In this document: piece after piece, positions 1-64,000 of the stretch
Position numbering within the stretch: position 1 is the stretch's first letter
How the letters are laid out: each line of letters starts with the position of its first letter
Source of the DNA: a virus
Direction: 5' to 3' (one strand)
DNA: 64,000 bases
Virus record (IMG/VR): IMGVR_UViG_3300042559_002699
Coordinates: 25,452-89,451 of that record
Notes under the pieces: model-generated
What the model saw: only the letters and a program-made list of their open reading frames with translations
Databases searched by the model: none
What the model was told of the DNA's origin: nothing
Position numbers and translations under genes: made by a program

Positions 1-2126
1 AATTCGTGATCCTTAGCAGTAAATCCACTAATCATAACTGTGTGTTTTTTTAGCGACCAATTAATCCAGGAAAGACCTGAACTCAGTCCGATCAAATATT
101 CGGAGTGATACAGTATATTAATAGATTCTTCCAAATTTTTGCCATGTATACAACGGGCTCCTTTAATAAAATATGGTTTTTGAGTTAAACAAATTACCTG
201 AATCCCAGTTTCAGTTAGCATCTTTGTTAGAATTTCCCATCCTTCTCTAGTCCATTCTTTACATCCTGCGGTAGACTCCGGGGCAATTACAACATATTTT
301 TCAGTCATAGGATTTTTTCTCGGAGTAAAATTAATTCCATAATTTCTTTCCTCAAATTCTAATCCCAAAATATCAGAAGATGTCTTTTGGAGAGGCTGTG
401 AATTTAATGGATTTGGGTATGAATTAAAATCGTCCCATCTACCTCCATTAGATCTAAACCATCCAATTCTATAAACAACATAACAATTTGTGTTACTTCC
501 GGGGGATATAAATTCAAAATTAGAGTATTCTTTAACCCCCTTAAACCAGTCATTATGAAATGTAGATAATATAATCTTGCATTTGTGTTTTTTTTCGAAG
601 TCTACTACATAAGGAGCCCATGCAATTGTATCCCCAATAGATTTAGACTCAAAAGAAATTAAAACTCTTTTACCCTCAAGTCCAAAAGTGTCAACAACTT
701 TACCGTTGATCTTAATTACCCAATCTGTGTAATATTTTCTTGAACAAACACACCACATATTATTAGTTATTGTTTCCGAATGAATGATCTTCTCGGTTTT
801 AGAATCAATAAACTCTATATGATACGAAGACTCAAAATCTCCAGTAATCTCAACCTTTGGTCCATCTAAATAAGAAATATGAATTGAATTAGTGTCTTTG
901 TTCTTATTGTATCCGGGCTGATTTACTTTTACGACAAAATCTTCTATTGTTGATTTTCCTATTTTAGCAATCTCTTCCCAAGAAAAATTTCTTCTTAACT
1001 CGACACTTTCTTCTACAGCTTTACTTTTGTGAAATTCATAATTTTCATAGGCATCTCTCATAACTCTAGAAAGATCAATAAAATCCGGTTCATAGTAATT
1101 ACCTGGGAGATCACCCATACTGTATCTGCCGTAGGTGTTTTGATTTGCAGGCTTTTCCCCTATTATTTTAACAGGTAATCCTTTACCTTCTGCAAATTCC
1201 ATCTGAGCGCAACACTCAGAATAGATAGAAGGTGTTCCACAGGCCATGGCCTCAATCAAAGGTAAATTCCATCCTTCAGATCTAGCACACGAAAGAAAGA
1301 CATGTCCGGTTTTAAGGTATTTTATGTAATCCTCTCTTTTTGGAAAGTGTATTATTTTAATTCTAGGATCCAAAAGTCCATAGTTTTTTAGTCTTTCCTC
1401 TGTGGTTTTAAATCCATCCATTTCTTCTCCCCACATGTTATCAATTGAGACAACAATATCTATGGGTTCCTCCGGTGAAAATGTTTTTAGAAAAGTTTCT
1501 ATAATTTCTTTAGTAGATTTTCTATAGTCCCATCTTCCCATTAAAAGAAATTTAAATCTTTTATCCTTGTACTCGTCAAGCAAATCAACAGATTCTGGAT
1601 AAAAAGTATCAACATCCACTCCTTCAGGAACAACTTTAACTTGGTCTGGATTTGCTCCTTGATCTATAGTACAATCTCTTTGCCATTTACTAGGAACCCA
1701 TATCTCATCAAATAATATTAATTTTTTAAAAAATTCTTCAGTCTGTCTGGTTGATTCCCAAACATTATATGCTATTTTGGGTCCTGAATATTTTTCGTAA
1801 TATAAATAATGATTTGATTCATTTAGAACTATATTAAGATCGGCTCCAAATTCTTTTTCTGAAGAAGGATATATTTTAAAATCCTCCATTCGACCTTCCC
1901 CTACCCACAATCTTTGACTGTATAATAAATTTTTATCTAAGTCATCTAGATAATCTTCTTCGTCATGCGGGGTTTCGCTTAGACCTTTCCAAGAATCACC
2001 TACAGTAAAATTTCTAAATTTGATCGGAAAATATTTAGAAAGAGATCTAAAAAAATCTCGTGTATGGTGATTGTACCCGGTATTTCCTATGTACGACCCA
2101 TGTGCATAAATTTTTATTTTACTCAC
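1..2126 (-). CDS. Double glycosyltransferase: GT4 domain plus autotransporter O-heptosyltransferase-like domain (3' truncated by window)
   Basis: 708 codons are visible and the frame runs off the left edge. The first half is a GT-B family 4 transferase: RYDYRKS-type donor loop (LLMGRWDYRKS), then SCARSEGWNLPLIEAMACG, the usual E-x7-E-like nucleotide-sugar site, around residues 200-340. The second half (about residue 430 on) has the strand-loop-strand segment and VVIAPESTAGCKEW typical of bacterial autotransporter heptosyltransferases, ending in a GT9-like acceptor/donor domain that is cut off. I chose GTG at 2126 because no ATG lies upstream in frame and the protein then starts with a hydrophobic strand and GSYIGNTGYN. 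It sits just downstream of virion genes, so the target may be a virion or host surface protein (inference). Confidence 0.82.
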   Translation of the reverse strand, partial: MSKIKIYAHGSYIGNTGYNHHTRDFFRSLSKYFPIKFRNFTVGDSWKGLSETPHDEEDYLDDLDKNLLYSQRLWVGEGRMEDFKIYPSSEKEFGADLNIVLNESNHYLYYEKYSGPKIAYNVWESTRQTEEFFKKLILFDEIWVPSKWQRDCTIDQGANPDQVKVVPEGVDVDTFYPESVDLLDEYKDKRFKFLLMGRWDYRKSTKEIIETFLKTFSPEEPIDIVVSIDNMWGEEMDGFKTTEERLKNYGLLDPRIKIIHFPKREDYIKYLKTGHVFLSCARSEGWNLPLIEAMACGTPSIYSECCAQMEFAEGKGLPVKIIGEKPANQNTYGRYSMGDLPGNYYEPDFIDLSRVMRDAYENYEFHKSKAVEESVELRRNFSWEEIAKIGKSTIEDFVVKVNQPGYNKNKDTNSIHISYLDGPKVEITGDFESSYHIEFIDSKTEKIIHSETITNNMWCVCSRKYYTDWVIKINGKVVDTFGLEGKRVLISFESKSIGDTIAWAPYVVDFEKKHKCKIILSTFHNDWFKGVKEYSNFEFISPGSNTNCYVVYRIGWFRSNGGRWDDFNSYPNPLNSQPLQKTSSDILGLEFEERNYGINFTPRKNPMTEKYVVIAPESTAGCKEWTREGWEILTKMLTETGIQVICLTQKPYFIKGARCIHGKNLEESINILYHSEYLIGLSSGLSWINWSLKKHTVMISGFTAKDHE

Positions 2127-2145
2127 AAATTGGTTGTTAGAAAAA

Positions 2146-2421
2146 TTAAGATCTTGGAGTGTAGATACCTGTAGTGAAGTCTAAATCACCATCACCATAT
2201 TTCGCTATGATAGAATCAACAATTTTAGATTCCTGTCTACTCAATTCTTCTGTTTCTAGATATTCCGTATCTATATCCATTTTAATCAAATTCAACTCGG
2301 TCTCTGTAAAGTGTCTTTTGATGTTAAGTCTTCCGATTTTTTCAACGTTAGATCTTATTTTTTCTCTTAGATCTTTAATTGAATCTAATTCTTCTTGAGA
2401 TAATTTTATTGGTTCTGACAT
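2146..2421 (-). CDS. Small helical protein, unknown function
   Basis: 91 residues, rich in Glu, Lys, Leu and Ile with heptad-like spacing over residues 8-75, so a coiled coil is likely. It ends in a short GIYTPRS tail. No enzyme motif is visible. It lies between the collagen-like fibre gene and the double glycosyltransferase, separated from the former by a terminator hairpin. A structural or chaperone-like role is only a guess from position. Confidence 0.7.
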   Translation of the reverse strand: MSEPIKLSQEELDSIKDLREKIRSNVEKIGRLNIKRHFTETELNLIKMDIDTEYLETEELSRQESKIVDSIIAKYGDGDLDFTTGIYTPRS

Positions 2422-2471
2422 AATTCTATAATTTATTATCTATTATAGTTTACTGCTAAGAATTGTTTCAC

Positions 2472-2497
2472 AAAAAAGCCCCAATAAAGGGCTTTTA
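2472..2497 (-). terminator. Rho-independent terminator after the fibre gene
   Basis: On the minus strand a GC-capped hairpin (AAAAGCCC, 7-nt loop, GGGCTTTT) is followed by a run of T. It lies 20 nt past the stop of the collagen-like gene. The run of A on the other side would also allow plus-strand use. Confidence 0.75.
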
Positions 2498-2516
2498 AAT
2501 ATTCATTATTAAAAAA

Positions 2517-2879
2517 TTACCAGCCTGTTATCTGGGTTCTTTTCCAAGTATTTGTTCCAACACAAACGTAAAGATAGTTTGTATCCAGAGCTAATTCTCC
2601 GGTTGTTCCGGTAGCACCCGACGATCCAGGAGCTAGAGAAGAAACAGAAGGTCCAGTTGATCCGGTTACACCAGTTGAACCAGTTGGTCCAGTTGAACCA
2701 GTTGGTCCAGTTGGACCTGTTCCTCCAAAATAAGTTAATTGATCCCATGTAGAGGATCCGTCACCAATTTTAGCAAATCCGGTATCAAGTTCATAGCCAA
2801 ACTCTCCTTGTAAAAGGATAGGATTGTTACTATCCCAGTTTGTAGATGTATCTCTTCTAAATTGTATTCTATAAGCCAT
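2517..2879 (-). CDS. Collagen-like virion fibre protein
   Basis: 120 residues. The first ~50 (RRDT..., [23 protein letters not shown]) match the short head domain common at the N-terminus of phage fibres and tropism proteins. Residues ~53-75 are a collagen-type Gly-X-Y run dominated by GPT/GST triplets, followed by a second Gly/Thr-rich piece and a C-terminal [15 protein letters not shown] strand segment often seen at fibre ends. It probably trimerises and projects from the tail or capsid. Short compared with usual fibres. It follows 2886..3200 closely. Confidence 0.75.
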
Positions 2880-2885
2880 TTTCTT

Positions 2886-3200
2886 TTATATGTTGTTTAA
2901 TAATCTTGTTTGTGTTGGGAATTCCCCTCCTATGATTGGACCGAAGAACTGTGCTGTTCCTGGTGCAGAATCTCCCCCGTCTAGAATATCCCTAAAATTA
3001 CTCTCCACTGAAATCTGCTTAGTCCAGAAGTTTCCAAATGTTGAATAGTTAATAGTCTCGCTTTTAGCAGATTTTTTAACATAGTTATTCGAGGTTCCTA
3101 CAAAATATAGGGTATCAAAAGTTTGACTAGTGGAACCATCGATAATTCTAACACTAAGACCTGGTTCTAAAATCGGATTATTTGGAGAATTTACGGACAC
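2886..3200 (-). CDS. Probable small virion protein (GTG start)
   Basis: 104 residues, beta-rich, no recognised family. The start is GTG: there is no usable ATG, and a GATATATA motif lies 19 nt upstream, the same spacing seen at other genes here. Residues 14-40 (SVRIIDGST, DTLYFVG) look like a small beta-sandwich. It sits between the gp15-like tail protein and the collagen-like fibre, which suggests a tail or neck component. Confidence 0.65.
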   Translation of the reverse strand: MSVNSPNNPILEPGLSVRIIDGSTSQTFDTLYFVGTSNNYVKKSAKSETINYSTFGNFWTKQISVESNFRDILDGGDSAPGTAQFFGPIIGGEFPTQTRLLNNI

Positions 3201-3214
3201 ATCTAAAAATTATT

Positions 3215-4342
3215 TTAAGTATATATCCCGGTAAAATAAAAATCTACCCCAGATACGCTGGATTCAAAAGTAATTGTTGATCCGGAAACATTGGTAGCTA
3301 TCACATTACCCGCTAAAGAAGAACAAGAAACAGTGATGAATAAATTTATCCCTAAAACCTTATTGGAAATATCCAAAGGTGTCATATCTATGTAAGTTAT
3401 GTAAGGAGCAGTTACCGGAATTACCCCGGCTCCTGTGAACATCTGAAGGGAAGCAAATTGAGCATTCACAGAATCTTCACTAATGTAATATCCCGAGATT
3501 TGATTTAAAGTTATTCCTGTTGAGCTAGCTGGAACAGAAACAGTAGGTAAGTTTGAAGTTGGGCTAGGAAGGCCAGGGGTACTAGAATTAGCAGGAGTTG
3601 TAAATAAACTTGAACTTCCAATTACAGTATCCCCTATAGAAAGTTTAAGTTTAATTCCAGCTTGCATTAGATTTCCTCTAAATCTCTCAGTTGCAATGTC
3701 CTTCTGAGGATAATAAGTTTCAACTTGAATGGAAAAATTGGTTTCGATCCACTTTTGTGTATTTGAATAGGTAAATTCTAATTGCTTGTCATTTTGATAT
3801 TGCTCAGGAAATCCAACTTGAACCGGAACCCTCATTCCTCCAAACTCAACATTAAAACTATAAACTTTATAGAAAGTTTGAATTACAGATTGGAAAATTT
3901 TAAATGTATCTAATAAAGTATCTGCTCTCAGTTTTATATCAAAGGTCATACTAAGAGGAATAGAAGACGTATAAGCAGAAAATGCTTTCATCTGTCCCTC
4001 TACCGTTTCAATGTTATAAGTTGCCCTTACAAATCCATTTGTTATTGAAGCTGTATCTATATTAACCCCAGTAAAAGTTACTACTCCTCTAGGAATAATA
4101 TCATAGTTACCCTCTGCAAAAGGAGAATTTCCGTCACAATCTAAATAGTCTAAATAGAAGTCCTGTAAAAAAGATTCGTCTCCAGACATTGAATAGAAAA
4201 AAGGAATGTAAACTTCCAATATTTCTTGTTGTTCATTAATCTGAGTGTAGGTTACTTTTTCATTTAAGCTTCTGAGAAGTCCAACGATAATTCCCCTTAG
4301 GAATACCTCGTCTATATTATATTTTTCTAAAAATCCCGACAT
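3215..4342 (-). CDS. Tail sheath stabiliser/completion protein, gp15-like (tentative)
   Basis: 375 residues. The middle part follows the pattern of T4 gp15: a PRGVVTF strand, then a conserved stretch in which a pair of strands (SSIPLSMTFDIKLRA) precedes a helix (LLDTFKIFQSVIQTFYK), then VPVQVGF and a final strand WIETNFSIQVETYYPQ. The first 60 residues (FLRGIIVGLLRSLNEKVTY) look like the helical entry of that family. The C-terminal 130 residues are Ser/Thr/Pro-rich plus a beta domain not in T4 gp15. If correct it caps the contracted sheath at the neck. The identification is by topology and order, not by strong identity. Confidence 0.5.
   Translation of the reverse strand: MSGFLEKYNIDEVFLRGIIVGLLRSLNEKVTYTQINEQQEILEVYIPFFYSMSGDESFLQDFYLDYLDCDGNSPFAEGNYDIIPRGVVTFTGVNIDTASITNGFVRATYNIETVEGQMKAFSAYTSSIPLSMTFDIKLRADTLLDTFKIFQSVIQTFYKVYSFNVEFGGMRVPVQVGFPEQYQNDKQLEFTYSNTQKWIETNFSIQVETYYPQKDIATERFRGNLMQAGIKLKLSIGDTVIGSSSLFTTPANSSTPGLPSPTSNLPTVSVPASSTGITLNQISGYYISEDSVNAQFASLQMFTGAGVIPVTAPYITYIDMTPLDISNKVLGINLFITVSCSSLAGNVIATNVSGSTITFESSVSGVDFYFTGIYT
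3220..3229 (-). promoter_or_regulatory. Class B promoter-like motif (GGGATATATA)
   Basis: Minus-strand GGGATATATA overlaps the last codons of 3215..4342 and ends 19 nt before the GTG of 2886..3200. It shares sequence and spacing with other class B sites near virion and tagged-protein genes. Confidence 0.5.
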
Positions 4343-4343
4343 T

Positions 4344-5210
4344 TTATGATACGATTACAAAGTTTTGTTTAGTTATTGATTTGGATCCATAGGCATTATA
4401 AGCGGTTAGAGTTACGCTAAAGCTTCCAGTAGATCCATAAGTTACCGAACTTGGATTTTGTGCGGTACTTCCTGTAGGGGAAGCAGATGGTCCAAAGTTC
4501 CAATTCCATGCGGTAGGCTGAACTGTAGTAGGAACCATTAGAGAAGCATCTCTAAATCCAACAGTTCCTCCGGCAGAAATTGCAGTTCCCCCAGTTTGAC
4601 CAAAAGAGGTAACAAAATCTGGGTATGGTGGTTGAGGTAGCATTCCAAGCTGGCTAGCAATTCTGTTAGGAGTTAGTGGGAAATTAGGTGCACCAATAGG
4701 AACATTATCAAGCCTTCCTGGAACAGTTTGAAGCATAACAGGAATATCTGTATAATTAAAAGTTAATGGTTCTTTATTTTGATTGAGATAAACTGGATGT
4801 TGAAAAGTTCCAGCCTCATATTCACTAAGGGTTAACCCATAAACATTAGATTGTTTCATTCCAAGTTGTTTTGCACAATCACTTGAGGTAATAGGATTTA
4901 GTGTTCTTACTGCAACAAAGGAATATAATTTTTCATCTCCTTCCGGAATATAAGTGTTCTCATATTGAGCAAAAAATATGGAATAAGTCTGAACTGTAGT
5001 TTTCGAATAAACGGGATTTCCTTTAGAATTGGTTACTGCTTGGTAATCAGTAGGAACATCAGGAAGAGGTTTTAAATACCCAATCCCCAATAAACCGAGA
5101 CCTTGAGTATTAGGCTCGATCATAGTCGCTTGAACAGAAGTGAGACCTAATTTGGCTAGTTCTGTTTTAGTAACTTTTAAATTTTGTGATCTACTGTATA
5201 AAGGCTTCAA
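4344..5210 (-). CDS. Virion protein with C-terminal PKD domain (TTG start)
   Basis: 288 residues. The last ~80 form a PKD/Ig-like domain (WNWNFGPSASPTGS, PSSVTYGSTGSFSVTLTAYN), typical of surface-exposed decoration or host-binding parts. The N-terminal 200 residues are not recognised. TTG at 5210 is the only sensible start: no ATG or GTG lies nearby in frame, and a GATATATA motif sits 20 nt upstream. Adjacent to the gp15-like gene, so probably neck or tail. Confidence 0.65.
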   Translation of the reverse strand: MKPLYSRSQNLKVTKTELAKLGLTSVQATMIEPNTQGLGLLGIGYLKPLPDVPTDYQAVTNSKGNPVYSKTTVQTYSIFFAQYENTYIPEGDEKLYSFVAVRTLNPITSSDCAKQLGMKQSNVYGLTLSEYEAGTFQHPVYLNQNKEPLTFNYTDIPVMLQTVPGRLDNVPIGAPNFPLTPNRIASQLGMLPQPPYPDFVTSFGQTGGTAISAGGTVGFRDASLMVPTTVQPTAWNWNFGPSASPTGSTAQNPSSVTYGSTGSFSVTLTAYNAYGSKSITKQNFVIVS

Positions 5211-5230
5211 AATTCCAGATTTATTTAGAC

Positions 5231-5240
5231 TATATATCTG
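5231..5240 (-). promoter_or_regulatory. Class B promoter-like motif (CAGATATATA)
   Basis: Minus-strand CAGATATATA, 20 nt before the TTG start of the PKD protein, in the 50-nt gap after gp46. Flanking AAATTCCAGAT/ATCTGGAATTTT repeats form an inverted pair around the motif. Confidence 0.5.
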
Positions 5241-5260
5241 GAATTTTTAAAGGCTTCTAA

Positions 5261-6925
5261 TTAAAATTTATCTATTGAAATAGAGGAGAAATTATTTGCT
5301 TTTGAAACTTCTAATTTCCAGTCAAATATTTCATGAGGCATTGGAGCGTGATTGATAACAAAAATGTTAAGTCCTAGCTCTTTACAAACTGATCTTAAAA
5401 TTCTAAGAATGGAATGTACTCCATCAGGGTCAACCGAACTGAATAGCTCGTCTAAGAACAGAAGATTAATGCTGCTGAATTTCATTTTCATTAGCTTCAT
5501 AATAGCTATTAGAACTACGAAATCGACCTTTTTCATTTCTCCAGTGCTTAAAGTCTGGGTTGCTATCTCTACCCCCATGTGGTAAATAGTAGCATTAAAT
5601 TCCTCGTCAAATACTACTTGATAATCCAAGTGCATTTTAGAAAGAAGATCCAGGATCTCGGAATTTAAAGATGGAAGAATGGTTCTAATTGCCATTTGTT
5701 TCACCCCTTTCTCGCCCAGGATTTCATCTAGAGTTTTAAGCCAGTTATTCTTTTCCTGATTTTTAAAAGACTCGGTAGACATTTTATCCTTTTCAATTGA
5801 TAAATTGTCAACAATTCTCTGTAAAGACTGAAGTTGTTTGTCACCTGTATTTTCTTCCAGATGTTTTAGATCTCTTCTAATCTCAGAAATTTTGATTTCT
5901 ATTTTTCTTCCTTTGTCTAAGATATCTGTTTTAATAGAAAAAACTTCTTTTTCTTTTTCTCTTAGATCTGACATAGTTTTAGCTAGCTCATCTAGCTGTA
6001 AAGTGGAAGAAGCTTGTTCAGCAATCAGTCCATCCTTTATGCAATGGTGGAATTCACTATCCAAAGATGACTGACAAGTTGGACACTGATCCAATTCATA
6101 TAGCTTTATTTTCCTCTGCGTGTCTTGGATTTTAGTTCTAGACTCTATTATTAAACGATTGGTATTGGAAATTTCAATTGATAAATTGTTCTCATTCTCC
6201 CTAAATTCTTCAGTTTTCTTAGAATGAATAGATTGGAGATTCTCAAACGTTTCTAAAGACTTTTGAAGCTGACCTTTCTTATCAGTAGATTCCTGTTTTA
6301 ATTGATTTGCTAAATTGTCCATCTCATTTAGAGAACTTCCAATAGTGGATTCTAATGAGGATAATTTACCAGCAATATTGTCTAGAGTTTCTTTTATTTT
6401 TCTATTCTCATCCCTCAAAAGATCCCTCATTTGATTCAGAACATGAAATCCAAATATCTTGTCTATGATACTTCTTTTGTCCTGTGAGGACATTTTGATG
6501 AAAGATTTGAAATCATTGATAGAGAGGGAGATAGTGTTGTTAAACACATAGTAGGGGATTCCTAGGATGTCTTCTGATAGATAATCCTGAACAGATCTAA
6601 CCCCAGCTTGATCATACTCAGTCCCATTAATATAGAGTTTGAATAAATTAGGTTCAAGCCCTCTTTCAACTACAACTTCAGATCCATTGCATTCTAGGGT
6701 TATCCTAACCCAAGCATTACCATTGATTCTATTTGGAATGTCCTTTAATTTTTTTCCTTCAAGCTTACCATAAAGTCCAAAAGTTATAACTCCAGAGATG
6801 GAAGATTTACCTGCACCATTCTCTCCAACTACTTGATATAAGGATGCTTCATCTCCAAATTCAATCTCTTGCTTTCTGTTTCCGTAAGAGGAAAAATTTC
6901 TCCATTCAATTTTCTTAATTCTCAT
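5261..6925 (-). CDS. 46: Recombination endonuclease subunit gp46 (SbcC/Rad50-like ATPase)
   Basis: 554 residues. Walker A GENGAGKS at 34-41; long coiled-coil arms; a zinc-hook CPTC near residue 285; ABC signature LSTGEMKK; Walker B with INLLFLDELFSSVD. It pairs with gp47 to resect DNA ends for recombination-dependent replication. The start codon overlaps the gp47 stop (ATGA), so the two are translationally coupled. Length matches T4 gp46 (about 560). Confidence 0.95.
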   Translation of the reverse strand: MRIKKIEWRNFSSYGNRKQEIEFGDEASLYQVVGENGAGKSSISGVITFGLYGKLEGKKLKDIPNRINGNAWVRITLECNGSEVVVERGLEPNLFKLYINGTEYDQAGVRSVQDYLSEDILGIPYYVFNNTISLSINDFKSFIKMSSQDKRSIIDKIFGFHVLNQMRDLLRDENRKIKETLDNIAGKLSSLESTIGSSLNEMDNLANQLKQESTDKKGQLQKSLETFENLQSIHSKKTEEFRENENNLSIEISNTNRLIIESRTKIQDTQRKIKLYELDQCPTCQSSLDSEFHHCIKDGLIAEQASSTLQLDELAKTMSDLREKEKEVFSIKTDILDKGRKIEIKISEIRRDLKHLEENTGDKQLQSLQRIVDNLSIEKDKMSTESFKNQEKNNWLKTLDEILGEKGVKQMAIRTILPSLNSEILDLLSKMHLDYQVVFDEEFNATIYHMGVEIATQTLSTGEMKKVDFVVLIAIMKLMKMKFSSINLLFLDELFSSVDPDGVHSILRILRSVCKELGLNIFVINHAPMPHEIFDWKLEVSKANNFSSISIDKF

Positions 6926-8022
6926 ATTCTCGTCTCTTGATCTTGGTCTACTGTAATCTTATAAAGTTTCTCTACGCTTGCTATTAATCTCTCCTTGGTC
7001 GAATCATCATAATTCATTGTGTTGATGTATTCCTTAACAAAATCCATTACACTAAATTGCCTTCCGTCTGTATCATAGATTTGAGCAGATAATTTGTTCG
7101 CTTGATTTGGGTCGTATGGATGGAATCCTAATTTTCTTTGGGATCCTATACTATCGGTCAGGATATTCAAAGGAGCTTTCAAAGCCATCTTTGGATCTAT
7201 CATAATGTCCACAAAGTTGTTTCTAAATTCAGGTTCTAGATCATCAATAGTCATTTCTAGAATTTGATCAAATAAAAACTTCTTGAACTTAGGAGAAAAG
7301 TCATTTACAAATTTCTGCTCTTCACCTGTTGTCAAATCCAATAAGGTAACAGACTTTGTATTTCCCATATCAGATCTAGTTAACTCATAAGGGGATCCTA
7401 ACATGTGGATATTTTTAACTACCTGAGCATAGTGAATATGGCCCGAATATACAGTTTTAAATTTTTCAAACTTCTGAGAATCTGCTCCTTCTTCAACGTT
7501 CACATAACGGTTAAACTTTAGACCTCTAATATCAGCATGACAGCAAAGGTAATCATGTGGTTTAGAAGCATCCAAAAATTCCTCTTCTGTTGCATGATCT
7601 TTTCTCCAAGGCATCATTAAGAATTTCTTCTTGCCAAGAACTAGGGTTTCTGGTTCTTCTAAAATATTAACATTCGGAACCCATTTGATTGACTTCAATG
7701 AGTTAATTTCATTTGTAGTCTTTCCCCAAAGATCGTGATTCCCTGCTATAACATAAATTCCATCTTTGAAAATATCGGATAGAGATTCAAAAATATCAAT
7801 TCCAAGATTTAGAACTTTGATATTTATGCTCTGTCTAGAATCATAAACGTCTCCGAGATGGATTAATACATCACCAGGACGATAATTTTCTTTTACCAGA
7901 GGAATAAACCAACCGTGAAAATATTCTCTCATTATATCAATCCACTCGTTAGAGGAATTTCTAACTCCCAAGTGAGTGTCTGTTATAAAAAATACTCTTT
8001 TTGCGTTCTTATTCTCTATCAT
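6922..8022 (-). CDS. 47: Recombination nuclease subunit gp47 (SbcD/Mre11-like)
   Basis: 366 residues. Calcineurin-type metallophosphoesterase motifs in order: DTHLG (15-19), GDVYDSR (57-63), GNHD (94-97), CCHADIRG (about 160) and SGHIHYA (about 195), which hold two metal ions. It is the nuclease partner of gp46. The C-terminal third is the DNA/partner-binding part. It lies 3 nt from the upstream 161-residue gene within the replication operon. Confidence 0.95.
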   Translation of the reverse strand: MIENKNAKRVFFITDTHLGVRNSSNEWIDIMREYFHGWFIPLVKENYRPGDVLIHLGDVYDSRQSINIKVLNLGIDIFESLSDIFKDGIYVIAGNHDLWGKTTNEINSLKSIKWVPNVNILEEPETLVLGKKKFLMMPWRKDHATEEEFLDASKPHDYLCCHADIRGLKFNRYVNVEEGADSQKFEKFKTVYSGHIHYAQVVKNIHMLGSPYELTRSDMGNTKSVTLLDLTTGEEQKFVNDFSPKFKKFLFDQILEMTIDDLEPEFRNNFVDIMIDPKMALKAPLNILTDSIGSQRKLGFHPYDPNQANKLSAQIYDTDGRQFSVMDFVKEYINTMNYDDSTKERLIASVEKLYKITVDQDQETRI

Positions 8023-8025
8023 TGC

Positions 8026-8511
8026 TTAAAATAATTTTCTTATCTTTCTTTTAGATAAAATGCTAAATTTAGCTTCTAACTCATTGATGATAATTTCTTT
8101 ATATTTTACTGGTATTTGCTCATAAGCCTTCGCATAGGGGATAGAAACAAAGTCACAAATGACCACAAACTTCTCAGAAAAACTAAATTCACTATTTTCT
8201 AGCTTTTCCAGTACATCTTGAAAAAGATGAGGAACTAGATCCTTAGGAATTTTTTTCTTATAAGAAAGGGGATACCATCTAGAAGACTGAAATGCAGCAT
8301 AAACAGTTTCCTCCAATTTCTTTCTGTGCAGGTATTCTTCTTCGTCATAACTGTCCTCTAGAATTCTATTACCCGTATCTAGCTCGAAGCTTTCTTTATA
8401 TTCATTAGTAGAATTAGAGTTGTTGTGAGCTCCAAATATTTTATCACCTAGTTGAATTTTCTTTTCTTCAACTTCCTGAGGTTCTTCTGTTTTTTTCTTG
8501 TTATTCCACAT
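8026..8511 (-). CDS. Unknown protein between helicase and gp47 genes
   Basis: 161 residues. The first ~60 are charged and probably disordered; residues 65-160 form a helical domain (WYPLSYKKKIPKDLVPHLF, FVVICDFVSIPYAKAYEQ). The start overlaps the helicase stop by 11 bp. Position suggests a replication accessory role, but no loader or primase motif is visible, so I leave it unnamed. Confidence 0.7.
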   Translation of the reverse strand: MWNNKKKTEEPQEVEEKKIQLGDKIFGAHNNSNSTNEYKESFELDTGNRILEDSYDEEEYLHRKKLEETVYAAFQSSRWYPLSYKKKIPKDLVPHLFQDVLEKLENSEFSFSEKFVVICDFVSIPYAKAYEQIPVKYKEIIINELEAKFSILSKRKIRKLF

Positions 8512-9796
8512 GTATTGGTTCGCTTCCTTCTGTTATTCTCATATAGTTATAGTCGACATTAAATACCTTGTGGGAATTTTTATATCCGTCATCTCTATTT
8601 GCGATTAGTTTTAGTTTATATTCTCTGTTAGCATACATAATCGGATCCTGGATAATACCAAATAATCCGTCCACAGTAGCAACTAGTCCTGAGGATTCAG
8701 CTGCTGAAGTAATTGTTAAGTCAGTGGAGTCAAAATCCCCCTGCTTAGTCTGAGTTGCTGTTAAGATTGACCATTCGTTTGACATTGCCATACCTCTTAA
8801 ATCCTCTGCAATCTGTTTGATCTTCATGTAGGTGTTTTCAGAGTTTGGATTTCTCCAGTTCTTTAGAATATTGATATAGTCAATTACAACAACTTTAAAT
8901 TTAATTCCTTTTTGTTCTTCTACTTTTCTTAAGTATCTTTCAATATCCAAGCTTGAAGCTTGAGAAGTTGGAAATTCCTTAATCCAAATTTGGCCTGGAA
9001 CTTTTAAATTGTCATACTGAACTGAGCTGATTTTCTTCTTAATAGTAGGGGAATCGTTGGCTGCTGTGTTATAATCACCAATTGGTATGTTTAACATATT
9101 AGCACCTATCCTCTTAGCATATTTTCTGTCGTTCATCTCGAGGGTAATAATTGCCACATTATTTCCCATCTTAGATGCTTGAGTTGCCAAATTACCCAGC
9201 CACAGAGACTTTCCGACTTTGGGCATTCCCATAAAGACGTATAAAGACTTAGCAGAAAATCCTCCACCCAATACGGTATCGATAAATGAATAACCGGATT
9301 TAAATGTGTTATGGCTTAACTGTTTATGACTCTCAGGGTTGAAGAAATCTAGACCTTCATCAAAAGAGAAGTCTAAATTGTTTCTTTCTACGACGATATT
9401 CTTAAAGGTATTAATAACCTCTTTGATGTTCTCCGCTGTGACTGGGGTTTTTTGGATATATTGAACTGCATCGACTGCAGATTTAGTTAGGTTTTTATAC
9501 TCGATGAAACACTCCGTAGTTTCCTTCAACCAATCCTCCTGGTAATCTTTTAACTGAATGTCGTAGATTGCATCTATCTCAGATAGCTCTAATTTACCTC
9601 GATTCTCAATTTTAGCAGATTCTTTAGTTTGCTCTCTAGATGGAATTTCGTTGTATTGATCCCAAAATTTCTTTGAGAGTCTAAGAATTTCCCCGAAAGA
9701 ATCATTTTTAAAGAACTCAGATTTAGCATTTTCTAAATATGCAGGGGTGTTGATTATGTTTCTAAGTATTATATTTTCTGAATAGGATAATTCCAT
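8501..9796 (-). CDS. 41: Replicative DNA helicase, gp41-like (DnaB family)
   Basis: 431 residues. N-terminal helical domain followed by a RecA-type motor: Walker A GMPKVGKS at 190-197, Walker B VVVIDYINIL near 302, and the sensor loop TATQTKQGDFD, with TITSAAESSGL at the DnaB H3/H4 position. It unwinds the fork and would work with a primase outside the window. Starts with a TAATG overlap on the upstream gene. Confidence 0.93.
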   Translation of the reverse strand: MELSYSENIILRNIINTPAYLENAKSEFFKNDSFGEILRLSKKFWDQYNEIPSREQTKESAKIENRGKLELSEIDAIYDIQLKDYQEDWLKETTECFIEYKNLTKSAVDAVQYIQKTPVTAENIKEVINTFKNIVVERNNLDFSFDEGLDFFNPESHKQLSHNTFKSGYSFIDTVLGGGFSAKSLYVFMGMPKVGKSLWLGNLATQASKMGNNVAIITLEMNDRKYAKRIGANMLNIPIGDYNTAANDSPTIKKKISSVQYDNLKVPGQIWIKEFPTSQASSLDIERYLRKVEEQKGIKFKVVVIDYINILKNWRNPNSENTYMKIKQIAEDLRGMAMSNEWSILTATQTKQGDFDSTDLTITSAAESSGLVATVDGLFGIIQDPIMYANREYKLKLIANRDDGYKNSHKVFNVDYNYMRITEGSEPIHVE

Positions 9797-10092
9797 TACT
9801 GATAATAGGGGTTGTTTTTAATTTTATACCATGTTTTAGAAGAAACTTTTTTAGAATCGACCTCGAGTTCTCCTGTCTCGATCATTTCGTCGATAATCTG
9901 TTTATACTTAGTGTTTTCCCAGTCAGGACCGAATGGAGCTTTCAGTGTTTGTTCTGAAAAGCTTCCATTTGGTCTACCGTCTTTTACTAGATAAACATTT
10001 AATTCATAAATCGCATCCTCTTTAGTAGGATAGTTTGGCATTGTTCGCCAAAGATTCATGAGGTACTTAAATTTAATCTTGTTCCTCTGCAT
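9796..10092 (-). CDS. Small protein between uvsX and helicase genes, unknown
   Basis: 98 residues. Residues 20-95 look like a small winged-helix-type fold (TKEDAIYELNVYLV, KYKQIIDEMIETGELEV, SKTWYKI). If the ATG at 10092 is used it overlaps uvsX by 20 bp; an internal ATG at 10059 would start just after the uvsX stop. The DNA-binding idea is inference only. Confidence 0.65.
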   Translation of the reverse strand: MQRNKIKFKYLMNLWRTMPNYPTKEDAIYELNVYLVKDGRPNGSFSEQTLKAPFGPDWENTKYKQIIDEMIETGELEVDSKKVSSKTWYKIKNNPYYQ

Positions 10093-11266
10093 TACCTAAA
10101 TTATCAAAATCTGAACCAATCTCTGCTTCCAGAGCATTTGTAATTTCCTCGTTAGTTCCCATTGTAGGAAGAAGAAAGTGCTGTTTGATAACTTTTTCGT
10201 TTAGAGATTCTAGAACTTCCTGTGTGAAAATATCTCCGCTAAATAACTGAGAAGACGTAACCGTTTTTCCTAGATGTTTAACTGCCCATCTGGTTGACGA
10301 TGCATTAGGGGTGAAAACTAATTCTTTTTTACCTTCTTTATTTTTAACTTCTTCTAATTTTCCTCTTTCTATTCCACATGCTTCCCATGTAACGAAGTCT
10401 TGAAGACCAACATAAGGATTCATACCATTAGCAAATGAGATGTGAAATTTAACAGGTTCTGGAATTGTGAATCTACTCTTTTTAAGATTAGATGTTACGA
10501 TAATACCAGTCTTTGTCGTGCTACCATTCTCTTTTAATTGAGCTTTAGAAAGGAAAGAAATAACAGACATTGCGAAGATTGGACCGTCACCGCCAGAAGA
10601 TTCTTTTGTTGGCATAAATCCACCACCTGTATAAACGTGGTTCGTACAGATCAAAGGAATTTTAGCTGCAGTTAAATCCAAAGTGATAACCCTAAACAAC
10701 TTACGAAGTTCTTTTGCTTTAGCCCCCATGTCCGCTGCATTTTTTCCAATCATTGCATCGTTTAGCTCTTTATCTGTACTTAACATACCCAAAGAATCTA
10801 GAATTAAAAGGATTTTTGGGGATGCACCATTCTCCTTAGCTTTCTTTACAATTGCAAGAAGGTTAGAAACGAATGTTTGAAATTCAGTAACGGTCTTGAT
10901 TGGTTGGTATCTGATTTTATCTGTGTTAATACCAAAATTGATAGCAGTTGATTTATCAATTGCACCCTCGGTATCACAATACATAACGTCATAACCTTTC
11001 TTTTGAGCTTCTCTAACAACATTTAGACAAACGAAAGATTTACCTGTTCCGGGATCTCCCATTAGACCTAAAGATCTTGTGTTAGGAATACCTCCAAATA
11101 AGGATCCTGATAGTTGAGCATTTAGTAGATAATTACCGGTAGGAATCCAGTCGTCAACTTCGCTGAATGTATTTTCTGTTAGAATAGATCCGGTTTCAAA
11201 CCCGGCGATCTTAGATAATTCTTTATCTAGATCAAGAAATGAGAATTCTGATTTTTGTTTAGCCAT
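10073..11266 (-). CDS. uvsX: UvsX, RecA-like strand-exchange protein
   Basis: 397 residues. Walker A GDPGTGKS at 70-77, Walker B KILLILDSLGML near 155, and the phage-type loop CTNHVYTGGGFMP. N-terminal 40 residues carry the filament-forming segment and the C-terminus is acidic (ends NAEEQD). It drives recombination-dependent replication with gp46/47. First gene of the minus-strand replication block, with an ACTATATA motif 21 nt upstream. Confidence 0.95.
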   Translation of the reverse strand: MAKQKSEFSFLDLDKELSKIAGFETGSILTENTFSEVDDWIPTGNYLLNAQLSGSLFGGIPNTRSLGLMGDPGTGKSFVCLNVVREAQKKGYDVMYCDTEGAIDKSTAINFGINTDKIRYQPIKTVTEFQTFVSNLLAIVKKAKENGASPKILLILDSLGMLSTDKELNDAMIGKNAADMGAKAKELRKLFRVITLDLTAAKIPLICTNHVYTGGGFMPTKESSGGDGPIFAMSVISFLSKAQLKENGSTTKTGIIVTSNLKKSRFTIPEPVKFHISFANGMNPYVGLQDFVTWEACGIERGKLEEVKNKEGKKELVFTPNASSTRWAVKHLGKTVTSSQLFSGDIFTQEVLESLNEKVIKQHFLLPTMGTNEEITNALEAEIGSDFDNLGNAEEQD

Positions 11267-11287
11267 AAACTTTTTATTTTCTTAAGT

Positions 11288-11295
11288 TATATAGT
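11288..11295 (-). promoter_or_regulatory. TATATA promoter-like motif before uvsX
   Basis: Minus-strand ACTATATA ends 21 nt before the uvsX ATG, in the gap between divergent genes. It differs from the usual GATATATA at two positions, so it may belong to another temporal class. Confidence 0.35.
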
Positions 11296-11352
11296 TTTTA
11301 AGATGGATTGTTTCTAACTACATTTAGATTTGAAGAATATAATAAAGGAAAT

Positions 11353-11361
11353 GGATATATA
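11353..11361 (+). promoter_or_regulatory. Class B promoter-like motif (GGATATATA)
   Basis: GGATATATA ends 25 nt before ATG 11387. This spacing argues that 11387, not the ATGs at 11351 or 11363, is the true start of the downstream gene. Confidence 0.5.
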
Positions 11362-11386
11362 CATGAAATTAATAAACATAAAGAAA

Positions 11387-12748
11387 ATGAGCAAAAAATT
11401 TGTTTTAGAATCTTTCCAAGCTTATCTTGATTTCGAGCTAAATATAATAAAAGAAGCAAAATCTGATGAAGGAAAAACCAAATTCACACCATCAAGGGAA
11501 TTTGTAATTCAATTTGTTGAAAAACTATTGGAGAAGCAAATAGAGCTAGGAAATATTTTTCGTCCTACTTATGCTAAAGATGAAAATCCTTACGAGTCTT
11601 GGCTAGCTAAGTGGAAGAAGAAAAATCCAGGTAAGGATTTCCCAACAGATAAGGCTACTACAGATGGGGCTTATGCAGCTCCATACTTATGGGAAAAATT
11701 GTCAGAAGATCAGAAAAATTCCGTCTATGACCAGTTATCTGATTTAATGGAAGCTAGTGGATTTGAATCAGAGAAAGAAGTAAACAATACAATTAAGGGA
11801 AAAACTAGTGTAAGAACAAATCCTTTCATTTCAATAACACCTTCTTCTGTAGAGATTGAGAAAAAAGGAGAAAAAGAAGAAATAAAAAAAATTGAAATAG
11901 TTGGGTTATCTGCAGAAGAGGAGAATAAATTATTCAAAGACAATAGATGGGGTTCAGGGGAAGATTCGCAAGGAGGAAAAGTAAACCCTGATGCATTTAA
12001 TGACCCAAATGTTTTAGAGGAAATTAAAAAAACTATCGATACTTTTATAAAGGAATATGCATCGAATGATAAATTAACTTTAACCTCTTTAGAAATTCAA
12101 TCATCTGCTAGCAGATATAGAAATACAAATGACAACGGAGGTAAAGCAGAAAAAATATCCTGGGGTGAATTGTCCTACAATAGAGCAAATACCATAATAG
12201 ATCTTTTTAGAGAATCTGCAGCTGAAAATAATTTATCAGAAGAGAAAAAGAAAATAATACAATCCAAAATAATTATCAATTCCAAAGGATCTAATGGGGA
12301 CGGAACAAGTGGACCAAATCCACCAACCCCTCTTAAATTTGGATATTATGACGAAAAGGGAAACTTCATTTTAAACAATGGAACTTTTGGGAAAGGAAAA
12401 GACGAGGAAATGAATAGAAAGACGATTGTTATAGCAGAACTTGGTGAGGGGGGAAAACCAAATGGAAAATATACAACAGCAGAAATTGCCCCTCTAGGAG
12501 GACCAAATGAATACACACAATTTAGGTATGTCAATTTTATTATAAAAGCTGAATCTGTAATAACTGATACAGAAATTAAAGTAATAGATCCGAAAGTTAA
12601 ATCTTCAGTTAATTATGTTCCCGCTGTAGGATTTCCAAAGAAATCCAAATCAGAAGGAGGAGGAAAAATTAAGATAAAATTCCCAGGAATTAGACAAAAA
12701 GGCGGTCCAGGAGTAGGACAGAAACCTTTTATATGTAACGAATTTTAA
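11387..12748 (+). CDS. Tagged protein with OmpA-like peptidoglycan-associating region
   Basis: 453 residues from ATG 11387. The start gives an N-terminal tag (KKFVLESFQAYLDFE) like those on other genes here. Around residues 210-310 the arrangement of a long helix, a strand with SSASRYRN and then WGELSYNRANTIIDLF resembles the OmpA C-terminal domain, where a 'LSxxRAxxV' helix helps bind peptidoglycan. The C-terminus is basic and Gly/Pro-rich. Possible role: an internal or virion protein that touches the cell wall. The OmpA match is weak but the helix motif is clear. Two earlier in-frame ATGs exist. Confidence 0.7.
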   Translation: MSKKFVLESFQAYLDFELNIIKEAKSDEGKTKFTPSREFVIQFVEKLLEKQIELGNIFRPTYAKDENPYESWLAKWKKKNPGKDFPTDKATTDGAYAAPYLWEKLSEDQKNSVYDQLSDLMEASGFESEKEVNNTIKGKTSVRTNPFISITPSSVEIEKKGEKEEIKKIEIVGLSAEEENKLFKDNRWGSGEDSQGGKVNPDAFNDPNVLEEIKKTIDTFIKEYASNDKLTLTSLEIQSSASRYRNTNDNGGKAEKISWGELSYNRANTIIDLFRESAAENNLSEEKKKIIQSKIIINSKGSNGDGTSGPNPPTPLKFGYYDEKGNFILNNGTFGKGKDEEMNRKTIVIAELGEGGKPNGKYTTAEIAPLGGPNEYTQFRYVNFIIKAESVITDTEIKVIDPKVKSSVNYVPAVGFPKKSKSEGGGKIKIKFPGIRQKGGPGVGQKPFICNEF

Positions 12749-12755
12749 AACACAC

Positions 12756-12787
12756 AAAAAAGTCTTAAATAAATTTAAGACTTTTTT
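12756..12787. terminator. Bidirectional terminator between convergent genes
   Basis: A 15-bp perfect inverted repeat (AAAAAAGTCTTAAAT and its complement) with a 2-nt spacer has T runs on both strands. It separates the plus-strand OmpA-like gene from the minus-strand CAP gene. Confidence 0.85.
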
Positions 12788-12794
12788 TATTGGA

Positions 12795-13322
12795 TTAACT
12801 ACCGAATGTGATGACGCAAAATAATCTAATTTTAACATCGCTACCTTCTATTATTTCTTCCCTGAATATAGAAATTCCAACTTTATGAGCGTTAGGGTTT
12901 AACATTATTTCATCGTGGCTTGAACAAGATTTATAAGAATCAATAATGTATTTTTCTACCTCCTTATAAGAGTATTTTTGTTTAACGAGGCTTAAACTTC
13001 CGAAGTTTTTAGTACCCATTGTTATCTCGGTTCCACCTATTGGAGCTTCTAGATCAGAAAATTCTTTAATTCTATCTTCAGCTTGAGGAATCTCTTTGAA
13101 CCCAGGAAGATCTGTATATTGGTAATGGGTTACACTATCAATTAAGGATTCGTATTTAACTTGGTATTCAGCAGCTTTGTTTAATCCTGTATCTATAGTT
13201 AAAGGTTTAAGATTGTTAGCAACTCTATATTCATTTAGAAGCTGAATCACTTTAATTTCTCTAGCACTTTGAGACTTTAAGATTGTAGGAATTAGGATAA
13301 GGATTAAAGCTAATTTTTTCAT
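12795..13322 (-). CDS. Secreted CAP/SCP-domain protein
   Basis: 175 residues. A signal peptide covers about residues 1-18 (MKKLALILILIPTILKSQ), with a cleavage zone ending in SQ, common in Bacteroidota. The rest is a CAP (PR-1/SCP) domain: IQLLNEYRVANNLKPL, NKAAEYQVKY, and a C-terminal CSSHDEIMLNPNAHKVGIS, the last helix-strand of the family. CAP proteins are usually extracellular, and some bind lipids or act as proteases. On a phage it would be exported by the infected cell. A GACCGTATAT motif lies 24 nt upstream. Confidence 0.85.
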   Translation of the reverse strand: MKKLALILILIPTILKSQSAREIKVIQLLNEYRVANNLKPLTIDTGLNKAAEYQVKYESLIDSVTHYQYTDLPGFKEIPQAEDRIKEFSDLEAPIGGTEITMGTKNFGSLSLVKQKYSYKEVEKYIIDSYKSCSSHDEIMLNPNAHKVGISIFREEIIEGSDVKIRLFCVITFGS

Positions 13323-13346
13323 GATGTATGATTGTTATTCATATAA

Positions 13347-13356
13347 ATATACGGTC
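13347..13356 (-). promoter_or_regulatory. Class A promoter-like motif (GACCGTATAT)
   Basis: Minus-strand GACCGTATAT, 24 nt before the CAP gene ATG and 6 nt after the TAG stop of the upstream gene. Confidence 0.55.
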
Positions 13357-13362
13357 CCAGTA

Positions 13363-13803
13363 CTAAAAATTGTATTCGGAACGAAAATAAATTGCAGAAT
13401 ATTTATTTTTTGGACCAATAAAATAAACTACAACATAATATCCAATATCATCATAGGTTATCTTTACATTGATTTCACCCCCGCACGAATTCACTGCATA
13501 GAGGGATTTTAAATAGAAATTTTCATCATAGATATCAGTCTCTTTGATTGTGAATTTATTAACTATATTCACCTTAGTTTTTGAAAATATAAAAGTAGAA
13601 TCAGTTATATTAACATGGTAGTGGTCATACTCCCAAGTTGTCTTCTTAGAAGGTTTCCTGATAGTTTCACTTTCCAGATCCTTTTCAAATTGTCTTCTAT
13701 TTCTAAATTCATATTTGTAAACAGAATCAGCTTCTAGATTTTGCCCATTTAATTCACTCATTCCGAAAAGGAGAAGAACCCCCGCAATAAATTTTAATTT
13801 CAT
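13363..13803 (-). CDS. Secreted or lipoprotein-like protein, unknown
   Basis: 146 residues. Signal peptide about residues 1-20 (LKFIAGVLLLFGMSELNGQ), with GQ at the expected Bacteroidota cleavage site and no lipobox Cys. The mature part is a beta-rich domain (VKITYDDIGYYVVVYFIGP) of no recognised family. One of three genes here that stop with TAG. Its own class A motif lies 19 nt upstream. Paired with the CAP gene, so probably a joint extracellular role. Confidence 0.75.
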   Translation of the reverse strand: MKLKFIAGVLLLFGMSELNGQNLEADSVYKYEFRNRRQFEKDLESETIRKPSKKTTWEYDHYHVNITDSTFIFSKTKVNIVNKFTIKETDIYDENFYLKSLYAVNSCGGEINVKITYDDIGYYVVVYFIGPKNKYSAIYFRSEYNF

Positions 13804-13822
13804 GATTTATATCTTTACCTTA

Positions 13823-13832
13823 ATATACGGTT
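13823..13832 (-). promoter_or_regulatory. Class A promoter-like motif (AACCGTATAT)
   Basis: Minus-strand AACCGTATAT, 19 nt before the ATG at 13803, overlapping the TAA stop of the upstream 68-residue gene. Confidence 0.5.
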
Positions 13833-14037
13833 AGATATCTGATAGATTAGGATTCTTTCCTATACTTTTTAGATAATTCATAGAAGCTTGTCCCTGCCAA
13901 TCCATCACATCAAAAGATTTAGGTTCACCCCAAACCTGTCCTTGTTCTGGTCTGATAGATGGGTCTACTCCTGCTACTTTATTCATAGCATCTAGTTTTC
14001 TTTTGATAGCTTCTAGGTATTCTTGATTTGGGATCAT
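13831..14037 (-). CDS. Small protein, unknown
   Basis: 68 residues: a helical first third (NQEYLEAIKRKLDAMNK), then a Pro/Gly/Trp-rich middle and a short helix. No family recognised. Follows the 147-nt gap that holds a repeat element shared with 39.5 kb. Could be a small structural protein. Confidence 0.6.
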   Translation of the reverse strand: MIPNQEYLEAIKRKLDAMNKVAGVDPSIRPEQGQVWGEPKSFDVMDWQGQASMNYLKSIGKNPNLSDI

Positions 14038-14106
14038 AGTCTATTTATCTATCTGAGATTTGGGGTTTGGATTTACCCGAGGATAACTGAGATTAGGTGG
14101 GCCTAT

Positions 14107-14169
14107 ATAGATTCTTCTCCTGGGAATATAAGTAATTCTTTTAGATGGTTTTCGGAGAAAAAGTTTCTT
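14107..14169 (+). repeat. Intergenic repeat element, copy 1
   Basis: About 63 nt that recurs at 39515..39576 in the same orientation; 31 nt in a row are identical (14122-14152 versus 39530-39560). Both copies are in non-coding gaps beside tagged-protein genes. Here TTCTCC and GGAGAA could pair, but that pairing is not kept in copy 2. The function is unknown. Confidence 0.7.
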
Positions 14170-14184
14170 TCGGAGGAAAAAAAT

Positions 14185-14877
14185 TTAAGATTTGTATTTC
14201 TTTGCTAAATATGCAGAAATATCATCTATATTTTTCTTCTTCTTTAATGCAGCTGCTTCATCCTTAGTAGGACCAGTGGTACCTGCAGCTCTGGAACCTT
14301 TTACAGAATTTAGATCTGTAGTTCCTGCTATAATATCCCCTCTTTTTTTATTTCTGATATTTTGCTCTGCTTGTTTTTCGATGCCAGCTCTAACCTTATC
14401 TATAATAGCTTTTACTGCATCTTCGTAAGATTTAGTAGCATCGGATGCCTGATATGCTGAATTAACAGAAGCTTTAATCCCTTCGGATTTTTTTTCAATC
14501 TCAGATACTTCTTTCTCAAATTCCTTTAATTTTAAAAGAAGATCTAGAGTTGCTTTATCTTTTACGGTATTAACCAAATATCCAAGATCTTTATATGCAG
14601 AAGTGTCTCCTCTGTATTTAGAAACAGATACAGTTTCTAGTTTTGGTATTTCTGTTTGAATAATGGACTTTATCTTGTCATTAAGAGGTAAGATGGAAGA
14701 ATCTATAAAAGATGTATATTTAGAAGAATCCTGTGGATATGCAACTTTGATATTTTCAATTTCATTGTAAACATTCATCAGCCTTGTCCCTATTGCGTCT
14801 GCTATGGTTATTAAATCCATAGAAGATGGTGGCATATACTGATCTTTCTCTGTTATATGATATACGTTTTTCCCCAT
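14185..14877 (-). CDS. Helical protein in tagged-protein operon, unknown
   Basis: 230 residues, almost wholly helical with a coiled-coil section around residues 105-190 (LLLKLKEFEKEVSEIEKK) and a Lys-rich tail. It does not carry the N-terminal tag. It starts 4 nt after the stop of 14882..15415, in the same operon as two tagged proteins. A core or scaffold-like role is possible but unsupported by motifs. Confidence 0.7.
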   Translation of the reverse strand: MGKNVYHITEKDQYMPPSSMDLITIADAIGTRLMNVYNEIENIKVAYPQDSSKYTSFIDSSILPLNDKIKSIIQTEIPKLETVSVSKYRGDTSAYKDLGYLVNTVKDKATLDLLLKLKEFEKEVSEIEKKSEGIKASVNSAYQASDATKSYEDAVKAIIDKVRAGIEKQAEQNIRNKKRGDIIAGTTDLNSVKGSRAAGTTGPTKDEAAALKKKKNIDDISAYLAKKYKS

Positions 14878-14881
14878 TTTT

Positions 14882-15415
14882 TTATTCGAGACTTAATGCT
14901 TTAGTACCTGATATGATACTATTTAAAATTGTTATTGATTTTTTCTGCTCTTCTGGATTGAAAGTTTTGAAAATCGCATCATGTGCATTCTTTAACAATT
15001 TAGCTGCTGTAGGAAGCTGAGATGTTTCCTGTTCGTAACTATATTGTCCTAGATGTCCAAATTCTCCTTTTGAAGGGAGGATCTCAGGAGAGGAAACTTT
15101 ATTTTGAAATTCAGATACTGTGTCTATTATTTTTTTCCACTTTTCAGTTGGATCCGTAATTTTTACTATATCTGAAGTGTATTTTTTCCATTGGTCTGGC
15201 TTCATGAATCCAGGTTTTTGAGCGAAGAAAAATCCATATAGGCCAAAAATTTCAGAAAGCTTATATGCTATGCTTCTGTAGGATTCTTCCTTACCTTTTT
15301 TAACCGGACTTGGAACTACGTCTTCGTTAACAGAAAAAGTCCCACTCAGGGGACTCTTTTCTGTTTCCATTAAATGGAAAGATTTAAAATCTTGTATGTT
15401 TAGAAGTCTTCCCAT
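14882..15415 (-). CDS. Tagged (capsid-targeting-like) protein, unknown
   Basis: 177 residues. N-terminal LLNIQDFKSFHLMETE then KS fits the tag pattern: an aromatic/hydrophobic helix ending in Glu, where a prohead protease could cut. The body is helical with an FGLYGFFFAQKPGFM segment and no known domain. Begins 8 nt after the stop of the big Ala-rich gene. Confidence 0.75.
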   Translation of the reverse strand: MGRLLNIQDFKSFHLMETEKSPLSGTFSVNEDVVPSPVKKGKEESYRSIAYKLSEIFGLYGFFFAQKPGFMKPDQWKKYTSDIVKITDPTEKWKKIIDTVSEFQNKVSSPEILPSKGEFGHLGQYSYEQETSQLPTAAKLLKNAHDAIFKTFNPEEQKKSITILNSIISGTKALSLE

Positions 15416-15422
15416 CGAGGTT

Positions 15423-17531
15423 TTATTTTCCTAACAATTTAAGAATTTCCTCTTTAATAAGATCTCCTTTAACTGACATAGTTTTGGTTCCTACGCTTTC
15501 AACGTCTTCTCTTAGATCTTCTCCTTCGTCCATTTTATATAACTTCTTAAATCTTTCAATTGCAGAAGTTCCATCCTTCATTTTCTTACCAGATAGAGCT
15601 TTAACAATAGTTAAAACATAAGCAAGATCAGATTCTTTTACAAACCCATCAAGAGCGTCTACTACTCCTTTAACTCCGTTTCTTCTATCTTTAAGAGCGT
15701 CTATGGAAGTTCCTAATACAGCTGCCGGTATTCCTGCAATTCCTAGAAATGCTGCATACTTAGCTGCTGGAAGTATAGTATTAATAAAGGAAGATAGTCC
15801 TGAAGTTTCCCCTAATATATCTTCATCTGTCAAGGTTCCTTCTTCTTTAGCTTTACCTTTAGTTTCTGTATAAACTTCTTTTAGAAGATCCGCTAATATC
15901 TTATAAGACCATGGTCCTCTTACAGCTTTTGCATCATTTAATTTAGTTTGTTTTTTTGACTCACCTCTAGTGTCGTAAAGTCCTATTAAAGTATCTTCCC
16001 CTACAATCCCGTCCACGTTGAATCTATTAAGTTTTTGGAATTCCTTAACTCTTGCTACAGTATCATCTGTGTATTTCTTTTCGTCTTCTTTTTGACCTAC
16101 TATTCTATTGATCGCAACAACAACGTTACCAGTGTCTCCTTTCTTGTATAGAAATTTTCCTCCGCTTTTACTTCCCCCACTTTTACTTCCTCCACCTGAA
16201 GTATTTTTAGAAGCAGATTTAGTTGCTGCTTCAACGTTAAATCCTTCGTTAATTCCTGCAAATCCTTCAAAAGTAAGTATTCTAGATTCTTTGATTTCTT
16301 CATTTTTCTTTAGCTCTGCAAAAAGTTCACCTGTAATATCAGAAGAATCTGAATCTTTAAGTCCGTAACCATCTTTTAGAATTTTTACCATTGATGCAGT
16401 AGCTGGACCAAATTTACCAGACGTTCCCATATTTTTGAATTGAGAAAGACCTGAAATTCCTTTAACGTCCTTAAATTTGTCCATTACAAGCTTTTGGAAT
16501 TCCATAACTTTAGGATTAGCTTCACCAGCTTTATCTTTATCGTATTTGACGAAGGATGCTGCTTTTTCTTTTTGTAAAGCTTCTTCTTTTTTACCGAGAT
16601 AAACAACTTCTTTATCTTTAGCTTCATCAACTAAACCTAATGCTTGAACTAGGATTGCTGCTGCTTCTTTATTAGTAGTATCTTGCTTAAGCATTTTTTC
16701 TGCTGCTTGATCTGCTTCAGTTGGTATTTCTGCAAGTCTTGCCGCCGCTTTTTTGATATCGTCTTTACTAATTTCGCTATTCTTCTTCGCTAAAAGAGCT
16801 CCCATATCTGCTGAGATTTTAGTTACTTCGCTTTGAAGTCTCTTAACATCAGCTTCCATTCCTGGAGTTTGTAAAAGGGATGCAAGCTTAGCATTAACTA
16901 GAGTTATCTGTTTAGAGATATCCCCGATCATTCCTTTTTTTCCTTCTAGAATTCCTTCGAAAATAAAATCAGATCCTTCATAGGAATTAGATTCATTTGC
17001 TAGTTTAGTTAAAGCTCCCTTAAGAGTATTAGCCTTAGATGAATCTTGAATCCCTTTCAAGTAAGCATCAAGGCGGGCATTAACAAAATCGTTAATGTGT
17101 TTAAGCTCTTCTGGCTTGTCTTTATACTGATCAATCATTTTGCTAAGAGCTTCAGTTGCTTTTGTTCCTGCAGCAACCCAAGCATCTACTGCTTCTTTTG
17201 CTCCTTCTAAAGTGTTATCTGCTGAAGCAGCTTTAACTTTTTCCATGATCTTTACCAGAGCTGCTGGTTTTTCTGTCGCTCCTACAGCTTTTACAGATGC
17301 AATGTCAGCATCTATATTCTGATCATAAGGTTTACTAGGAAATGATAATTCTGAACTGTAAGAATTTAAAGCTGTGGTTATGATAAGACCTAACGTCTTG
17401 TCATAAAGTTTACTAGCCTCTGTTGCAGCTGGTGCTCCTGCTGCTGCCGGAGCTGCTTCTGCTTTTGGAGCTGCTGCAGCTTCTGCTTCGTAAATGAAGT
17501 TGAATGTGGAGAAGTCGTATACTTTTCTCAT
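15423..17531 (-). CDS. Large tagged protein with peptidoglycan-binding domain
   Basis: 702 residues. N-terminal tag VYDFSTFNFIYEAE is followed by an Ala/Pro-rich linker (about 16-40). A long helical region follows, with another Gly/Ser linker. Around residues 455-515 is a PG_binding_1-type repeat: KKGDTGNVVVAINRIVG, VKEFQKLNRFNVDGIVG and EDTLIGLYDTRG. After it comes a hydrophobic stretch near residue 590 (AAFLGIAGIPAAVLGTS). It could be packed in the head or tail tube and act on the cell wall at entry. No catalytic lysis domain is seen. Confidence 0.8.
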   Translation of the reverse strand: MRKVYDFSTFNFIYEAEAAAAPKAEAAPAAAGAPAATEASKLYDKTLGLIITTALNSYSSELSFPSKPYDQNIDADIASVKAVGATEKPAALVKIMEKVKAASADNTLEGAKEAVDAWVAAGTKATEALSKMIDQYKDKPEELKHINDFVNARLDAYLKGIQDSSKANTLKGALTKLANESNSYEGSDFIFEGILEGKKGMIGDISKQITLVNAKLASLLQTPGMEADVKRLQSEVTKISADMGALLAKKNSEISKDDIKKAAARLAEIPTEADQAAEKMLKQDTTNKEAAAILVQALGLVDEAKDKEVVYLGKKEEALQKEKAASFVKYDKDKAGEANPKVMEFQKLVMDKFKDVKGISGLSQFKNMGTSGKFGPATASMVKILKDGYGLKDSDSSDITGELFAELKKNEEIKESRILTFEGFAGINEGFNVEAATKSASKNTSGGGSKSGGSKSGGKFLYKKGDTGNVVVAINRIVGQKEDEKKYTDDTVARVKEFQKLNRFNVDGIVGEDTLIGLYDTRGESKKQTKLNDAKAVRGPWSYKILADLLKEVYTETKGKAKEEGTLTDEDILGETSGLSSFINTILPAAKYAAFLGIAGIPAAVLGTSIDALKDRRNGVKGVVDALDGFVKESDLAYVLTIVKALSGKKMKDGTSAIERFKKLYKMDEGEDLREDVESVGTKTMSVKGDLIKEEILKLLGK

Positions 17532-17556
17532 GTTGATTTTATTTTTATATTTTTAC

Positions 17557-17577
17557 TATATATCTTCCTTATATATC
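17557..17577 (-). promoter_or_regulatory. Two class B promoter-like motifs (GATATATA)
   Basis: Minus-strand GATATATA at 17557-17564 (25 nt before ATG 17531) and again at 17570-17577. A third copy is at 17642-17649. The nearest has the standard spacing. Confidence 0.5.
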
Positions 17578-17664
17578 GATTTTCGATTCTTAAAAAATTA
17601 AAAACTTTTCCTTCATTTATTTTAAATTTCTTAATTTGATTTATATATCACTCGAAAATAAAAT

Positions 17665-17719
17665 GCAAAGAAAAGGATCAATCCTCTAATATCTTGCTAT
17701 GGATTGATAATCTCTTTGC
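17665..17719. ncRNA. Candidate structured RNA or regulatory hairpin
   Basis: Two nested perfect stems: GCAAAGA with TCTTTGC (7 bp) outside, and ATCAATCC with GGATTGAT (8 bp) inside, with a 16-nt loop. It lies in the 272-nt gap between tRNA-Ser and the big tagged gene. The fold is strand-symmetric; the minus strand is the transcribed direction of its neighbours. Function not known. Confidence 0.45.
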
Positions 17720-17763
17720 TGCTTAGTTCAATTTGAATTTATAAGGTATCAGATTACACAGAA

Positions 17764-17787
17764 ATAGGATCCAGTTACGGATCCTAT
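17764..17787 (-). terminator. Hairpin after tRNA-Ser, possible terminator
   Basis: Perfect 9-bp inverted repeat (ATAGGATCC, 6-nt loop, GGATCCTAT), 17 nt past the 3' end of tRNA-Ser on the minus strand. There is no strong T run after it, so it may be a processing or stability element instead. Confidence 0.4.
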
Positions 17788-17803
17788 ATTAGTTTTTAAA
17801 GAG

Positions 17804-17888
17804 CGGAGAGGGAGGGATTCGAACCCCCGGAAGTGTGACCTTCAACAGTTTTCAAGACTGCCGCATTAGACCGCTCTGCCACCTCTCC
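17804..17888 (-). tRNA. tRNA-Ser, anticodon UGA
   Basis: 85 nt with a full cloverleaf: 7-bp acceptor GGAGAGG/CCTCTCC, D arm with GGTC loop, anticodon loop CTTGAAA (anticodon TGA, reads UCA), a long variable arm of class II type, T-loop TTCGAAT and discriminator G73, all typical of serine tRNA. The CCA end is not encoded, so it needs a CCA-adding enzyme; one is at 54 kb. It lies just after the stop of the RmlD-like gene. Confidence 0.93.
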
Positions 17889-17891
17889 TTA

Positions 17892-18590
17892 TTATATACC
17901 ATCATCTAGGAATTTATTCATTTTCGATAAATCCATGGTTAGATTAATTGGTGTCGTTGGATCAAATAAATCCATAGTTGCAACTACTTTATCGTTTGTC
18001 TGTAGAGCTAGATCGTACATAGACTTTTTATCTGTCCCCACATTATAAATTCCAGTAGCACCAGATTCTATCAGTCTTATTATCAAATCTCCTATCTTAT
18101 CAACATAGTCAAAATTTCCTACTTGATTTATGTATGCCTTTGGATAAGTAAATGGGGTTTTTTTCTGTGTAGTCCTTATGACTAGATAATTTTTAGATCT
18201 CAATAAAACGTACCCCTCTCCAAGTAATTTAGTGTATCCATACCAATTTCTGGAATGGACAGGAACGTCATTTTCTGAAGCGTTATCTTTTGAAAAGGTA
18301 TAGATATAATCTGTAGAGATATGAATTATTTTTTTATTTGAAGAGTTGCAAAAATCAATTAAATTTGCAACGCCTTCGTAGTTGATTTCCCAATGCAAAT
18401 TCCTATCTTCTGAATAAGTGTCGGTATTTGCAATACAATTAACAACAACATCATATTCTTCCAATTTAGAAGAATATGAATCTAGATTAGAAAAATCGAT
18501 TCCGTCTTTTTTCCTGCTTATAAAATCCCATTGGGTTTTATCTCTTAGATAGCTTCCCAATAGACCATCGCCTAGAATAACTACTCTCAT
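17892..18590 (-). CDS. RmlD-like sugar-nucleotide reductase (extended SDR)
   Basis: 232 residues. GDGLLGSY at residues 7-14 is the NAD(P)-binding loop (one Gly replaced), and STDYIY plus the catalytic pair YGYTK are present, as in dTDP-4-dehydrorhamnose reductase. It is shorter than the usual 290-300 residues and lacks part of the substrate domain. It likely reduces a 4-keto sugar made by the neighbouring island. Overlaps the upstream dehydrase gene (ATGA). Confidence 0.8.
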   Translation of the reverse strand: MRVVILGDGLLGSYLRDKTQWDFISRKKDGIDFSNLDSYSSKLEEYDVVVNCIANTDTYSEDRNLHWEINYEGVANLIDFCNSSNKKIIHISTDYIYTFSKDNASENDVPVHSRNWYGYTKLLGEGYVLLRSKNYLVIRTTQKKTPFTYPKAYINQVGNFDYVDKIGDLIIRLIESGATGIYNVGTDKKSMYDLALQTNDKVVATMDLFDPTTPINLTMDLSKMNKFLDDGI

Positions 18591-19873
18591 TTAAAATTTT
18601 TAACAACCTCTTCAATGTAATCGAAAACTACCTCTGTATAGTGGGGAGCTGCTCCTATGAAGAAAACCTTATCAAGAACTTTATTTGCCTCTGGGTAGTT
18701 ATTAAAATCATCTAGGAATTTGTAACCAGGATGAAGTAAAATATTACCAGCAAAATAATTTCTGGTTTGAATTTTATTGGCTTCTAAGTAATCAACAAGT
18801 CTGTGTTTTAGTCCTTCTTCTTCGCAAATAAACGGGGTACCGAACCAACAAACATCTGATTTTGCATGAGTTTGAACCGGTTTTATCCCCTTAATATTGG
18901 AGATGAAAATTTCTTCTATTCGGCTCTTAGATTTTTTCCTGTTTTCTTCTATTTCGTCTATCTTCTCAAGTTGAACTTGTCCTATAGCACCTTGAAGATC
19001 TAAAGGCTTTAGATTGTATCCCATATTAGAAAAGACATATTTGTGATCCACAATTCCGTCATAAGATTCTAACCAGTTGTCAAATCTCTTTCCACAAGTC
19101 CCACAAGAAAGTAGATTAGCAGATCCAACACAATAGCAGTCTCTGCCCCACCATGAAATACTAACAAGAAGCTTTTTAATTTCCTCGTCATTTGTGCAGA
19201 TCATTCCACCTTCTCCAGTAGAAATATGGTGTGCCGGGTAGAAAGAATTTGAGAAAGCAACATAGTATTCATTTAGGTATTTTCCATCCCACTTACTTCC
19301 TAAAGAATCACAATTGTCGCCTATAATTTTAAGATTATGTTTCTCTGCAATTCTTAGAATTTCATCCATGTCTGGAGGATTACCCAGAACAGGAGAAACG
19401 AAAATTCCCTTTGTTTTTGGAGTGATTTTTTCCTCGATTCTGCTGACATCAAAATTTAAGGTTTCCCATTCGATATCAACAAATACAGGTTTTAATCTAT
19501 TCTGGTGCAAAACAGAAATGGTTGTTGGAAATCCAACTGGGGAAACTATAATTTCGTCATCGTCTTCCCAGCCAAATCTAGTCTTCAAAGCAGTTATCAT
19601 AACAAGATTTGCAGAACTGCCTGAATTTACCATGTGAGAATGCTGTACATTAAATCTTTTGCTGAACTTTCTTTCAAACAAAAAGACTTTTTCCCCTGCT
19701 GTTATCCATCTTCCATTAAGCAAAGAGTCTATAGCTGCTTCTGCTTCTCTATTGTCCCAATATGGACCTGAATAATAGATGGGGGTTTTTCCGGGCTTGA
19801 ACTCTTTGGAGTTGTATATGTAGGGGGAAACGTGATTTCCCACCAGACTTTTAATACTTTCTTGGTTTATCAT
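18587..19873 (-). CDS. E1-type sugar 3-dehydrase (RfbH/DdhC-like, 2Fe-2S, PLP/PMP)
   Basis: 428 residues, DegT aminotransferase fold. The PLP lysine is replaced by His (SFYPAHHISTGEGG, H215-H216), the hallmark of CDP-4-keto-6-deoxyglucose 3-dehydrase (E1). Cysteines C188, C246, C248 and C257 have the C-x57-C-x-C-x7/8-C spacing that binds the E1 [2Fe-2S] cluster. It removes the 3-hydroxyl on the way to 3,6-dideoxy sugars, with a reductase partner (E3) not seen in this window. Good length match. Confidence 0.88.
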   Translation of the reverse strand: MINQESIKSLVGNHVSPYIYNSKEFKPGKTPIYYSGPYWDNREAEAAIDSLLNGRWITAGEKVFLFERKFSKRFNVQHSHMVNSGSSANLVMITALKTRFGWEDDDEIIVSPVGFPTTISVLHQNRLKPVFVDIEWETLNFDVSRIEEKITPKTKGIFVSPVLGNPPDMDEILRIAEKHNLKIIGDNCDSLGSKWDGKYLNEYYVAFSNSFYPAHHISTGEGGMICTNDEEIKKLLVSISWWGRDCYCVGSANLLSCGTCGKRFDNWLESYDGIVDHKYVFSNMGYNLKPLDLQGAIGQVQLEKIDEIEENRKKSKSRIEEIFISNIKGIKPVQTHAKSDVCWFGTPFICEEEGLKHRLVDYLEANKIQTRNYFAGNILLHPGYKFLDDFNNYPEANKVLDKVFFIGAAPHYTEVVFDYIEEVVKNFK

Positions 19874-19932
19874 TTTTTTGAATTTGTATAGATTATCTTA
19901 GATAAAATTTCAGGAATAATTTCAGGAAATTA

Positions 19933-20796
19933 TTATTTTTTTATCATGTGATTAAATTTAGGTAGATTTTCGGTAATATATGAAGGGTATGATGAATCTA
20001 TCCACACTGTCGAAAGAGTACTTCGAAAGAAAGGATCTATATTATTATTTATATTGTTCTCTATAGATTGTAATACATTTGCATTTAGCATTTCCTGAGC
20101 GGAATAGGATGTTATCTTAGTTCTTACTTTTTCTGGACCTCCCATAAAACTAAAATGCCATCCTCCATTTTCAATTTCTTGATTTTTCTGAGCCCTTAAT
20201 TGATTAAGAGAAAATTCCTTTAATCTTTTAAAAGACCCCATAGAAGATCCTCTCCAGTTTTTTTCCTTGAGAACATTTAAATAATAATAATAAGTAGTCT
20301 GTAAAAAATCATAGAACAAATCTGGGTTATAAAAGGTCTTTAAAGATTTTAGAATTTCAGGATTTGGAATTTCGTCGCAATCTGAAAAAATTATAATATC
20401 ATCGTCTTCGCAGAACTCAAATCCTCTTCTGACACATTCTTTTTGGTAAAAATCCCTCCCATAATGAATCTCGTGGTTTATATTAAAACAACTTTGATTT
20501 TTTATAAATCCACTTATCCTATTAACTTCTAGAGAATCAAAATCAGAACCTAATAAATCTTCTCCCAGATCAGTGAAATTATTAGGGGTATCTTCTATTT
20601 TCAAATGTATGATTTTTGGTAGAAATTTTTTGAATCTTTCTTTATTTTCTTCAAAATAATAGGGTTTAGGATTTCCAGTGTGTGTTACGGAGGATTCTAC
20701 TATTATAAAATAATCAACATGGGGATCCAGGGTATTTAATCTAATTTCTAGTATGTCAAGCTCGTTAAAGAAACAAAATCCGTCAAAAATTCTCAT
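19933..20796 (-). CDS. Glycosyltransferase family 17
   Basis: 287 residues. FDGFCFFNELDILEIRL, DYFIIVESSVTHTG and an acidic FSDCDEIPN donor-metal motif are diagnostic of GT17 (beta-1,4-GlcNAc transferase family). GT-A fold, no membrane segment. Its start overlaps the fucosyltransferase-like gene (ATGA). Transfers a sugar in the island's glycan; the exact donor is not deducible. Confidence 0.85.
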   Translation of the reverse strand: MRIFDGFCFFNELDILEIRLNTLDPHVDYFIIVESSVTHTGNPKPYYFEENKERFKKFLPKIIHLKIEDTPNNFTDLGEDLLGSDFDSLEVNRISGFIKNQSCFNINHEIHYGRDFYQKECVRRGFEFCEDDDIIIFSDCDEIPNPEILKSLKTFYNPDLFYDFLQTTYYYYLNVLKEKNWRGSSMGSFKRLKEFSLNQLRAQKNQEIENGGWHFSFMGGPEKVRTKITSYSAQEMLNANVLQSIENNINNNIDPFFRSTLSTVWIDSSYPSYITENLPKFNHMIKK

Positions 20797-21704
20797 ATAA
20801 TATTTTTTAATTTATAGTAATCTAAAGCTTCTTTTTTACAAGTTTCGTAGTCAGATAGAGATCCTTCTCTATCAAGATATGTGAATCCTCTGGTATAAGA
20901 TTCCCCAGTTGCCCAGTACCCATCACTAACATTGTGTCTTGCCCAATATTTTGGAGCTATGATTTTTTCTGCCCTGGTGTTTAACCATCCTGCCCACCAT
21001 CCAAAAGTAGAGTTGGATAAAATTACCCATTTTGATTGATTAACTGTATAAAAATCTAATCCAATCTCTCCGTGTACAGTCGGAATGTCAAATGGCATAA
21101 ACGAGGAAGCGCATCCCGGATCGTCTGTGACAATTACGAATTTCATTTGAGGATTTAGAGAAAGCATATGATTTATAGAGTCCCTCCAATATTCTCTTCT
21201 TAGAATTACATTACTAAGGCCCCTATATTCTCCACCTCTGAAATTTATAACACAGGTATTTTCATCAAGAACAATTCCCATTTTTTCCATCTCCAAATCA
21301 AACTTATTCTTGTATTCGTTCCTGATGCTGAACCATTTTAATATCTCTTCCTTCCTTTCTATCAAATAATCTTCACATTGATAAATTCCTCCCAATGCTC
21401 CATTATCTCCTATCATTCGAGTCCCATCTGGAATCTGATAAACTCTAGGATCTAAAAAAGTGATATTGACATCATCTATGTGTCTATATGTTGTCCATTT
21501 TTCATGAAAGTCTACAAATTCACCTTCTGGAAATTTCCCAAAATCCACATCCATAAAATACATTTGGTTCATCCCATTGTGATAGTCATGCGAGGGAGAA
21601 GGATTTATCCCCCATTCATATCCAAGTTTTTCGGATATGGCTCTACATACAGCATATTGCCACATGTGATTTCCTAAGTTACCTGTTAAATTTGTTGTTA
21701 TCAT
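20793..21704 (-). CDS. Alpha-1,2-fucosyltransferase-like (GT11)
   Basis: 303 residues. GNLGNHMWQYAVCRAISEKLG (N-terminal GT11 motif), INFRGGEYRGL in place of the HxRRGDY donor site, and the C-terminal LSNSTFGWWAGWLN. The weakened GDP-binding motif (FRGGEY) suggests a changed donor or activity. The ATG overlaps a 22-codon ORF by 4 bp. Confidence 0.82.
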   Translation of the reverse strand: MITTNLTGNLGNHMWQYAVCRAISEKLGYEWGINPSPSHDYHNGMNQMYFMDVDFGKFPEGEFVDFHEKWTTYRHIDDVNITFLDPRVYQIPDGTRMIGDNGALGGIYQCEDYLIERKEEILKWFSIRNEYKNKFDLEMEKMGIVLDENTCVINFRGGEYRGLSNVILRREYWRDSINHMLSLNPQMKFVIVTDDPGCASSFMPFDIPTVHGEIGLDFYTVNQSKWVILSNSTFGWWAGWLNTRAEKIIAPKYWARHNVSDGYWATGESYTRGFTYLDREGSLSDYETCKKEALDYYKLKNII

Positions 21705-21769
21705 AAGATCCTATTTTTCCTTAGTAAATTACTTGATCTTTGTCCGTTGTATATTTCTGTTACTCCCAT
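21701..21769 (-). CDS. Possible 22-residue peptide upstream of GT11-like gene
   Basis: ATG at 21769, stop TGA overlapping the next ATG (ATGA). The product is short and basic (LLRKNRIL end). The 4-bp overlap is the same as for real gene pairs here, so it may be a coupled leader peptide; it could also be chance. Confidence 0.3.
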   Translation of the reverse strand: MGVTEIYNGQRSSNLLRKNRIL

Positions 21770-21776
21770 TATATTA

Positions 21777-22736
21777 TTAGATCACACCGCAAAGCTTTAA
21801 GAAATCATGAACTTTCTCTTCGTGCATCACACTGTCATAGGAATTATAAGAAATCCCCTCTTCTCTAATTATTTCATCTGTAATAAGATAGTTTTCGTGA
21901 TCTTCAGTACGCAACCACTCTTCGGAAGATATCATTTCCTCGTGTAATTTTTCACCTTTTCGTATTCCTACAACTTTCAATTTAATGTCTGAATTTGGAT
22001 GATATTCTGATATTAAAGCATTTGCGATATCTATTATCTTAAATGATTGTACTTTAGGTATTGCTATCTTACCGTGTGATATGGGACTGTAGTATGCCCA
22101 TTCTATTAGCTTAGCTGCTGATTCCAGTGTTAATAAAAATCTTGTCATACGTAAATCTGTGATGGGTAGTTCTGTTACTCCATCTTTTAATAGCTGCTTA
22201 AAGTATGGAATAACAGAACCTGTAGATTCCAAAACGTTTCCATATCGAACTAAGCAAACTTTTATATCCGTTTGTTTTTTTGCAAATTCAATATACAATC
22301 TTTCAGAGATTGCTTTACACATTCCGTAGATGTTTACCGGTTTACACGCTTTATCAGATGATACATAAATCAAAGTCTCTATAGTATGCTTACTACGTCT
22401 CACAGCCTCTAACAAGTTTTGATGCCCAATTATATTCACGTTAACCGATTCGTATGGGTTTATTTCACACACAGGAACGTGCTTCAACGCAGCTGCGTTT
22501 ATGATTATATCTGGTCTATAATCTTCTATAGCGTTTAGGATACAATCTTTATCCTTAACGTCTCCGATCATAAAACTAACGTTTTCTTTGTTTACCCAAT
22601 CTGAAGATATTAAATTGACTTGTTTGTGTTCGTCCCTACTCAATACTTTGATTTGATTCACGTTTTGATAGAGCCCTATTAGAGTTTTTCCAAGAGCTCC
22701 GCTTCCTCCTATTAGGAGTATTTTTTTATTTTTCAT
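21777..22736 (-). CDS. PseB/FlaA1-type nucleotide-sugar 4,6-dehydratase
   Basis: 319 residues, extended SDR. GGSGALG at 9-15 binds NADP. INAAALKHVP, NPYESVNVN and SSDKACKPVNIYGMCK carry the Lys and Tyr active-site pattern of the UDP-GlcNAc 4,6-dehydratase (5-inverting) group. It makes a 4-keto-6-deoxy intermediate, which the aminotransferase next to it could aminate, as in pseudaminic-acid-type pathways. It has the short cytosolic form without the FlaA1 membrane domain. Confidence 0.85.
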   Translation of the reverse strand: MKNKKILLIGGSGALGKTLIGLYQNVNQIKVLSRDEHKQVNLISSDWVNKENVSFMIGDVKDKDCILNAIEDYRPDIIINAAALKHVPVCEINPYESVNVNIIGHQNLLEAVRRSKHTIETLIYVSSDKACKPVNIYGMCKAISERLYIEFAKKQTDIKVCLVRYGNVLESTGSVIPYFKQLLKDGVTELPITDLRMTRFLLTLESAAKLIEWAYYSPISHGKIAIPKVQSFKIIDIANALISEYHPNSDIKLKVVGIRKGEKLHEEMISSEEWLRTEDHENYLITDEIIREEGISYNSYDSVMHEEKVHDFLKLCGVI

Positions 22737-22748
22737 GATTTTTTATTT

Positions 22749-23618
22749 TTATATGATACGAAATCTAGCTTTATTATTATAAATAGATTTATAAAATGTT
22801 CTTTCTAAGAGACTATTTTTTTTGGTAAGTGTCTTGTCCAATACATTAAATAAACTGACAACATATTCGTTTGGTATCGAAAATCCCCCATTGATAAAAA
22901 AAATTAACATCTCTTTATCTTCGGTAGATTTGACGGTAAAGTATCCCGATTCGATTTGATTGTCAATTTCGTATTTTTTACCGATACAAAAAATCTCACT
23001 CCATTCAAGTAGCATTTTTAATTTATCAACAGGATAGATCTCTTTCCAAGCTTTTATTTTATCATTAATAGTGGCTGGTGTTCCTGAGTATACCTTTTCG
23101 ATTTCCGAGTCCTTTGTTACTATGGATCCTATTAAAAAAACTGATTTTTTTCTTAAACAAACCCCTGGAGAAACTGTACAGCTTCCAACTAACCAAACAT
23201 CGTCTTCGATGTTTGTCTTACTGTCTCCAAACAATAAGCATCCCTCTATTAATTCACCGCTAGCAACGTGTGTCCATATTTGAGAATACATTCCAACTCT
23301 AACCCCGTTAGCTATAGAAAGTCCTCCGGATCCATCTAAAATTGTATTTTGACCGAACCAACAATTATGACCAATGTCAATCTTTTTACCAACCATAACT
23401 AGCATGTCGTTATGAAAAACATTCCAATCTCCTATACTCAGTGGATTTTCCCCTATTAAGATTCTTGTATTATCGTTGATAATGTTATTATCTCCGATTA
23501 CAACGGATGGCTTGTTATTTTCGTCAAGGTACTTGATTTGTACATTTTTCCCAACGTGATTAAATTTTCCGAGCTGAATATATGGATCTATGAATGAAGT
23601 ACTGTGAATGTTATTCAT
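22749..23618 (-). CDS. Left-handed beta-helix acyltransferase-like protein
   Basis: 289 residues. Hexapeptide repeats run over residues 1-160 (IHSTSFIDPYIQLGKFNHVG, VVIGDNNIINDN, IGHNCWFGQNTILDG), as in LbH acetyltransferases. The C-terminal ~100 residues are an extra domain of unknown role. It may acetylate the amino sugar made by the island. The catalytic His is not identified with certainty. Confidence 0.75.
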   Translation of the reverse strand: MNNIHSTSFIDPYIQLGKFNHVGKNVQIKYLDENNKPSVVIGDNNIINDNTRILIGENPLSIGDWNVFHNDMLVMVGKKIDIGHNCWFGQNTILDGSGGLSIANGVRVGMYSQIWTHVASGELIEGCLLFGDSKTNIEDDVWLVGSCTVSPGVCLRKKSVFLIGSIVTKDSEIEKVYSGTPATINDKIKAWKEIYPVDKLKMLLEWSEIFCIGKKYEIDNQIESGYFTVKSTEDKEMLIFFINGGFSIPNEYVVSLFNVLDKTLTKKNSLLERTFYKSIYNNKARFRII

Positions 23619-24756
23619 TGTGTAGAATTTTAATTAGTGTATTGGTTATGAAATTAATATCTTCTGAATTTAACCACCACCCACACGGAAGAGATAGCTG
23701 ATGCTCGTAAAAATACTTTGTATGTGGTAGGTCTGTTTTACTATCTTCAAAACACTGATATCCATCACATGGAATATGTACTAACCCTGCAGCTATGCCT
23801 TGTTTGTTCATTTTTTCTAAAACATCATTACGATTAATACTTTCATCCAGTATTACAGTGTATACCCAATATGTCGGTTGTGTATTTTTATTAATTTTTA
23901 AAGGTTTTATGTGTGGATTGTCTTTAAATAAATTATCATAAATATTTGCATTATCGATGTGAGATTGTATTATGTTATCAATATGGGGAATTTGGGACAA
24001 TCCAATAGCAGCCGATACGTTATTCATATGAAACTTATATCCAGCTTCCAATATATTTACTTCCCATCTCTGACCTTTCCACTCACCCTTTTCATTTTTA
24101 GTAGCATCTCTATCAATACCAAACCATTTTAATTTTTTAGCCCTTTCAAAATCCTGTTCAGATTTGCAGATCAAAGCTCCTCCATCCCCGGTAGTTATAT
24201 GCTTAATAGCTTGAAAACTAAAACAAGTATAGTCTGCATAGTGGCATATGGACTCTCCATTATACTTTGCGCCAAAGGAATGTGCTGCATCTTGTATAAG
24301 TTTGATGCCATGTTTTTTGCAGATTGCTTGTAGCATTTCCAAATCACACGGAATACCAGCCCAATTCACACACAGAATAGCTTTGGTTTTTTTGGTGATT
24401 AATGACTCTATCTTCAACGGGTCTATGTTTCCTGTTTTGTAATCAATATCACACCAAACTACTTTTGCTGCTAAATTAGATATTGGGGTGACAGTAGCAA
24501 CACACGTCATCGACGTCGTAATAACTTCATCATTAGGAGAAACCCCAGCCAATTTTAATGCTAACGTAAGTGCTGATGTACAGCTATTTAATAAAACTAC
24601 ATTTTTATGGTTTAGATAATTATTTAAAAAATCGGTAAATTGTGTTACGCACTCACCTTCATTCAAAAAACCACTAGTTAATACCGTTTTTAAATTTTCT
24701 AAAGCTCCATCTACATCGACATGAACCTTGAATATAGGATAATTTTTTACTTCCAT
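23611..24756 (-). CDS. DegT/DnrJ/EryC1-type sugar aminotransferase
   Basis: 381 residues. NSCTSALTLAL binds the cofactor phosphate, DAAHSFGAKYNG is the Asp/His pair, and the PLP lysine is in FQAIKHITTGDGG. It transfers an amino group to a 4-keto sugar nucleotide, fitting the PseB-like dehydratase two genes downstream in transcription order. Overlaps the acyltransferase gene by 8 bp. Confidence 0.9.
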   Translation of the reverse strand: MEVKNYPIFKVHVDVDGALENLKTVLTSGFLNEGECVTQFTDFLNNYLNHKNVVLLNSCTSALTLALKLAGVSPNDEVITTSMTCVATVTPISNLAAKVVWCDIDYKTGNIDPLKIESLITKKTKAILCVNWAGIPCDLEMLQAICKKHGIKLIQDAAHSFGAKYNGESICHYADYTCFSFQAIKHITTGDGGALICKSEQDFERAKKLKWFGIDRDATKNEKGEWKGQRWEVNILEAGYKFHMNNVSAAIGLSQIPHIDNIIQSHIDNANIYDNLFKDNPHIKPLKINKNTQPTYWVYTVILDESINRNDVLEKMNKQGIAAGLVHIPCDGYQCFEDSKTDLPHTKYFYEHQLSLPCGWWLNSEDINFITNTLIKILHNE

Positions 24757-24760
24757 ATTT

Positions 24761-25501
24761 TTATTTTTTAATATCTTTTATTTGTGACCTTTTAACACCT
24801 TCGATTCCAACTTCAACAGAATCGGTAGGTCTTGCAACGAATAGAGCTTTATATCGATCGGTAGAACTATCATTTGCTAAAATAGAGAATGTAATTAACT
24901 TTCTTTCTGATTTTACAGTTGGTACACCATGGTAGGAAGTATCGCTGTTTAAAAAAGCAACAAACCTATTTGAGATAGGTTCAATTTCATGCATACAAGT
25001 TGACATATCATCGGACCAGACTTCTAAACAACCGCCATCATTTTCTTTATTATAGTTCTCATTCAGATACAATAAACAAGTTACCTCTTTACGCATTCCT
25101 GAATTAGGTGATTTTCTAGCATCACTATGAATCAATTGGAATGAATTTGGAAGCATTGTTCTCATACCTGACCATCTCATATGCTCATCTGGAAATAGGT
25201 TTTGTAAATTTAAAAGGTTAGATATCCTTTCTGTAAACTCTTTTGTGTGGATATAACTCATAACATTGCTAATGAATTCAGGCATTTCCCCTACTTTACT
25301 AATTCCTAGCATACCCTGTTCTAATATATTCTTTTTACCGTCTATTTCAGGGTGTCCAACATACCAAGCATCATTTTCATAAGATGGCCATGCATCTTTA
25401 ATACCTTTCAAAGTATGTTCTTTTAAAAAATTATCAATAATCCATATATCATACGGATCACTAATCTTTTGCACATTCAAATTTGTATTTATAATATCCA
25501 T
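24761..25501 (-). CDS. 2-oxoglutarate/Fe(II) oxygenase (prolyl-4-hydroxylase type)
   Basis: 246 residues. HSDARKSP gives the HxD metal pair; the distal His and 2OG-binding Arg are in HGVPTVKSERK; the double-stranded beta-helix strand VTCLLYLNENYN lies between. These enzymes hydroxylate proteins, sugars or nucleobases; inside a glycan island a sugar or peptide target is likely. The ATG is in frame with the upstream glycosyltransferase after a TAG codon. Confidence 0.83.
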   Translation of the reverse strand: MDIINTNLNVQKISDPYDIWIIDNFLKEHTLKGIKDAWPSYENDAWYVGHPEIDGKKNILEQGMLGISKVGEMPEFISNVMSYIHTKEFTERISNLLNLQNLFPDEHMRWSGMRTMLPNSFQLIHSDARKSPNSGMRKEVTCLLYLNENYNKENDGGCLEVWSDDMSTCMHEIEPISNRFVAFLNSDTSYHGVPTVKSERKLITFSILANDSSTDRYKALFVARPTDSVEVGIEGVKRSQIKDIKK

Positions 25502-25504
25502 AAT

Positions 25505-26320
25505 CTACAAAGTTTGTTGATTTCTAAAAAAGTTTAAAGCATGAAAGTCTTCTACATCGTTGTGGTTGTGTTCAAAAAAACCTTCAATCGTACTCCTATA
25601 CTGATCACCCTCTGGACGAGTTCTATTACATTTATTAAGCCATTCTGGTAGAGTCTTTGTATAATAGTGGTTTAGTTGTGCTGTATCGTATGATACCTTT
25701 CTTGAGCAATTCAAAATAGTTGAAGTACCTATGCCTACTACACCATCTACATCAATCCATTCTTCATCGTGTACCATATGAACCCCATGCTTATCAAAGT
25801 TTTCGTGTAATTTGCATATTGGTCCAACATGATAGTAGGTGTGAGTATAAGGTTTACCCCATCTTTTAGTAAATCTTTCCAATACACTTGCGTTGTTCGG
25901 ATCAAACTCGGTATGACCATTATCACCAAATTGTGCTAGATTGATTACAACTTGTCTTTGGGGAACGTTGTCAAATTTAGCAATAAACTCTTTGACATCG
26001 TTCGTTTGCTTCAATACCAGAAACCCGTCGACATCAATAAAAGCAGCCCATTCAAATTGATCGTGATATGTTTTTCCAAAATGAGTGTAAGCCATAGCAA
26101 TTCTATTTGATAACCATGGGGTGTTATCCATATCACCTGGGGAATCTATATCCCACTCTAAAAGATGAACTCTTTCATCCAAGTCTTCACTATTAAATCT
26201 CCAATTGTTTTGATAGATGAATATACTATCAAATCCTAATTTCAAATGATAATCGATCCACTCTTGAATATACAAGTCTTCATCTTTTGCCATTGTCACC
26301 AATGCTATTTTTTTCTTCAT
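25505..26320 (-). CDS. Glycosyltransferase, GT92/GT2-like (ends in TAG)
   Basis: 271 residues. Begins with KIALVTMAKDEDLYIQEW; EWAAFIDVDGFLVL is the DxD donor-metal motif, and HMVHDEEWIDVDG lies later. This is the GT92-like pattern in bacteria and large viruses. It stops with TAG, followed by ATT-ATG, which keeps the frame into the 2OG oxygenase; read-through would make a 519-residue fusion. Confidence 0.82.
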   Translation of the reverse strand: MKKKIALVTMAKDEDLYIQEWIDYHLKLGFDSIFIYQNNWRFNSEDLDERVHLLEWDIDSPGDMDNTPWLSNRIAMAYTHFGKTYHDQFEWAAFIDVDGFLVLKQTNDVKEFIAKFDNVPQRQVVINLAQFGDNGHTEFDPNNASVLERFTKRWGKPYTHTYYHVGPICKLHENFDKHGVHMVHDEEWIDVDGVVGIGTSTILNCSRKVSYDTAQLNHYYTKTLPEWLNKCNRTRPEGDQYRSTIEGFFEHNHNDVEDFHALNFFRNQQTL

Positions 26321-27181
26321 TTAATTATTTTTTAAGTATTTTATTAAGGAGTCTTTTTTTAGTGTAACATATTGGTCTGTATACCAGGGACACCAATTAG
26401 AGGATTTAAAATGAAACATGAAATTAACCCCGTTAATTTCAATCATATCTACATTGTATGGTACTGGAAATTCATATAATTTCATAATATTTAAAATCCC
26501 CAAAATTTTATCATTTAAATTTACCAAGGTTTCTTTATCTGAATAATATTCTGGCTTTTCGTTGAATATTATTTCATTGTCCTTTATATAGATTCCACAA
26601 TCATTATTTAAAGAAGAAATAACAACATTATCCGTTATATTTTGAATAGAATATAGTTTAAATATTTTTTTAATATATTTGTTATTTTTTGTCAATAATG
26701 ATGACTGGTCAAACGTGTCTGTTTGTGGTATAACGCTTGGCTTAAAATTTAATGAGATATCAATTTTTTTCATATTTATCCCAAAAACACCACTCCACAT
26801 GATTTCCAAGCCCAGAACATAATTTGGTATGTATATCAGGTCTGAAGATTCAAAAAGTTCAGTCAGGTTAATATTTGAAATAAAAAACATATCAGAATCA
26901 ATTTTAAAAACTGATTCTTCTGAAAAATAACTAAAAGCTTCGTTAAGAGCAGCCCCAGCAATATTTGATGGGTCTAAGTTGTAGTTAACTTGAATTCTAA
27001 TACATTTGATATCTAATTCTTCACACATTTTTTTATTTTGAATTGCTTGCAATTCATCAGAAGCATTATTAAAAATAATGTATTCATAATCTCCTTCAAC
27101 GTGATTTACAATACTCTCATATTGTAATTTAATAAAATCTTCATGTTTATCAAAAATAGAAATTATTTGTACTTTACTCAT
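26321..27181 (-). CDS. GT-A glycosyltransferase-like protein
   Basis: 286 residues. IISIFDKHEDFIKLQYESI and YIIFNNASDE form the nucleotide-binding half, and FKIDSDMFFI is a DxD motif. The C-terminal half is unusually Asn/Ile-rich. Family cannot be assigned beyond GT-A. Overlaps the next gene's start by 4 bp. Confidence 0.7.
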   Translation of the reverse strand: MSKVQIISIFDKHEDFIKLQYESIVNHVEGDYEYIIFNNASDELQAIQNKKMCEELDIKCIRIQVNYNLDPSNIAGAALNEAFSYFSEESVFKIDSDMFFISNINLTELFESSDLIYIPNYVLGLEIMWSGVFGINMKKIDISLNFKPSVIPQTDTFDQSSLLTKNNKYIKKIFKLYSIQNITDNVVISSLNNDCGIYIKDNEIIFNEKPEYYSDKETLVNLNDKILGILNIMKLYEFPVPYNVDMIEINGVNFMFHFKSSNWCPWYTDQYVTLKKDSLIKYLKNN

Positions 27182-27867
27182 AATTTTGTCTTGTATTTTG
27201 AATTAAATATGTAGCATTCAAGTCTTTCAATTAACCACGGGGCTGTTTCGTTTTCTTCCAATAAAGAAGTCACTTTTATATAAAAATCAAGGGATCTTAA
27301 ATGAACATGTTCTTTGGATATTCCGAAATGACCCCCTGGTATGAATTCATACATATTTGGCCTGGGTTCATCAAATAATAAATCCCAGTACACATCAACG
27401 TTGATATTTGGATTGTGGTCATGAGGCATCCCGTTGCTATAACAGGAGATTACATTACCTTTCCCGTGATGCTGTGACGGATGCATCGTGTGCATTACCC
27501 CCCCTCTTTCTGAGGGAACCTTAATAGTATTAAAGTGATATCCATAATACCCACCAATATTCAATGCTGAACGATTTATAAAGGTTTCAATATTACCATT
27601 AACAACATAGATTAAATCTTCCCAATGATCAAATGGGTAATCCTGAGCAAAAAATGTATAATCGGATAAATTGTAATAATTATTTTTAATATGATTGAAA
27701 AAACTATGTACGCATCTGCCAATATTTGGTTCAATTAAAATTTCACCACTAGACAATGGGAGTGCATTTCCCTTTCGATAAATTGTTTTTTTAACATTAT
27801 CATCAATTAACGACAACCAATCGATTGGTTTATCATAAGCGGATATCACCAATTCTTTATCTTCCAT
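27178..27867 (-). CDS. DUF3431-family protein
   Basis: 229 residues from the ATG at 27867 (MEDKELVISAYDKPIDWL). The N-terminal strand, YNLSDYTFFAQDYPFDH and HYGxHF-type segments match DUF3431, a glycosyltransferase-like family. Using the ATG at 27912 would add 15 residues and overlap the previous gene by 56 bp, which is less likely. Probably acts on the island's glycan. Confidence 0.75.
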   Translation of the reverse strand: MEDKELVISAYDKPIDWLSLIDDNVKKTIYRKGNALPLSSGEILIEPNIGRCVHSFFNHIKNNYYNLSDYTFFAQDYPFDHWEDLIYVVNGNIETFINRSALNIGGYYGYHFNTIKVPSERGGVMHTMHPSQHHGKGNVISCYSNGMPHDHNPNINVDVYWDLLFDEPRPNMYEFIPGGHFGISKEHVHLRSLDFYIKVTSLLEENETAPWLIERLECYIFNSKYKTKL

Positions 27868-28522
27868 AATTAGGGTAAATCGAATTGGTACCAAAGTGTC
27901 TATGAAATGCAAATGGTTTTATTCCTTCTATTTCTGGTATCATTGTTTCGTGTGAGAAGTATTTGGCAACATCAATGTCTGCAAATTTACATCCTTCTTC
28001 TATATACCTATGCCTATAATGCGCACATATAAATCCGTCTTCATTTGTAAATCCATAGAAAGACTTCCATTCCAGATTTAATTTATTTGGAATATCTATT
28101 AATTTTTTACTTCTTAGAGAAACACTATTTCCCTGGCGAACGATTTCTCCATTTATATCACGGTACGAATAATCATCTGAAGGTAAAGCCCAAGGAGCTC
28201 CTATGTAATCATATTCTAAAAATTCATTCCTCCAAGATTCCGGATTTACTATAAAACCATCATCGTGAATGAGAATTGCATAATCTGTTTCTATATGTTT
28301 GGATAGATTATAAATTATATTATAATTCCACTCATCAATATTTGAACTTCTTTCGGTATACTCATGTTTTATGAAAGCAGGTAAATTTTCTGGTTTTATA
28401 TCGGAAGCTAATTTAACATCTCCAAATTGGATTCCCCTGCAACTATATTCCAGAGCTTTTATTGTCTGAGGGATTCTAACGCTTGTTAAAGCTATGAGAG
28501 TTACGTTTTCTAGTTTAAGCAT
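27857..28522 (-). CDS. DUF5672-family glycosyltransferase-like protein
   Basis: 221 residues. LENVTLIALTSVRIPQTIKA, YAILIHDDGFIVNPESW and YDYIGAPWALP are typical of DUF5672, with HDDG as probable metal motif. Common beside capsular and viral glycosyltransferases. Role within the glycan not known. Confidence 0.8.
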   Translation of the reverse strand: MLKLENVTLIALTSVRIPQTIKALEYSCRGIQFGDVKLASDIKPENLPAFIKHEYTERSSNIDEWNYNIIYNLSKHIETDYAILIHDDGFIVNPESWRNEFLEYDYIGAPWALPSDDYSYRDINGEIVRQGNSVSLRSKKLIDIPNKLNLEWKSFYGFTNEDGFICAHYRHRYIEEGCKFADIDVAKYFSHETMIPEIEGIKPFAFHRHFGTNSIYPNYGR

Positions 28523-28544
28523 ATCTTATTTCGGGGGTTGTTCA

Positions 28545-29108
28545 TTAAATCCTAGATAGAATAGTAAGTCCGTTATTGTTTGTAAACCTTTCTCCAATTC
28601 TCCATTCTCCTTCAGATAGGAATTCCTCCACTGCTCTCCAGATTCCTTCTTTTCCTGGGGTTTCTCCTTTGATTGCAAAAGTTTCTGTATCGTGAAGGCC
28701 TATGTATTTTTTAACAGAAGGCGAATGGATTCTTAATTCTTCCTTTAGTTGATCGTAATCATGAAGGGTATCGATGAATAAAAAATCACATTCAATGGGA
28801 TCCATTTTTAAGGTATCTGACTCTATAAATTCAAATTCAATTTCTCTCTCTTCTGCAATTTCATAAACCAAATCTAAATTGCATCCAGACGGGTCATGAT
28901 TGATATAAGTTTTAGGATGAACGATGTCCACAGAGATTAATTTTTTTGGCTGCCCTAGTAAAAAAGCCCAGGTTGAAACTATGCTTCTAACCCCCATTTC
29001 GATAACAACGTCGCATTCTTCTGTGTATCTCCTTAAAGTAGGTAAATGCTCGTTGATGTCTAATGCAGTAGCGCATTTATTAAGGTAAATTTGTTCTAAA
29101 TTATTCAT
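28545..29108 (-). CDS. Class I methyltransferase (CmcI/Methyltransf_24-like)
   Basis: 187 residues. VVIEMGVRSIVSTWAF is the SAM-binding motif I (Gly-poor variant), LISVDIVHP motif II, and DFLFIDTLHDYDQLKEEL plus GLHDTETF follow. It resembles the small sugar/cephalosporin-type methyltransferases found in glycan clusters. Likely O-methylates a sugar. Confidence 0.78.
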   Translation of the reverse strand: MNNLEQIYLNKCATALDINEHLPTLRRYTEECDVVIEMGVRSIVSTWAFLLGQPKKLISVDIVHPKTYINHDPSGCNLDLVYEIAEEREIEFEFIESDTLKMDPIECDFLFIDTLHDYDQLKEELRIHSPSVKKYIGLHDTETFAIKGETPGKEGIWRAVEEFLSEGEWRIGERFTNNNGLTILSRI

Positions 29109-29124
29109 TTTATTTTATATATTA

Positions 29125-29808
29125 TTAGTATTTATGTCTCCCGTATTCTATTTCCCATTTTTTTCTTTCCCAAGGGATGTGATTATTATACTGACCTTCC
29201 CAAGTTCTGTTAACAACATTAATTCGATTTAAATAGAAAGGATCCCCATATCTCATATAGAGTCTTTTGTACATATCGCAGTCCATTAGCCAGATTAAAT
29301 TTGAGTCAAACCAAACATCTCCGGTATTTTTAAAACTTAAAACACTCGGAGAGCTTATTAAATTATTCCCCGTCATAATGTCTTCTGTATATCTTGGATA
29401 ATAAAATCTCTCGAAGTTAATTCCATCTGTAGTGTGACAAGAAGCTGTTACCAGCCAGTCTATATCATTAGAAGAAAAAGAATCTCTTATTTCTTTTAGA
29501 GAATTAATGTGATATAGAAAATCGTCCTGGAAAATAATTTTAATTATTTCACCAGTAGAATTAGAAATTGCATTATTAATATTACTAGAGGAATTCCCCC
29601 TATTATTTTCGTTTTTAAAATATTTAACATCCATACCCAATGATGAATATTTCTCGCATACAGATTTAATCTCCTCGTTTTGGCTGTGGTCTGAAATTAC
29701 AACTTCAAAGTCTTGATAGGTCTGTTCTTTAATTTTTTCCAAATTAAAGTCTAGAAAATCCTTTCCTCTCCCGTGCATCTCGTAACAAGGTATACAAATT
29801 GATATCAT
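29125..29808 (-). CDS. Family 2 glycosyltransferase
   Basis: 227 residues. ISICIPCYEMHGRGKDF, VVISDHSQN and IIKIIFQDDFLY are the GT2 nucleotide-binding and DxD-like metal motifs (here QDD). It is the cytosolic short form without membrane segments. Next to the GT31-like gene (1-nt gap). Confidence 0.88.
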   Translation of the reverse strand: MISICIPCYEMHGRGKDFLDFNLEKIKEQTYQDFEVVISDHSQNEEIKSVCEKYSSLGMDVKYFKNENNRGNSSSNINNAISNSTGEIIKIIFQDDFLYHINSLKEIRDSFSSNDIDWLVTASCHTTDGINFERFYYPRYTEDIMTGNNLISSPSVLSFKNTGDVWFDSNLIWLMDCDMYKRLYMRYGDPFYLNRINVVNRTWEGQYNNHIPWERKKWEIEYGRHKY

Positions 29809-29809
29809 C

Positions 29810-30505
29810 TTATCTTATTAACATTGGATTGACTTGAACCTTAGATTCTGGAGGAGAAGGAGGTACCATATTAGGCCAATCGAATCCATTCTGTCCCATG
29901 TGAATAAACGTTGGATAGATTCCAAATGAATTTAAAACGTATCCGGTAGCTGCGTCTTCAAATACCATGGTGGAATATTTTTCCTTTGATTGGGAAATTT
30001 TAGAGATAGATTCTTTACTTAAGTAATATCCTCCACCACCACAATAGGTACAAAGAGGAACTCTTACTGGGGTTCTATTCATCTCTGCGGATTCACATTT
30101 TCCCATGTGCCAGGTCGATACGTTTTCAGGGTTAGTTATCTGTGTAACTATTCCAAAATAATCTTTATCTCCGTGAATAGAAAGGCAAGAATAAATCTTT
30201 TCGATATCCAGTTCTATATCATCGTCTGTTTTTATCATTCCTTTAATCGAGTCGGAATAATTTTCATTCACAAAAGAAACAGCTGCTTGTGTTTTTAAGG
30301 GAAGAGATTCGTAGTTATCAGGAACTTTTAGATAGACTATTTTGTTCTCTTCGTCTACTTTATATTCCGAGTCTAGATTTAAATCTCCTATAAAATAATA
30401 GAATATAATATCACCGTTGTTTGTTTCTAGGAGATGTTTTTTTTGTTCATCCCTGTGCTTACTTCCCTTATGAGAAAGAATAGCCATAAAAAATTTATCT
30501 TTCAT
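29810..30505 (-). CDS. GT31-like galactosyltransferase
   Basis: 231 residues. MKTDDDIELD is the GT31-type DDD motif; GGGGYYLSKESISKI and FEDAATGYVL match the family's later conserved blocks (EDVxxG-like). GT31 members transfer Gal or GlcNAc in beta-1,3 linkage. Overlaps the upstream gene by 11 bp. Confidence 0.82.
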   Translation of the reverse strand: MKDKFFMAILSHKGSKHRDEQKKHLLETNNGDIIFYYFIGDLNLDSEYKVDEENKIVYLKVPDNYESLPLKTQAAVSFVNENYSDSIKGMIKTDDDIELDIEKIYSCLSIHGDKDYFGIVTQITNPENVSTWHMGKCESAEMNRTPVRVPLCTYCGGGGYYLSKESISKISQSKEKYSTMVFEDAATGYVLNSFGIYPTFIHMGQNGFDWPNMVPPSPPESKVQVNPMLIR

Positions 30506-31253
30506 TTAATGTTTCTAATCTGGTGTATTTTTCTTTTGATCTAATGTATCTTGCTACCTCTTCTTGTCTATGAACTTTAGTTGCTCCGTCCCTTGTGGGA
30601 TTAGCTACGTTATAAACATAAAGAATATCAGGAATAAATCTGCTTCTCTCTTTTGACATCTCCAACATTGGAAGCATAAATGCCTGATCCCCTGTTACGT
30701 CAAGCCATTCACCATCGGGTAATTTAAAGTCCTCTTCCTTGATTTTCAAAAACAATTCTCTTCTATAAGTTCTTAGATGAGAAGCCATCCATCTGTATTC
30801 CCTAAATAAATTTCCTTGTATTATATGATCTGGGTAAGCATAATAACTTCCAGAAACGTCGTTATAAGGATATTCTTCATATCTTCCATAGGTCATCCAG
30901 ACTTCTCCGGAATTATAGACCTCATTTAGTTTTTTTAGAACCTGGTTGTTTTTTAAACAATCATCCCCATCGACAGAAACCACTATAGAATTTTCCTTAG
31001 AAAGAAGAGTGAGCTCTAGAATATTTCGGACCTGCGAGAATATTTTATTCTCATTTCTTATAGCTCTTAATTTTCCTGGAAATTCTTTTTGTATCCTGGA
31101 GCATATCTCAAAAGTCTTATCGGTTGAAATGTCGTCTATAACGATAACTTCAAAGTTATCATAATCCTGGTTTAAACAGCTGTATAGACATCCCTCTATC
31201 CAATTCTCGTGATTAAAGGTGTTTATCGTTATGGAAAAGAAGTTGTTGCTCAT
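30495..31253 (-). CDS. Family 2 glycosyltransferase
   Basis: 252 residues from ATG 31253. FSITINTFNHENWIEGCLY, VIVIDDISTDKT and VSVDGDDCLK are classic GT2 motifs, with a later GDQAFMLPM. I chose 31253 because it overlaps the upstream stop as ATGA; a start at 31274 would add 7 residues in the middle of the preceding gene. Confidence 0.9.
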   Translation of the reverse strand: MSNNFFSITINTFNHENWIEGCLYSCLNQDYDNFEVIVIDDISTDKTFEICSRIQKEFPGKLRAIRNENKIFSQVRNILELTLLSKENSIVVSVDGDDCLKNNQVLKKLNEVYNSGEVWMTYGRYEEYPYNDVSGSYYAYPDHIIQGNLFREYRWMASHLRTYRRELFLKIKEEDFKLPDGEWLDVTGDQAFMLPMLEMSKERSRFIPDILYVYNVANPTRDGATKVHRQEEVARYIRSKEKYTRLETLNER

Positions 31254-32098
31254 ATTATTTCCCATCCCTCGCAATATATGTCACTCGTGTCTTTAGGTAA
31301 AGAAGGACCAAACCATCTGGAAGGAGCTATAACTCTCTTGTCCTTAGATCTATTTAACCAGGCACCCCACCAGCTAAAAGAAGAGTTTGCAATAATGTGA
31401 TGGTCACACATTGTCATAATTGCAAGATCCACATATGGATTGTTAGTTTCTGAAAATATAAAACTGTCTCCTTCAAATTTTTTCTTGCACCATTCGATAT
31501 CGTCAGAAAAAACTAGAAACACAGAATTTTTTAGATCGAATTTTTCAATTGCAGATTTATAATAGTCATCGGAACAAACCGGATGATGGTTTGGATATAG
31601 CGTATAATCCCCCCTTCTTACGTGAATAGAAATTACATTCTTATTTGATGATAGAGAATGAACCTTCTCTAATAGAAAATTTCTTGCTTCTTCTTCATCT
31701 TCTTTTTTAAAAGTAAAGATTTCTAGAATTTCTTCCCTATATTTTTTAAAATATTCCTCGGTTTGAAAGTATCCAGATAAATCTGTATATGGTTCCAAAG
31801 ATAGAACCTGAGGATTGAATTTAAAATCCCCCTCGTAGTAAATGTACTGAGGTTTTACCTCACTGAACGGAATTAAATATTTTGACGGGATATTGAAACA
31901 ATCTAAAAGATCGCACTTAACATTCGTCTGTAATCCGGTTTTAACGTCAATTGGTCCGCTTCCAATTTTTCTGGTGCAATTCTCAATAGGAATTCCGGCA
32001 CCAAATCCTCTTTCTTTTGCTATTCCTACTGTTGAAGCAAGCTGGAACATCTGATTTCCAAGCCTTCCCATGTAGCCGATGCTTCTAAAATAAATCAT
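31250..32098 (-). CDS. Alpha-1,2-fucosyltransferase (GT11)
   Basis: 282 residues. GRLGNQMFQLAS, the intact GDP-fucose site IHVRRGDY, and the C-terminal ANSSFSWWGAWLN. Unlike the second GT11-like gene at 20.8 kb, the HxRRGDY motif is kept, so fucosyl transfer is likely. First gene of the minus-strand glycan operon; divergent from the plus-strand GT7-like gene. Confidence 0.92.
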   Translation of the reverse strand: MIYFRSIGYMGRLGNQMFQLASTVGIAKERGFGAGIPIENCTRKIGSGPIDVKTGLQTNVKCDLLDCFNIPSKYLIPFSEVKPQYIYYEGDFKFNPQVLSLEPYTDLSGYFQTEEYFKKYREEILEIFTFKKEDEEEARNFLLEKVHSLSSNKNVISIHVRRGDYTLYPNHHPVCSDDYYKSAIEKFDLKNSVFLVFSDDIEWCKKKFEGDSFIFSETNNPYVDLAIMTMCDHHIIANSSFSWWGAWLNRSKDKRVIAPSRWFGPSLPKDTSDIYCEGWEII

Positions 32099-32175
32099 AG
32101 AATAATTTAAAATTATACCGGGGAAGAAGAATAATGTTTCGGAAACTTTAACAAAAGTATGAACTAAAATATCTG

Positions 32176-32844
32176 ATGTCTAAAAAATTATCTATCATAG
32201 TTCCATATAGGGACAGAGAAGAACATTTAAAAAAATTTGTTCCCCATATGGAGAATTCAGAATTCTTAAGGGATTTGGATTACGAGATTGTAATTGTTGA
32301 ACAGGACGATAAACCTTTCAACAGAGGAAAATTATTAAACGTCGGAGCACTTGAATCACCTTCTGCAGATTACTATTGTTTCCATGACGTTGATATGTTA
32401 CCAATAACATCGGATTATACTTATACCCCGAATCCAACCCATTTAGCAGCTGAAGCGGAGCAATTTGGATACAAACTCCCTTACCATAAGTATTTCGGAG
32501 GGGTTACCATTTTCGATAAGCATTCCTTTATCAAGGCAAATGGATATTCTAACGATTACTGGGGGTGGGGAGCAGAGGATGACGACGTTATGTTGAGATG
32601 CATTTTAAATGGGATCCCAACATCTAGGAAAAATGGAAGATATAGATCGTTAGCTCACGAAAGAAATATTGTCAAAGATTTATATGACGAGAATCTTAAA
32701 AAATATTTCTCATTTAGCTCCCCTGAAGGGCAAAAAAATGCGATGGAAAAAATAAATTCGGATGGATTAACAACTCTAAAATATGAAATCTTAGAAGAAA
32801 GGAAGATCTCAGATAAAACTAGAATCGTAAAAGTTAAAATTTAA
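32176..32844 (+). CDS. Beta-1,4-galactosyltransferase-like (GT7)
   Basis: 222 residues. LSIIVPYRDREEHL, FNRGKLLNVG, YYCFHDVDMLP, FGGVTIF and WGWGAEDDD follow the full motif order of metazoan-type B4GALT enzymes: UDP-Gal binding, DVD metal motif and acceptor loop. No signal anchor is present, so it acts in the cytosol. One of few plus-strand genes in the island. Confidence 0.93.
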   Translation: MSKKLSIIVPYRDREEHLKKFVPHMENSEFLRDLDYEIVIVEQDDKPFNRGKLLNVGALESPSADYYCFHDVDMLPITSDYTYTPNPTHLAAEAEQFGYKLPYHKYFGGVTIFDKHSFIKANGYSNDYWGWGAEDDDVMLRCILNGIPTSRKNGRYRSLAHERNIVKDLYDENLKKYFSFSSPEGQKNAMEKINSDGLTTLKYEILEERKISDKTRIVKVKI

Positions 32845-32845
32845 A

Positions 32846-32853
32846 AATATATA
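32846..32853 (+). promoter_or_regulatory. Class B promoter-like motif (AATATATA)
   Basis: AATATATA ends 19 nt before the GTG at 32873, the standard spacing. Only 2 nt after the GT7 stop. Confidence 0.4.
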
Positions 32854-32872
32854 AGGGAAATTATCCCAAAGA

Positions 32873-33430
32873 GTGATAGAAATTAAAGGAATAGATACCG
32901 GTAACAGATTAGTTATTTTTGATTTAGATGATACTATTGTCAGAACTGATGCAAAGATAAAAATTGTAGACAGAAAAACCGGGAAAATTATCAAGTCCTT
33001 AACCCCTCAGGAATTCAACACATTCGAATCTAAACCATCTAAGCACGTTCTGGATTTTGGGGATTTTCTAAACCCTGAAATTCTAAGACAGGGAAGATTT
33101 ATCCATGAGATATTTAACAAGCTCAAAAGCTACTATAAGAGAGGAATCCCTGTTGCTATTGTGACTGCTAGAAGCTCTAGCAAGCTCGTGAGGGACTTCT
33201 TTTTAGAAAATGGGATTGACATACATCCACAACTTGTAATTGCTATAAGTGATCCTCAGTATGGTTATAAAGGAACCATTGCAGATAGAAAAAAGGAAGC
33301 AATAAAAGATTTAATTGATTTAGGATTTAAGCATTTGACTTTCTTTGATGATAGCCAAGAAAATTTAACTCTTGCTAAAGAAGCAGAGGGATATAAAGGT
33401 GCTACAATTAAACTGATTAAAGTTGATTAA
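32873..33430 (+). CDS. HAD-superfamily phosphatase-like protein (GTG start)
   Basis: 185 residues. LVIFDLDDTIV is HAD motif I with the nucleophile Asp; IVTARSSSKL is motif II; TFFDDSQENL is motif IV. The cap is small. Phage homologues often belong to the end-healing or nucleotide-phosphatase groups. GTG start is supported by a class B motif 19 nt upstream. Converges on 33427..33648 (4-bp overlap of stops). Confidence 0.83.
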   Translation: MIEIKGIDTGNRLVIFDLDDTIVRTDAKIKIVDRKTGKIIKSLTPQEFNTFESKPSKHVLDFGDFLNPEILRQGRFIHEIFNKLKSYYKRGIPVAIVTARSSSKLVRDFFLENGIDIHPQLVIAISDPQYGYKGTIADRKKEAIKDLIDLGFKHLTFFDDSQENLTLAKEAEGYKGATIKLIKVD

Positions 33431-33648
33431 AGACCAGATCTAAGGTCCTCTAGAGATCTCGGGATTGTCAATCTCAGATGCTCCAGATTTTTCTCTAGTA
33501 TTTCAGGACTTACGTTTCTAGTTAAGATTTGAACAGTTTCCAATACACCAAGGGCAAATCCTAATTTTCCTTTGATGATAGCATTTTCTTTCATGAGCAT
33601 TTGCTCTCTTCTAGAAAGTTCCCCCTCCTTAATTTTTTTCTTTGGCAT
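33427..33648 (-). CDS. Small helical protein, unknown
   Basis: 73 residues. Very basic first ten residues, then helices (LSRREQMLMKENAIIKGKL, SPEILEKNLEHLRLTI). No domain recognised. It lies alone between the HAD gene and a glycosyltransferase gene. Confidence 0.6.
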   Translation of the reverse strand: MPKKKIKEGELSRREQMLMKENAIIKGKLGFALGVLETVQILTRNVSPEILEKNLEHLRLTIPRSLEDLRSGL

Positions 33649-33685
33649 ATAAAATATGTATCAAAGATCCAAATTTATTTAGAAT

Positions 33686-34441
33686 TTATTTAGAATTAAG
33701 GTAATCTTCCAATCTACGATATCTTTCATTATTAGGAAGACCGTGTACGTCCATAGGACTGTCGCACAATCTAGTGTACCACATGTGAATTGCTATGTCA
33801 GGAGAATCTTTCTCAATCCTTGGATTGGTTGACTTAAATCTGGAATCAAAGTAAGGGTAAAGATAATGAATTTTTATTTTGTTCTCCTTCATCAGCCAGC
33901 AGAAAAGATAAAAAGGTTCGCATTCAGATTCTATATTATCATGAGGCCAGATTTTATCGTGAGGATATATGAAATCATCCAAATATTCTTTCTTAAAATG
34001 AATTCCTAAAGAATTCTTCCAATTTTGTCCATCGTATTTGAAATCGATATTTTTAATATCTAAATTGACATGCTGCAAATCTTCAACCCTACCAGCCAAA
34101 AAGAAAGAGTTGAAAGCTACTGGATTGTTTCCTCTGAAATGACAATATGCTTCAGAAATAGCAGAAATCCCAATATCTTCCATTTCCATTTTTTCAAGGA
34201 GTTTAATTACTTCAGATTTATTTTCGATGAAGCAATCTTCATCGATATGGATATACCATTTTTGATTTGTTTTCTTAACCTCATTTATCCAAAGAAACCA
34301 GGACTTTGGCCATCCCCCTCTTCCGTCGACGACAATGAAGGAACTTTCAGGAAAATTTGATTTTAATATACTCTGTTGATAATTTATCCATTTAGTGGAT
34401 AAAGAAGGGGTAACAAAAACTATGTCTGAATCTTTGATCAT
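33686..34441 (-). CDS. GT-A glycosyltransferase-like protein
   Basis: 251 residues. VFVTPSLSTKWINYQQSIL begins the fold; WYIHIDEDCFIEN holds the DxD (DED) motif; a Trp/His-rich C-terminus follows (IWPHDNIESECEP). It is outlying from the main glycan operon but of the same style as the other small GTs. Family not fixed. Confidence 0.75.
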   Translation of the reverse strand: MIKDSDIVFVTPSLSTKWINYQQSILKSNFPESSFIVVDGRGGWPKSWFLWINEVKKTNQKWYIHIDEDCFIENKSEVIKLLEKMEMEDIGISAISEAYCHFRGNNPVAFNSFFLAGRVEDLQHVNLDIKNIDFKYDGQNWKNSLGIHFKKEYLDDFIYPHDKIWPHDNIESECEPFYLFCWLMKENKIKIHYLYPYFDSRFKSTNPRIEKDSPDIAIHMWYTRLCDSPMDVHGLPNNERYRRLEDYLNSK

Positions 34442-34476
34442 ATTTGATTTATACCAGGAAAAGAAAGATAAGTTTC

Positions 34477-34776
34477 TTAAAAGAGAGATTTGACGTGTCT
34501 CAGAGCAACATCAAAAACGGAATTCTTAGGATCATTAGGCCAGTTACCAACAAAGGCTAGCATCGAGGTAGCTTTTTTCTGAACCTCTTTTTCTGGAACT
34601 ATGTTGCTCTTCTTGATTGCTGCAACCAATTCTTCTGCTAATTTCTTACCGCTCTTATAAATGTCAGAGATTTTTTTATCTTCTGGAATGTTAAGAAGTT
34701 CGTGCATTAGATTCTTTCTTGTTCTTGATTCGTTTAAAGATTCGGTGAAAGATTCATAGAGTGCTAGATTTTTCAT
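34477..34776 (-). CDS. Tagged (capsid-targeting-like) small protein
   Basis: 99 residues. N-terminal MKNLALYESFTESLNE then SR is one of the cleanest tag examples, with a predicted cut after NE. The rest is a helical domain (SGKKLAEELVAAIKKSNIV). Start overlaps the methyltransferase stop (ATGA). Confidence 0.75.
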   Translation of the reverse strand: MKNLALYESFTESLNESRTRKNLMHELLNIPEDKKISDIYKSGKKLAEELVAAIKKSNIVPEKEVQKKATSMLAFVGNWPNDPKNSVFDVALRHVKSLF

Positions 34777-35639
34777 TTTTCAAAATTTTTATTTTCTATA
34801 ATCATTTTAGCATGTGTAGTGTGCTTAATGTCTACATCGAAGTCCTTTTTGACTTCTTTTTTTAGATAGGGAAGAACAAAATTATCTTCAAAAATAATTT
34901 CATATCCCGGAGGTATTTTCTTGTATAGAGTTTCAAGAGAAAGAGGAAGATAGTTTTCTGCTACTTCTCTAGTCCAGTTATCTGTGAATTTATATTTTAG
35001 TAAAAAGTGAGCTAAGAATTTATAGCTGCTTCCAATATCATCCCACTTTTCTTCGTAAGACTTTAAGTATTTTGGATCTGCCGCAGATTTAACTTTGTCA
35101 ACATCGTCCTGGAATTCGGATGCTTCTTTTCTACTCATTTCAACAGAAGGAATCATGTCTCTGATTACTATCCATTTAAAGTCTCCACCAAATACTCTAT
35201 CCTCCCAGAATTTTTTAACTTCTTTAGGATGAGAATAAGAATAAACTTCGTGAATTACCGAAGATAATACAAGAGCTGGTTTATCATAAGATTCCAATTC
35301 AGATTGAACCTCACTCCAAGAATCGGTTAATAAAACGTCTGGTCCTAGTTTAGCTCTTGCTTTAGCAAGCATAGCTTTACTAAGATCGTATCCTATCAAT
35401 TTAACATCTGGATTTTTCTCCTTCATCTTGGAAAGGATCGTTCCGTCTGCACACCCAAAATCTACGATAACATCCGGATTTATAATATCTAAAAAGAATA
35501 ATTTATCCGGATAGGATGCTTCCATATTTCGGTTATAAACCTCTATGTTAGCAATAGGATTTGATTCTAGAGATTCGAAAATCGATCTCAAACGGTTCAA
35601 TCCGTCGGAAAATTCCTCATATAGAATTATATTTTTCAA
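34773..35639 (-). CDS. Tagged class I SAM methyltransferase (TTG start)
   Basis: 288 residues. The N-terminal tag MKNIILYEEFSDGLN precedes a SAM fold: VIVDFGCADGTIL (motif I), LIGYDLSKAML (motif II), and VLSSVIHEVYSY. Target unknown. TTG at 35639 follows the bS21 stop by 2 nt, and the protein's tag supports it. A methyltransferase with a packaging tag would be delivered into the cell at once (inference). Confidence 0.75.
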   Translation of the reverse strand: MKNIILYEEFSDGLNRLRSIFESLESNPIANIEVYNRNMEASYPDKLFFLDIINPDVIVDFGCADGTILSKMKEKNPDVKLIGYDLSKAMLAKARAKLGPDVLLTDSWSEVQSELESYDKPALVLSSVIHEVYSYSHPKEVKKFWEDRVFGGDFKWIVIRDMIPSVEMSRKEASEFQDDVDKVKSAADPKYLKSYEEKWDDIGSSYKFLAHFLLKYKFTDNWTREVAENYLPLSLETLYKKIPPGYEIIFEDNFVLPYLKKEVKKDFDVDIKHTTHAKMIIENKNFEK

Positions 35640-35641
35640 AT

Positions 35642-35836
35642 TTAATTTATCTCGGACGTACGGATAGATTGCCTATACTTTGCGTCTCTTATTTGATTTC
35701 TTCTTCTCACAGATGGTTTGGTGAATTCTCTTCTCTCGTTAAGTTCGTCTTTTGTCTTACGTTCAGAAAATTTATTTTTTAGCTTCTTTAAAGCTGAATC
35801 CAGAGATTTCTCCTTCTTTAAATCTATAAAAATCAT
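35642..35836 (-). CDS. rpsU: Ribosomal protein bS21 homologue
   Basis: 64 residues. SLDSALKKLKNKFSERK, then ELNERREFTKPSVRRR match the bS21 core: the long helix and the 'KPSxRRR' region, ending basic. Bacterial bS21 is 58-71 residues. It sits on the 30S platform near the anti-Shine-Dalgarno. In flavobacteria, bS21 helps hide the anti-SD, so a phage copy could change which mRNAs are translated (inference). No SD of its own is seen. Confidence 0.9.
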   Translation of the reverse strand: MIFIDLKKEKSLDSALKKLKNKFSERKTKDELNERREFTKPSVRRRNQIRDAKYRQSIRTSEIN

Positions 35837-35846
35837 GCTCTATATA

Positions 35847-37976
35847 TTACTCTTCTGAGCCCTTTTTTGGATTTGTGATTCTTACCTTTACTGGGGGTTC
35901 GATCTCAGCATCTTTGGAAGAATCTAGGGATAGAGTAATCTTAGAACCTGATTCAACTTTCTTTTGGATAAAGAGCTCTGCAATAGTGTCTTCGATATAT
36001 TTTTGAAGAAGTCTTTTCAGAGGTCTTGCTCCAAATTTGGGGTCATATCCTCTTTCTGCTATCTTTTCTTTTAGATCCTTAGAGATGACTAATTTAAACC
36101 CTAGATCTTCAAATCTCGGAGTCATCTTTTTAATTTCAACGTCTATAATCTTAATTAGATCATCTTGAGTTAGAGAATTAAAGTTTATAATTTCATCTAT
36201 TCTGTTTAGAAATTCCGGAGAGAAAGTTTTTTCCAATTCTTTTCTGATCGTGATCTTTGATTCTTTTTCCACATTGCTCTTATCTAAAGATTTGAATCCT
36301 ACACCTCCTCCAAATTCGGCAGCCTTTCTTTGACCAACGTTAGAAGTCAAGATGATTAAACAATTTTTAAAATTAATCTTTCTTCCTAATCCATCGGTAA
36401 TCATACCCTCGTCTAGAATTTGTAATAGAGAGTTGAAAATATCCGGATGGGCCTTTTCAATCTCGTCAAATAGAACTACTGAATATGGCTTTCTTCTAAC
36501 TTTCTCTGTTAATTGACCACCATCTTCGTGTCCAACATATCCTGGAGGAGCTCCAATCAATTTGGTTGAATTGAATTTCTCCATGTACTCGGACATATCA
36601 ACTCTAATCATTGCATCGGCATCACCGAATACCATTTTAGCCAATTCCTTAGCCAATTGGGTTTTACCAACTCCGGTAGGTCCTAGAAAAACAAATGATC
36701 CGATTGGACGATTTGGGTCTTTTAAACCGATTCTATTTCTTAAAATTGCCTTTGATATTTTTTCAACTGCTTCATTTTGTCCAATAACTCTATCTCTTAA
36801 AGCTTCAGCCATTTTAGCAAGTCTTTCGTTTTCGTCCTGACTGATCTTTTGTAGAGGAATCCCAGTCATCAAAGAAACTACTTCAGCAACTTTTTCACCG
36901 TCTACGATTTTCTTCTTCTCTTTTAGCTTTTGCTCCCAGGCTTTAGTTTCCGATTCGATGCCAGCTTTAATCTTTCTTTCCAGATCTCTATATTTGGCAG
37001 CTCCTTCATAGTCCTGTTTGGTAACACACTTCTTTTTCTCCTCTGTAGTTTTCTCTAGATTCTTCTCTAAATTAACCAATGCATCAGGAACCTTAACTTG
37101 GGTTAATTGAGATCTGCTACCCGCTTCGTCTAAAGCATCTAGAGCTTTGTCTGGGAAGTTTCTGTCGGTAATGTATCTTTCTGTTAACTTAACACAATTG
37201 ATGATAGCATCGTCAGTGTATTGAACATTATGATGATCCTCGTACTTAGCCTTGATATTGTTTAGAATTATAATTGTCTCGTCTGCAGTTGGAGCTTCAA
37301 TGATAACTTTTTGAAATCTTCTTTCTAGTGCTCCGTCTTTCTCGATATACTGTCTATATTCATTTAGAGTTGTTGCTCCAACACATTGAAATTCCCCTCT
37401 TGCTAGTGCAGGTTTTACCATGTTAGAAGCATCCAAAGATCCTGATGAACCACCGGCACCAACTAGAGTGTGCAATTCATCGATGAAAATAATTACATCT
37501 GGATTTTTTCTTAGCTCATCCATAATGGACTTCATTCTCTCTTCAAACTGACCCCTGTATTTAGTTCCGGCAACAATTAGACCCATATCCAAACTAACTA
37601 CTCTCTTATTTAGTAGATTTCTAGAAACCTTTCTTTGGAAAATTCTAAGTGCTAGTCCTTCGGCAATTGCTGATTTACCAACCCCGGGTTCCCCTATTAG
37701 AACTGGATTGTTCTTTTTCCTACGACCTAGAATTTGAGAAACTCTTTCGATCTCAGAATCTCTTCCTACAATTGGATCAAGTTCTCCCTTTGCAGCTAGA
37801 GCTGTTAAATCCCTGCTAAAAGAATCTAGGGCAGGAGTGGTTGAAGAGGTTGGATTAGATTTGTAGCTTGGAACATCATCAATATCATCGTCATCGATAG
37901 GTCCCATTGAAATTTTAGGAGGAGTGTATAAGATATCTCCCAATAAGTTCTCTCCAATTATATTGTTTTCAGTCAT
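35847..37976 (-). CDS. ClpC/ClpA-like double AAA+ unfoldase without N-domain
   Basis: 709 residues. AAA1 with Walker A GEPGVGKS (95-102) and a VGAGG pore loop; a coiled-coil middle with a UVR motif (TKQDYEGAAKYRDLERKI); AAA2 with GPTGVGKT, Walker B VVLFDEIEKAHP, and a D2-small domain. The loop GGGVGFKSLD holds a VGF tripeptide at the ClpP-binding position, so it may dock on host ClpP. The usual N-terminal adaptor domain is replaced by an acidic linker. No phage clpP is in the window. Confidence 0.93.
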   Translation of the reverse strand: MTENNIIGENLLGDILYTPPKISMGPIDDDDIDDVPSYKSNPTSSTTPALDSFSRDLTALAAKGELDPIVGRDSEIERVSQILGRRKKNNPVLIGEPGVGKSAIAEGLALRIFQRKVSRNLLNKRVVSLDMGLIVAGTKYRGQFEERMKSIMDELRKNPDVIIFIDELHTLVGAGGSSGSLDASNMVKPALARGEFQCVGATTLNEYRQYIEKDGALERRFQKVIIEAPTADETIIILNNIKAKYEDHHNVQYTDDAIINCVKLTERYITDRNFPDKALDALDEAGSRSQLTQVKVPDALVNLEKNLEKTTEEKKKCVTKQDYEGAAKYRDLERKIKAGIESETKAWEQKLKEKKKIVDGEKVAEVVSLMTGIPLQKISQDENERLAKMAEALRDRVIGQNEAVEKISKAILRNRIGLKDPNRPIGSFVFLGPTGVGKTQLAKELAKMVFGDADAMIRVDMSEYMEKFNSTKLIGAPPGYVGHEDGGQLTEKVRRKPYSVVLFDEIEKAHPDIFNSLLQILDEGMITDGLGRKINFKNCLIILTSNVGQRKAAEFGGGVGFKSLDKSNVEKESKITIRKELEKTFSPEFLNRIDEIINFNSLTQDDLIKIIDVEIKKMTPRFEDLGFKLVISKDLKEKIAERGYDPKFGARPLKRLLQKYIEDTIAELFIQKKVESGSKITLSLDSSKDAEIEPPVKVRITNPKKGSEE

Positions 37977-38025
37977 AATTATATTTCTTTATTATAGATC
38001 AGATGATCCATAATGATTCATTTTA

Positions 38026-38286
38026 TTAGGATCTAATCCAGGAATTTACTTCCTCTTGGGTTGGGTATCCAATATCTGCTTGACACAGATCACAAACTTT
38101 CTTCACAGAAAAATTATTATTTCCATGGATGTTAAAATTTTTAACCGTGTAGTCTGGATGAGGACAAGCAGATTGGATAGCTTCTAATTCCTTTTCTAGA
38201 GATTTTATATTTGTGATTATTCTATCTGTAGTATTAAAGACTTCTTGCGGATTGGAAAAATCAAGATCTGGTTTGTTTAATTCCAT
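38026..38286 (-). CDS. Small putative zinc-binding protein
   Basis: 86 residues. ACPHPDY and KKVCDLCQADIGY supply Cys/His ligands (C-x-H ... C-x2-C) for one zinc ion, after a helical N-terminus. Class B motif (AATATATA) 21 nt upstream. Similar tiny zinc ribbons are common in T4-like phages; function unknown. Confidence 0.7.
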   Translation of the reverse strand: MELNKPDLDFSNPQEVFNTTDRIITNIKSLEKELEAIQSACPHPDYTVKNFNIHGNNNFSVKKVCDLCQADIGYPTQEEVNSWIRS

Positions 38287-38307
38287 AGTTTTTTAATGGA
38301 TTTAAAC

Positions 38308-38315
38308 TATATATT
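38308..38315 (-). promoter_or_regulatory. Class B promoter-like motif (AATATATA)
   Basis: Minus-strand AATATATA, 21 nt before the ATG at 38286, preceded by GGGG. Confidence 0.45.
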
Positions 38316-38318
38316 CCC

Positions 38319-38786
38319 CTATCTGCAAATTGAGTCAGCAATAGAAATTGCCCAAGGTGATTTAGATTTCCATCTAGCCTTGATTCCAAGTGATTCCACC
38401 ATACCAACTGCAGAAGCTAGTAAAGTATTAGATTGGTATCTAGGATCTGGGTTTAAATCAATATCAATGAAGTCCGGTTTTCCGAATCCCCACATTTCTA
38501 ACAGATGAGCAGCAGAAACACTGAGTTCAACTTCTTTCCATAATCTCTCATATCTGGATTTAATTCTGGGCTCCGACTTTCTGCTGTAGATAACGTGTCC
38601 ACCTTTATTCTCCTTGTGTAGAACAATTACGGTAGCATACGTGGTCTTGTCACCCATATTACTTGAGTCACAACCAATGTAAATCTTGTAGTCAGGATTT
38701 ACTAAAGTCCATTCTGCTAGGTGTTTCATAGGATCAATTTTCTTACGATCACCTAGACTTCTCCATTCGTCAAACATCTGTTCCAT
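38319..38786 (-). CDS. RNase H-like YkuK/DUF458-family protein
   Basis: 155 residues. YKIYIGCDSSNMGD (first Asp strand), ERLWKEVELSVSAAHLL (Glu helix), DFIDIDLNPDPRYQSN (Asp) and GIKARWKSKSPWAIS outline the DUF458 RNase H fold. Nuclease activity is plausible but not shown. Ends with TAG. A class A motif is 9 nt before ATG 38786 or 18 nt before ATG 38777; the latter fits the usual spacing and may be the start. Confidence 0.8.
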   Translation of the reverse strand: MEQMFDEWRSLGDRKKIDPMKHLAEWTLVNPDYKIYIGCDSSNMGDKTTYATVIVLHKENKGGHVIYSRKSEPRIKSRYERLWKEVELSVSAAHLLEMWGFGKPDFIDIDLNPDPRYQSNTLLASAVGMVESLGIKARWKSKSPWAISIADSICR

Positions 38787-38795
38787 TTCTATTTA

Positions 38796-38803
38796 ATATA
38801 CGG
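38796..38803 (-). promoter_or_regulatory. Class A promoter-like motif (CCGTATAT)
   Basis: Minus-strand CCGTATAT upstream of the DUF458 gene. Spacing to the second ATG (38777) is 18 nt. Confidence 0.45.
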
Positions 38804-38831
38804 CATTTTTAAAAAAATTTCGGTCGTACTT

Positions 38832-38839
38832 GATATATA
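38832..38839 (+). promoter_or_regulatory. Class B promoter-like motif (GATATATA)
   Basis: GATATATA ends 20 nt before ATG 38860. The upstream TTG at 38830 overlaps the motif, so it cannot be the real start. Confidence 0.5.
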
Positions 38840-38859
38840 ACAAAAAAGAAAAAAAATAT

Positions 38860-39435
38860 ATGGCGGACAACGTATTAAATCTAAGTGCCTTTGGTGAAAT
38901 TATAGAACCTGCAGGTAAAAGAAAATATAACCCAGAACAACCCAAAGGTCCGGAGGTAGAGACTGATGCGGAAATTATCCCTCTAAAACCTATTAGTATT
39001 CCCAAAACTCCTAGTGCAGCTCCAGATAAGACCCAAACCCCTAGCTCTAAAACAAGCCAGGTTGCAAGTAGGGTTCTTCAAAATATGACTCAAGCAAAAC
39101 TTTTGCATTGGCAGACCAATTCATATTCCGAGCACAAAGCTTTAGATAATTTCTTTGAAGAGTTTATTGAAATCTCAGATACTTTGATAGAATCAATCAT
39201 GGGAAAATATGGTAGACCCGTTTTTAATGATTCGGAAAGAACATTAAAATTAGATAACTACGATTCTCCAGAATCCCCAGACGGACTTCCTAGATTCATA
39301 GCTCATTTAGATGTTTGTTACAGAGAAGAATGTATCTCTGCATTCGATGAAAATAAAGATCCGGAAATCTTTAATATAATTCAGGAAATTTTGAGTCTGA
39401 TAGATCAAACTAAATACCTTCTAAGTTTAAAATAA
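38860..39435 (+). CDS. DUF5856-like ferritin-type protein with N-terminal tag
   Basis: 191 residues from ATG 38860. A short tag (LNLSAFGEIIE then PA) and a 55-residue Pro-rich linker precede a four-helix bundle: TQAKLLHWQTNSYSEHKALD, FFEEFIEISDTLIESIMG. The LHWQT...H...E pattern resembles Dps/ferritin-like phage proteins (DUF5856). Iron or DNA binding is possible but unproven. Followed by a strong terminator. Confidence 0.75.
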   Translation: MADNVLNLSAFGEIIEPAGKRKYNPEQPKGPEVETDAEIIPLKPISIPKTPSAAPDKTQTPSSKTSQVASRVLQNMTQAKLLHWQTNSYSEHKALDNFFEEFIEISDTLIESIMGKYGRPVFNDSERTLKLDNYDSPESPDGLPRFIAHLDVCYREECISAFDENKDPEIFNIIQEILSLIDQTKYLLSLK

Positions 39436-39453
39436 GAAGAATAGACCTTATGT

Positions 39454-39482
39454 AAACCCAGACTTTCGAGTTTGGGTTTTTT
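39454..39482 (+). terminator. Rho-independent terminator with TTCG loop
   Basis: An 11-bp stem (AAACCCAGACT paired with AGTTTGGGTTT, one G-T pair) closed by a TTCG tetraloop, then a T run. Ends the DUF5856 transcript. Confidence 0.88.
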
Positions 39483-39514
39483 GTTGAGACCTTAACGGCG
39501 GCTCCTAGATAATA

Positions 39515-39576
39515 ATAGATACTTCTCCAGGGAATATAAGTAATTCTTTTAGATGGTTTTTATAGAAAAGTTTCTT
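39515..39576 (+). repeat. Intergenic repeat element, copy 2
   Basis: About 62 nt, near-identical to 14107..14169, same strand. It lies between the terminator and a class B motif, upstream of a tagged-protein operon. The rest of the 220-nt gap (39436-39655) holds no gene. Confidence 0.7.
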
Positions 39577-39628
39577 AAAATTAAAAAATAATTGAAATAT
39601 TTCAAACAAAAGATTTTGATGTGACTGG

Positions 39629-39636
39629 GATATATA
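39629..39636 (+). promoter_or_regulatory. Class B promoter-like motif (GATATATA)
   Basis: GGGATATATA ends 19 nt before ATG 39656, which starts a three-gene tagged-protein operon. A model example of class B. Confidence 0.55.
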
Positions 39637-39655
39637 AACAAATTAATTTAAATCA

Positions 39656-40402
39656 ATGGCAAAAATTTTATCTTTCGATGAATTTCATCTAAAAAATAAC
39701 GAGGCAGACTTATTTGGTGTAACTACCTCTCCATCCGGAAACCTCCCTCCCGGGTACAGAGAAGATGATTATAGAGAAGTTGAGGATCTTAGAGGAATCA
39801 ATCCCTCCAAGCACAACTTAAAATTAACATCTACAGATTTTCTTGAGTTTGCAACATTAAAAGATCAAAAAACAGGTAAAAACTACATTTTCTATTTTGA
39901 TTCAACCTCTCCGGAGTTCGAGGAAAATTACAAGATTTGGGACGAAGATGCTCAAGAATACCAAGATCCAGATTCAATGGGAATAGAAGCTGCTGCTAAC
40001 GACGTTCCGGTGATGGAAATAGGATTTGGAACAGACGATTGGGAAAATTCAGAAAAACCATTAGTTGAACTGGATGAGGAATTAACCGATGATATGATCG
40101 AAGAATTTAATGTTTTCATCGGTCAAGGAGGAGCATCTAGAAGAGATAAAATAAAAGTCCAGGAGGAATTGAAAAAGATTTTATCAGAAATTAAATTGAC
40201 AACCGAAAGCTTAGAATTTGAGTTTCCGGAAGAAATTTTAGAATCTGAAGGAATTCATCCGGCGATTAGAGAAAAATTGTTAGCATATTTAAAAGATAAC
40301 ACTGACGCAACATATCCAGAAGCTAAGAAATTCATCAAAGAAAAAATAGCTGGATGGAATTTAACTGCAGAAGATTTCGAAGAAGCAAAAAAACTTTTAT
40401 AA
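39656..40402 (+). CDS. Tagged (capsid-targeting-like) acidic protein
   Basis: 248 residues. N-terminal MAKILSFDEFHLKNNE then AD is a clear tag. The body is acidic with a beta domain (KNYIFYFDST) and a helical C-terminus (LLAYLKDNTDATYPEAKKFI). No known domain. Led by a class B motif and two other tagged genes downstream. Confidence 0.75.
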   Translation: MAKILSFDEFHLKNNEADLFGVTTSPSGNLPPGYREDDYREVEDLRGINPSKHNLKLTSTDFLEFATLKDQKTGKNYIFYFDSTSPEFEENYKIWDEDAQEYQDPDSMGIEAAANDVPVMEIGFGTDDWENSEKPLVELDEELTDDMIEEFNVFIGQGGASRRDKIKVQEELKKILSEIKLTTESLEFEFPEEILESEGIHPAIREKLLAYLKDNTDATYPEAKKFIKEKIAGWNLTAEDFEEAKKLL

Positions 40403-40404
40403 AA

Positions 40405-40779
40405 ATGGGAATCAATATTAAAGAATATGGTGAGTTTTTGAACGAATCTATGGATCCTAAATCCGCTACAGATAATATCATTGATATAGTTACTTCTGGG
40501 ATGGGTTGGATAGATCCGAAATATGCCATAGAAATGTTTATAAATCTAACCGGTTTAGAAGAAGAAGATTTTGAAGTTGATAAAATGCTTGGATCCCTAA
40601 TGGATTTAGATCTTCTTTACTACGAGGATAAAACCGTTTCTAATCATAAAGGTAAGAAAGTGAAATTAGAAGATCCTTATTTAACCGAATATCCAGAGAG
40701 ATCTAGCGACAACGGAAAATATCCGGGAGCCATGGAATCTTTAATTTTTAAAATTAAAAAATTGGATGAGTTTCACTAA
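40405..40779 (+). CDS. Tagged (capsid-targeting-like) small protein
   Basis: 124 residues from ATG 40405, directly after the previous stop. INIKEYGEFLNE then SM is among the best tag matches. A 60-residue helical core follows. The earlier ATG at 40354 would begin inside the previous gene and miss the tag position. Confidence 0.72.
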   Translation: MGINIKEYGEFLNESMDPKSATDNIIDIVTSGMGWIDPKYAIEMFINLTGLEEEDFEVDKMLGSLMDLDLLYYEDKTVSNHKGKKVKLEDPYLTEYPERSSDNGKYPGAMESLIFKIKKLDEFH

Positions 40780-41524
40780 GTCTTTTGCTGATTTTATTTC
40801 CGAATCTGAGGGTTTTCTTTTCGAAGGAAAGTATGACAGATTAGTTGGTCAAATTTCAGCCGATGCTATGAAACTCATAAAAGATAGTAATACACCAAAT
40901 GGTGAATATGAAGGAGTAAAAATTAGGTACACCGAAAAAGACGATGTTCCAAGTTTTGAAACTCTAATAGACGACATGCAATTCTTGGACGTTGGAAACT
41001 ATTTAGATCCGGGTACAAATCTTGACGTCTTTGTTAAATTGGTTATCGTAAGGGACGAAGCTCCTACATACACCGAATCTTTTATTCTGGACGGTAATGC
41101 AGACGAGGACCCAGCAATTCTCTATATTGAACTTACTGTAAATCCTGCTACTGAACCTCAATGTTATGTAGAACTTGCACCAGAGTTGAGAAATTTAATC
41201 AGACATGAGATAGAGCATTTAACCCAGAGAGGATGGAATACTATTCCTGCTAAGGCAATGAAGAGAAATTATGCTCAGAGGATTAAAATCCAATCAAATC
41301 CAGAAAACTATTATAAGTACTATAAACTAAAAGATGAGGTTGATGCTAATCTACATGGAATCTATGCAGAGGCAAAAACTAGAAAAAGACCTTTTCAAGA
41401 AATGATCATCAAATTCTTAAATGATAGAATAGCTAAAGGAATTGTTCCTGCTAACAAGAAACAAGAAATCTACACTCTCTATAAGAATAGAGCTAAAAAG
41501 ATTGGTGGTTTACCAGATCTTTAA
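40766..41524 (+). CDS. Tagged protein with HExxH metalloprotease-like motif
   Basis: 252 residues. Tag MSFTKSFADFISE then SE. Around residue 147, RNLIRHEIEHLTQRGW has the HExxH zinc signature in a helix after a beta domain. It may be a small metalloprotease released after packaging. The third zinc ligand is not identified. Overlaps the previous gene by 14 bp. Confidence 0.75.
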   Translation: MSFTKSFADFISESEGFLFEGKYDRLVGQISADAMKLIKDSNTPNGEYEGVKIRYTEKDDVPSFETLIDDMQFLDVGNYLDPGTNLDVFVKLVIVRDEAPTYTESFILDGNADEDPAILYIELTVNPATEPQCYVELAPELRNLIRHEIEHLTQRGWNTIPAKAMKRNYAQRIKIQSNPENYYKYYKLKDEVDANLHGIYAEAKTRKRPFQEMIIKFLNDRIAKGIVPANKKQEIYTLYKNRAKKIGGLPDL

Positions 41525-41721
41525 TTCTTAATAATTTTGATTTTGTCAGGAAGAACTTCCTGAATTTTAGACACGGTGTAATTAGTACACACCTTCTTTT
41601 TTTCGTTGTAAACTGAAACTAGAATATGCCCAGGTTCAGTAATATAAATGTCTTTGATGATGTGAGGATCCTCACTTCCGTCGACTTTGACCTTAAAGAT
41701 ATGAGTATCTTTTCTGATCAT
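41521..41721 (-). CDS. Small beta-rich protein, unknown
   Basis: 66 residues, basic, mostly beta strands (HIFKVKVDGS, GHILVSVYNEKKK). No family seen. Stops overlap with the plus-strand metalloprotease-like gene by 4 bp. It follows the flavodoxin-fold gene with no gap. Confidence 0.6.
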   Translation of the reverse strand: MIRKDTHIFKVKVDGSEDPHIIKDIYITEPGHILVSVYNEKKKVCTNYTVSKIQEVLPDKIKIIKN

Positions 41722-42606
41722 TTATTTCCAGTTTAATTTAGATATAAAACTGCTAAAGTCTGAAACCTTGACGTTAGTAAATTTACTCTCGGTGGATTCT
41801 TTAACCAAACCACCTTCTTTTTTAATGGTTTCTTCTTTGTTTGGAATTTCCATCCCCCAAGATTGTTCAAAAGAACTTGAAGATTCCTGGTACGATCTTT
41901 GTTCTTCGTCGTCTGTATCTCTAGTGAATTGCCATCCCATAAATAGTTCTTCGGGTGTTTCAAATCCGAAGAAATTCAAAACGTGATACTGAACCTCTAA
42001 AGATTCTTGAACTCTCCAATTTTGGCCTAGCAGAACCATTCCTGCTTTTTTATTTTTAACTGTATTTTGGCCATTATATGTTGTATAAGAGCTTTCTATC
42101 CAGTCAAGTCTTTCGATTAATTTTTGATAAATTGCATTTGGATTTCCCCATCTGTTGGAAGCAAAGAATATAACAGCATCAGAGTTATACAATTCATTTG
42201 CTATTTTCCATAATTCGTCGTCTTTATGATCCAGAGAGGCCCAGCATTTCAAATGACCATGGGGATTTTTTTCAGGATCCTTTAATTTAGATTTAGGAGA
42301 TCCACACATATTCCCCTTCAGCTCACTAACACATCCAAGACAATTGTAGATTTTAAGTTTGGCAGCATCCATTGTTACTACCTCTACTCCTTTTTCTTTT
42401 AGAAGATCTGCTAAGTGCTCTGCGAGTCTAGTCGATTTTGGTTTTTCTCCCTTGCTTGAAATGTATTCACCACGATTGCTAGTGGTAATAAAGAGAACCC
42501 TTTTCTCACCAGATAATGTGGTAAGAAAGGGGTAAATATTTTCCATCTCAGGACCATATTTAACTTGGATGTTTCCATCCCCTAGTATGCTTGGCTGATC
42601 TGGCAT
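41722..42606 (-). CDS. NAD(P)H-dependent FMN reductase-like (flavodoxin fold)
   Basis: 294 residues. KRVLFITTSNRGEY with SKSTRLAEHLADLLKEKG, NCLGCVSE (Cys pair) and SDAVIFFASNRWGNPN outline a flavodoxin-like reductase. The C-terminal ~60 residues are extra, ending VSDFSSFISKLNWK, which looks like the tag but at the C-terminus. Redox target unknown. Neighbours are mostly tagged proteins. Confidence 0.78.
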   Translation of the reverse strand: MPDQPSILGDGNIQVKYGPEMENIYPFLTTLSGEKRVLFITTSNRGEYISSKGEKPKSTRLAEHLADLLKEKGVEVVTMDAAKLKIYNCLGCVSELKGNMCGSPKSKLKDPEKNPHGHLKCWASLDHKDDELWKIANELYNSDAVIFFASNRWGNPNAIYQKLIERLDWIESSYTTYNGQNTVKNKKAGMVLLGQNWRVQESLEVQYHVLNFFGFETPEELFMGWQFTRDTDDEEQRSYQESSSSFEQSWGMEIPNKEETIKKEGGLVKESTESKFTNVKVSDFSSFISKLNWK

Positions 42607-42612
42607 TTTTAA

Positions 42613-43005
42613 TTAGTCTTCGTCTTCTTCGTCTTCGTCTTCAGTTTCAACTTCTACCTCGTCTGGTGAAACTTGGATTTCCATCCCCATTTCTTCGTGA
42701 CCTTCTTCGTGGTCTTCCCCGTGTTCTTCCCCTTCATGTCCCATTTCAATAGAGTTAGATAAGAAGTGATAAACCTCCTCAACGTCATCTACTGATGTAG
42801 CAATGTGATCTAAAGCCCATCCGTGACCGTCTGCAAGAATACCATCGACTTTAACAGGATCTAATTCAATCAATTCTTCAATTGCATTTTTAAGCGTGTG
42901 AAGATTTTGAAAGAACATGTAGTTCTGCATTTCTCCGTGTCCTTCGTGGATTTCTTGGGATGGAACTTCGGAATTAAAGTCCTCAAAAAATTTAATGTTT
43001 TTCAT
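42613..43005 (-). CDS. Tagged (capsid-targeting-like) acidic protein
   Basis: 130 residues. Tag MKNIKFFEDFNSEVPSQE. A helical middle follows (NLHTLKNAIEELIELDPVK), then a Glu/Asp/His-rich tail ending in an EDEDEEDED run. Very acidic, as some DNA-mimic or packing proteins are. Class B motif 20 nt upstream, shared divergently with the MoxR gene. Confidence 0.75.
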   Translation of the reverse strand: MKNIKFFEDFNSEVPSQEIHEGHGEMQNYMFFQNLHTLKNAIEELIELDPVKVDGILADGHGWALDHIATSVDDVEEVYHFLSNSIEMGHEGEEHGEDHEEGHEEMGMEIQVSPDEVEVETEDEDEEDED

Positions 43006-43025
43006 AATTCGTTTTTGTTTGTTGA

Positions 43026-43033
43026 TATATATC
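43026..43033 (-). promoter_or_regulatory. Class B promoter-like motif (GATATATA), divergent region
   Basis: Minus-strand GATATATA 20 nt before ATG 43005. The core is palindromic (GATATATATC), so it could also serve the plus-strand MoxR gene, but there the spacing is longer (36 nt). Confidence 0.5.
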
Positions 43034-43067
43034 CCAAATTAAAAATTAAAAAATCAATAAAACCAAA

Positions 43068-44621
43068 ATGGGAAAAAGAGTATTTAGCTTCGATGATTAT
43101 GTAAACAACAGAAGCACAACAAACGAATCAAGATTTGGAGATTTTCTCTCTAAAGCCGGTGGATGGATAGCTAGAATCGCAAAGGCTATCAAAGATGGTA
43201 TTATCAAAATGATTCCTGCAGGTCCAAAAAAAGGAACACCTTCAGTTACTTATTTTGACCCAGCAAACGGAAATATAGTTTCTCAGATTAATAATCTATA
43301 TAAAGGAACAGAATTTGCAAAGATGAATCCTGTCAATGAGTCTTTAATATCTGACCTAGATGAAGCTCAAGTTCCTCTGGAATATACAGGAGAAGATCAA
43401 ACAGTTAGAAACGTGGACGCTACTGAACTTAAGAGCATGTTAGGTAAACTTTACAGATCTAAACAAAGAGGAGGTAGAGCAAAACCTATCTTCATCTACG
43501 GAGCTCCAGGTATAGGAAAAACCCAAATCGTTGGTCAAGCAGCTCAAGCAGCCGGAGTTCCTATGCTTAACTTAGACTTGCAATTTATGTCACCGGAAGA
43601 CTTTTTAGGAATACCTAAAGTTGTTGATATTGAAGAACCTAAATATGGAGAAGAAGGAAGATTAATTTCTGCAGGTAAAGGAATAACAAGATCAAATCCT
43701 CCTATCGTTTTACCTACGGACAATGGACCAGAAGGTAAAGGTGGATTTATATTCATGGACGAGATGAACAGAGCAAACAAATATATTTTGAATGCTATCA
43801 TGCAGTTCGTTCAAATGGGTAGAGTTGGAACTTATCAATTACCTGATAAATGGGTTATCGTAGCAGCTGGTAACAGACCAGAAGACGTTAGCGGATCTGG
43901 AGAAGTTGCAGAATTTGACTTTGCTATGGCAGACAGATTCAATATCGTTAACTTTGTTCCTGACGTTGAATCTTGGTCTAAATGGGCTAAATCAAAACCA
44001 GGGGATTTCGAACCAGAAATTGTTGGATTCGTAGAAAGAAATCCAGAATTATTCCACTACTTAGATACAGAAAAAGCAACTCTTAAATTCCCAACCCCTA
44101 GATCTTGGACAGATGCAGCAGCATCTCTTAAGGATGAAATGGAAGACGAGGGAGCTACAAATTGGAGAGACCTACCAACAGATACGATCTACAACATCTA
44201 CTCAGATGCTATCGGTCCATCAGCGGCAGGTAAATTAAAAGCTTATCTTGATGTTATTAGAAGAATTTCAGATAGAGATTTGGAAGATATTGTTAAGAAT
44301 CCAGAAAAAGCTAAACCACTTTCAAAAGGAGCAGATTTCTCTTCAGTAGCTTATGGAGTATTTGAAATGGCTTTAAGAAAAGCTGAAGAAATGTCAGGAG
44401 GAAAAGCAACAGATCAGGATCTATTCAATATCATGAAATACTACCAAGGTTTAAGCAATCTTGAAATCCTATCATGGGTTTATGCTAGAATCAAAGAAAA
44501 ATATCCTGAATTTGGAGTAAACGAAGAAACACTAAAAATTAAAGATACACCGGAAGGAAAGCTTAGAATTGAAGCAGCAATGATGGTAAAAGGTGGAATG
44601 AAAGATAAAGGTTTAGTATAA
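43068..44621 (+). CDS. Tagged MoxR-type AAA+ ATPase
   Basis: 517 residues. Tag VFSFDDYVNNRSTTNE then SR. AAA+ core: Walker A GAPGIGKT (145-152), Walker B FIFMDEMNRAN, sensor 1 VIVAAGNRPED and an arginine-finger region (MADRF). MoxR ATPases remodel protein complexes with VWA partners. Here the partners follow directly (44632, 45659). A packaged unfoldase of this type would be unusual. Confidence 0.88.
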   Translation: MGKRVFSFDDYVNNRSTTNESRFGDFLSKAGGWIARIAKAIKDGIIKMIPAGPKKGTPSVTYFDPANGNIVSQINNLYKGTEFAKMNPVNESLISDLDEAQVPLEYTGEDQTVRNVDATELKSMLGKLYRSKQRGGRAKPIFIYGAPGIGKTQIVGQAAQAAGVPMLNLDLQFMSPEDFLGIPKVVDIEEPKYGEEGRLISAGKGITRSNPPIVLPTDNGPEGKGGFIFMDEMNRANKYILNAIMQFVQMGRVGTYQLPDKWVIVAAGNRPEDVSGSGEVAEFDFAMADRFNIVNFVPDVESWSKWAKSKPGDFEPEIVGFVERNPELFHYLDTEKATLKFPTPRSWTDAAASLKDEMEDEGATNWRDLPTDTIYNIYSDAIGPSAAGKLKAYLDVIRRISDRDLEDIVKNPEKAKPLSKGADFSSVAYGVFEMALRKAEEMSGGKATDQDLFNIMKYYQGLSNLEILSWVYARIKEKYPEFGVNEETLKIKDTPEGKLRIEAAMMVKGGMKDKGLV

Positions 44622-44631
44622 TTTCTAGCTA

Positions 44632-45657
44632 ATGGAATTTAAGAAAATACATACCGATATCATAGACTCGTTTGCTAAGTTTCATGTTACCCTAGAATCA
44701 AACAGAAATTCTACTAAAGGAATTAAAGTAATTGAAAAATTTGGCCAATATGTGGTCGAGAAAAACAGTTACGAACTTTTTGAGGGAGATGCTGATAAAG
44801 AAAATCAAGCAAGAGTAAAAGTAAATAGAAATCTTTTATGGATCAATTCTAAGAAAGGATTCTTCGCTCAGCTACTAGCAAAATTAAACATCTACGGAAG
44901 TTCTGATCCAAGATACACAACTATGTGTACTAACGGTCTAAACATTCAATATCATCCGGATTTCGTTTTAAGCCAATCGGACGCAGCTATCAGATTTGTT
45001 TTATGCCACGAGATTCTACATTGTGTAGGTGATCACATGACCAGAAGAGGAAATAGAAATCCTTTACTTTGGAACTATGCAGCAGATTACGCAATCAATC
45101 CAATCTTAAATGAAGAAGTAGTTCCTGGACAATTCGAGTGGCCAAAACAACCAGATGGAAGCAGAATGGGATTGTTCGAAGAGAAATATGTCGGTATGAG
45201 AGCTGAAGATATTTACGATCTTCTAAAAGAAGACAGAGAACAGCAGAAAAAAGCAACTGAGGATTCTGGTGAATCCGAGGAATCTGGAACCCACGTTATT
45301 GATTCTGATGAAGATTTATCAGAACCGGATTCAGAAAATTCTGTAGTTCAGGACGTTAGAGACGATCAGGCAGAAGAAGAAAAAGAAATGGGAGAAGGAG
45401 GAGATAAACCAGGAGATAAACCGGGGGATATGCCAGGAGATAAACCAGGGGATATGCCAGGAGATAAACCAGGGGATATGCCAGGTGAAGAAGAGGGGAA
45501 GGGAAAACCGGGAGACAAACCAGGAGAAGGAGACAAACCAGGAGAAGGAGAGCAGAGCATAGTTGGTAAAAGAGTTAGAATTACGGTAGGTCCCAACGCA
45601 GGTAAAATAGGGGTAGTAAAAAGTGTTCTTCCTAACGGAGATATAATAGTTGAATAA
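44632..45657 (+). CDS. VWA-associated metallopeptidase-like protein (DUF2201 N-half) with KOW end
   Basis: 341 residues. RFVLCHEILHCVGDHMTRR (HExxH at 126-130) matches the N-terminal metallopeptidase-like half of DUF2201 proteins, which usually sit in front of a VWA domain. A disordered Gly-Asp-Lys-Pro/Met repeat spans about 255-305, then a KOW-like end (RVRITVGPNAGKIGVV). A weaker tag (IDSFAKFHVTLE then SN) may be present at the start. Part of the MoxR/VWA triad. Confidence 0.83.
   Translation: MEFKKIHTDIIDSFAKFHVTLESNRNSTKGIKVIEKFGQYVVEKNSYELFEGDADKENQARVKVNRNLLWINSKKGFFAQLLAKLNIYGSSDPRYTTMCTNGLNIQYHPDFVLSQSDAAIRFVLCHEILHCVGDHMTRRGNRNPLLWNYAADYAINPILNEEVVPGQFEWPKQPDGSRMGLFEEKYVGMRAEDIYDLLKEDREQQKKATEDSGESEESGTHVIDSDEDLSEPDSENSVVQDVRDDQAEEEKEMGEGGDKPGDKPGDMPGDKPGDMPGDKPGDMPGEEEGKGKPGDKPGEGDKPGEGEQSIVGKRVRITVGPNAGKIGVVKSVLPNGDIIVE
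45403..45490 (+). repeat. Coding tandem repeat (GDKPGDMP)
   Basis: A 24-nt unit (GGAGATAAACCAGGGGATAT...) repeats about three times inside the gene, giving the flexible Gly/Pro/Asp linker. Unit number could vary between isolates. Confidence 0.8.
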
Positions 45658-45658
45658 A

Positions 45659-46612
45659 ATGCAAGTTAAAAAAGGAGAATTCGTTATAGTAGATGTTGAC
45701 ACTGTAGAACCAGGGCAACAGAAACCTCAAGCTGGGGATAAAAAAGAAGGAACAAGTTCACCACAGGAATTAGAAAAAGCTCCTGAAGACGTGGAAACCC
45801 CTAAATTAGATCCAAATGCAAAAACAGGTCCAGGTTACGAGAGAAATCCATCACAGGGACCCAAAACATCTACCAAGTCCTATACCTCTAAGCAAGCTAT
45901 GGGATCGGGCGGAAGCAAATCAAAAGTTTCCGCGATGTGGGAAAATGCAACAAGAGCAGCTATGTCTTCTGCAGGAGCATCTCTTTCTGAAAAAGGAAGA
46001 AGACTATTGATAGATTTAAGAACAACCAAGCCAAAGATTGACTGGAAAAAAGAACTTAAAAAGTTCATGGATAGTGCCTTGAATAAATGGGAAGAAACAC
46101 TACCAAATAGAAGATTTTTAGGATCTGGTGATATTTTATACGGAAGAAAGAGAGCAGGTAAAGATACTCTTAGAACTTTAGTTCTTCCTGTAGATACCTC
46201 GGGATCTATTTCTAAGGAACAAATCAAAACCTTTATCTCTGAAGTTCTTTATCTTTCCACAAAGATGGATATAGACACAACCTATATCATCTACTGTTCA
46301 GACGATATAGATTCTATTGATATTGTTAAAAAAGGTGGTAAACCAGACTTTGGAAAGATTGCTTCTACTGGAGGTAATGCTAAAGGATTTATTCCACCGT
46401 TTGCTTGGATTCAGAAGCAGAAAATTAATCCATCTGTAGTAATTTACTTGACAGATTCATTTGCCGAATATCCTGATAAATCCTCCTATGGAATTAACAA
46501 TTACGTAAAGAGAGTTTTCTGGTTTATTTGCGAAAAAGGAAAGAATTTCAACGTACCTCCATTTGGTAAATACATTCACGTTCCGATGGACAGCAAAGGA
46601 AACTTTGTTTAA
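45659..46612 (+). CDS. VWA-domain protein (DUF2201 C-half)
   Basis: 317 residues from ATG 45659, directly after the previous stop. After a 130-residue basic/disordered part comes a VWA fold: LVLPVDTSGSISKEQIK with a DxSxS MIDAS, TYIIYCSDDI and SVVIYLTDSFAEYP. The VWA would bind partner or target through a metal ion. The TTG at 45650 would be an overlapping start and is less likely. Confidence 0.83.
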   Translation: MQVKKGEFVIVDVDTVEPGQQKPQAGDKKEGTSSPQELEKAPEDVETPKLDPNAKTGPGYERNPSQGPKTSTKSYTSKQAMGSGGSKSKVSAMWENATRAAMSSAGASLSEKGRRLLIDLRTTKPKIDWKKELKKFMDSALNKWEETLPNRRFLGSGDILYGRKRAGKDTLRTLVLPVDTSGSISKEQIKTFISEVLYLSTKMDIDTTYIIYCSDDIDSIDIVKKGGKPDFGKIASTGGNAKGFIPPFAWIQKQKINPSVVIYLTDSFAEYPDKSSYGINNYVKRVFWFICEKGKNFNVPPFGKYIHVPMDSKGNFV

Positions 46613-46944
46613 TAAATAACTTTAATCTTACCAGATTCACGAACGATCTGGTTTTCTACGATCTCGATATACAAAGGAACTTCTTTAAGTTCCTTTATTT
46701 TTGTTAGAACCTCTGGATCTATATCGGATTCAAATCCCACAATTTTAATTGGGTTTACTAGACAGCTACCATCTTCAAGATAGTAAATTCTAGCATCAAA
46801 ATAATCCCCTTCTTTAACAGAAGAAACCTTTGAATAAGAGTTGGACACCCCTATTGCAAAATCTCCTTTTTCTAGTCTTTTCCCTCTCGGAAGAGCTAAA
46901 ATATATTCGGATCCGGTCTTAAGTAGGTTTACTGTTTGATTCAT
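46609..46944 (-). CDS. Small beta-rich protein, unknown
   Basis: 111 residues. SEYILALPRGKRLEKGDFAIG then beta strands. No family recognised. Converges on the VWA gene with overlapping stops. Confidence 0.6.
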   Translation of the reverse strand: MNQTVNLLKTGSEYILALPRGKRLEKGDFAIGVSNSYSKVSSVKEGDYFDARIYYLEDGSCLVNPIKIVGFESDIDPEVLTKIKELKEVPLYIEIVENQIVRESGKIKVIY

Positions 46945-46949
46945 AGGTA

Positions 46950-47480
46950 TTACTTGTTCTTATTACCCATTTTAGATTCGTATACTAAACGATTTATTGT
47001 TTTCTCTATTAACCCTTTGATTACGCTGCCAACTCCATAAGACATGTCGTAGAGGTGTTTTACTTCACCCCTGAATATTTCAGGGAACTGTAGAAAAACT
47101 ACGGGGGAGTCTGTATAGATGTTATAGGTTAAATCCCAAAGAGGGTCTCCGTCTGGAGAAGATTCTGTTTCCATCGTAGCAATAACGTCCCACCCAAATT
47201 CTATCTTCCTTTCTTCTGATAATCCTACAGAGGTTAAATCAGAAATAAGTTCGTCCAGCTCATCCGGAGATTCTTTTTTGAAAGTTAGAACTAAATCCCC
47301 TTGTCCGCTTTGATCTGCAAACCCTTCACTTTCAGCTCTTGTTACCTCTGCTGAAGTAACCACATAAGGGGTTCCGAAATTCTTCCCAACTAATTGTTGT
47401 ATATGGGATTGAATTTGTTTTCCAAATCCCAATTTATCCCCGGAGGGATTAAATGCTTCGAATAGTTCTAGATACTTCAT
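46950..47480 (-). CDS. Tagged (capsid-targeting-like) protein, unknown
   Basis: 176 residues. MKYLELFEAFNPSGDK is the shortest tag form; no Glu-Ser site follows directly, so cleavage is doubtful. The rest mixes beta and helix (VTSAEVTRAESEGFADQ). No domain recognised. Confidence 0.65.
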   Translation of the reverse strand: MKYLELFEAFNPSGDKLGFGKQIQSHIQQLVGKNFGTPYVVTSAEVTRAESEGFADQSGQGDLVLTFKKESPDELDELISDLTSVGLSEERKIEFGWDVIATMETESSPDGDPLWDLTYNIYTDSPVVFLQFPEIFRGEVKHLYDMSYGVGSVIKGLIEKTINRLVYESKMGNKNK

Positions 47481-47487
47481 TTATTAA

Positions 47488-48600
47488 TTAAAGTCCAACG
47501 TCATCTAAATCTGCTAGCAATTCTGCGTCTGCTTTGGTGTCCTCTGGGATTTCAATTCCTTTTAGAATTTTTTGAACCCTGAAATCCTTCCAGATTGATT
47601 TAAGACCAACTACAAAAGCTTCCCCGTTGGTTTCAATTTCTTTCTTTAAATTCGCAGGAGATAATTTTTCTCTAATTGGATCCTTTGGAGCTTTTCCGGT
47701 TTTGATGAATTCAGGATCGGTAAACATACTTAGATATCCAACTGCCCAGCTTCCAGTTCTAGCTGCTTCTTTGTAAGCATTTGTTAAAACTGAACTTTTT
47801 AATGGGTTCTTGTTGCATCTGATTCTATAAGGAGAAATTGCAGGGCTTAGAGGAATACCCTCTAGTGTATAAAGATTATTACTGTCTACATAAATGGATA
47901 TAGAAGGACTTATTATACTAGGAAACCCTTCTAGAGAATCCAGATTACATCTATTAGCATAATAAATAGAGGTTACTTCCTTAGGTCCTCCTTTTAAGTT
48001 TCTTAGACCACTATTGTCGCTGCAATCAAAATTGTCTGATAGTTCTGGTGCTCCTTCTAAAGAGGTTAATTTATTTCTATCACATTTGTATTTACCCCCT
48101 ACTTTTACGGGACATCCAACTAGATTGGTTAATTTATTACCACTGATATTAAAATCCCCAGTTACTTCAGTAGGGAATCCCTCTGATGAATCAATGCCAC
48201 AATCGGAAACGTCGAAATAACCTTTTACCTTACCAATTTTTATCCCCATTTCTATTAATTCCCCCCATTTCTCTTTATTGTAAGATGATATTTTAAATTT
48301 CCCAATTACATCAAGTCTTTCGGTTTCGGGATTTATTGACCAAGAGGTTCCTTCATCTTCTTCACTGTAATAATCCCTTGAGATAAGGGAGTTTAGTAAT
48401 ACATTCTGTTTGTGGGTCAATTTTCCTGCCCAGGAAGGAGCTTCAAGTCCAATGTCAGTACAAACTTTAGTAAAATCTTTTCCTGTAGATTCACAATACT
48501 TCTGAAGAGAAGACAAGAAATTTCTCATTTCATCTGGATTTAAAGATTCTATCTTTTCAAGCTCTTCATAGAGAGCAAAGGGTAATAACGTTTTAGCCAT
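47488..48600 (-). CDS. Tagged leucine-rich-repeat protein
   Basis: 370 residues. N-terminal LLPFALYEELEKIE then SL fits the tag. Residues ~130-270 hold about six ~21-residue repeats of the type FDCSDN-x-LxSLEGxP, a phage/bacterial LRR variant that forms a solenoid for protein binding. A helical C-terminus follows. Class B motif 23 nt upstream. Confidence 0.8.
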   Translation of the reverse strand: MAKTLLPFALYEELEKIESLNPDEMRNFLSSLQKYCESTGKDFTKVCTDIGLEAPSWAGKLTHKQNVLLNSLISRDYYSEEDEGTSWSINPETERLDVIGKFKISSYNKEKWGELIEMGIKIGKVKGYFDVSDCGIDSSEGFPTEVTGDFNISGNKLTNLVGCPVKVGGKYKCDRNKLTSLEGAPELSDNFDCSDNSGLRNLKGGPKEVTSIYYANRCNLDSLEGFPSIISPSISIYVDSNNLYTLEGIPLSPAISPYRIRCNKNPLKSSVLTNAYKEAARTGSWAVGYLSMFTDPEFIKTGKAPKDPIREKLSPANLKKEIETNGEAFVVGLKSIWKDFRVQKILKGIEIPEDTKADAELLADLDDVGL

Positions 48601-48623
48601 TTAAGGGAGTAATTTTTATCCCC

Positions 48624-48631
48624 TATATATC
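48624..48631 (-). promoter_or_regulatory. Class B promoter-like motif (GATATATA)
   Basis: Minus-strand GGATATATAGGGG, 23 nt before ATG 48600 of the LRR gene. Confidence 0.5.
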
Positions 48632-48638
48632 CAACGAA

Positions 48639-49598
48639 TTAGAAAATCTTCTTGCAGATAGCTGCAGTTGATTTGGATTTTGACATCGTGTAGAAATGAA
48701 GAACTGGAGCTCCCCCTCTAATTAGATCTTTGCACTGCTCAACAGCCCATTTGATTCCAATCTCAGCAGCTTCGGAATTAGTTCCGGTTTTTCTTAGATC
48801 ATTTGATAACTCGTAAGGAAGATGAATTCCAAAGATCTTGGGTAAACCCCAAATTTGACTCTGTGCTGTGATTGGTTTTATTCCTGGGATAATTGGAACG
48901 TCTATTCCATTCTCTCTGCACTTTTGAACAAATTTCCAGTAGACTTTATTATCGAAGAACATCTGAGTAACGAAGTATTCTGACCCTAATTCCACTTTTT
49001 TCTTCATCCATTCTATATCAAATTCCATATTTGGAGATTCTGAATATTTTTCCGGGTAGCAAGCTCCGCCGTAGCAGAAATCGGACTTGTCCCCTTCAAA
49101 TCCATCGAGGAGATATTTTCCTCCATTGAGATCCCTTATCTGAGACATTAGCTCGACTGAATTTTTATTTCCTTCTGGATTTGCCAAGTAAGAAGATTCC
49201 CCTTTAATAGAATCCCCACGGAGAGCTAGAATATTATCAATTCCTAAAAAATTTAAATCTATAAGGGCATTTTCAGTTTCCTCTTTAGTAAATCCCCCAC
49301 AGATCAAATGTGGAACAGAATCTATATTGTATTTGTTTTGGATTGCCGAGCAGATAGCAACTGTTCCTGGTCTCTTCTTGGTTGAATATTTAACTAGAGA
49401 TCCATCGGGATTCTTTCTGAAAGCATATTCTTCCCTATGATAAGTAACATCTATAAATGATGGGTTAAATTCCAAAAGTCCATCTATTGCATTGTAGATT
49501 GAATTTATATCTTGTCCTTTTACAGGGGGAAGTATTTCAAAAGAGAACAGGGTCTTTTTATTCTCTTTTCCTTTCTTAATGTGCTCGGTAATTTTCAC
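48639..49598 (-). CDS. metF: Methylenetetrahydrofolate reductase (MetF)
   Basis: 319 residues, full length for bacterial MetF (about 296). FSFEILPP near the start, SFIDVTYH, VPHLICGGFT, NILALRGDS and FFDNKVYWKF follow the family order, with FAD-binding residues in the TIM barrel. It makes 5-methyl-THF for methionine/SAM. As a phage gene it is an auxiliary metabolic gene, perhaps to feed SAM to the phage methyltransferases (inference). Confidence 0.93.
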   Translation of the reverse strand: MKITEHIKKGKENKKTLFSFEILPPVKGQDINSIYNAIDGLLEFNPSFIDVTYHREEYAFRKNPDGSLVKYSTKKRPGTVAICSAIQNKYNIDSVPHLICGGFTKEETENALIDLNFLGIDNILALRGDSIKGESSYLANPEGNKNSVELMSQIRDLNGGKYLLDGFEGDKSDFCYGGACYPEKYSESPNMEFDIEWMKKKVELGSEYFVTQMFFDNKVYWKFVQKCRENGIDVPIIPGIKPITAQSQIWGLPKIFGIHLPYELSNDLRKTGTNSEAAEIGIKWAVEQCKDLIRGGAPVLHFYTMSKSKSTAAICKKIF

Positions 49599-49632
49599 TA
49601 CCCGTTATAGATTAAATCCGAATTTATATTTC

Positions 49633-49665
49633 ACAAAAAAACTCTAGATCCGAAAATCTAGAGCT
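49633..49665 (-). terminator. Rho-independent terminator after DNA methyltransferase
   Basis: Minus-strand CTCTAGAT, 6-nt loop, ATCTAGAG, then seven T. About 20 nt after the methyltransferase stop; separates it from metF. Confidence 0.85.
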
Positions 49666-49684
49666 TCATAGTTTTAGTTTTAAA

Positions 49685-50626
49685 TTATTTTTTTCTTAGA
49701 ACTATTCCTGCTTGGTAAGAAGGAACTGGAACACCCGGATACATTTTAGGGTAAGTTCTCATAAACATTGTTTCTGGAATGTGTCTGTGAAGATACAAAC
49801 CGTGGTATTCAACATCAGGATTGTTCTCTAGAACTTCGTTGGCAATCATGCTGCTTAAAAGGTATGGCTTCTTGTTCTGAATCATGTCCTTAATTAAGAT
49901 AACGAAATATCCACCTGGTTTTAAATACTCAATGGCTTGGGTATACATCGAATTAACCAATCCCCAATATTCAGTTCCTTTTGTTAAACCGATGTTGTTA
50001 GGATTTTGATAATCAAAAGTGTTATCAACCATTTCTGGAGCTTCTTCCTCACCTTCTACTTTCTTAACAAGTTTCTTTCTTTCCGGAGCATCCGAAGATT
50101 TACCACTGATTTTTGGATATGGTGTTCCGTTAATAACCAGACTTAGTTGACCTTTTTTAATTCCCAATGAATCCAAATTCTTAGCAGTTTCTCTAGCATC
50201 ACCTTGCATTAGATTTGCAGATACATCTGTTCTAGCTCTTTGGTGATCTATGTTTGCCCTAGCGATTTTAGGAAATTCTAATTCAACTCCTGCTGAATTT
50301 CTACCGTGATTATAAGCCTCAACTAGAGTGGTTCCAGTTCCGCAAGTTGGATCAAAAACCCAATCTCCAGGTTCAGTCAAATTCTGAATTGCCCATCTGT
50401 AGCCTTGCCAGTGACCTGGACAAAGATGCTTGTCCTCTTGCTTTGGGTAGTATCTAGATCTAGCATTCTGACTGTAGTACTTTCCACTCTTTAGATCAAA
50501 GATTTCTCCTAGAAAATTTTCTGTGAAATCATCCGTGTGATAGTCTGCCGGAATGGCTGATCTTGTGGTTAGAATTTCTGTTGGGGTAATTTCGTTTTGG
50601 TAAACGCTATCTGATTTTTTTGCCAT
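49685..50626 (-). CDS. DNA methyltransferase (N4/N6 amino type), divergent active site
   Basis: 313 residues. GDWVFDPTCGTGTTLVEAYN is the SAM motif of beta-class N6/N4 MTases, followed by SAGVELEFPKIARAN. At the place of D/S/N-PP-Y is NGTPYP: one Pro is replaced by Thr. The target-recognition part is a ~70-residue insert. It may mark phage DNA, or be altered in activity. Class A motif 21 nt upstream. Confidence 0.82.
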   Translation of the reverse strand: MAKKSDSVYQNEITPTEILTTRSAIPADYHTDDFTENFLGEIFDLKSGKYYSQNARSRYYPKQEDKHLCPGHWQGYRWAIQNLTEPGDWVFDPTCGTGTTLVEAYNHGRNSAGVELEFPKIARANIDHQRARTDVSANLMQGDARETAKNLDSLGIKKGQLSLVINGTPYPKISGKSSDAPERKKLVKKVEGEEEAPEMVDNTFDYQNPNNIGLTKGTEYWGLVNSMYTQAIEYLKPGGYFVILIKDMIQNKKPYLLSSMIANEVLENNPDVEYHGLYLHRHIPETMFMRTYPKMYPGVPVPSYQAGIVLRKK

Positions 50627-50642
50627 TAAGTTTTTTTTCTTA

Positions 50643-50972
50643 TTAAATTATACGGTCAGCATCTGGAATTGTTTCCATCTGCTGGTATTTTTTTAGCAGC
50701 TTCATCTTGACTGATTTTAGTCCGTGATCCTTTGGAAATAGGTTTACTTTGCAAATGTTCTTTGGATCATTTGGATAGTACTTAAAGAAATGTTCGAGTC
50801 CAATTTTTCTCTTGTCTTCTTTTCCCTCTTTAGTCAAGGTAACTCTTTCAAATTCCTCTGGTCCGATTTCAACTACTCTTACTAGGGTTTCTTTCTTATC
50901 CATAAATAAGTGTTTTGAAGTTTGTCTTAGATACTTTATAGCATCTTCTCTTTTTTGTTCGATTGTTTTCAT
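50643..50972 (-). CDS. Unknown protein
   Basis: 109 residues, basic, helical start (EDAIKYLRQTSKHLF), then strands (TLVRVVEIGPEEFERVTL). No family recognised. Between a MTase and a conserved hypothetical gene in the accessory operon. Confidence 0.6.
   Translation of the reverse strand: MKTIEQKREDAIKYLRQTSKHLFMDKKETLVRVVEIGPEEFERVTLTKEGKEDKRKIGLEHFFKYYPNDPKNICKVNLFPKDHGLKSVKMKLLKKYQQMETIPDADRII
50648..50657 (-). promoter_or_regulatory. Class A promoter-like motif (GACCGTATAA)
   Basis: Minus-strand GACCGTATAA, 21 nt before ATG 50626, overlapping the last codons of the upstream gene. Confidence 0.5.
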
Positions 50973-51009
50973 GATTTTTTATTGTTATTTTTTTTATTGT
51001 TATTTTTTT
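50973..51009. repeat. Short T-rich tandem repeat
   Basis: The 27-nt gap before ATG 50972 and the adjacent gene end hold a direct repeat of TTATTGTTATTTTTTT (two copies, ~17-nt unit). Likely slippage. Confidence 0.5.
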
Positions 51010-51629
51010 ATCCATTGGTAATAGCCTTTTTTGACTCCATTGTCGTGTTTTTCAAATAGACCTGACTTATAAACTGCTTCGACGTTATGAAGATTAGATC
51101 CCTGATCCTTTCCATTCTCGTCCAGAGCTATCCAGGTATAGTAGTGGTGCATGTTTGGTCTAAGAGAAGTGTCGTCTACCAACTTATTCTGAAACCAAGT
51201 CCATCCCTTTTCCGATCTAGATAATGCCAGTTCTTCTCCTTCTTTTCTAAATCTTTGATGCATCTCAACCGAGTGTTCATAAGATTCTTTGGCATCCTTC
51301 AGACTACCCTCTTCTCTTTCTTTTCTTTGAGATTCAATAGAATACCCCAGGCTAAATTTAAACTTAGAAAGGACTTCTTCCCAAGTAGGAATATTATAAG
51401 TGCTGAACATATCAGACACATAGTCATATCTGTCTACGCAGTAGATGTCTACTTTAGATGCCCCTGTGCTATACACCCAGTTTCCCTCCTCGTCGAAGTA
51501 ACTGTAAGGTCCATCCCAGTAACCTGGTTTTCTTTCTGCGTACATCGGGATCCCTCCTTCCATTCTGATGTGTGATTCCCCTGTAGGATCTGCATCTTGG
51601 AGCATTTTGATAAATTCTTTTGTTGTCAT
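51000..51629 (-). CDS. Conserved-looking phage protein, unknown
   Basis: 209 residues. TTKEFIKMLQDADPTGESHI begins a domain common in large phages (GYWDGPYSYFDEEGNW). The C-terminal region is Trp/Tyr-rich (GWTWFQNKLVDD, YYTWIALDE). No enzymatic motif seen. Confidence 0.7.
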   Translation of the reverse strand: MTTKEFIKMLQDADPTGESHIRMEGGIPMYAERKPGYWDGPYSYFDEEGNWVYSTGASKVDIYCVDRYDYVSDMFSTYNIPTWEEVLSKFKFSLGYSIESQRKEREEGSLKDAKESYEHSVEMHQRFRKEGEELALSRSEKGWTWFQNKLVDDTSLRPNMHHYYTWIALDENGKDQGSNLHNVEAVYKSGLFEKHDNGVKKGYYQWIKK

Positions 51630-51633
51630 TTTT

Positions 51634-59406: not shown

Positions 59407-59571
59407 TTAATCTACGTCGAAATTAGGAGAATTTTCTGAATAATATTCTTGATATTCAAAATCATCCTCGATCTGTTTTATTATTACAGACTCGGTTGGA
59501 TTAACCTCTTTTGAAGGGTTTTGTTGGGATTGGATATTTTCCAATTCTTTTTCTTTTGGGTTCATTTTCAT
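59407..59571 (-). CDS. Small acidic protein, unknown
   Basis: 54 residues, starting MKMNPKEKELENI with an Asp/Tyr/Glu-rich end (DDFEYQEYYSENSP). Fits the 198-nt space between NAMPT and the HAD gene, 8 nt after the HAD stop. No family seen. Confidence 0.55.
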   Translation of the reverse strand: MKMNPKEKELENIQSQQNPSKEVNPTESVIIKQIEDDFEYQEYYSENSPNFDVD

Positions 59572-59579
59572 TTTCTTAA

Positions 59580-60023
59580 TTATACGTTGATTCCTAAAAC
59601 TCTTCTTTTTCCTCTAATTCTATACGTTGCCATTTCTAGAATGTTTAGGGATTCATTCATTCCACCTCTGTCATCCAGGAAAATGTTGGCATAGATTTTA
59701 CCTTTTTTACCGTAAGGTAAGTCGATTGGATTTTTATTGATCGAGTCGATTGTGAGGCCAATGCTTTTACAATAGTCTTCGATTTCTGGATATCTTGCTT
59801 TGTCACAAGAAGTAAAGATTACGATGTAAGCTCCGGTTTCTCTAGCAACCTTTAGAACTTCTAGAACCCTTTCTGGATTAAAATTCTCCATCTTCCATGG
59901 GGAAATTGTGTCGTCATAATCACATCCGATGATTATCTTTCCATACTGTTCCCATTCACTTTCTAGTCTTTCTAGATAAGGGATAGAGTCCGGATTTGTT
60001 TCGAAATATTCTCTTAATTCCAT
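59580..60023 (-). CDS. HAD-like phosphatase-fold protein
   Basis: 147 residues. IIIGCDYDDTISPW (DxDxT motif I), IVIFTSCDKARYPE (motif II) and IYANIFLDDRGGMNE (motif IV). Residues 1-30 are an added helical segment. Class A motif 17 nt upstream. Small phage HADs often act on nucleotides. Confidence 0.83.
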   Translation of the reverse strand: MELREYFETNPDSIPYLERLESEWEQYGKIIIGCDYDDTISPWKMENFNPERVLEVLKVARETGAYIVIFTSCDKARYPEIEDYCKSIGLTIDSINKNPIDLPYGKKGKIYANIFLDDRGGMNESLNILEMATYRIRGKRRVLGINV

Positions 60024-60040
60024 AAAGGTATTTTATTTAA

Positions 60041-60050
60041 ATATACGGTT
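60041..60050 (-). promoter_or_regulatory. Class A promoter-like motif (AACCGTATAT)
   Basis: Minus-strand AACCGTATAT, 17 nt before ATG 60023, overlapping the stop of 60049..60393. Confidence 0.52.
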
Positions 60051-60393
60051 AGATAGAAGGATCATATTCCATATACGTGATCTGGATTCCTTTTCTTCTG
60101 GCAAATTCGACCTCTTCTGCAACACCTCTCGATCTATCCCAACCTTCCATTTTATAAACTATGATTTCGTCACAAGCCTGGAGAATGGAAAGACAAAAAT
60201 TCTCCCAGAATGGCCAGTCAATTGGCATTGGTTTAAATCCAACCAGCGTGTGACCATAAGTAATAGGGGAAATTGCAACCTGACCCTCTGAGCAAAGCTT
60301 AGCCGCAAGCCTCGAGACTTTTTTAAAGTTCTCCTCGGTAACATCAGGGTCGGGATTAGAATAAGGAGAAGCTATATAAATTACTCTACTCAT
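60049..60393 (-). CDS. DUF4406/DUF1937-like nucleoside-glycosidase-type protein
   Basis: 114 residues. VIYIASPYSNPDPDVTEEN begins like DUF4406/DUF1937, relatives of nucleoside 2-deoxyribosyltransferases, then QVAISPITYGHTL, CDEIIVYKMEGWDRSRGV and AEEVEFARRKGI with the catalytic-type Glu. It may hydrolyse a nucleotide or NAD product. A second such fold in the window (55.3 kb). Confidence 0.83.
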   Translation of the reverse strand: MSRVIYIASPYSNPDPDVTEENFKKVSRLAAKLCSEGQVAISPITYGHTLVGFKPMPIDWPFWENFCLSILQACDEIIVYKMEGWDRSRGVAEEVEFARRKGIQITYMEYDPSI

Positions 60394-60663
60394 TTAGCAT
60401 CTTAATAAACCACCACCTTCATCTCTAAAAGGAAATCCTGATCCAGGAAATCCGGGATATACATTAAATCCATGTTCTTGTCCTAATTCCTCTAGAGACG
60501 GTTTTTCGTTCTCCTTAGCTGGGATTTCTGCAACATGCTCAAAAATTCCATTCAGCCTGGATTTTATTTTTTCGACCTGCTCCTTAGTTGGAGTTGGCCC
60601 GCAAGCTTCTAGAAATCCATCAAGCCAGATAACAAAATTTCTTGTTTCTTCCATGGTTAACAT
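60394..60663 (-). CDS. Small phage protein, paralogue of next gene
   Basis: 89 residues. NFVIWLDGFLEACGPTP with TKEQVEKIKSRLNGIF matches the 'YWLQGFFEL ... Q-x3-I-x2-HL' small family common in large phages. Extended Gly/Pro-rich tail. Follows 60657..60896 with 7-bp overlap. Confidence 0.75.
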   Translation of the reverse strand: MLTMEETRNFVIWLDGFLEACGPTPTKEQVEKIKSRLNGIFEHVAEIPAKENEKPSLEELGQEHGFNVYPGFPGSGFPFRDEGGGLLRC

Positions 60664-60896
60664 TTTATAGTTCTTGGGTTAGAATTTCTCGGAGTTCTCT
60701 TTTGAGGTTCTCCGTCGTGAATTTTTTGCATGGTTTCCTGTACTACAGGATCTGTAGAATAGGAAGGATCTATCTCATGATAGAAAACCAGCTTCAAATG
60801 ATTTTTAATAGTTTCGACCTGTCTTTCCGACAAGGTGTTAGTTTCGCTAAGTTCGAAGAACCCTTGTAACCAATATGCAAATTCTGTACTTTTCAT
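60657..60896 (-). CDS. Small phage protein, paralogue of previous
   Basis: 79 residues. FAYWLQGFFELSETN and SERQVETIKNHLKLVF: the typical form of the family. The tail is Lys/Arg/Pro-rich. The pair likely arose by tandem duplication and diverged. Confidence 0.78.
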   Translation of the reverse strand: MKSTEFAYWLQGFFELSETNTLSERQVETIKNHLKLVFYHEIDPSYSTDPVVQETMQKIHDGEPQKRTPRNSNPRTIKC

Positions 60897-61370
60897 TTAA
60901 TTTAATTCTTTTTTTACTAAGTTTAACGCCCATCCAAGCAAGTTCAGTCCCCTCCAGTGTTCTGGAGATTCTATATTTGGATGATCCTCTGCCATTCCAA
61001 TTCCCCAAATTTGATCCAAGGGTGAAGCTTCTACCAGGATTCTATTCTCGGTGGAAAGAAGATCTGATTTTAGATCCTCATTTTGAGAAAATTTAGCTAG
61101 ATTTCCTTTATAGACTATGCTCAAGCAAACCGAATCCCAAATGTTTTTATCAAACCCTTGAATTTGTCTTCCGAGTGCTTTTTGCTCTTTCGGATTCTCT
61201 GTCAGAAGTATCTGAGATGCAATATAAAAGTCGCTGAAGACGATAGCTTTTTGATGCATCATATATTGCTCACAAGAGCTATACTCAACACCGTCGATTG
61301 TCATTTTTGCTTTGTGCCACTGAGAATAAATCCCGTTCCAAAAGAAGACATATTTTTCTGTTATTTTCAT
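60897..61370 (-). CDS. NADAR/YbiA-family N-glycosidase
   Basis: 157 residues, full family length. FFWNGIYSQWHKA, SCEQYMMHQKAI, ALGRQIQGFD, LSIVYKGNLAKF and ILVEASPLDQIWGIGMAEDHP with RGLNLLGWAL match the NADAR (YbiA/DUF1768) order. These cut N-glycosidic bonds of riboflavin intermediates or ADP-ribosyl-guanine. Near NAMPT and macrodomain genes it may erase ADP-ribose marks (inference). Overlaps purA (ATGA). Confidence 0.92.
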   Translation of the reverse strand: MKITEKYVFFWNGIYSQWHKAKMTIDGVEYSSCEQYMMHQKAIVFSDFYIASQILLTENPKEQKALGRQIQGFDKNIWDSVCLSIVYKGNLAKFSQNEDLKSDLLSTENRILVEASPLDQIWGIGMAEDHPNIESPEHWRGLNLLGWALNLVKKELN

Positions 61371-62425
61371 TTTAATTGTTGTATTTTATCAAGTGAATCC
61401 CCGTAAGAGACGAACACTTTATTGAATTTAATTTCTAATTTTTCTAGCAATTTTTCTACATCTATTGGATATTGATCCATGCAGGTAATTACTAGATTTT
61501 TGGTTTGACCCTCAGAAAAATGAGAGTCACATTTTAAAGAATAGTTTAGAAGATCCAAATCTAAATCTGCTGTTCTAAAATTTCCTTGGTATTCATGAGA
61601 GACGTTTGTCTCCAATTCATTATTAATTAGGGGAAGTTCTTTTTCTCCTGGAAGAAATCCAGCTCCGTGTCTAGTTAAATAAGATCTTGTGATGTAGTAG
61701 ATTTCGTTTGAATGCAGAGGAGAAATTTCCAGTGCATTTTTAGATGTTGTATTAGATCTGGTAACGTTTGGAAAAAATCCAAAATCCATATCTAAAAGAA
61801 CCCCTTGAGCCCCTTCAAATATAGCATCTGAATAATTTAAAAGAACTTTTTCATTTGTCAATTGAACTATAGTAGTTACAATTGTTACGTCTTCTAAAAA
61901 GTTATCGATTTCGAGATCCTCCATTCCGTAATACTTAGCAATGTTTTCTAATTTTGCTTTGAAGACTTCTGGATAGAACATATCCTGTGCATAAAGCTTA
62001 TAAAAGTTTTCGTGTCTTTTAAGAGTTGATCCAAATCCTACCCCGACTGTTCCATGACTCACATTCTGGGAATCTTTTCGGTTGCTGTATAAATCGTAAG
62101 GTGTTGTGATTGGACATAAAGGATCAAGATAAAATCCTGGGAATTTTAAAGATTTATCCAGTAGAAATTTTAATTCATTTAGAAATGCTGTCGGAGAGAA
62201 TGTGCAATATTTGCTCCAGTACGTTGGAACTTTTTGAAGTGTTCCTGATCCAAAGCTAGAAAACACATGTCTTTTTCCTTTGAAGGATACTGTGTGACCT
62301 GCTTGGTGACCCCCGTTGAATCTAACAACGATGGGATTTTTAGATTGGGAACAGAGGAAAGAGGTGGTTAACCCCTTTCCTTCGTCTCCGTAGTTTAGTC
62401 CAATTACTATTTTGCTCGTATTCAT
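61367..62425 (-). CDS. purA: Adenylosuccinate synthetase (PurA-like)
   Basis: 352 residues, shorter than bacterial PurA (about 430). GLNYGDEGKG keeps the catalytic Asp of PurA, NGGHQAGHTV is the GHT loop, and FEGAQGVLLDMDFG plus VTRSNTTSKN follow. The Asp argues against the PurZ type linked to diaminopurine DNA. It would make AMP precursor from IMP. Missing C-terminal pieces may change control. Confidence 0.9.
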   Translation of the reverse strand: MNTSKIVIGLNYGDEGKGLTTSFLCSQSKNPIVVRFNGGHQAGHTVSFKGKRHVFSSFGSGTLQKVPTYWSKYCTFSPTAFLNELKFLLDKSLKFPGFYLDPLCPITTPYDLYSNRKDSQNVSHGTVGVGFGSTLKRHENFYKLYAQDMFYPEVFKAKLENIAKYYGMEDLEIDNFLEDVTIVTTIVQLTNEKVLLNYSDAIFEGAQGVLLDMDFGFFPNVTRSNTTSKNALEISPLHSNEIYYITRSYLTRHGAGFLPGEKELPLINNELETNVSHEYQGNFRTADLDLDLLNYSLKCDSHFSEGQTKNLVITCMDQYPIDVEKLLEKLEIKFNKVFVSYGDSLDKIQQLK

Positions 62426-63306
62426 TATAGGATAATATCTACAGAGTCTTTTTCATCTGTAGTATTACTAGAATATACGGTCGCATTCTCAGAAGGTTTT
62501 CTTTCCCCTTGAATAGTTAAAATTGTTTCTGAGATAATTTTCGGGATATCTTTATAGTCTTTTGCAACTATAAGGTGATCTCCCATTAATTCTTTCCAAG
62601 CCGAATCAACTTTTCTGTAACCATGTTCTAAGAAGATATGGAAAACGTGATTTGTCTTTTGAGCTTGTTCTAGAAGAACTGTAGCATCCCAAGTAGATTG
62701 GCCTGATGCTGAATCCCCCATGATTTCCTTTACTGCAGACATTGGTAGAGAATTAAGGAAAGGCTCATCACCGATAGTGAATACGAATCCTTTTTGGTTT
62801 CTCTTCTCCCAAGCATCTGTTGCAACGTGATTTCCTGCGAAATACCAAGCTAATGGATAGCTTTCTCCGCCGTTTCCACCACCTCCGCCTTCGAGCCAGG
62901 TTCTGGTAAGCCACATGTCCAATTCTTCGTCACCAGATTCAAACTGTCCAACTTGGAGAGGTGATTTGTCACATTCGTGGTCACCGATAGCTCCAAACAT
63001 AAGGGAAGCATCCTCTACACCTCTTTGAATTAGATTCCCCATTAAAGTTGGTAAACCGTCTTTAATCATTTCGTGGGGAATATGTCCCATGCTTCCGGTA
63101 ACGTCCAAATAAAGCTGAATCGGGGTAGCATTCGGGTGAGCCTCGGAATCTCTACATTCTCTGTAGACGATTCCTTTAGGTCTCATTTGCTCGTGAGCTT
63201 TACCCTCTTTACTTTGGGTAAAGATCTCGTTTCTTGATTTGCTATGATAGCCAAAAGATTCGGATCTGATGGATCTATTATAGGTAGAATAACTTGAATT
63301 TCCCAT
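62425..63306 (-). CDS. VWA-domain protein
   Basis: 293 residues. TPIQLYLDVTGSMGHIPHEM carries the DxTxS-like MIDAS; a Gly-rich LEGGGGGNGGESYPLAWYF segment and VFTIGDEPF follow. The N-terminal ~60 residues are basic and disordered. Often binds phage or host protein complexes. Contains a class A motif near its 3' end for purA. Confidence 0.85.
   Translation of the reverse strand: MGNSSYSTYNRSIRSESFGYHSKSRNEIFTQSKEGKAHEQMRPKGIVYRECRDSEAHPNATPIQLYLDVTGSMGHIPHEMIKDGLPTLMGNLIQRGVEDASLMFGAIGDHECDKSPLQVGQFESGDEELDMWLTRTWLEGGGGGNGGESYPLAWYFAGNHVATDAWEKRNQKGFVFTIGDEPFLNSLPMSAVKEIMGDSASGQSTWDATVLLEQAQKTNHVFHIFLEHGYRKVDSAWKELMGDHLIVAKDYKDIPKIISETILTIQGERKPSENATVYSSNTTDEKDSVDIIL
62473..62482 (-). promoter_or_regulatory. 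Class A promoter-like motif (GACCGTATAT) inside VWA gene
   Basis: Minus-strand GACCGTATAT, 47 nt before the PurA start; the spacing is longer than usual, so the start point may differ or the promoter may be weak. Confidence 0.35.
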
Positions 63307-63311
63307 ACGGA

Positions 63312-63671
63312 TTATTCAAATAAGTGGTTGTAACGAGTTCTTGCAATTTCTAGAGTGATCTCTAAATTTCTAATTTTGAGACCGATCTCTACATCCTTTT
63401 GGATGAAAGCTTCTGCGTCAAAATCTGAAGCCATTACCAAAGAATCTGCTGTTGTTGGACTAAGGTCTAACATAGATTCTCTTTCTCTTTTTAGCTGTTT
63501 AATAGCTAATTCTGTGTCCTCAACTTTTCTTTTGTAGAGCATTTGAGCAGCTTCTGCGATTGCGATTGCTCTGTCTTCGCGGATCTTTTTGTTGTTACGC
63601 ACTAAAGAGCCTACGAATGCACCTTTCATTTCTTCCAAGGTTCCGGTCATTTCATCAATTTGATTGTCCAT
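63312..63671 (-). CDS. Coiled-coil protein, unknown
   Basis: 119 residues, nearly all helix with heptads (KVEDTELAIKQLKRERESM). No domain beyond coiled coil. Precedes the VWA gene by 5 nt and could work with it. Confidence 0.7.
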   Translation of the reverse strand: MDNQIDEMTGTLEEMKGAFVGSLVRNNKKIREDRAIAIAEAAQMLYKRKVEDTELAIKQLKRERESMLDLSPTTADSLVMASDFDAEAFIQKDVEIGLKIRNLEITLEIARTRYNHLFE

Positions 63672-63691
63672 GATATTTTATTTTATTTAAT

Positions 63692-64000
63692 TTATTTGTT
63701 GTATATTACTATAGTTACTTTACAGTCTTTTAATTCGGTCTGTATGATTTTTTTTATTCTGTTCCAATCTCCTCCAGCTAATCCTGCTCCTATTTTTGGC
63801 ATTCCTATGTGTTTGCCTCTAAAGGTAGAATTGATCTTCCTCATGCAAAGGGTTAAAGCCTCGTAGTCTAAAGGTTTGGAAACCCCATCTGAGTGATTCT
63901 TTCCGTAGTAGTTTTGGGTGTAAGAATTAACAACGGCCAATTCAGGTTCGTTTCGGTTATTTTTAGCATCCAGAAGACTCCAGATTGCATTTTCTCCTAG
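63692..64000 (-). CDS. Macrodomain (ADP-ribose-binding) protein, 5' end beyond window
   Basis: At least 102 residues are visible; the frame is open to the window edge, so the TTG near 63940 is not needed as a start. LAVVNSYTQNYYGKN and IGMPKIGAGLAGGDWNRIK are the macrodomain signatures, as in TARG1/OARD1-type ADP-ribose hydrolases. It may remove ADP-ribose from proteins or DNA during infection. Confidence 0.88.
   Translation of the reverse strand, partial: LGENAIWSLLDAKNNRNEPELAVVNSYTQNYYGKNHSDGVSKPLDYEALTLCMRKINSTFRGKHIGMPKIGAGLAGGDWNRIKKIIQTELKDCKVTIVIYNK

Follow-up and report, generated by a model that had tools for sequence, protein, structure and literature searches.

A phage MoxR ATPase system with a predicted head-targeting propeptide and a putative dock formed by a split KOW barrel

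A phage-encoded MoxR-type AAA+ ATPase bears an N-terminal extension that has the appearance of a two-site head-targeting propeptide, and its two partner proteins probably join through a KOW barrel divided between them. Judging by the N-termini of this protein and its orthologues, we regard capsid targeting and processing of MoxR as likely. With moderate confidence we read the system as a tagged remodelling machine that would enter the head, be trimmed there, be retained and be ejected with the DNA; the final part, in which the machine would be ejected and act in the next host, seems only slightly favoured when taken alone. MoxR-VWA pairs are widespread in phages, and in tailed phages little of their function has been tested. 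The leader and cut site described here assign the protein a predicted place in the head interior and a mature N-terminus that can be checked. Some phages would, if this is true, deliver a protein-remodelling ATPase at infection, extending such cargo beyond inhibitors or polymerases.

The locus and its gene set

The DNA analysed, here called the window, is a 64 kb stretch of an 89,451-base virus record that is probably partial. Genes for tail sheath, tail tube and terminase, all of T4 type, lie in its left part. The source is a large phage, for which we infer a probable host among the Bacteroidota. Upstream of genes, neither promoters of the Bacteroidota type (TA..TTTG) nor AGGAG ribosome sites were enriched.

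Three tightly packed ORFs on the plus strand (Table 1) encode MoxR, a DUF2201_N metallopeptidase half (ORF2) and a VWA half (ORF3), and form one operon. Pfam assigned AAA_5 to MoxR (1.6e-7), DUF2201_N (1.5e-24) and KOW (1.7e-6) to the metallopeptidase half, and DUF2201 (VWA-like, 3.7e-12) to the VWA half. In PHROG, MoxR matched phrog_1297 ‘ATPase’ (1.1e-54), and ORF2 and ORF3 matched opposite ends of phrog_1314 (2e-41 and 3e-32). The initial annotation had proposed a set of MoxR, a DUF2201 N-half with HEILH and a KOW end, and a VWA half; ORFs, Pfam and PHROG agree with this. The KOW end itself is present but is better described as a half-barrel, its last strands being encoded by ORF3. The ORF list starts the VWA half at a TTG (45650); the ATG at 45659, one base past the upstream stop, is the likelier start.

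Table 1. Coordinates of features in the window and of related loci with two gene sets (a slash marks a predicted cut)
Feature	Position	Strand	Basis or remark
GATATATA promoter-like motif	43024-43031	+	upstream of MoxR
GATATATA motif, same on reverse strand	43033-43026	-	for divergent tagged gene 42613-43005
MoxR-type AAA+ ATPase, 517 aa	43068-44621	+	AAA_5, phrog_1297, fold
MoxR capsid-targeting-like leader	43068-43133	+	aromatic-x-x-aromatic core FDDY, end TTNE/S
Predicted prohead-protease site LDE/A, aa 97-100	43356-43367	+	ahead of AAA+ core
Walker A GAPGIGKT of MoxR	43500-43523	+	Walker B is FIFMDE
DUF2201_N zincin-like metallopeptidase half, 341 aa	44632-45657	+	Pfam, PHROG
HEILH of metallopeptidase half	45007-45021	+	
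First three KOW strands, end of ORF2	45562-45654	+	
VWA half (DUF2201), 317 aa	45659-46612	+	Pfam, PHROG
MIDAS start DTSGS of VWA half	46193-46207	+	
Loci with two sets	G003: L092 383-4886, L093; G008: L083 7825-11186, L090		

Membership of the MoxR family is indicated by the Walker A motif, the Walker B region FMDEMN, a MoxR-like fold and the VWA partner encoded in the adjacent ORFs (44632-46612). The NorQ hexamer was among the best-superposed Foldseek matches of the AlphaFold model (9.5e-6, TMt 0.60); by sequence, MoxR had no match in the PDB at E<=0.001. For the zincin-like HExxH N-domain, HEILH and the DUF2201_N match are joined by selecase (4qhi) among the weak Foldseek matches; a low-complexity, acidic and glycine-rich linker separates this domain from the KOW strands. 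The two domains that phrog_1314 holds on one chain are encoded by two ORFs here and at at least nine related loci. MoxR was matched by 666 of 50,697 phage records. Searches of viral contigs with single proteins returned only the window's own record, and a search with a two-sequence alignment returned 57 loci.

The phrog_1314 label ‘HNH endonuclease’ was rejected as a database misnomer, the members being metallopeptidase-VWA proteins; it recurs across databases (PBECO4 gp009, DC4_00012, PA5oct loci), and the MoxR of DC4 had been annotated as a transcription factor. Other genes of the window include a ClpB/ClpC-type AAA+ protein (phrog_4871, 35847-37976), a 640 aa SPFH/Band_7 protein (55842-57764) and a methylenetetrahydrofolate reductase (48639-49598). 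An NAPRTase/NAMPT-like gene (57840-59369) and an NADAR gene (60897-61370) may concern NAD+ handling, and an adenylosuccinate-synthetase-like gene (61367-62425) could be of PurZ type. A long island at 17892-34441, reaching leftward into the record, holds glycosyltransferase-, sugar-epimerase- and aminotransferase-like genes as judged by sequence starts only.

The N-terminal extension of MoxR

The first residues of MoxR (MGKRVFSFDDYVNNRSTTNES) resemble the short targeting leader of T4 type and are predicted to serve targeting. Alone, the window's leader would be suggestive; we judge it real because orthologues conserve it, as F..[FY]VNE[SD] (for example MGKKIYNFDDFVNESY, MSKRIKNFSDFVNESY, MPSIKKFDQYVNEDY and MQKIKNFNTFINEDY). 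Of about 12 related lineages, whose identities range over 22-64%, a single one lacks it. The window's leader ends are degenerate, TTNE in MoxR and TLES in ORF2 both missing L/I-x-E at the first site. Residues 1-29 are disordered in the AlphaFold model. More distant, leaderless MoxR proteins mostly begin some 20-50 residues ahead of the P-loop. Across three contigs, leader-type N-termini were found at 65 of 645 ORFs, against 44 of 2352 internal Met positions (p=1.4e-18).

The predicted prohead-protease site lies further along the extension, which is about 90-135 aa long in tagged sequences. We aligned 15 MoxR sequences, 14 with the extension and one without (L030). Within the extension, conservation peaks at the glutamate of position 99 (P1), which 14 of 14 extension-bearing sequences share; all of them have L or I at position 97 (P3), position 98 (P2) varies, and 12 of the 14 have A or G at position 100 (P1'), the sequences being homologous and the counts not independent events. 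The rest of the extension is poorly conserved, and the point of the pattern is that a putative protease motif is selectively retained amid an otherwise drifting region. This site, L/I-x-E, matches the L/I-X-E motif of the T4 prohead protease gp21, and ten residues of a capsid targeting sequence (CTS) suffice for packaging (PMC9026906). Predicted cleavage here would strip the whole extension. In the AlphaFold model the cut falls within a disordered linker (residues 83-101) that precedes the AAA+ core. The start codon of the untagged L030 MoxR aligns just past the predicted cut, and the metallopeptidase half of L030 has lost its leader too. A capsid tag on the ATPase had been proposed initially, and all tagged orthologues carry both a head-targeting-type propeptide and a prohead-protease-type cut site, as predicted from their sequences.

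Further capsid-tag-like N-termini occur in the window at 14882-15415, 15423-17531, 34477-35639, 39656-40779, 42613-43005, 46950-47480 and 47488-48600; most of these proteins have no assigned function, and that at 15423-17531 carries a peptidoglycan-binding domain. A tagged protein at 40766-41524 (+; MSFTKSFADFISESEG) has a zincin-like HEIEH and no Pfam match, and is a candidate for a second head-packaged metallopeptidase. From sequence alone, the leader motif offers a means of nominating candidates for capsid cargo in uncultured phages.

The partner proteins and the split KOW barrel

A leader and/or an L/I/V-x-E site stands near the N-terminus of the metallopeptidase half, or of the unsplit chain, in nearly all relatives. 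The leader of the window's ORF2 is among the weaker ones (FAKF..TLES), with a strict site, LFE/G, at 51. An aromatic leader is absent from all 12 VWA halves. These observations accord with the earlier suggestions that the second protein is ‘perhaps’ tagged, its tag-like leader being weak in the window and clear in relatives, and that the VWA partner is not (untagged in 12 of 12). The relatives G003 and G008 have two separate complete MoxR/zincin/VWA sets apiece; in all of these MoxR and the metallopeptidase half are tagged and VWA is untagged. In one set the VWA genes form a tandem duplicate. In set B of G008 the HExxH motif is lost (QGISH), which means that not every copy needs peptidase activity.

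ORF2 and ORF3 are likewise separate in L018-L023, L027-L030, G003-A and G008-B, and the break always falls in the KOW/SH3-like domain. ORF2 ends in mid-KOW, at ..PNGDIEV in the closer relatives, and ORF3 opens with the apparent last strands (M.VKKGEY.VI), a pattern read at 10 loci; in the window, the first ~12 residues of ORF3 supply the last two. When the window's two chains were joined for AlphaFold modelling, one barrel resulted, with strands 314-317, 326-332 and 338-340 from ORF2 and 343-345 and 351-353 from ORF3; joining the chains itself favours one barrel, and we take the model as support rather than proof. The pLDDT was 84-89 by block up to residue 350, and 59 in the last-strand block. 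Foldseek matched the joined model to SPT5 KOW5, to VWA domains and to a chain of the NorQD complex. No KOW domain was seen in the sequence of unsplit relatives. From sequence and model, the VWA protein probably docks on ORF2 by completing the split barrel, which would give a concrete basis to the initial annotation's idea that VWA binds its partner.

Proposed mechanism and alternatives

We propose that the three proteins would work as one protein-remodelling machine, in which a MoxR hexamer is the motor, a zincin-like subunit handles the substrate and the VWA protein acts as activator. The genes would be expressed in the same class as virion genes. MoxR and the zincin half would be made with capsid-targeting propeptides of T4 type and so be brought into the prohead core, where the phage's gp21-type protease would trim them; removal of the whole extension of ~100 residues would leave a standard MoxR. 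The untagged VWA half, translated from a start beside the zincin stop codon, would dock by completing the split KOW barrel and could therefore ride along into the head. The trimmed machine would stay in the head and probably be ejected with the DNA into a new host, where the ATPase may act early, as the initial annotation had suggested; passage of MoxR from the capsid through the tail, with reassembly, may be a step. What the analysis shows is the genes themselves, their pattern of conservation, the motif at the cut site, the promoter-like motif in common with virion genes and the protease of relatives; capsid entry, cleavage, docking, ejection and target are presumed, and no sequence evidence points to one specific remodelling target. 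In its fullest form the proposal holds that a T4-like phage lineage loads a complete machine by cleavable propeptides and ejects it with the genome, the split KOW barrel stapling the untagged VWA to the packaged peptidase; this we advance tentatively, as possible rather than probable.

A different outcome of entry, which we think rather unlikely, is that the pair serves as a virion-assembly chaperone: by way of their tags, MoxR and the peptidase would reach the prohead core and there remodel or degrade core or scaffold proteins, or aid maturation, and copies left in virions would be passengers without function in the next host. Iyer et al. 2021 (PMC7824862) drew on the parallel with ATV to propose an assembly role for this pair as it occurs in group 2.2 jumbo phages; in ATV, the MoxR protein p618 is a virion component and binds the VWA protein p892 (PMC4124505). 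The GATATATA motif also bears on this. It is found ahead of MoxR both in the window and in eight of eight relatives read, and likewise ahead of the genes for tail sheath (G000 and G008) and S77 protease, of portal-like and fibre-like genes and of many tagged ones; it lies upstream of 23 of 51 tagged ORFs versus 56 of 594 untagged ones (p=7e-10), and we infer that it is a late promoter. Being common to MoxR and structural genes, it fits production of MoxR at assembly time, and thus an assembly role too. However, a propeptide whose cleavage releases the enzyme from the core, such as the T4 internal proteins have, would be superfluous on an assembly-only factor, and untagged homologues in other jumbo phages indicate a basic function without core entry.

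Proteomic data on such homologues are at hand. The PA5oct homologue was marked as found by ESI-MS/MS in the virion and its partner was not. The virion list of phAPEC6 holds the ATPase gp265 (49.52 kDa, 6 unique peptides, 19% coverage), which corresponds to the MoxR of PBECO4, gp010 (49.50 kDa), by mass, neighbour masses and gene order; nothing in that list matches the 54.1 kDa partner at the corresponding place, and likely cytosolic proteins, thymidylate synthase and RecA, are included. In DC4 virions one peptide was reported for UFVDC4_00011, which is homologous to MoxR and has a metallopeptidase-VWA gene next after it. The CBB virion list mentions neither MoxR (CBB_216) nor the partner, which is reported in the virion of none of these four phages. 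As the MoxR homologues of the virion-analysed phages have no leader, the positive cases show that the family associates with virions in some phages and do not speak to leader function.

Much less probable is that the leader is some other localisation or translation signal common to many genes of these phages. The link between leader and capsid is predicted from sequence, and leader-type N-termini occur on diverse proteins, including LRR-type ones and others with no assigned function. Against this, the leader ends in a prohead-protease motif, a second conserved cut site lies ahead of the AAA+ core, and leaders are found among head genes. In G008 a Gp23 capsid protein, itself with a similar ..LNE/S site, lies beside a Peptidase_S77 (gp21-type) prohead protease, and this head cluster holds candidate leader-bearing proteins. 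The S77 protease is also present in G002 and in LR756500/G012; searches with the G008 queries detected neither capsid protein nor S77 protease in the window's own fragmentary 89 kb record.

It is hardly credible that an error of sequencing or a chance frameshift has broken up an ordinary single-chain protein, even with single-chain metallopeptidase-VWA forms in LR756500, L032 and L033 and an ORF3 start within one base of the ORF2 stop, because the split recurs across independent contigs, always in the KOW linker, with differing frame offsets and spacers. A programmed frameshift joining the two ORFs was rejected on the same variation among relatives.

Comparison with known systems

ATPase/peptidase-VWA systems and capsid targeting sequences are both already known kinds. 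The pair of group 2.2 jumbo phages described by Iyer et al. (PMC7824862) likewise has a phrog_1297 ATPase and a phrog_1314 partner with DUF2201_N and VWA in neighbouring genes; there, however, the partner is a single chain and no leader is described, whereas here the partner is split in its KOW domain and leaders of a cleavable type stand on MoxR and the N-half. With the T4 internal proteins and Alt (PMC9026906), the present system shares a short N-terminal leader ending in L/I-x-E, and a gp21-family protease and Gp23 capsid protein, here in relatives. It differs in that the cargo is an AAA+ motor system with a long two-site propeptide, for which packaging is only predicted. ATV p618/p892 is also a viral MoxR-VWA pair, but belongs to an archaeal virus, has a proposed role in extracellular tail growth, and lacks a metallopeptidase domain and a capsid leader. 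NorQ-NorD and RavA-ViaA similarly combine a MoxR hexamer with a VWA partner, but are cellular and have neither a peptidase half of this type nor a leader. In the open-licence literature searched we found no description of a remodelling system combined with capsid targeting, of a two-site propeptide on an AAA+ motor or of a conserved split-KOW dock, and the predicted head targeting and processing of MoxR and the putative split-KOW dock appear to be new.
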